IMG/VR virus record: IMGVR_UViG_3300002483_000015
Location: 26,554-55,362 of that record
From: a virus
Length of the DNA stretch: 28,809 bases
Direction: 5' to 3' (one strand)
The position numbers and the translations under genes are program-made. Of this stretch, positions 1 to 28,809 are shown in pieces. Numbering within the stretch: position 1 is the stretch's first letter; each line of letters starts with the position of its first letter. Under the pieces are notes generated by a model. That model was given only the letters and a program-made list of their open reading frames with translations, did not search any database and was not told where the DNA came from.

Positions 1-132
1 AAAATAATACAAGAATGCATATCTGATGCAAACATAATACTCTCACTGGTCCAGCGTTGTAGCGACGCAGGTGATATAAGGGTGAGATTGAGAAATGAAG
101 AAATACCGATGGAGTTTGATGTAGAATGGTAA
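1..132 (+). CDS. 3' end of an unidentified gene (partial)
   Basis: The first frame is open from the window edge to a TAA at 130-132, giving 43 C-terminal residues that end in IPMEFDVEW. The other two forward frames close within the first 30 bases. The last seven bases overlap the start of the chaperonin gene, so the two are probably cotranscribed and translationally linked. The family cannot be named from so little. The segment around [13 protein letters not shown] vaguely resembles the stretch before the last strand of archaeal sliding clamps (PCNA), but the usual C-terminal tail ending in LAPR is absent. I do not call it a clamp. Confidence 0.6.
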
Positions 133-1622
133 ACAATGGAGAGCAACAGCAATCAGCACAAAGCATGAACATTCGTGCTGCGAAAGCAATCGCGGACACG
201 GTTAGAACGACGCTAGGTCCGGCGGGAATGGACAAGATGATGGTAGATGGAGGCGGCAATGTCATCGTAACAAATGATGGCGCTACAATTCTACAAGAAC
301 TTGATGTTTCACACCCCGGTGCTAAGATGATTATCGAAGCCGCTAACACACAAGAAAGCATGTGTTACGATGGCACAACTAGCACAGTCGTTTTAGCAGG
401 TCAATTGCTAAGTAATACAGAATCACTATTTGAAAAGGGCTTACACCCTAATGTAATCTGTAAAGGTTACAGACAGGCAGCACAATGGGCTGTCGAACAC
501 ATTCATTCCCTATCAGAATCAGCCAAGCCTCATCTAAAGCATGTGGCTCAAACTTCGATTACTGGTAAGTCACTAGAGTCTGCTATGGAGCATGTCAGCG
601 AACTATGTGTAAAAGCCGCAGAGTTGGCTGGAGGCGAATTTGAGCGTATCCGTGTCCTGTGTCAGCCCGGCGGAGGCCTTGAGGATTCAACATGTTTCTC
701 AGGTGTAGTTTTACACAAGGAATTCATGTTACCTGCAATGCCACTTGTACAAGGTAAAGCACTACTAATTAACACAGGACTCAGCAATAAGAAAAACGAG
801 GACAATGTACAGGTATCACTTGGATCTGCTGCTGAATATCAACAATATCAACAGACTACGACTAGGGATATTTGGGTAAAGAAAGCAGAGGCCATTGTCG
901 AGCGCCTTCCTAAAGGCGGCGCAGTATTCGTTAGAGACCATGTGAATGAAGTGGTTGCCGCTACGCTGGCTAAGGCCGGTATCAGCGTTGTACAGCGTTT
1001 ACCTGAGAGTGATATGACTGCACTCGGTTTACTTCTAAATGCAACTGCGGCTCATACCGTTGAAGACTTAGGGGATGCCGTTGATGCAGATGTCGAATGC
1101 ACTACCATTGGTGACATGAAGTATGTTGTAGTCAAGGGCAAGGGTGAAGTCACTACTCTCATCCTCAGAGGTGCTACTAAGCAGACACTCGATGAAACCG
1201 AGCGTGGCTTTGAAGATGCCCTTGGTGTGGTGTGCTTAGCATACAATACCCTTGAAGTCGTACCGGGTGGAGGCGCGGCATATCTCAACTCTGCTATCAA
1301 TCTAAGAAGCAGAGCGGCAGAGATTGGTGGTCGTGCTCAGATGGCTATCGATGCCTTCGCTGACGCACTAGAGACAATCCCTGCCACTATCGCTGAGAAT
1401 GCAGGTCACGATCCACTGGACACTGTACTAGCACTCAGAAATGAGCATCTATCGGGTAACATCGATTATGGACCTGACATCGAAGATGGAGGAACTACAT
1501 CGATGAAAGAGTCCGATGTATGGGAGCCACTGAATCTAGTCAAGCAGGCCATCCAGTCTGCAAGTGAGGTCACTATCAGCATCCTACGCATCGATGACAT
1601 CATCGGTAAGCGTGGCGAGTGA
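126..1622 (+). CDS. ths: Group II chaperonin (thermosome) subunit
   Basis: This is an ATP-driven protein-folding chaperonin subunit that would form a double ring in the cytoplasm. Its 498 residues run through the whole fold: [10 protein letters not shown] (28-37), TNDGATIL (49-56), DGTT (82-85), TSITGK (143-148), an apical domain (about 190-345) that keeps a helical-protrusion region, ERGFEDAL (359-366), VVPGGGAA (378-385), [10 protein letters not shown] (423-432) and ILRIDD (486-491). The aspartates expected to contact magnesium or activate water are present (D51, D82, D364). Cellular thermosomes are usually near 540-550 residues. Here the N-terminus and several linkers are shorter and the Gly/Met-rich C-terminal tail is missing. 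The usual GDGTT reads YDGTT (Y81), and the usual LGPKGMDK reads LGPAGMDK. The start overlaps the upstream stop; a weak GGAG lies at 111-114. By eye it is somewhat richer in G+C than the tail genes, and it may have been acquired from a host. The family assignment is secure. A role in folding virion proteins is inference. Confidence 0.95.
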
Positions 1623-1862
1623 TTATTGCCTAGAAGCAGTAACTAATTCTCTAGCAAAGCGCCCGTAGGGAAACCTGCGGGCCTTGCTAGACTTAGATTT
1701 GGGTAGGGACTTTCCCCCCAATTTGGACATGTGCCCGCAGATTGGACATTCCTGAATTGTCGTACCTTTGCCGGAAAAGTAAACGCCTCTAATTACAAGG
1801 GGAATGCTTTTCTCGTTGCAGTTGGCGCATTCTATCTGTAGTTCTGCGAGCAATTTACCCAT
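1623..1862 (-). CDS. Small zinc-ribbon protein
   Basis: The 79-residue protein has two paired cysteine motifs, CANC (C12, C15) and CPICG (C39, C42), the pattern of a zinc ribbon. A lysine/arginine-rich C-terminal half follows (about 52-78), which suggests binding to nucleic acid or to an acidic partner. I chose the ATG at 1862 over the in-frame TTG at 1865. The ATG sits in TGATG, sharing one base with the stop of the preceding fibre gene, and GGTGA lies seven bases upstream. It is the last gene of the minus-strand block, and its TAA directly abuts the TGA of the converging chaperonin gene. Its role is unknown; a regulator or a small DNA-binding virion factor are both possible. Confidence 0.75.
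   Translation of the reverse strand: MGKLLAELQIECANCNEKSIPLVIRGVYFSGKGTTIQECPICGHMSKLGGKSLPKSKSSKARRFPYGRFARELVTASRQ
1650..1691 (+). other. Strong stem-loop with GAAA tetraloop just downstream of the chaperonin stop
   Basis: Inner arms GCCCGTAGG (1661-1669) and CCTGCGGGC (1674-1682) enclose the loop GAAA (1670-1673). Outer arms TCTAGCAA (1650-1657) and TTGCTAGA (1684-1691) add eight more pairs, with only a short bulge between the two stems. In plus-strand RNA the one imperfect inner pair (1666/1677) is a G-U wobble; in minus-strand RNA it would be an A-C mismatch. The element starts 28 bases after the chaperonin stop and lies inside the coding region of the opposing zinc-ribbon gene. No T-run follows, so it is not a typical archaeal terminator. 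It could mark, protect or process the 3' end of the chaperonin mRNA. Confidence 0.55.
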
Positions 1863-3061
1863 CAACTACTCACCGTATTAAGATTCAATTTGTGCCAATC
1901 AGCACCATCATATACGAACTTACCATATTCGCCATTAGCGATGTCTTGATTAATTTTAGTGTTAGTACTATGTCCTCCACTAGTAGAATCAAAGTGTAAA
2001 GTATGTGCCCCAGCCTTGTGATAGATTTCAACAGTATGACCTGCTGGGAATGTACCTGTTGGATTAAGTTTGCGAGCAGCATCCGTAGTAATAATCCAAA
2101 TGTTAGGCTCATCAAACTTGAATGTAACATCTGAACCTGACATTGTTAGTACCTTTACTTCATCAGGCCCCAATCGATGGGTATGCATAGCCTTGGTGCC
2201 TCCTAAAGTGCGAGAGGCAGCGTAATACAGCATAGAATGAGAGTCAGGTGTATGGCTTTGCCAAACTGCACCGAATTCACTATTGGTTAAATCCCCACTT
2301 TCATCGCCAGCGAATAAAGCAGCAAGATCGGTGTGCAATCTGATAGCATTGCCTGCCGTATGGAAATTAGTACCAGTGGTTTTACCGCCCTTGGTCATAT
2401 GCTGCAAATAAATAGGACTGGTTCTAATGTAAACGCGCCTATCGTGTACAATAGGGGATGCATTTAAAGATGCAGTTACACTACCTGCACCTGAAGACAT
2501 CGTGTATCGAAGCACCGCTAATACAATTGATTGATGATTACTACGGGTGTTGTTGATTGATGGATCTGCTAAAAAGCCTGAAGGAATCAAAGGAGTACCT
2601 GTTGCTGGTGCTGCCGGTGTACCCATTTCATAACGGATTCTTGCTGTAGTTCCTCCATCAGAGCATATGTAAATTACAACAAATACATCGCTAGTAGAGG
2701 TGGGTACTGCAGGTAACTCACCATTAAAATTAGCAGTGCCAGTAGCCCCTATTGTTATCTGTTGCGTGTTACCTATCCCATTAGCAAACTTGTACAAAGC
2801 ACCATCTAATACACACCAGCCACCGTGTATAGTTACGACTCCTGATGCAGATGTTTCTATGTAGCCCGGCGTTGATGTACTGATACTATTTCTAGTAGCA
2901 GTACCAATCGCTGTATCTGCAACACGAATGATACCGTTACCGTGTAATCCTTCATATGGGTTAGTTAGGCTAGGAGAAGATAGTCCATCTCCGTCTCTCA
3001 ATCCTTCAGAACTAGTGCTCATTCCGGCGGCACTTGTGTGCCCTGCTTTCGGGTTCGTCAT
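1862..3061 (-). CDS. Tail fibre-like structural protein
   Basis: The 399 residues are rich in Gly, Ser, Thr and Asn, with no signal peptide or membrane segment. The N-terminal part (about 40-100) has the pattern GNGIIRVADT, then SGVVTIHGGWCVLDG, typical of the proximal part of phage fibres. The C-terminal part (about 310-395) reads as short beta strands ending in GKFVYDGADWHKL, much like the tips of many phage fibres. It was recognised by style and position after the hub-like gene. The ATG at 3061 overlaps the preceding stop in ATGA and has GAGGTGA at 3066-3072. It probably contributes to host attachment. There is no sign of a diversity-generating repeat at the C-terminus. Confidence 0.65.
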   Translation of the reverse strand: MTNPKAGHTSAAGMSTSSEGLRDGDGLSSPSLTNPYEGLHGNGIIRVADTAIGTATRNSISTSTPGYIETSASGVVTIHGGWCVLDGALYKFANGIGNTQQITIGATGTANFNGELPAVPTSTSDVFVVIYICSDGGTTARIRYEMGTPAAPATGTPLIPSGFLADPSINNTRSNHQSIVLAVLRYTMSSGAGSVTASLNASPIVHDRRVYIRTSPIYLQHMTKGGKTTGTNFHTAGNAIRLHTDLAALFAGDESGDLTNSEFGAVWQSHTPDSHSMLYYAASRTLGGTKAMHTHRLGPDEVKVLTMSGSDVTFKFDEPNIWIITTDAARKLNPTGTFPAGHTVEIYHKAGAHTLHFDSTSGGHSTNTKINQDIANGEYGKFVYDGADWHKLNLNTVSS

Positions 3062-3414
3062 GCATTCACCTCAATTATCGCTGAGAAAAAGATTTCGTTA
3101 TCTGTTGTTTTTGTTATAGAATCATAAGTGTACCTTGCCAAAGCAGTTACATCAGTGGCATCAGTTGGATTTTTGTACTGTATTACCACTTCTCTTAGAG
3201 GTACATTGAAGGTTGTAGAAAGAGGTAACTTGGCTTCCACCGACAATGTATTGTCATCTATCACTCTTACCACAGGTGTTACGACAACAGCAGGCTGCGC
3301 CGCCCCTGTATCATCTTGGTTGGCAAGTGTGCCACCAAATCCAAATACCACTTCATTTATTCTCGATTTCAATGTGTCTATCATATATCTAGTTCCTTGA
3401 TTTAACAATGGCAT
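3058..3414 (-). CDS. Small baseplate or fibre-attachment protein (putative)
   Basis: The protein has 118 residues. A short helical start (about 8-25, IDTLKSRINEVVFG) precedes a beta-sandwich-like body with alternating strands, for example VVRVIDDNTLSVEAKLPL and a C-terminal strand NEIFFSAIIEVNA. Small proteins of this layout often sit between baseplate and fibre genes in tailed phages, but I do not recognise a named family. The ATG at 3414 has a strong AAGGAGG (3422-3428) inside the end of the hub-like gene. Only one base separates it from that gene's stop, and its own stop overlaps the next start. Confidence 0.55.
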   Translation of the reverse strand: MPLLNQGTRYMIDTLKSRINEVVFGFGGTLANQDDTGAAQPAVVVTPVVRVIDDNTLSVEAKLPLSTTFNVPLREVVIQYKNPTDATDVTALARYTYDSITKTTDNEIFFSAIIEVNA

Positions 3415-3415
3415 A

Positions 3416-5092
3416 TCAGCCCCTCCTTCTACTCAAATACTTACCTTTATTGATCTTTATTTTCAAATGACTGTTTCTACTTTCAGGTAGAGAATCTACT
3501 GAAATTAAGAATAATTCTTCGTTATTCTCGACTGCGTAAGGTGACTTCTTAGTAAGTACAATTTGGCTAGCAGTAGCCGACTGAACCTTACCTAGCAGGT
3601 TACCATTAGCCTTGTAGACAAATGCATCTGCTCTACCATCATTAATTACACTTGAAGTGAATATAGAGTCAGCATTAACACCATCAGTCGCAAATGTAGT
3701 GGTGCCTACAGCGTAACCACCACCGTTGTTAATCAATATACCAGTACTTTTCATAAATCTGCCACCCTTGATTGTACTGCTACCCGGCGTTCCGATAACA
3801 AACCCAACACTCCTATCTCTAACCTTTCGAGTCTCTACACGCCAAGATATTTTGACATTGAATCCAAAAGATGTTGCAAATTCTTCTCTAGTATACTGCC
3901 TATTCCTTTCCTCATTGTCGCTAACACTTGAACTAATATCTACTTCTTGGAAGCGCTGTAGAATATCTTCTATAGAGCCGTGAACAGAGTTCAAATCTAT
4001 ATCGGTTTTCCGATTGATTAAATTGTGCTTAGTACTCAAGACTATTTTTCTTTCAATACCAGTAAGTGATTCATATGAAACCACATCGCCCGGTTGTATT
4101 TTACTTGATAGTAGTACTCCTTTCAAACGCTTGTTACCTTCTGCTTTTCGAGCGCTAGATAGTAATTTGCGCCCTATCGCTTTAGCACTAGCCTTAGTTA
4201 CGGCAGTAGGAGCATATATTCCACCCGGCACTTCATTAACAGTGTCTTTTTGTGGGCCAAAGTCATCAACCTGTACCACATTTTGGTCGTTGTTGGCTCG
4301 GACTTTTCCCCGAACCACTACACGGTTGAGGGTACTTTTCCCCTCAGTTTCTACACTTCCATCAGACACCATATTTTCGGTGATTCTGTGTTCTTTGTTA
4401 TGCCTGTTCTGATGAGAATAATGCAAGTTGCCAAACTGGTCAATGTTAGTGCTATAATTGTCATGCTTAGATAAAAAGCGGATAGCGTTAACTCCATCTA
4501 CTCCGTAAAAGTCCTGCGCTACAAATGTACCACTGGGACTAGGTATAGACAAACCGTTGATTGAGTTTGTACTAGATTTCGCTATGCGACTTACAAGATC
4601 TGTAGTGCGCAAACCGACATTTGCTTTCTGCCCAACCCGTACCCTTTTGTCGGTAAAACCAATTTGTTTTAATTCCGAACCTTTCAGATTTCCAAGGCGG
4701 TAGCGCGAGCCTTTGTCGCTCTGTTCTATAGAAGCAGGTACTAGTGCTTGGTCAGGGTTGTCTGCACCTATGATTAGAGGAGGTAAAATAGCATTAGTTA
4801 CATTATTGACCTTTTCTCTATTAACAAAAATATTACCAGTATACCTATGCCCATCACTTACATTGTGTGTCAGCCTAATCGTATCTTCCTCTTCAATCAA
4901 AGAATATTTTCGATCGTGAGTAGGCATGAAATCGCTAGAAGTGGGTGCTTTTACTAAGAAGCCACTTTGTTGCTTAGTGTATTCCCCGTGTCGAACAGCG
5001 TTATCTACAAACTTAGGCTTGCGCACAACTTTCATGATGGTACTGTTAGTCGCATCAGCGCGACCAGTTGCGAGATTCTTACCTACTGCCAT
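3416..5092 (-). CDS. Baseplate hub-like tail protein carrying a shared beta module
   Basis: The 558-residue protein is probably structural, at the tail tip. The central part (about 215-370) has the order seen in phage hub proteins of the gpD/gp27 type: DQFGNLHYS, then NRVVVRGKV, a strand ending QVDDFG, a helical stretch with repeated alanines (TKASAKAIGRKLLSSARK) and IQPGDVVSYESL. The match is to the pattern only. Inserted near the C-terminus (about 447-537) is a module, INNGGGYAVGTTT to NNEELFL, that recurs in the giant protein. A very basic tail (YLSRRRG) ends it. I prefer the ATG at 5092: GGGG (5100-5103) lies seven bases before it, whereas a TTG at 5098 would leave one base. Confidence 0.65.
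   Translation of the reverse strand: MAVGKNLATGRADATNSTIMKVVRKPKFVDNAVRHGEYTKQQSGFLVKAPTSSDFMPTHDRKYSLIEEEDTIRLTHNVSDGHRYTGNIFVNREKVNNVTNAILPPLIIGADNPDQALVPASIEQSDKGSRYRLGNLKGSELKQIGFTDKRVRVGQKANVGLRTTDLVSRIAKSSTNSINGLSIPSPSGTFVAQDFYGVDGVNAIRFLSKHDNYSTNIDQFGNLHYSHQNRHNKEHRITENMVSDGSVETEGKSTLNRVVVRGKVRANNDQNVVQVDDFGPQKDTVNEVPGGIYAPTAVTKASAKAIGRKLLSSARKAEGNKRLKGVLLSSKIQPGDVVSYESLTGIERKIVLSTKHNLINRKTDIDLNSVHGSIEDILQRFQEVDISSSVSDNEERNRQYTREEFATSFGFNVKISWRVETRKVRDRSVGFVIGTPGSSTIKGGRFMKSTGILINNGGGYAVGTTTFATDGVNADSIFTSSVINDGRADAFVYKANGNLLGKVQSATASQIVLTKKSPYAVENNEELFLISVDSLPESRNSHLKIKINKGKYLSRRRG
3480..3750 (-). repeat. GGYA beta module, copy in the hub-like protein
   Basis: About 90 residues: STGILINNGGGYAVGTTT, then DGVNADSIF, FVYKANGNLLGKV and NNEELFL. 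It shares the order INN-GGYA-TTT, VDG/TDG-A, an xYxxxGxxxG strand and NEEL with the giant protein's copy. It is inserted close to the C-terminus, which suggests a later addition to the hub fold. Confidence 0.65.
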
Positions 5093-5094
5093 GT

Positions 5095-8000
5095 TCAATC
5101 CCCGCTGTGGTCTCCTGTATTATAAGATGCATCACCATCACTACCTTTTGGATGTAGTGTTTGGCTGTGCCTTGGTTGTACAGCAAAATCACCCTCTTTA
5201 TCATCAGGTGATTTACGACTTGCATCTGCTCTAAAGTGCTCAAGTGTGTTCTCTGACATGACTATTCTTGCCACCGGAGATCGGATGTCAGTCTTGTCAT
5301 ATCCTGTTACATCGACACCTTCAATCTTAGGCCCTTGGCTAGTCGGCACTGTCAAACTAGAACCGGGTGTAATCGAATAAACAGGTGCGTACGGTGGGAG
5401 ACTTGGAGTACCTGTCAGTGCCCCCGGTACATCACTTGTAAATAACCCATATTTGCCTCCGGCTGTCGCTCTATAGAAGTTAGAGCCAACTTGGTCCGCA
5501 CTAGTCTTCATCACAGGTGCAGGTCTGAAGAATTGTACATGCTTACTATCGAGAACCTGTGCTGGCCTATATAGGAACTCTATCTTAGAATCGGTGAAAT
5601 TGATGTTTTGTATAGTAGGGTTGTGGTTAGCATCTTGATATGGGTTAGAAGACAAAGGTACACCGTCTTGGCCCCATCCTTTGACATCCAATACACCTGA
5701 ATGTTTACTCCATTCCATGACATATGTACCGCCTAGTGACCAATATGCGTGTGCGTTAGAGAACCTTGTAATGCCTGCAACAGGGTTACCACTAAAGTTC
5801 AAAGCAGTTAGATCGAAGTTACCTAATGTTCTACTTCCACCAGTCATGGCTCCTCTTAGATTAGTTCTCTGCCCCACTTCTGTGTCAGTGTGTAAACTGG
5901 CTGCTTCTGTAGACATGATAACATACTCTCTACTAGCACCATCATTGAGTTCAGAAATTGTATCTACATCTAATCCCATTCGGATATCATCTCTAGCAAC
6001 AGGATCTACTAACCTAGTATCAGCAGTTACAGTTTCTACTCCTTCGCCAACAGATGAACTTGGTTTAAGTAAACCATCCTCATCTGCTAAATCTAACCTT
6101 GCGCTGATACCTCTATCGATTTCACCCGCTTGTAAAGTTAAATTGCTTGGTCGAACTAGTCCCTGTCCGAACGCAGGCTCGGCTGTACTATGAGATAGAA
6201 CTAGACCTGTAGCCTCATGAGTTTCACTAACATCCATGAGCATACTTTCGTTGAATACGGTAGGCCAACGAACTCCTCTTCCGTCACCTCTATCACCAAC
6301 ACGCATAGCACTGGCTGGGTTAAACCAATCCGCAGTGCCCATGTTACTAGCGTCGTTGTTGGCTGTATTTGCATTGCCACTATAGCGGTCATTTCCATCT
6401 CCTGCAAACAAACTGTGTGCGGCTGGTCTGTGAGTTACATTAGTGTCTGCATACGCGTCTTCAGGATCCCATGATGGTCTAATTCCAAACCCTCTAACAG
6501 GGAACCTTCGTACATCTTCTCCACGAGTGTTGCCCCACCAATCCACCATGTAGTAACGGTGTGCTTCGGCTAAGTCGGCTATATCTTTACCAGCGCTATC
6601 GCCGGGATATTCTCTTCTTACGGTAGACGCATTTCGTATAGTTCTGACAGCGCAGCCAAACGACTCGGACATCCTTCTGCCGTCACTGTATCTGACTTGT
6701 CTACCAATTTGGTCTTGGTTGAGAAGGGCACTAATCTGCGTTAGCCTTTCAAGAATTCCTATGTAACTAGCAGTAAATGTTTGGTCAGTAGGGGCACCGT
6801 CTCCACTGTCTGCTCCAACATAATCCCATCCGTTAGTTTTGTTATCTTGTTGTACAAATGGACCATGGTAGTACCCATGTAAAGCGTTTGCATTGGCTAC
6901 TTCCAAATAACCTCTTACATAATTAGCATAGCGTGGTCTATTGTAGGCTTGCCTTATTCCAAACCTATAACCAAAGCAGTAGTTACGGGCATAGGCAGAA
7001 GCAGATGTTAATTCTGCATAAGTGCGAGTCCTTACACCTGTATTGTCATCGAACCCACCACAATCCATACCGTGAGTTTCGCCACCCCAACCAATCAATG
7101 CACTGGCATAAGTCTCTAAACGACTTACTGCGCCACCACCGTGCGAACCACCCGGCCAAAATCCTGCAAAGTTGTACTTTGTAGAACTAATAGTACCTCC
7201 TTGGTGATTGAGTGTACCCGAGCCGTCAACTAATGCATCTATTTGTGCAGCGGTATATATCGATCCATCGTGGTTTAGTGCAGTACCACTGTTATTATCG
7301 TGGTCATGAGGTGGTGCTACCCACTTCATTGCAAATCCAAATGGCCCTTTACTAGCAACATAGTTGAAGTCGTGATAGTGTATAGTTTCAAAGAACTCGG
7401 GCATGTGGTTATACGGTTTCTTGTCTACAGGTGTATCTGCCACTCCAGTCTTATCGTAGAAATTACGAGTTCCACCAGTAGCAGTGTCACTGTACCAAGT
7501 AAACGGTCTACCTAAATTAGGATGCCACAGACATAAGTAAGCATCAGGTAAGTGTAGGCTGTTTGTATCTCCACTTCCATCAACTAAGGAATTGTCATAC
7601 TTGTTTTGCTTTTGGGGGAAAAGTCTAGCCATTATACTAGTTTGAGAATCTAAAAATACAGTATCAGAGGCATAAGTTTTGTAAGGTCTAGTTAGTTTTA
7701 GGACAGTGTTAGCAGCGATATTAGCCCAAAACTCTGTACTACCACTAACACTTTCAAATATAGTAGATACACCTAAAGTAGCATGTGCCAAAGTACCTGT
7801 ACGGTTACCATAAGTAGCAGTGTATGTTATTCCATTCTTGGTGTATTCCAACTGCTCACCATAATATGGTTCAACAGGGAATAAATCGTTATTGTCAACT
7901 GTAATCGTTGACCCTCCGCTGTTAGTCGAAAGTACAACACAAGTAGGGTTTAGGCTTCTATTGCGCCTATGTACTTCATAGATGTCCATAAAGGATGTGG

Positions 8001-11000
8001 GGTAACCAGCAATGGTCAATTGTGCACCTACGCAGCCATAAGACATTCTACAAAACTCGTAATAATTGTCAGGCTTGTGCCATTCTAAGTGTTTGAACTT
8101 GTTAGCACCGCTAGCAGTAGCACCATCTTTGTGCAATATGCCCCACCAAGGAATAGTAATTGTGTAGCCCGGAGTAGCACTACTAAACATGCCCGGTCTG
8201 TAAGGCATGCTTCTTCTAGTAAGTGAAGGAGAACTGGTTTCCTGTACACCTAGTGGGTTGTATAGACCCAAAGTAGGCATGTTAGTAAAGTGGCTACCGG
8301 AATCGGGCTCAATATCTAGTATAACTTCATTGATTATTACCTCGCAGCCTCTTACATCTGCCATGATTGCTTCAGCCAAAATAAGTGTATGAGCACCATT
8401 TGTACTGATATCTTGCTCGATGGCAATTACTGTATTTACCTGCTGCCCAGTCAATTCTACAACTGAGCCATCAGGTACATCTGCAGCAGGTCCGTTTGCG
8501 TGGAATCCTTTCAATTGTTGCTTGAACAAATTAGGCTGTATTACAATTTGATATGCACCGACTTCCATCGGATCGGGGAAGTGGTCATTGAGGGTGTATG
8601 TACCAGCCGCTTCTAACACTAATTCGTGCCCACCAGCGGCATTCTTTGTACCTGCATCACCTACTGATGCTGCTATACCGTACCCTTCGTACTTGATTTT
8701 AGTTTCAGTCAACAGTGTAAATCCTCCACCGTGTATATCAGATGGAGAGAACGCAGCAGTTGGTCCTGAGAAGTAAATGTAAGGGTCGCGACCACTTTCA
8801 AACGAAGTGGTAATATTTGCCGCTCCACTAAATCCACTGACAGAAACAGTGGCGAGGTTTTCAGTCATAGTTAGGTTACCATCTTCACCATGGTCTCTTT
8901 GTGTTACGGTTATTGACTGATTACCATTGGCCTCCGCAGGTACAGCAGATACTGTAACTCTACCATTATGCCCATTAGCATGTTCTATTGCTGCTTTCAG
9001 TAATACCAAGTAGGCATTCTGTGTACCACTAGCAAGATTAAATCCAACAGATATACCTGTAGCGCCGGATGTCAAACTAGCAGTAATCGAACCTGTAGAT
9101 TTCAAAGTAGCACCCGCAGTCACTGCACTAAGGTGGGCGACCCCTCCATCGTTAGTGTCAGATACAAAGTAATCCACTATCTTACCATCAGTACTAGTAA
9201 TTGTTATCTTTTGCCCTGCTGTTAAACCATGTGCAGCATCTCCATCAGCCGCAGTTATTGTACCAGTTGCTGCTGCAACCACACTTGTCCTAGTTGCCTC
9301 ATTTGTACCAATCAAACTGTTGATTGTGAAATCATTGTTAGATGTCCTACAACTTTGATTCAAATCATATATTCGTTGGTAAGCAGGGTGAGCGTAATGA
9401 CCCGGCATAAGTGCCATGGTAGGGGTAACATAATGATGGCCCATTCTCGGAATAGGCATAGGTGTCATCTTAGGACTTGATGCTCCTGCAAGATATTGAT
9501 AAGGTATAGATGGATTCGCAAAGTTACCAGTGCTTGCAGGTAGTTTGTCATACATCTCAAACCAACCTGTAATCTTCATATCAGGACTTGCGCCGCTATA
9601 TTCGCTATGGTCACGAAGTCTACGAGATGCAAAGATACGAGTGCTACCGGCAGGCATGTAATAACTCGGCACAATAAACAAAGAGGCTTGGTTATCTGTA
9701 ACGAATTGTTCAAAGTCAGGAGAAAAGACTACCCCAGTAAAGGTGTCACTCGATATACCCGTATAAGAAGCAATTACTCCCTTGCCGGTTTCAGGGTCGT
9801 AAACTCTGAGGAAGTACCTACCCCCACTTTGTTCGGTAGTATCTGTCCAATCTGCGGAAGCAAGTGTTCCTCCAGCAACTATTGTGTTAACGGTGTGGTT
9901 TTGGTAAGGTGTTTCTTCTACACCATACTTGTGAGTAGAACTAACCCCCATCTTAGTTACATGGAAATACAAACTTCTGTCATGCGGCTCATAAGAGGTA
10001 GATAGTGGTCTATTACCTGTATGGTCTTGCCATCCCTCTAGTGTAGATGCAGGGAAATCTAACCTATGTTCATTTTTAAGAATAGATATATCAGTGCCAT
10101 CTTGACTCAGATGTTCCCAACCATTGTTTTCCCAAGTAGGCCATAAACGAGGACCGGCGTATGTGTTATCGAACATGTCCGTTATGTGCTGTATTGGTTG
10201 AGCAGGGTGTTGTAAACCACCGGAACCAAATGTTTCATGCTGGTATGCCTGTATACGATCGAAGCCCGGCCTAACAATTATGTTGCCGGGTATTTCATCA
10301 GGGTTAGGAAGTCTAATTTTCATATTAGGAGATACACCAGTACCTGCTAATGCAGGGGATAAACCCTGTATTTCTCTATCACTTACATGTCTAAAGTCCA
10401 TTATCACTGTGCCCAATGGAGAGCCACCCTCTAATCGATGCTCTTGACCAGTGTCGTCAACGACCATCATGCTTTTGAATTGCATTTCTTCATTGGGTAT
10501 CATTAATGCGTTTTGGATTCTGATAGGGTGCTGTTCGGCTAATTGTGGATGAGATAATTCTTGAGCCTGTATAACTGGGAACATTGCTGAATTTGTAGTT
10601 TCAAAACTAAATCTTACATTTCCTAGTACCTTTTCACCCTCTAATAAATAAGAATCATCACTTTGCTTTCTGTTTACCCAAGGAATGGCTCCTAAGCCCC
10701 TTGCATTAGCGGCAGGCATAGTTAGGCTACCACCATCCATTCTCTTCCAAACAATGTGTTCTGCTGAAAAGTTACGAGCAGCCGATCGCTTGCTATAATA
10801 GCCAAATAATCCGGGATGCGGCATAGCGGTAGTCGCTGCTGCTGGATTTAGATAGTCTTTCAAACCACTATTACCTATACATTCTACACCGTTTGTTCCA
10901 AAGTTTTCATGGAAATTAGAACCTTTGACAACACTTTCATCCCAAAACAAATCACCAGTAGGGTACAAACAAGGATTTGCTTGCACCATATCGCCTGACT

Positions 11001-14000
11001 GTATAGTGCGATGCCATTGAGCATCTGAAGGTGCACTTCCTGTATTAGGGTAATTTGTGTTATTGAATGGTCTAGTAAATCCGCTATGCATCTGTGCTTC
11101 TACACGAGGTCCAGCGTTAGCGTAAGCCACATAGCGTGATTTGTTGTGAACTTTAGCAGTGTCCCATTGGACTGTACCGGCATGTAAGATGTTACCATTT
11201 TCCTTTGCCATTAACCAGTCGCCTGAACAAAGTATGCCATCTCTATCTGCTTTAGCAATAAGTGGCAATTCACTTTCATTAGTAATGGCGATAAGATGCC
11301 TTGAAGATAAACCGTTTACACAATAATCGGAGAATGTTGCTGTAGCGGTGTCACCAGTGCCTACAGGTGCAGATGATGCTAAACATGTTTCAGCAGCACC
11401 ATATGGGTTGAAGCCGAGGAACGGGTGCCAAGCACCTAGTCCGGCAGGATATACACCTGAACCTATCTGAGTACCTGTGTAAGAATTCAGATAGGAATAA
11501 GCCTCACCTGCCCAACCTACTGCACCGATTGGCTTGGTTCTATCAACCGCATCAATTAGACCATTATAGTGTACTTGACACATGTGGTCACGAGCAGTAA
11601 CAGAACTGTCGTTATTGTGACGATGGGTACCCGCTTTAGTCCAAACATACGCTTTGAAACTATTATCTACGGCAACATCTCTCATATTTTCAGGATTAGT
11701 TACATTGGAATTTGCAGCGCAATCATCGATTGAAATACGGGCATCATTTGAAGCGCCCCCTTGTATAACAATTATATCTTCACCGGATTCGTAACCTGAA
11801 CCCGGATTAGTGATTACTATTCCCCCTGAAGGGCCACTAGGATCGATTTGGCCGGAACCAGTTACAGCAGTTATTTCCACAGTCAAACCAGTACCGGAAC
11901 CTCCTGATGTAGCCAAACCAGCCGCTGTAGAATATCCACCACTTCCCGGATCTAAAATACTAATAACAGAAGGTGAACTCAATGCAGGGCTTTTACCAAG
12001 CGTGAAAGTAGTATTAGGCGCACTTACACTTTGACTAATATAAGGTGCGTACCCAGCAGTATTACCGTCACTAAATCTAAGCCAACCGTAATCGGGGAAA
12101 GTGGTGGCTGCGCTTGTGACTCTAACGCTAGCAGCAGTGCTTCCTGACTGAGCAGTGTATTGGTTTACTGCAACCTCTACCCAACCATACCTGTCCTGCC
12201 TGTGTGCATTTTGCATAGACGGAAGGAATGTACCACCGATTGCTTTGAGTGGGTCTTTGCCGGGGAATGTATTGATGGATGCACTGATGACTGCCCCTAA
12301 CTCCTCTGCGTTCTGTACACGAGTAGCGTCTATCAGTACAACATTTTCGTCACTTACTTGATTATCAGGTGAGCCTCCATATTTACTAAGATATGCTTCG
12401 GCTAACAAGCCACATGGTCTAAATGCAGACACATTGTGTTTGTTAGTACCACCTGTGGCTAGCCTACCGTTTTCGATTGGATGCTTTGGATTGATATTGA
12501 CATGGTTATCAAGGAAATGACCACCCGGATGATATCCTCCATCCATGTGCCAAATTGCAAACGCTTTCTTTGTTGCAGCATATGTACCAGTAGTTTGCAA
12601 AGAATTGCCAGCCAAATCAGTAAATACAGTGTTAAAAGGATGCGCTGTTGGTGGATATGTGAAATGAGGAACACTAAATAATGACCCTTCATAGTAGAAT
12701 GCTTTGTCATATGTTTGTTCAAAACTATCACCACTACTAGTATGCACAGATACACTTGGGAATCCCTTGGTCGGCTCCCAGTTCATATCGTAATTAAACC
12801 CACTAAGTCTATTCTTTTGGAAGAAAGATGTCCTTGGCAAGTGAGCAGATGCAGCCAAAGTTCTATTGAATCCACTAACCGAATCGTCGCCATTTGCTAA
12901 TTGATTAGGTAAGAAGGATTCATCACTAGCACTACCACCAGTTATGTAAATAGGAACAGCGCTGTAGCCATTACCTGTAGTCACTATGTTCGATCCTTGC
13001 GGTTCAAATGCAGCACTGTTGTGAGGGAAAGCCTGACCCGGACCAAACACCATATACACGGTTTGGTCATCTGTGTTTCCTGACGAACTATACCTAGCGT
13101 GAGGATGGGCAAATCGAAGTATAATCGGACTCGGTATGTTTGTCGACACTGTATTAGTACCGTCAGTATATGTTGTACCGGTAGCATGATTATTTGCACC
13201 TTTAGCCATATCAAATGTCAATATGCCATCTTGGTTAAACAGCGGAGGATTGTTTTTACCTTTGTGATTATCTAAATACGGGGTACCGGGGAACATAGCC
13301 AACATAGCATTCGTATCAAGTAAAGCATACGAGCCTGCGATTTCACCTACATTTTGTAATCCACATGAACCGGTTGGTCCGCTTGCATATGGGTGGGTAT
13401 AGAATTCACCGTAGTCATTTTCAGTGCCGTCATTGATATCCATAACTACACCACTAAATCCGCCACCAAAGTACAGTGGTACCCAGTGGTCAGGGCTATC
13501 TCTACCGCCTCTGAAGTAAAGGAATGGGCTGGACATCTTGCTACCGGCTCTACGAATGCCATCTGTTTTCATACCGTTCTTGACATCGCCGTTTCGCATC
13601 AAAACTTCATCATCGCTGTCGTGGCAGTAAGAGGCGAAATTAGCACTAACACCTGTAGTTGCCCCATAACTAAGTTTAGTTTCTACATCTGCACCAACTT
13701 TACTAGTTACTTCTGCGTATTCTTCTGAGCCCCACCAAATTGTAAACCTTTCACCCCAACTGTAAGTATCATCCGAACCCGGCACACATATAGAGTAAAG
13801 GTAGGTATTGCTTGCGGTTGTTATTGTAGCCCCGTCATCAGTGGTCTTCAAAATCATAGGGCTGTCTACTTTTGGAATAATGTGGTCGCCCGCTACACTA
13901 GTGTAATTATCACCACGAAGATTTCTTTGCCATGTAGAAACATCAACCATGTTATTTTGACTGTCTACTAAGATCGGCGTAGCAGTGTTAGCATTGGTAC

Positions 14001-17000
14001 CCTTGTAACGAGTAATAATGTGCAGAACAGTTTCAGGAATATAGCCTACATCTAAGCGTGTACCCGAATCTCTTTCATCATCAGTTAACCCACCAGTGTG
14101 CTTTGACGATACAGTAGCGTCACTACTCGCACCCTCCATTAAGCCCCAGTCTTTACTTCTTGTAACATTGAATAGTTTACTAAGTGGGATTCTATTCTTA
14201 TTATTGACTTTGATTATGACGGCGTTGTCTTTTACACCCCACTCACCTAGAGTTTTACCATCAGGTGCAAACATATGCCTACAATCAAAATTACTTTCGT
14301 CGTTATTAGCAGGCATTGTCATCGCAAACTCAACTGCCGCTGCAATAACTTCGTCTGTGAGTACACTTGTGAAATTGATTCTTGGACTTATTACATAGTC
14401 AACGGAACTTATGGCACTTCCAAGCCCCCCTGTACACCCATAGAAAACATGAGGACCGGCCTTGGCATTGTGAGTCCGACTGGTGTATGAAATAGTTATA
14501 CCTTTGTTAGCACCACCATCTGTTGTTAGTTGTAATAAACCTGACTCAGGGAATCCAAGATAGCCTAAGATGTCAGGATGAGACAGTGTACCACTTGTAT
14601 CATAAGGTGCACTGAAGACCATCGTGAGTGTTTCTCCTGTACCTGCACTGTCATGAGTCAAACTTACTGAGCCGTGAATACCAACTGCAGGTGAAGGATA
14701 ATTGTTCCAAAGGTTTCCTTTGTATTCTTTCTCTGTGCCACCAGTCTTTTCTCCACAGACCTCACCTTTACCAACCATATGCCTACCAATAGTAAATCCA
14801 CCTTGTGCTACATCACTATCATTAAAGTAAATTACAACTTCTTCGTCAAATGTAGGCGGGACCATTGTTAAGTCATTTCCAAACGGCTTTCCACATTCTT
14901 TGTACACCATCCTGATTGTATGATTATCACCTCTATGATCTTCCAATCTAATACCGTATAAACTACCCTTACCAATATTAGCAGGCTTCATCTGCTCTTC
15001 AGGAATGTAGCCGGTTTTGTTTGTAGAAGTGTAAATTGTACTACCAAGCATGGCGGTGGCAGCGTTAGATGCATTGCCGTATATTGCTTTGAATCTGTCG
15101 TCGCCATCTCGACCCATACCCCATTTTCCAGCATTAGGTGCCCAGCCCGGTATACCGGCTTGTGTTAATCCACCAAAGTTGATACGGGCTTGTGCGGATG
15201 TACCTGTTCTCAATCCATCAACTAATGTAGAAGACGGACTTTTAGTTTCAAAGGATTCGTTGATTACAGTGTTTGAATTTCTACCCGAAGCACCTTCACG
15301 GAATGTGTCAGTCTTTTGAGTCGAGCCTGCAACTGTCTCCGGCCCTAAACTTAAATTGTTTTCAAATTCATCTAGTGTTTCTTCAGGAGGAATATATTCT
15401 TTCAAAGTAGTTATAGGAGCAAATGGTCTACCGAAACGATTGATTGGCATAGGGGCAGGGTGCATGTTTTCTCCAGTCATTTCATCCGGCTGACACCAAT
15501 AGTTGCGGAATCTACCACCATGTCCGATTAAATATCTTGGTTGGTAAGGTGTCTGCGCACGACTGCTATCTAACCAAACGCAGAAATTACGACCTTCTGC
15601 ACCCGGAACAGTAGAGTGAATGACAATTGAAAATCCTTTTTCCCCATTAGAATCTAATACTACACGACCAAGATGAGCGCGAACATACCCCATGTGGCTT
15701 CCTTTGTCGTGACTAGAGAAGCCTTTCTTTACATCCCAAAACGGAGCAGGATCGTGAGTAGAGCCAGTGCTTTCACCTAAGTGCCTTTCTTTTTCTCCTC
15801 TTGCATAAGTTCTGCCATTTTTAGCACCGGCTTGGTTAATTAAACGAACAACTTCACGAGCGGCTGACTCTATGTTAGTGAAACCTTTGTCTATAGAAAT
15901 TTCACCAAAGTCAATTGTTAATCTTCTTACAAAGTCCATCTTTGTCCAGTGTTCTAAATTATTGAGCCTAGTTTCTTCGTGTCCACTTAAATCTAAAGCA
16001 CTGTTCCTTATACCCTTTAATGCAAGGAAAGCAGGTATAGCGCGGGTACCGTCAGGGGTATCAAAGAATGTAGAGGCTTCTCTTGAATCTTTATCGATTT
16101 GCTGATGTAACAATACTGCATCATCTGAGTTTATTACGGCATCGTTAGTTCTAGGCATGCCGCCATTTGTTGTATAGTTTGTACCCACATCGGGGCTGTG
16201 TGGTGACAATATAGTGCCGGTACTAGCGTTCCATGTGCTCTTGTGGGAATACGCCGCTTCGATAAACTGTGACTTAGTAGATGCTGTAAGGTACTTGCTT
16301 TGGCTTGGGAAGCCGGATGCTACATCTATCCAAGAACCTGAATTGTCATCATTGTACACAATTGCACCAGTAGTTCCACTTGGGGCTGCTCCGATCTTAG
16401 TGGCATCAGCACTACTCTGAACTTGCATCCATAAATCTTGGAATGCAATAAACTCACGGTCATGTGCAACATCATACAGCAAAACACGAGCATGCTCGCT
16501 ATCTGACTGATACGGGTCTAAATATGCAACAGTTGGTGCAAGTGTAGCAGACAGGCCTAGTGCTTCATAATTCAACTCAATTGTTTTGTTGACATGTTGC
16601 ACAAAATTCTTTGCTGTTTCCACACAAGTATTACCAATCAAAAAGTTCTCCAAAGGTGTACTGCTTCTTGGGTTGGCATTCATGGCACCTTGACCACCAT
16701 TGAAACCAGTCCAAACTTTACCTTCGTTTAGTGTGCCTCTGCTTTTACAGAATAAGCCTTCTATCGAATGAGGATTAGTGTAATGCATGTTCATCCAAAC
16801 AGTGTCACCGTCACGCAATCCACCCGGAGCATAAGGATAAGCCCAAGATTTGTTTAGGAATACCCCTTCCTTTTGTTCAGGATAAATTGTGCTAGGGCTA
16901 GCATTCATATCTACAAGTGTAACTTCATCGCCTTCAGATGGAGTAAAGCCGGAATCTCTTTGTGCTAGAGTAAACACAGACCCTGCCCTTGCTTCATAGT

Positions 17001-20000
17001 GTGCGTAGTTCAAAGTACCACTAGCATTTCTGTAAGCCAATCTATAGCGATAGCCGCTATATCCACTTACTCCCTGTACATTTTCAGGGAAAAGACTTCC
17101 ATCTTTTAAGTACAATATATTGAGTCCTGTATTTAGAGATTCAACTATACCTTTTGCTCTGCCACTTTGAATTCTGTCAAGGTGAGGATTGACACGAGGC
17201 CCTGCTCTGAACTCAACTGCACTGACATATTGCTTCATACCATAATCAACATTGCCACCTTGTGTCATTACATTGGAGCGGTCATAATAGAATGAGCGAC
17301 GACCTTCATATCCGGCACTTTTGAGGAGGGGGTTGTCTGCAATCGGACTGTAATTCATATCTTGGTAGCCCGGCCCCGGAGTAAGTTGTACACCAACTGC
17401 GAACTCTTTGACGAAGTTTTTACTCATTGCCCAGTTACCACCAGCGGTTGCTGGCGCTGCTGCTGTAATTGTGTTATTAGTTAGATGAGGCGTACCTGTG
17501 TAAAGCACCCATTCTCCACTTGGTAAAAACGCTCTACGATACCTTGCACTACCATCTATACCTGCAACTGCAGTAGGGCCAGCAGTAGAGATAGGGAATA
17601 TACTTGCATCCTCTACAGAAATTGTAGTTCCTGTAAATGGAGCAGTAATTTTAGTGCCTGTCCTATGAGTATTAGTTGCTATACTATACGAAAACGCACC
17701 GAATATCTCGGGATCTTGTGGTGTAATTTCCTCATGCCTTCTACCTACTGGGTTAGGTGCCCAGTTGCTAGCAGTTCTCGTTGCATCAACATGTATTTTC
17801 ATACTGTTGTCAGGTCCGGGAAATACACCTCTATCTATGTCTTGGAAAAAGAAATCTTCAAACAATGGTATTTCTACTAATGCGCGAGTACTTGCGTACT
17901 GTGTACCTAACTGGTAATCGTGCTGAACAGTGTCAAGAGTTTGGAACAATCTATCGTTGATAGTGGTACCATCATTGCAAACAGACTCTTCAAGGAATTT
18001 ATCATCAACATGTATATTGCCACCAACTATGTTTATGCTACCTACTCCATTAACCCAGTCTGTAAAGGTGTCCGCTTCACTACCGTCTGCAAGAATAAAC
18101 TTACCAGTTCCCATTTGACTACCAATTGGGAAATTGAATAGCGTACCTGTTTTAGATGTGTACTCTGCAGATGCAAAGCGGACTGCATCATTTACATCAG
18201 TTCTTGGTAATTCAAGATAGATTTTACCGGCTTTAGGGAAGCAATATGTACCCCAAGATGCTAAATCAGTTGCACGATTGTTAAGAGGCGTTACTGTAAT
18301 AGTACTGGCACTAGTATCAACAGCAGTACCTGATGTTACACAATCGCGCCTCGTACTCCAAGGCATTCTAGCAGTAGGGCTTGGGTTCCATGTTTCCTTT
18401 GTATTAATTGCACCCTGACCTGTGCCGCCAAGGGTAACGGTTACAACAGGTGCACCCGGCATTATCTCTTTGACTATATGTGAATCCGGGGCACCATCAC
18501 CCTTTGCGCTAACACTTGCACTTGCAATATCAGATACAAGGCCATAGGCAAGCAAATTGGAATTGCCACTTTCATCATCATCAAAGGACAATACTCTTCC
18601 CCTTGAAATCAAATATTCGATCGAAACTTCATTAGCGGTACCCTCTTCCGCACTTAATCTACAAAGTTGAGTAAATCTCCTTCTATCACTTGGTTGAATA
18701 GTCAATGTTATTTTGTTACCTACCGATTCATGTTCAATGATATCAAATATTTCATGAATAGCACTAGATTGATTTACGCTACCTATTCCTAACTCTACTG
18801 GGCTGCTATACAATTCTTCATTGTCATGTAGAAATGTTGCAGTTCCTCCGCCACCCGATACCCTTAGTGTTGTTTCAGTAACAGCGTGATTAATTGTACC
18901 AACGATTGTTCCATCGGCTCTGTAAATTATATCTCCATTCTTAAATGCGGTTCTTGCATCAGTTCCATCTACTGTCAATGCAGTAGTAGTGCTAGCAGCA
19001 TATCCCCCACTATTGTTAATGACTACACCAGTGCCTACGCGACTATTTAGAATTGAGAACTGCCTTATGGTGTCTTCTCTTTTATCTAAGTTCAATTCGT
19101 AGTCAACAGGGCCTATTATCAGTCTATTAAATTGAGACTCCTTTGACGATAAATTGGAATTAGATAAAGCAATTGCTTGAGGAGTTTTCATAGGCGGGTC
19201 AGTAGCCACTAATGGTAAATGATTTTGAGGACAAAGTGTGAAGTCCAACTTAGGCTCAGCAACTAGGCCTTCCTCTGTATCTCCTTCTAAATCACCTGAT
19301 TTGAATGGAAGGTTTTCAGACATATCTAATACGATTTTACCTCCCGGCGAGTAAATATCCAAATCCCCTGCATCTAACGCAGTATGAATAAGATCGAGAA
19401 TTGATGTGCTACCGCCATCTACTATTGTACTTACATCAGGTACAGTCTTAGTAACCATTAATGACGGGCCACGCATTTTTAACTTTACAATTGCACCAGT
19501 AGTGTCTATTGCTTGGAAACCGGAATCTGTATTAGCACTAAATGTAATTTTTTTGTCACTGTGATTTAATGTTGCAGTTATCGCAGGGTCAGTAGTGGCA
19601 GGTACACCATTAATCGATATATCCACCGCTCTTAACACAGCACCATTTTTACCAAAAGACTTGATACTTTGTAACTTAATCACTGTGGCTGTGCTTGTAA
19701 AAGATGAATCTATTCTTGAAACCGCTGCATGTGGAAAATTGGTAGGGTGATGACAAACGGCATTATAATGCAATTGTATAAACGGCGCGTAATTGTAAGT
19801 AGACAAAGAAGGTAAGTTTAGAATAGCAATTCTGCTTTCCGAAGAAGGAACTAAATGCCTCATAGTTTCAGCAGCATCGCTGTTGACTCTTTCACTTCCT
19901 ATAGATTTGAGGCTAAATAAATCCGAATCAAAATTGTCACCACCTATACCTATGATGCCTCTTTTGTCATCCGATATATCGCTCATGCCGTTTTCTATAA

Positions 20001-21615
20001 CTTGACTAACAAATGTTCTATCAGAAATTGCTTCTATTCTTAACGGCCCATAAGAATCGTAAACGGAAACTTTAGAATTTAAGGGAACGGTCCCCTTTAT
20101 GTCTGAGTACTGTGAAGAGTATGATGCTGAAATAACATCAGCAGAAGCATCTAATTTTTTATCAACAGATACATCAGATGCAGGTGGCAATAGTCCCATA
20201 AATGGATGGCTTTTGACATGATTCAAAGTATGCCTACCTGAATGCCCTATGTAAAAACCATCGCCGGGATTAGCAGAAGATGCTGAAAATTTATTGTAAG
20301 TATCAGAATCTATAGCCATACTCATAGAGAACATTATACCATGGTTTTCGTAAATGCTTTCATCTATGCAGACCTGACCTTGCCTATGAGAAAACTGTGT
20401 ACCGCTACCCTGTGGTTGGAAGTCGTTACCATTTCCTCCATCTACTATACAGTCTCCAGTTACGACAACGAATATACCTGCGTCGTGAGCCTGTAGTGCC
20501 CCTCTTCTGCCGTTTGATGTAGCACTAAAATCAAGATGAATGGACTCTACAGTAATTGTACCTGCACCACCATTTATTGCCATTAAACGCAAACGCTCAG
20601 GTGCTTTAGCAGTAGGCTTACCTGTCGTTGAACTGTAACCTAGAGGGTTGACAATTATGTTGTAGGGTACTTTAGGAATAGTAATATCGCTAGATGATGT
20701 TGCTGTGTACTTTTTTACGGTATAAGATCCATGCGAATTATATGGTGACTCGGTTGCAAAGTCTATGAATGTTTTTGTCGACGAACCTGACAATTCACTT
20801 GCTAAGGCTTTAGCAGCAGTCGCACCTATAGTAATTGTAGAATTAGCACTGGTTGATGCTGAAATCGATGGGGTAACGACCTGCGTAGTAATCGGCTCAA
20901 TTGGCTCTTCAAAGCGCCAAAGGCCAATGGTATCATCACTCTTTACCGGTGCAAAGAATGCCCTACCTGATTGCTTTACACCTTTAGACAGATGTATAGT
21001 TTCGATTGTGCCACGGTATTCTCCTCCTCTGCCACCAAGGTACATATTAGAAGGGTTGAGAACGATTTGTTGTGCCTCATCGAATTCCTTTGTCACTACT
21101 AAGTCACCGTTGATGTGCATTGATATGCGACGACCACTAAATGTAACAGTTACATTCAATAATTCTCTATGTCCATCATTTAAAGCAGTGGAATCGTTAA
21201 CAGCAGCATCGGTAGAAACATCAGAATTATGCAAATCTAAATTTGGTGTTGGGAAGCAAATCCCATCCCAATAAGCCAAATCGCCATCAGGCATGTGTAC
21301 GGGCCTTGCACTGCTAATAGAGCACACACTAGATGTACCTGCTGCTACATTTTCTAAATTGATTTCAAATGTTGCAGGTGCAGGACTAGAAGGCGAACCT
21401 ACAATTAACCTCATGACATTTTCATATTCATAGACTACACCCCCGCAATCAGGTACTATCCAAGTTTCTAATGTGAATGAGCGCAAAACATTAGGTAGGG
21501 CCTTGTACCCCTCTTCGCTTTTACCATGCACTACATTCAAATTAGGAGGAACTAACACACCGTCGGTAATACCGTTGAAAGACAAAGCAAATCCGGGATC
21601 TATTACTATGCTCAT
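5095..21615 (-). CDS. Giant modular virion protein, about 5,500 residues
   Basis: One uninterrupted frame of about 16.5 kb encodes a protein of roughly 0.6 MDa, rich in Gly, Ser, Thr, Asn and aromatics, with mostly beta character. The N-terminus (about 1-245) reads as a LamG/concanavalin-like domain: ALSFNGITDGV, FTLETWIVP, NGDLVVTKEF, MYLGGRGGEYRGTIETI, GLWRFEEP. Further along are a GGYA module (about 858-943), recurring modules with an FP turn (near 1325, 1495, 3160 and 4565), recurring Ala-rich helix plus GN modules (near 1915, 2420, 3095 and 4205), a GSGY module (about 3222-3297), a His-rich stretch (about 4735-4785) and an Arg/Trp-rich segment (about 4975-5050). It lies between a paralogous structural pair and a hub-like gene, so a peripheral tail or adhesin role is likely. 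The ATG at 21615 is chosen because GGGG (21623-21626) sits seven bases upstream; a GTG at 21621 would overlap the previous stop. No protease or catalytic motif was recognised. Confidence 0.85.
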   Translation of the reverse strand: MSIVIDPGFALSFNGITDGVLVPPNLNVVHGKSEEGYKALPNVLRSFTLETWIVPDCGGVVYEYENVMRLIVGSPSSPAPATFEINLENVAAGTSSVCSISSARPVHMPDGDLAYWDGICFPTPNLDLHNSDVSTDAAVNDSTALNDGHRELLNVTVTFSGRRISMHINGDLVVTKEFDEAQQIVLNPSNMYLGGRGGEYRGTIETIHLSKGVKQSGRAFFAPVKSDDTIGLWRFEEPIEPITTQVVTPSISASTSANSTITIGATAAKALASELSGSSTKTFIDFATESPYNSHGSYTVKKYTATSSSDITIPKVPYNIIVNPLGYSSTTGKPTAKAPERLRLMAINGGAGTITVESIHLDFSATSNGRRGALQAHDAGIFVVVTGDCIVDGGNGNDFQPQGSGTQFSHRQGQVCIDESIYENHGIMFSMSMAIDSDTYNKFSASSANPGDGFYIGHSGRHTLNHVKSHPFMGLLPPASDVSVDKKLDASADVISASYSSQYSDIKGTVPLNSKVSVYDSYGPLRIEAISDRTFVSQVIENGMSDISDDKRGIIGIGGDNFDSDLFSLKSIGSERVNSDAAETMRHLVPSSESRIAILNLPSLSTYNYAPFIQLHYNAVCHHPTNFPHAAVSRIDSSFTSTATVIKLQSIKSFGKNGAVLRAVDISINGVPATTDPAITATLNHSDKKITFSANTDSGFQAIDTTGAIVKLKMRGPSLMVTKTVPDVSTIVDGGSTSILDLIHTALDAGDLDIYSPGGKIVLDMSENLPFKSGDLEGDTEEGLVAEPKLDFTLCPQNHLPLVATDPPMKTPQAIALSNSNLSSKESQFNRLIIGPVDYELNLDKREDTIRQFSILNSRVGTGVVINNSGGYAASTTTALTVDGTDARTAFKNGDIIYRADGTIVGTINHAVTETTLRVSGGGGTATFLHDNEELYSSPVELGIGSVNQSSAIHEIFDIIEHESVGNKITLTIQPSDRRRFTQLCRLSAEEGTANEVSIEYLISRGRVLSFDDDESGNSNLLAYGLVSDIASASVSAKGDGAPDSHIVKEIMPGAPVVTVTLGGTGQGAINTKETWNPSPTARMPWSTRRDCVTSGTAVDTSASTITVTPLNNRATDLASWGTYCFPKAGKIYLELPRTDVNDAVRFASAEYTSKTGTLFNFPIGSQMGTGKFILADGSEADTFTDWVNGVGSINIVGGNIHVDDKFLEESVCNDGTTINDRLFQTLDTVQHDYQLGTQYASTRALVEIPLFEDFFFQDIDRGVFPGPDNSMKIHVDATRTASNWAPNPVGRRHEEITPQDPEIFGAFSYSIATNTHRTGTKITAPFTGTTISVEDASIFPISTAGPTAVAGIDGSARYRRAFLPSGEWVLYTGTPHLTNNTITAAAPATAGGNWAMSKNFVKEFAVGVQLTPGPGYQDMNYSPIADNPLLKSAGYEGRRSFYYDRSNVMTQGGNVDYGMKQYVSAVEFRAGPRVNPHLDRIQSGRAKGIVESLNTGLNILYLKDGSLFPENVQGVSGYSGYRYRLAYRNASGTLNYAHYEARAGSVFTLAQRDSGFTPSEGDEVTLVDMNASPSTIYPEQKEGVFLNKSWAYPYAPGGLRDGDTVWMNMHYTNPHSIEGLFCKSRGTLNEGKVWTGFNGGQGAMNANPRSSTPLENFLIGNTCVETAKNFVQHVNKTIELNYEALGLSATLAPTVAYLDPYQSDSEHARVLLYDVAHDREFIAFQDLWMQVQSSADATKIGAAPSGTTGAIVYNDDNSGSWIDVASGFPSQSKYLTASTKSQFIEAAYSHKSTWNASTGTILSPHSPDVGTNYTTNGGMPRTNDAVINSDDAVLLHQQIDKDSREASTFFDTPDGTRAIPAFLALKGIRNSALDLSGHEETRLNNLEHWTKMDFVRRLTIDFGEISIDKGFTNIESAAREVVRLINQAGAKNGRTYARGEKERHLGESTGSTHDPAPFWDVKKGFSSHDKGSHMGYVRAHLGRVVLDSNGEKGFSIVIHSTVPGAEGRNFCVWLDSSRAQTPYQPRYLIGHGGRFRNYWCQPDEMTGENMHPAPMPINRFGRPFAPITTLKEYIPPEETLDEFENNLSLGPETVAGSTQKTDTFREGASGRNSNTVINESFETKSPSSTLVDGLRTGTSAQARINFGGLTQAGIPGWAPNAGKWGMGRDGDDRFKAIYGNASNAATAMLGSTIYTSTNKTGYIPEEQMKPANIGKGSLYGIRLEDHRGDNHTIRMVYKECGKPFGNDLTMVPPTFDEEVVIYFNDSDVAQGGFTIGRHMVGKGEVCGEKTGGTEKEYKGNLWNNYPSPAVGIHGSVSLTHDSAGTGETLTMVFSAPYDTSGTLSHPDILGYLGFPESGLLQLTTDGGANKGITISYTSRTHNAKAGPHVFYGCTGGLGSAISSVDYVISPRINFTSVLTDEVIAAAVEFAMTMPANNDESNFDCRHMFAPDGKTLGEWGVKDNAVIIKVNNKNRIPLSKLFNVTRSKDWGLMEGASSDATVSSKHTGGLTDDERDSGTRLDVGYIPETVLHIITRYKGTNANTATPILVDSQNNMVDVSTWQRNLRGDNYTSVAGDHIIPKVDSPMILKTTDDGATITTASNTYLYSICVPGSDDTYSWGERFTIWWGSEEYAEVTSKVGADVETKLSYGATTGVSANFASYCHDSDDEVLMRNGDVKNGMKTDGIRRAGSKMSSPFLYFRGGRDSPDHWVPLYFGGGFSGVVMDINDGTENDYGEFYTHPYASGPTGSCGLQNVGEIAGSYALLDTNAMLAMFPGTPYLDNHKGKNNPPLFNQDGILTFDMAKGANNHATGTTYTDGTNTVSTNIPSPIILRFAHPHARYSSSGNTDDQTVYMVFGPGQAFPHNSAAFEPQGSNIVTTGNGYSAVPIYITGGSASDESFLPNQLANGDDSVSGFNRTLAASAHLPRTSFFQKNRLSGFNYDMNWEPTKGFPSVSVHTSSGDSFEQTYDKAFYYEGSLFSVPHFTYPPTAHPFNTVFTDLAGNSLQTTGTYAATKKAFAIWHMDGGYHPGGHFLDNHVNINPKHPIENGRLATGGTNKHNVSAFRPCGLLAEAYLSKYGGSPDNQVSDENVVLIDATRVQNAEELGAVISASINTFPGKDPLKAIGGTFLPSMQNAHRQDRYGWVEVAVNQYTAQSGSTAASVRVTSAATTFPDYGWLRFSDGNTAGYAPYISQSVSAPNTTFTLGKSPALSSPSVISILDPGSGGYSTAAGLATSGGSGTGLTVEITAVTGSGQIDPSGPSGGIVITNPGSGYESGEDIIVIQGGASNDARISIDDCAANSNVTNPENMRDVAVDNSFKAYVWTKAGTHRHNNDSSVTARDHMCQVHYNGLIDAVDRTKPIGAVGWAGEAYSYLNSYTGTQIGSGVYPAGLGAWHPFLGFNPYGAAETCLASSAPVGTGDTATATFSDYCVNGLSSRHLIAITNESELPLIAKADRDGILCSGDWLMAKENGNILHAGTVQWDTAKVHNKSRYVAYANAGPRVEAQMHSGFTRPFNNTNYPNTGSAPSDAQWHRTIQSGDMVQANPCLYPTGDLFWDESVVKGSNFHENFGTNGVECIGNSGLKDYLNPAAATTAMPHPGLFGYYSKRSAARNFSAEHIVWKRMDGGSLTMPAANARGLGAIPWVNRKQSDDSYLLEGEKVLGNVRFSFETTNSAMFPVIQAQELSHPQLAEQHPIRIQNALMIPNEEMQFKSMMVVDDTGQEHRLEGGSPLGTVIMDFRHVSDREIQGLSPALAGTGVSPNMKIRLPNPDEIPGNIIVRPGFDRIQAYQHETFGSGGLQHPAQPIQHITDMFDNTYAGPRLWPTWENNGWEHLSQDGTDISILKNEHRLDFPASTLEGWQDHTGNRPLSTSYEPHDRSLYFHVTKMGVSSTHKYGVEETPYQNHTVNTIVAGGTLASADWTDTTEQSGGRYFLRVYDPETGKGVIASYTGISSDTFTGVVFSPDFEQFVTDNQASLFIVPSYYMPAGSTRIFASRRLRDHSEYSGASPDMKITGWFEMYDKLPASTGNFANPSIPYQYLAGASSPKMTPMPIPRMGHHYVTPTMALMPGHYAHPAYQRIYDLNQSCRTSNNDFTINSLIGTNEATRTSVVAAATGTITAADGDAAHGLTAGQKITITSTDGKIVDYFVSDTNDGGVAHLSAVTAGATLKSTGSITASLTSGATGISVGFNLASGTQNAYLVLLKAAIEHANGHNGRVTVSAVPAEANGNQSITVTQRDHGEDGNLTMTENLATVSVSGFSGAANITTSFESGRDPYIYFSGPTAAFSPSDIHGGGFTLLTETKIKYEGYGIAASVGDAGTKNAAGGHELVLEAAGTYTLNDHFPDPMEVGAYQIVIQPNLFKQQLKGFHANGPAADVPDGSVVELTGQQVNTVIAIEQDISTNGAHTLILAEAIMADVRGCEVIINEVILDIEPDSGSHFTNMPTLGLYNPLGVQETSSPSLTRRSMPYRPGMFSSATPGYTITIPWWGILHKDGATASGANKFKHLEWHKPDNYYEFCRMSYGCVGAQLTIAGYPTSFMDIYEVHRRNRSLNPTCVVLSTNSGGSTITVDNNDLFPVEPYYGEQLEYTKNGITYTATYGNRTGTLAHATLGVSTIFESVSGSTEFWANIAANTVLKLTRPYKTYASDTVFLDSQTSIMARLFPQKQNKYDNSLVDGSGDTNSLHLPDAYLCLWHPNLGRPFTWYSDTATGGTRNFYDKTGVADTPVDKKPYNHMPEFFETIHYHDFNYVASKGPFGFAMKWVAPPHDHDNNSGTALNHDGSIYTAAQIDALVDGSGTLNHQGGTISSTKYNFAGFWPGGSHGGGAVSRLETYASALIGWGGETHGMDCGGFDDNTGVRTRTYAELTSASAYARNYCFGYRFGIRQAYNRPRYANYVRGYLEVANANALHGYYHGPFVQQDNKTNGWDYVGADSGDGAPTDQTFTASYIGILERLTQISALLNQDQIGRQVRYSDGRRMSESFGCAVRTIRNASTVRREYPGDSAGKDIADLAEAHRYYMVDWWGNTRGEDVRRFPVRGFGIRPSWDPEDAYADTNVTHRPAAHSLFAGDGNDRYSGNANTANNDASNMGTADWFNPASAMRVGDRGDGRGVRWPTVFNESMLMDVSETHEATGLVLSHSTAEPAFGQGLVRPSNLTLQAGEIDRGISARLDLADEDGLLKPSSSVGEGVETVTADTRLVDPVARDDIRMGLDVDTISELNDGASREYVIMSTEAASLHTDTEVGQRTNLRGAMTGGSRTLGNFDLTALNFSGNPVAGITRFSNAHAYWSLGGTYVMEWSKHSGVLDVKGWGQDGVPLSSNPYQDANHNPTIQNINFTDSKIEFLYRPAQVLDSKHVQFFRPAPVMKTSADQVGSNFYRATAGGKYGLFTSDVPGALTGTPSLPPYAPVYSITPGSSLTVPTSQGPKIEGVDVTGYDKTDIRSPVARIVMSENTLEHFRADASRKSPDDKEGDFAVQPRHSQTLHPKGSDGDASYNTGDHSGD
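11735..11950 (-). other. GSGY-type beta repeat unit inside the giant protein
   Basis: About 72 residues: GGYSTAAGLATSGGSGTGL, VEITAVTGSG, IVITNPGSGYESGEDIIVIQ. This pattern (GGSGTG, V-x-V-T, then NxGSGYxxGDxxxV) is familiar from structural proteins of marine tailed phages such as cyanophages. A single unit is visible here. Confidence 0.55.
18790..19045 (-). repeat. GGYA beta module, copy in the giant protein
   Basis: About 85 residues: GTGVVINNSGGYAASTTT, then VDGTDARTAF, GDIIYRADGTIVGTI and DNEELYS. It aligns by eye with the module at 3480-3750 in the hub-like gene and more loosely with one at 22970-23155. Probably a mobile structural domain shared among tail proteins. Confidence 0.65.
20890..21615 (-). 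other. LamG/concanavalin-like domain at the N-terminus of the giant protein
   Basis: About 240 residues follow the jelly-roll order: ALSFNG at the start, FTLETWIVP (the typical aromatic strand), VTVTFSGRRISMHINGDLV, MYLGGRGGEYRGTIETIHLSKGV, and a final GLWRFEEP. LamG domains commonly bind glycans or proteins. Its place at the extreme N-terminus may anchor the protein or bind host surface sugars. Assigned by pattern only. Confidence 0.6.
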
Positions 21616-21617
21616 TT

Positions 21618-23672
21618 TCACACCCCTATAACAAAGTCAGACGCTAATAACCTCAAATTAAATGCGTAGTAATTGTTGCCAGCATCATAGCGTACATGAA
21701 ACTTTTCAGGAATAATCCTCATGCCTGCTTCATTACCATGTGGTTCTGAATACAAAGTGATAAATCCGTCAACTATTAATGACCCAATAAACTCACCTAA
21801 CAAACCAACAGCGTCAACAACATCATCAACTACACCTAAACCTATAGATTCAAGCCAAGACTCCTCTGCATCGTCAGGTCTATCTCCTCCTAATTCTGAT
21901 GGTAAGGTAGCAGGTGTCATTTTACGAGATGCCGGTATTGTATTGTTCACGGAACCCTTGTCAGCAAGACTTTGTTGTCCAAAAGTTAAGAAGAAATTCC
22001 TAGCAGTAGGTGTCACTGCGTCACTTTGTATAAGGCTGTCATATGGTATCTGAATACCTCTAATTAAATCTCTATCCTTGTTAGCGTTAGATATAATTCC
22101 CATCAAATCTTGTACTTTATCGCCAGCAGATTTACCTTTATTGCTAACACCCGAAGTATGGTCATTGGTACCATCCATAAAGTACTCAAATCTCGCTAAT
22201 TCTGTTCCTTGAGTAACACCACCTATGTAAGAATTTATTCTATTACTTTCTTTAATTTTATTGCAAGGAGTAATTGGTCTAGCCAAATAACCATTGTTGT
22301 AAACTCTACTAAGAGAACTACTAAGGGGTGTAGTTTGATTGAGAGGAAGGTCTTTTTGTGTAACTAACAACATCGGTCCATTCCTAGTTACATCAAAAGT
22401 ACCTGCTAAAGTAGTAGCACTACCTGCGTCTGAAGAAGTAAGTGCACCATAAAACATTGCACTATCTGTTAATTTAAGAGCATACTCTACAATTGCTGCT
22501 AATGCATTTGCAGGACTATTGTTGTAAGCATCTGCAGCATAAGCAGTGATTTGCCCTATTGGTACATTGACGACTACAGGTGGTCCGGTAAGACAACTTG
22601 TCAAATTACCATTCCTATCGAATCTTTGTTCATGAGAACTTTTCTGTGTGACACTAGGGTATTGCCCAGTTAATGGTCCACTTTGAAATGTACTATGCGC
22701 GGGTGTATCTGGATCAAAATTCAAATAAATCCACGAACTACTCGTCTTCGATGCTTTCCAAAAATTAGGTTTAAATCTCAACCTTGTGTTTCTAAAAGTC
22801 TCTTCTAAAGGGGGGACACCATATGCACTTATGAAATAAAAATGTTCTTTAGTTATTGGAATTTCAACTCTATCTAATTCAATGGTTGCTATCTTTTCAG
22901 CATCTGAATCCATATCTCCGTCTATAATACCCCCAACTAAACCTGTTGGGCCCCAAAGTGAACTTCGAGGATAAGATAAATCAGTTCCGTCTGCTAAATC
23001 TACCTGTATACCTTCAGATATAGTAATCGTGTCACTAACAATATTAGTCACAGTTCCAATATATGTGCCATCATCTTTAGTTAATCTTTGCCCAATAAAC
23101 ATAGCACTTGCGTCATCAACTTCAATGCTAGTCACCCCAGCACTATATGTACCACTGCTAGGGTGGTCTACATCTGCACCTGTGTCTTCTACATGCTTTC
23201 CTATGTATGCAGTAATACTAGGGTCGTATGTGTCGCCGAAAGCATCTATTGGTGTATTCTTTATGTCTACTACCGTTTTGTCATCAGTAATCGCAATATC
23301 ATCAATATCATTTCTAAGTCTAGTTCTTAACCAATATTCATTCGACATAGGCACTATGTCATCAATATGGAGCAAAGGTGTTGAATTGATTTTAGTAGGC
23401 ATGTTAGATGCAAAATTGATACCAATTGCCCCACCTTGGTTAATGTTAATTTTACTATCTGATTCAAAAGTAACATCATCATCAACCAATATGCCACCTA
23501 TCTCTATACCAATCGTAGGTATATTGCCGTCGACTGCAAATCTTTTCAATATATTATCAGGGGTAGGAAAAGCACTAGCATTACGATCTAGCGTTATGTC
23601 TAACGATTGCGCCTCTAAAGGTATTTCAAATAAATTAGTTGGTCCTACAATCAACCTAATTGGTAACGCCAT
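21618..23672 (-). CDS. Distal-tail/baseplate-like structural protein (paralogue of the 851-residue protein)
   Basis: The 684 residues start LPIRLIVG and continue with IDVxLDR-like strands, GIEIGGILVDDD (55-66) and a Lys/Ile-rich strand. The C-terminal region (about 512-684) holds GKSAGDKVQDLMGIISNANK, GIQIPYDSLI, ARNFFLTFG and a closing FHVRYDAGNNYYAFNLRLLASDF. All of these match the neighbouring 851-residue protein in order, so the two are paralogues with different central inserts. Inserts here include a divergent beta module (about 173-234) and an Ala-rich helix plus LLVTQKDLPL (about 387-443). A hydrophobic helical stretch (about 607-637, GLGVVDDVVDAVGLLGEFIG onward) is absent from the paralogue. 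The ATG at 23672 has GAGG seven bases upstream (23680-23683). Position after the tape-measure candidate suggests a distal tail or baseplate protein; the exact role is inferred. Confidence 0.75.
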   Translation of the reverse strand: MALPIRLIVGPTNLFEIPLEAQSLDITLDRNASAFPTPDNILKRFAVDGNIPTIGIEIGGILVDDDVTFESDSKININQGGAIGINFASNMPTKINSTPLLHIDDIVPMSNEYWLRTRLRNDIDDIAITDDKTVVDIKNTPIDAFGDTYDPSITAYIGKHVEDTGADVDHPSSGTYSAGVTSIEVDDASAMFIGQRLTKDDGTYIGTVTNIVSDTITISEGIQVDLADGTDLSYPRSSLWGPTGLVGGIIDGDMDSDAEKIATIELDRVEIPITKEHFYFISAYGVPPLEETFRNTRLRFKPNFWKASKTSSSWIYLNFDPDTPAHSTFQSGPLTGQYPSVTQKSSHEQRFDRNGNLTSCLTGPPVVVNVPIGQITAYAADAYNNSPANALAAIVEYALKLTDSAMFYGALTSSDAGSATTLAGTFDVTRNGPMLLVTQKDLPLNQTTPLSSSLSRVYNNGYLARPITPCNKIKESNRINSYIGGVTQGTELARFEYFMDGTNDHTSGVSNKGKSAGDKVQDLMGIISNANKDRDLIRGIQIPYDSLIQSDAVTPTARNFFLTFGQQSLADKGSVNNTIPASRKMTPATLPSELGGDRPDDAEESWLESIGLGVVDDVVDAVGLLGEFIGSLIVDGFITLYSEPHGNEAGMRIIPEKFHVRYDAGNNYYAFNLRLLASDFVIGV
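22970..23155 (-). repeat. Divergent copy of the beta module in the 684-residue protein
   Basis: About 60 residues: SGTYSAGVTSIEVDDASAMF, then GQRLTKDDGTYIGTV and LADGTDLSY. It keeps the xxSIxVDxxxAxxxF, GxxLxxxDGTxIGTV and final acidic pattern but has lost the INN-GGYA opening. The paralogue at 23682-26237 has no clear equivalent, so the module is an insertion. Confidence 0.45.
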
Positions 23673-23681
23673 CTTTAAACC

Positions 23682-26237
23682 TCACAAAATAATATCTGCC
23701 GCTATAAATTTCAAAGCAAATTCATAGGCTTTCATTTCGGCATCTCTATGAATATGAAAATCTGTAACTATGCCATGTATTCCGTTCCTACGACTGTTAT
23801 TCAAAGCAGTGTTGTAAGATTCGGAGGCATGTGTTGTATTACTTGAAGACATTTTAGATACGGTGCTGACATTACTGTTAGTAACAAAGAAGTTTCTTTG
23901 TGCAACTACTTCGTCTAATTCGTGGTCGCCTTTGGTTACCATGGTGTTGTAAGGTATTTGTATAGCAGTAATGTAGTCTCCACTTTCTACCTCATCGTAC
24001 GCCACTTGTTGAGTAAAAGTAGAGACGATGCCTTGAATGAATTCACCCATTCCTGAAGTTTCTGCAGTGTGAAAGTTGTTACTATTAGCAAGTATGCCCA
24101 GCAAATCTTGTGCCTTATCACCAGCAGACTTTACTTTTTTGCCCGCTTTACCACCAGTAAAACCTTGTATGTTAGGTAGATTGCCCACAGAAAAATTGTG
24201 ATTTATTTGGCTATTGACTGTACCTAAAGAAGTAGCGTATACTTGGGTTATTTCTAATTTAGTTTCGTAATCGTTGGAGCCAACTTTTATGGCTGTAGTA
24301 AACACTTTGTTTAGAGTTTTGTCACCTGCAGCATTAACCGCCCTTTCACTAATTTCTAATGTAGATGTTAGTAGTTGAGACAACTGGTAAGTGATATATT
24401 CGTCTGCCCTTTTACCCGGTTCGGGTATACCCGAGCGAGTGGGTATTTGTGACAGACCTTCAGTCCTAGAACTAGTATCTTGGTAAGCAGGGTAATTTAC
24501 ATAAGGTAAAGTTTGCCCAAATGCACTGATTGTAGCAAAAGCATTCTCTATAGGTAGTACTACAACTGGGTTACCCATAAGAGGTGAAACATTTTCTTCT
24601 CCCAAATTTAAAGACGGGGCCAAATAAACTTCATCTGATTGCGCGATTGTAGAACCATTGCCACCTTCAACAACACAAGTTATACTTGATTCAGCCACAG
24701 CCGTTACTTTTAGCAACGCATCACCATACGAATTTCCTCTAAACCCACCAGTTCCGTCTGTAGGATCTTTAAGTTTAATATGATAATCTGCACTACTATT
24801 AGTTAATTCAATCCAATCGCGAGCATCACCACCTGAAACATTTACCGTCACTGTACCAAGGGCATTACTACTACTTCCAGCAGCAACAACGATGTCAGTC
24901 ATTCGTCTAACTTTATTTACATACCCGTAAGGTTCGTTTTTAGAAGCAACTCTAGTTGCATCAAATACCACTTTAACATTTGAAGGGTAATCTTGGTAAC
25001 TAAAATTACGATAAGGATGATTAGCAAAACCTGCAATATCATATATTGGTATATTATACTTTGAAGACAAATAGCCCTCAACTTGCTGTTGCTCATCAGC
25101 ACTTAATATTCTATTATAAATTATAATTTCATAAATGTGCCCTACAAATTTGTATTGACTTCCGTCTGTTGAGCCTGCACCAATAAAGGTAGTAGCGGCA
25201 TCTGAGTTGTTGTATGTGCCACTTCCATTACCCTTATGTATTCCGTTAAGAAATTGAAACTTGGAACTTCCAGTATTCGTAACCCTTTGTGAAATAATAT
25301 TCGGCACATTTGGAGAAACCGTTCCATTGCCGCTTTCTATAGTAGTTGTGCCTGAATCAAAGACATCAAACTTAACTTCATTATCTGATCCCGTCATGTT
25401 ATAATATAAGGCATAGCCTTCATTAGTTTCCCTACTAGTAATTATAGATTGATGTGCGCCATTATCACTAGTGGTCGTAGCAACAGCAAAAATAGTCATA
25501 TTCGTAGGATTTAAGTTAGCGTTATACGAAACATCAAATCTCGATGAGCCATCGAATTCAACATAGGGGCGACCATTAATACCGTGCTGTTTGTACTTTG
25601 GTGTGCCGTTTTTATTCGCAACTAATCCGTTTACTGAGTCGGTCCAACTGTCAACAGTAGCCTCATGTTGTATTGTACTAGATGATAAATTCGATGCGGT
25701 CAAAGCACTAGCATCAAACCTTGCACTAAGGCCTGAAGTTACGGGTAAAGGAGAAGCACTGGTACTTTTCCTTTGGTCTACCCAATAAGCAACTGGTAAG
25801 GTAATATGCTTATTGTGCCATTTTTCCCAATTCGATTTGCCTTTTAATCTCGATTTAAATGGATCTGTTATCTTGCTTCCTGCACCCATGCTCTTGTTGC
25901 TCGCGCTTCTTTTGTTACCTTTACCACCGGAATTAGCCTCGGCATAAGCCGCCGCTGCATCTTCATCAAATAGCGTTTGGGTATGGTGAAAATCAATTGT
26001 TGCCTTTGCTTTTGAAGAAACTTCTTGACCTTCGTCATCAGTAAATACTCCTTGGATTTCAAAGCCTACCATTGCTTGATTTAAATCAATAGACATTTTT
26101 TTAGCATCAAATAGCGATATACCAAATGTAGACTGTTCGCGTTCAATTACCATGTCTATAGAAGTAGCATCTAAGGAGATAGTCTCGCCATTTTCTTGTA
26201 CTAGGCGAATAGGTACTCTCTCCCCTGCTTCTACCAA
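23682..26237 (-). CDS. Distal-tail/baseplate-like structural protein with inserted LamG domain
   Basis: The 851 residues begin VPIRLVQENGETISLDATSI, followed by KKMSIDLNQAMVGFEIQGVF (46-65) and SSKAKATIDF. An N-terminal region (1-95) and a C-terminal region (about 700-851: KSAGDKAQDLLGILANSNN, AIQIPYNTMV, QRNFFVT, DFHIHRDAEMKAYEFALKF) are shared with the 684-residue protein. Between them sits a LamG/concanavalin-like domain (about 165-397). It has VTSGLSARFDAS, GRPYVEFDGSS, MTIFAVATT and the characteristic ending EIIIYNRILSADEQQQVEGYLSSKYN. The start is a TTG at 26237: GGAG (26247-26250) precedes it by nine bases, and the first in-frame ATG would remove 28 conserved residues. Probably structural and glycan- or surface-binding. 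Confidence 0.75.
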   Translation of the reverse strand: MVEAGERVPIRLVQENGETISLDATSIDMVIEREQSTFGISLFDAKKMSIDLNQAMVGFEIQGVFTDDEGQEVSSKAKATIDFHHTQTLFDEDAAAAYAEANSGGKGNKRSASNKSMGAGSKITDPFKSRLKGKSNWEKWHNKHITLPVAYWVDQRKSTSASPLPVTSGLSARFDASALTASNLSSSTIQHEATVDSWTDSVNGLVANKNGTPKYKQHGINGRPYVEFDGSSRFDVSYNANLNPTNMTIFAVATTTSDNGAHQSIITSRETNEGYALYYNMTGSDNEVKFDVFDSGTTTIESGNGTVSPNVPNIISQRVTNTGSSKFQFLNGIHKGNGSGTYNNSDAATTFIGAGSTDGSQYKFVGHIYEIIIYNRILSADEQQQVEGYLSSKYNIPIYDIAGFANHPYRNFSYQDYPSNVKVVFDATRVASKNEPYGYVNKVRRMTDIVVAAGSSSNALGTVTVNVSGGDARDWIELTNSSADYHIKLKDPTDGTGGFRGNSYGDALLKVTAVAESSITCVVEGGNGSTIAQSDEVYLAPSLNLGEENVSPLMGNPVVVLPIENAFATISAFGQTLPYVNYPAYQDTSSRTEGLSQIPTRSGIPEPGKRADEYITYQLSQLLTSTLEISERAVNAAGDKTLNKVFTTAIKVGSNDYETKLEITQVYATSLGTVNSQINHNFSVGNLPNIQGFTGGKAGKKVKSAGDKAQDLLGILANSNNFHTAETSGMGEFIQGIVSTFTQQVAYDEVESGDYITAIQIPYNTMVTKGDHELDEVVAQRNFFVTNSNVSTVSKMSSSNTTHASESYNTALNNSRRNGIHGIVTDFHIHRDAEMKAYEFALKFIAADIIL
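25045..25745 (-). other. LamG/concanavalin-like domain inserted in the 851-residue protein
   Basis: About 233 residues with the classic order: GLSARFDAS, a Trp strand (VDSWTDSVNG), GRPYVEFDGSSRFDV, NMTIFAVATT, GYALYYN, KFQFLNG, FVGHIYEIIIYNR, LSADEQQQVEGYLSSKYN. The final strand and helix are diagnostic of LamG domains in phage and secreted proteins. The paralogue lacks it, so it is an insertion into a tail protein backbone. Confidence 0.75.
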
Positions 26238-26239
26238 AC

Positions 26240-26659
26240 TTAACCACTCCTACTAAATCCACTTTGGTTAAGTGGGCCACCTATTTTAGAACGCAGTTCC
26301 TTTTGAACCATAGCACTGATTTCTTTAGCCAATGCCTTTTTGTCACTTCTATCGGTAACACCACTCACATCTATTTTAAGATTAATTGTAATATTATTTT
26401 GTGACTCCTGTGGCGCTGCACCACCTATTGGTTTTCTTTCTACAGAAGGATTAGTAAGTTGACTAAAGCCTTCTGTTTTGCTAGTTTGCCTTAATGAATC
26501 TCTAAGGTCATTACTGTGAGATTTGGTCATAGCCATTGACTTAGTAAATTTGTCCATTTGTTCTTGCAAAGACCTCATATTTTTTTGCGCCTCTTCGGTA
26601 TAATCTTTGAAGTTCTCCATGGCATCCACAGATCTTGGGTCTATATTACCGTCTACCAT
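26240..26659 (-). CDS. Very short tape-measure-like protein (putative)
   Basis: The 139-residue protein has a charged helical, coiled-coil-like first half (about 11-60, with MENFKDYTEEAQKNMRSLQE), a Ser/Pro linker, a strand NITINLKIDVSGVTD (89-103) and a closing helix (KKALAKEISAMVQKELRSKI). The strand plus amphipathic helix plus Gly tail is how many phage tape-measure proteins end. The gene is also where a tape measure is expected, just after the tail-chaperone pair. Tape measures are usually several hundred to over a thousand residues, so this would be exceptionally short. I chose the second of two adjacent ATGs (26659), which has GAGG (26667-26670) seven bases upstream and shares one base with the preceding stop. 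It may instead be a chaperone or connector. Confidence 0.6.
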   Translation of the reverse strand: MVDGNIDPRSVDAMENFKDYTEEAQKNMRSLQEQMDKFTKSMAMTKSHSNDLRDSLRQTSKTEGFSQLTNPSVERKPIGGAAPQESQNNITINLKIDVSGVTDRSDKKALAKEISAMVQKELRSKIGGPLNQSGFSRSG

Positions 26660-26928
26660 CATATCCCCTCTAGTGGTGGCACAAAGTCATACCCCAAGTA
26701 AACTGCGTTTGCAGAAGCCTCTGAATCATCATTAGAAGCCTGTGCCCAATACAAAAGTTGCTTGGCATCTTCAATGTTCAATCCCCTCACTTCGTTCAAC
26801 CCCATATTATAGTGTGTCATCAAAAGGTACTCCATCCCTTCTCGTTGGTAGCGAAGTCGGTCAATAACGGGTCTCCCGTTGATGAAATGTTTAATTTTGC
26901 CGACTTCGACTCCCGAAAAAGTAACCAT
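26659..26928 (-). CDS. Second tail assembly chaperone-like protein, overlapping the first
   Basis: The 89-residue protein is largely helical after residue 20 (GMEYLLMTHYNMGLNEVRG, then NIEDAKQLLYWAQ), ending in an acidic/aromatic tail. It overlaps the preceding 120-residue gene by 109 bases in the frame reached by a minus-one shift, the same geometry as the phage lambda G/T pair. Here, however, it has its own ATG at 26928 with a full GAGGTGAT (26932-26939), so separate initiation is more likely. It sits between a tube-like gene and the tape-measure candidate. Function is inferred from position, size and geometry. Confidence 0.6.
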   Translation of the reverse strand: MVTFSGVEVGKIKHFINGRPVIDRLRYQREGMEYLLMTHYNMGLNEVRGLNIEDAKQLLYWAQASNDDSEASANAVYLGYDFVPPLEGI

Positions 26929-27182
26929 CCCATCACCTCGTTAGGTTCGGGAAGCAATGCTGCTAATGCTGCACCCTCGGATGGAGATATGTGTTCCATA
27001 TCAAATTCTGAATCATATACTAACCAATGAGTAAATGCATGTCGCCAATAGGATGAAAAATCTAAACTGCCATCAGATAATAACGGCGCTACTGCTTGGA
27101 CATCAAAAAAAGTCAATTGTTTTACTTTAACTTCTATTTCTTTGCCATCTATTTCGATTTTATTCTTCTTCTCCTGCGACAT
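26820..27182 (-). CDS. Tail assembly chaperone-like protein
   Basis: The 120 residues open with a short charged beta hairpin (KIEIDGKEIEVKVKQLTFFD), followed by helices (VQAVAPLL, SYWRHAFTHWLVYD, SEGAALAALLPE). This layout is usual for small phage tail assembly chaperones that act with the tape measure. The start overlaps the end of the acidic gene by 23 bases, and the 3' third overlaps the next gene by 109 bases. The ribosome site is weak (a GTGAG), unlike its neighbours, which fits translational coupling to the gene before it. No named family is claimed. Confidence 0.55.
   Translation of the reverse strand: MSQEKKNKIEIDGKEIEVKVKQLTFFDVQAVAPLLSDGSLDFSSYWRHAFTHWLVYDSEFDMEHISPSEGAALAALLPEPNEVMGWLLFRESKSAKLNISSTGDPLLTDFATNEKGWSTF
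26932..26939 (-). promoter_or_regulatory. Full archaeal-type Shine-Dalgarno site inside the first chaperone-like gene
   Basis: GAGGTGAT on the minus strand is complementary to the usual 3' end of archaeal 16S rRNA. Its GAGG part lies seven bases before the ATG at 26928, the same spacing as most genes in this block. It lies within the coding region of the 120-residue gene, where it encodes part of NEVMGW. Confidence 0.75.
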
Positions 27183-27369
27183 ACTTACTCACTGTGTCCT
27201 CGGATGCAGCCGAATCGGGGGCATCCTGTGAAGCAAGATGAGCGAACGGATCGTCGCTGGCCCTCCCTGCTTCAGGGTCGAAGAGGTATTCTCCTCCCTC
27301 TTCTTCTTCGTCTTCTATAACATCAATTTCAATACGAGGATGAAGAGGCTTCCAAAACTTCATCGGCAT
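27160..27369 (-). CDS. Small acidic protein of unknown function
   Basis: The 69 residues have a short N-terminal segment with Trp and Pro (MKFWKPLHPRIEIDVI), then a run of acidic residues (EDEEEEGGEYLFDPEAG) and a disordered, Ala/Ser/Asp-rich remainder ending GEEE. It fills the space between the tube-like and chaperone-like genes exactly, with a nine-base gap before it and a 23-base overlap after it. GAGTTGAT, one base off the block's consensus, precedes the ATG. It may help tail assembly or be part of the chaperone set, but nothing identifies it. Confidence 0.65.
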   Translation of the reverse strand: MPMKFWKPLHPRIEIDVIEDEEEEGGEYLFDPEAGRASDDPFAHLASQDAPDSAASEDTVSKYVAGEEE

Positions 27370-27378
27370 ATTATCAAC

Positions 27379-28803
27379 TCAACAATGGTATAGGGTATCT
27401 TGACTGATTACTTTGACATTTCTTGGCTCCAGCAAAATTTTGGAGTGCAATAGTCCCATTTCATCAGGTACTGGAATAGGGACCTCAGTAATAACATAAT
27501 CGTCTATTAGTATTCTAAGTGATTGGGCATTTGCTTGGGTGCCTCCGCTAAGAACGGGCTTGGTAAAGTGAAGATGAATAAGATTATCAGCGGAGCCGAC
27601 TGTTCCACTAGTTTCTAAATGACTGCGCAAACGATGTAATAGCGTAGCATCAGTGAGAACTACATCTATTTCCATTGTAAACTCTTCACGCCCTTCACGA
27701 ATAATAGAAGCATTTCTTGTACCGCCATATGGTACTTGTTTAGTAGAAAGGTTGTCTGCATCCACTGTTTCAGCAACAGGGTTGCTCTGTATAGTGTGAA
27801 ACAATTCAACACCCGTCTTACCTCTTAATTCAAACGAACTAACAAATCCAAGACTAGAGCCAAACGCTTCGACGCTACCGTTGTAAAACATAAACGGCTT
27901 TTCAGAGCCACTTGCTATACCGGAAGCCTTCCTTGATGCGTCATCTGTTGCAGTGTTTTGGAACATGCGGTGTGCAATATATCGATCTCCTTTGTTATTA
28001 GTTTCTAATCGACCAGTATCGGTGTAAGTTGAAAGGGCATCAAATAGACATCTATATCTCAATTCAGCATCTACAGAAGATGACAATTCCCATTCTACTA
28101 CTTTGCAACCTCTGAAAACGCGAGTCAACTGTTTGCTGTCGTTAGCACTACCCGGAGCATTAGTGCTTTGTTCAGTACTATAAGAGCCGACATCTCTATT
28201 GCGAATACTATGCTCCATACAGAAAGAAGGAATGGTATCGCTTGAAAACAATAAGCGTCTCACTGGATTTGTAATATCTTTAGTGGTAGCAATGCTTGGA
28301 CCTGATGAATCATACTTTCTTAGAAGTACATCATCTGCTGAACTAGTTCCGTCACCACTATGCTCAAATTGCCAAGGGTCATCTACGAATATCCTATGTC
28401 CACTGCTCAAGGGCTCTATAGCAACTATGCGTCTACACTCACTTGTTTCAGTCCACTCAAAGTGATAGTTGTCACCAGCCAAAGAACTGCCGCTGCTACT
28501 TCCGGGCCAAAAATCAGTGCTACCTTGATTAGGTGCCTTGTATGTAACTGTTGGAACTATAGTAGTGTCGTGTATTAAAATGTAATCTCCAACCGCTGCA
28601 TTAACTGTTCCACTACTAGCATGAAAATTTAAATTATCTAAATCTATGAAAGTCTGACCGGGGGCCACAGTAAATGTCAGACTACCCTTTGCAGCAGTAT
28701 TAGTAGGTGCTGAACCACAAGCACCGGCATCTACAACTTCTCTACCAAGACTATAATATAGCCAGCGAGGATTGTGCAAAGGCATTTCAAGTGTACCTCC
28801 CAT
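27379..28803 (-). CDS. Tail tube-like (major tail) protein
   Basis: The 474 residues are beta-rich and carry the run of features seen in phage tail tube proteins. These are a VGDYILIHD strand (71-79), RRIVAIE followed by IFVDDPWQFEHSGDG (128-142), IPSFCMEHSIRNRD (181-194) and QLTRVFRGCKVVEWELSSSVD (215-235). Then come KPFMFYNGSVEAFG, a FVSSFELRGKTG strand and a C-terminal set of strands including HLHFTK, SLRILIDDYVITEVPIPVP and HSKILLEPRN. It stands first in the visible part of the tail operon, before the chaperone-like pair, as expected. The frame is still open at the window edge (two more codons upstream of the ATG at 28803), so the true start may lie outside. Recognition is by pattern. Confidence 0.75.
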   Translation of the reverse strand: MGGTLEMPLHNPRWLYYSLGREVVDAGACGSAPTNTAAKGSLTFTVAPGQTFIDLDNLNFHASSGTVNAAVGDYILIHDTTIVPTVTYKAPNQGSTDFWPGSSSGSSLAGDNYHFEWTETSECRRIVAIEPLSSGHRIFVDDPWQFEHSGDGTSSADDVLLRKYDSSGPSIATTKDITNPVRRLLFSSDTIPSFCMEHSIRNRDVGSYSTEQSTNAPGSANDSKQLTRVFRGCKVVEWELSSSVDAELRYRCLFDALSTYTDTGRLETNNKGDRYIAHRMFQNTATDDASRKASGIASGSEKPFMFYNGSVEAFGSSLGFVSSFELRGKTGVELFHTIQSNPVAETVDADNLSTKQVPYGGTRNASIIREGREEFTMEIDVVLTDATLLHRLRSHLETSGTVGSADNLIHLHFTKPVLSGGTQANAQSLRILIDDYVITEVPIPVPDEMGLLHSKILLEPRNVKVISQDTLYHC

Positions 28804-28809
28804 ATGGTG

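Follow-up and report, generated by a model that had tools for sequence, protein, structure and literature searches.

The tail genes of a virus in an IMG/VR record raise the question of how small a tape-measure protein (TMP) can be, and of what then becomes of the tail. The gene at the tape-measure position of this virus encodes only 140 residues, and a preliminary description of the locus proposed two alternatives: either the virus has a very short tail beneath a huge adhesin, or its tail length is set in another way. The DNA analysed here, referred to as the window, comprises 28,809 nt and corresponds to positions 26,554–55,362 (the final 28.8 kb) of IMGVR_UViG_3300002483_000015, a 55,362-base IMG/VR record that is itself a fragment. 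The gene content fits that of the magroviruses, which are tailed viruses with Poseidoniales (Marine Group II archaea) as hosts, because the window encodes a chaperonin (126–1622; phrog_5725, E 1.1e-47) and a Phage_tube_2 tail tube protein, and because an SU10-type major capsid protein and a prohead protease are present in a near relative (G001). Magroviruses have been reported to occur widely in the surface waters of the ocean (PMC10160649). In the ICTV profile of the Aoguangviridae, a GroEL chaperonin is listed together with a helical, non-contractile tail, the latter deduced from genes (PMC10768690).

The small gene and its neighbours

The tail genes described here all lie on the minus strand. 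The tail tube gene (27379..28809; Phage_tube_2, E 4.2e-08) is cut at its N-terminus by the end of the record and encodes 671 residues in L003/G001; tube proteins of about 640–750 residues are found in these viruses, roughly twice the 337 residues of the presumed HVTV-1 tube protein gp128, and may carry extra domains. Between the tube gene and the chaperone lies a small acidic ORF of 69 residues (27160..27369), followed by two overlapping ORFs that are read as a tail assembly chaperone pair. The first (26820..27182; gpG-like, 120 residues) is assigned by position only; it has no Pfam match, and its best PHROGs match, to a family without known function, has an E-value of 0.068. The second (26659..26928; gpT-like, 89 residues) is positioned as in HVTV-1 gp129/130 and aligns weakly, at 18% identity, with the second frame of the HVTV-1 chaperone. 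No canonical −1 slippery heptamer was seen by eye in the overlap (26820–26928) in the window. The two ORFs overlap in the −1 frame; the second possesses an ATG of its own, preceded by a GAGGTG stretch, and its separate translation is possible.

The small gene itself, hereafter the mini-TMP gene, occupies 26240..26662 (140 codons and a stop); the start at 26659, which had given 139 residues, corresponds to the downstream ATG of a tandem pair. The gene is confirmed as real rather than a chance ORF, because homologues were found in 17 viral contigs in an initial search and in 37 contigs in a profile search. The tiny gene that had been noticed at the tape-measure position is thus both genuine and conserved. 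Its pairwise dN/dS values against close relatives are 0.032–0.051 in the three of five pairs with a computable dS, the other two being saturated, and the gene is under purifying selection. The flanks are conserved in the 35 of the 37 profile-search contigs that entered the neighbourhood comparison (two were left out), some of which are cut at the end of the locus and some of which carry an additional ORF of 64–94 residues ahead of the mini-TMP gene. In the loci that reach it, the gene is located between the chaperone-like genes, so assigned by position, and the distal-tail genes, and its product measures 136–163 residues among near relatives.

The predicted layout of the mini-TMP consists of a helix (residues 9–61), a variable linker, a C-terminal TMP module (about residues 91–126), and a conserved GG..QSGFSRSG tail. 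In the AlphaFold2 monomer, a low-confidence model (mean pLDDT 63), the first helix spans about 53 residues. The strand–helix pattern that had been likened to the ends of tape measures is borne out in its helical part, which the model places at residues 105–127, whereas the strand is left unassigned in the same low-confidence model. No hydrophobic segment was detected in any of 55 mini-TMPs by a simple hydropathy window, which is not a transmembrane predictor.

Downstream of the mini-TMP gene lie two putative distal-tail ring genes. The first (23682..26237; 851 residues) is Dit-like and contains a laminin-G-like stretch (E 8.7e-06, just under the Pfam cut-off); the second (21618..23672; 684 residues) is its Dit-like paralogue, which we read as a duplicated distal-tail ring. 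The second ring protein also contains a single hydrophobic stretch (judged by eye to lie close to the C-terminus) that is not counted in the 645-residue G001 homologue. These are followed by the giant adhesin (5095..21621; 5508 residues) and by a putative tail hub (3416..5098; 560 residues), which has no Pfam match and resembles HVTV-1 gp133 by eye only. The adhesin is of similar size with either TMP form, namely 5508 residues in the window, 5307 in the mini-type record G014, and 5545 in the long-TMP record G020. Because the long-TMP relative matches the others in adhesin size, a giant adhesin is no mark of the short tape in these three records. A podovirus-type short tail, built without tube, chaperone, or TMP genes, does not match this locus, which has a tube gene and a TMP homologue.

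Homology with long tape-measure proteins

In relatives whose tube protein is about 37–42% identical, the slot of the mini-TMP gene holds a protein of 535–610 residues with 7–11 hydrophobic segments (20 of 21 loci; examples are L127/G020, L121, L125, and L129), and these proteins are, as judged from sequence, classical TMPs. One contig of this kind, L226 (PAUP01000059.1), carries a tail module with a 571-residue long-type TMP, and is filed in GTDB under a Cytophagaceae MAG; it is apparently a viral contig that was misbinned. The gene at L189:10078–11430 encodes a third type of TMP, a protein of 450 residues that has tryptophan-rich repeats and the same C-terminal module and in which the scan detected no hydrophobic segments.

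The C-terminal module connects the mini and long forms. When the mini profile (13 rows) was aligned with a profile of four long TMPs by hhalign, columns 91–126 matched columns 515–550 with a probability of 97.9 and an E-value of 4e-13, and in a single comparison the window mini-TMP was identical to the L129 protein at 24 of 33 positions (E 3e-12). The long TMPs with this C-terminus (558–566 residues) occupy the same genomic slot in relatives. They themselves match TMPs of haloviruses (probability 96.4, E 1.3e-9) and PHROG TMP families, the best match being 1.4e-11 for one of four members, while phrog_10093 was matched by all four (best 2.4e-07). Compared directly with the haloviral TMPs, the mini profile gave no significant match (hhalign probability 0.2, E 0.34), and its link to them therefore runs via the long magroviral TMPs.

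The homology is limited to the last 35 or so residues; between the N-terminal helix of the mini-TMP and the long proteins, no significant similarity was seen. Missing from the mini form is the entire middle of the long TMP, about 420 residues, which includes the hydrophobic segments and an EGGIV...GEAGPEAV motif. The mini-TMP has roughly one quarter of the residues of its sister-group counterpart. Searches with mini proteins were correspondingly weak: the best Pfam match of the single mini-TMP sequence had an E-value of 0.0085 and was not a TMP family, and the best solved-structure match of the mini profile had an E-value of 1.5. A PHROGs scan with 13 single mini proteins gave weak matches to three TMP families (E 0.0031, the best of the scan, 0.027, and 0.4, from one, one, and two of the 13 members) and to a minor tail protein family (E 0.0076), beside families of unknown function. 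In an annotated phage collection, tblastn with the mini-TMP returned only two ssRNA-phage records (E 1), and the proteins neighbouring the mini-TMP found no magrovirus match; no member of the PhageMin_Tail family was found in the 55-kb record of the window.

The absence of significant similarity outside the C-terminal 35 residues, together with the weak single-sequence Pfam and PHROGs scans, would also agree with an unrelated small protein that has gained a TMP C-terminus and is not itself a TMP. We consider this highly improbable, as the gene holds the same slot between chaperone-like and distal-tail genes and no other TMP candidate was found in the genomes. By position and C-terminal homology, the 140-residue ORF is a TMP in the sense of descent, and the tape-measure assignment, which had been a guess from position, is now backed by a module shared with the long TMPs of the same locus.

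Two tape-measure forms and the search for another ruler

Relatives were collected by their tube protein: the full-length G001 tube protein as query gave 66 contigs, and the tube alignment gave 80 of 123 relatives. The 87 loci compared consist of 79 of those 80 (L108 was left out) and eight further contigs from the G001 tube search; the mini-type L126, with a 159-residue TMP, is not among them. All 87 are different contigs, some of them near-copies of one another. The end of the TMP is reached in 76 of these tube-anchored contigs, of which 55 carry the mini form (136–163 residues) and 21 the long form (450–610 residues). The 11 contigs without a TMP match end 0–2740 bases past the tube, before the end of the TMP as placed in relatives, and five of them end within an ORF that has 2–10 hydrophobic segments at the TMP position, that is, the long type.

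In a tree of 67 tube sequences, 49 from mini and 18 from long loci, the split between the two forms corresponds to a single change (SH-aLRT 100). The tree, which is a quick one without bootstrap, represents 67 of the 76 TMP-bearing loci, the dropped tubes being partial (<500 residues) or identical to one used, and the program flags L189, whose long branch adjoins the mini clade. With the tube tree unrooted, the long form is probably the ancestral one, because haloviral TMPs share the C-terminal 72 columns of the long form, including a stretch that is missing from the mini form. The mini lengths fall into two groups, 136–141 and 153–163 residues, with five changes between the groups on the tube tree. 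These groups differ by about 20 residues, located C-terminal to the helix that is predicted in the 140-residue form, and the size of this difference is suggestive of one tube ring, as 22.6–28.6 helical residues correspond to each ring in RcGTA and HFTV1.

If the mini-TMP were only the retained distal end of a TMP, serving as a plug for tail initiation, another protein could act as the ruler and the tail could be of ordinary length. In this respect it is relevant that the C-terminal module corresponds to the part described as docking into the baseplate in HFTV1 (PMC12494034), and that a large, hydrophilic, helix-predicted protein of 1307 residues (G001:79345–83268) is encoded between the capsid and connector genes. 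The length of this protein ranges from 1307 to 1474 residues in close relatives while their TMP stays at 139–140 residues; a profile search placed its homologues upstream of the tube in only eight of the 87 loci, each closely related to the window, and a single-sequence search gave no homologue in either G014 or G020. Elsewhere among the mini loci, proteins of 565–926 residues occupy this place or none was found, and many loci extend only a little past the connector. The 1307-residue protein is therefore rejected as an alternative ruler, being too variable in length and not general. As a separate observation, some of the mini loci encode a hydrophilic, helix-predicted protein of 565–1474 residues immediately upstream of the connector, with an N-terminus such as MGDVLVK or MSRILVR.

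A second, conventional tape measure elsewhere in the genome, which the preliminary description had named as the refuting finding, did not appear: across 11 mini-type records (the 55-kb record of the window and ten of 90–109 kb), a long-TMP profile matched only the mini gene. In G014 the mini gene was matched twice, once in each of the overlapping ends. This record (103,328 bases) is consistent with a complete genome, since its ends overlap by 645 bases at 96%; in the long-TMP record G020, the ends overlap by 123 bases at 100%. Scans of the best non-overlapping ORFs of at least 60 residues in G001 and G014 found no ORF of at least 135 residues with two or more hydrophobic segments. In G014 the only ORFs with two or more such segments had 77–88 residues, and in G001 the segments were counted for ORFs of at least 135 residues. 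No other hydrophobic TMP-like ORF is thus present in either genome, and we judge a plug accompanied by a separate ruler to be improbable.

The same genome scans brought up an N-terminal motif like MxPxDxAWxxLK in ORF clusters of G001 (L058, L060, L063), G014 (L217, L218), and G020 (L220, L221). The shorter pattern AWxx[LA]K, which was chosen after being seen, occurs within the first 45 residues of 10, 9, and 5 ORFs of these records, respectively, versus about 0.2, 0.6, and 0.9 expected from the remaining protein, and in none of the 51 ORFs of the window's own record; it is possibly a targeting or packaging tag.

The ring genes differ between the two forms. Of the loci that extend to the adhesin, each of the 51 mini ones has two ring genes between the TMP gene and the adhesin, and each of the 19 long ones has a single ring gene, of 384–431 residues. 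Homology links all three ring families (E 1e-31 to 1.6e-35). A model of the single-copy ring protein of a relative (pLDDT 53.8) had no Foldseek match at E <= 0.001. Among the 50 VIA-align rows listed, the chains were mostly those of baseplate, tube, and Hcp proteins, with a best Z of 7.8 (5.3 Å over 136 residues), and a Z below 8 is a level common without kinship and may mean only a common arrangement. These tube-like hints, and the occurrence of the second ring gene in every mini locus and in no long one (51/51 vs 0/19), would suit a tail of fixed length in which the duplicated ring proteins (851 and 684 residues), rather than the tube, make up the greater part and the mini-TMP is a plug through the stack. 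Mini genomes nevertheless retain an intact, conserved tube gene as well as the chaperone-like ORFs. The association amounts to one evolutionary split, so that the tie between ring doubling and the short tape is not proven and the two changes may be unrelated. We regard a ring stack as unlikely, though it has more in its favour than a separate ruler, and it overlaps with the short-ruler explanation and may hold beside it.

Predicted tail length and comparison with known systems

The reading that we favour, and hold to be quite probable, is that the ORF is a TMP stripped of almost all of its ruler, and that the tail is very short. The first of the two alternatives originally proposed is thereby preferred, with the length itself taken from calibrations in other viruses. 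The HVTV-1 tail has been given as 73 ± 5 nm (PMC4284463) and its annotated TMP, gp131, has 480 residues, a ratio that yields about 21 nm for 140 residues. In the reported TP901-1 deletion mutants, the tail length extrapolates to zero at 127 residues, with about 810 residues for 118 nm (PMC5099701), which yields about 2 nm for 140 residues and about 5 nm for 163 residues. In HFTV1 a TMP helix of residues 2–316 goes with 11 tube rings (PMC12494034), and in RcGTA a 113-residue TMP helix goes with five rings (PMC7296036), as these sources describe them; by these ratios, the predicted 53-residue mini helix would span about two rings. From the genes, through which alone this tail is known, we infer a length of about 2–21 nm, most likely two or three tube rings.

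In the mechanism proposed, an N-terminal helix of some 53 residues is retained together with the C-terminal module, which would dock into the baseplate as in HFTV1. The mini-TMP would oligomerize in the tail channel, with the chaperone pair loading the short helix, and would nucleate tube rings on the two distal rings. The tube would stop or be capped after a few rings, about two for the 136–141-residue forms and about three for the 153–163-residue forms if the extra residues lengthen the helix. Such a virion would look like that of a podovirus and be built of siphovirus parts. Against this reading stands the finding that, in TP901-1, the first hydrophobic region of the TMP is required for infectivity (the second being dispensable), as the mini form has none; the authors of that work consider a chaperone-binding role of the hydrophobic regions possible and a membrane role less likely (PMC5099701). 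Central hydrophobic segments, although common in TMPs, may be taken as non-defining by analogy with the HFTV1 TMP, in which residues 2–316 are described as a helical coiled coil (PMC12494034).

A wider proposal, which we put forward tentatively and at slightly less than even confidence, is that this siphovirus lineage has become functionally short-tailed, with the whole ruler deleted, both anchors kept, and the distal ring gene doubled, so as to form a natural zero-length ruler. If true, a route from long to short tails would be traceable without exchange of the tail module, in viruses of abundant marine archaea. The TP901-1 mutants predicted a zero tail at about 127 residues (PMC5099701), and here a natural family lies at 136–163 residues beside a sister at 450–610. 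Two questions become testable, namely what the smallest working ruler is and how short tails evolve from long ones, and the missing hydrophobic segments bear on whether their role is in genome delivery or in chaperone binding only. The TMP family is known, and its extreme reduction is new to us, two main magrovirus genome papers lying outside the comparison. No short magrovirus TMP was named in the titles and abstract openings found by a literature search, and an earlier report is possible.

The closest counterparts are the long magroviral TMPs, which share with the mini form the gene position, a homologous C-terminal module, and homologous tube, distal-ring, and adhesin neighbours, but have 450–610 residues and one distal-ring gene downstream instead of two. 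HVTV-1 gp131 (Druskaviridae) likewise follows a frameshifted chaperone pair in the same gene order and is linked via the long magroviral TMPs; unlike the mini form, to which it has no direct significant match, it has 480 residues and serves a tail reported at 73 nm. The mini-TMP is the smallest TMP met in this analysis, the next smallest in print among the papers compared being that of RcGTA, of about 216 residues (PMC7296036). The latter protein, g11, is also small, with an N-terminal helix, strands and loops, and a C-terminal helix, and belongs to a short tail of five tube discs, but its N-terminal helix alone has 113 residues, and the likeness is by description only (PMC7296036). HFTV1 gp40, with 341 residues, 11 tube rings, and a 56 nm tail, is again compared by description only; it is an archaeal siphovirus TMP, the C-terminus of which forms strands or helices at the baseplate (PMC12494034).
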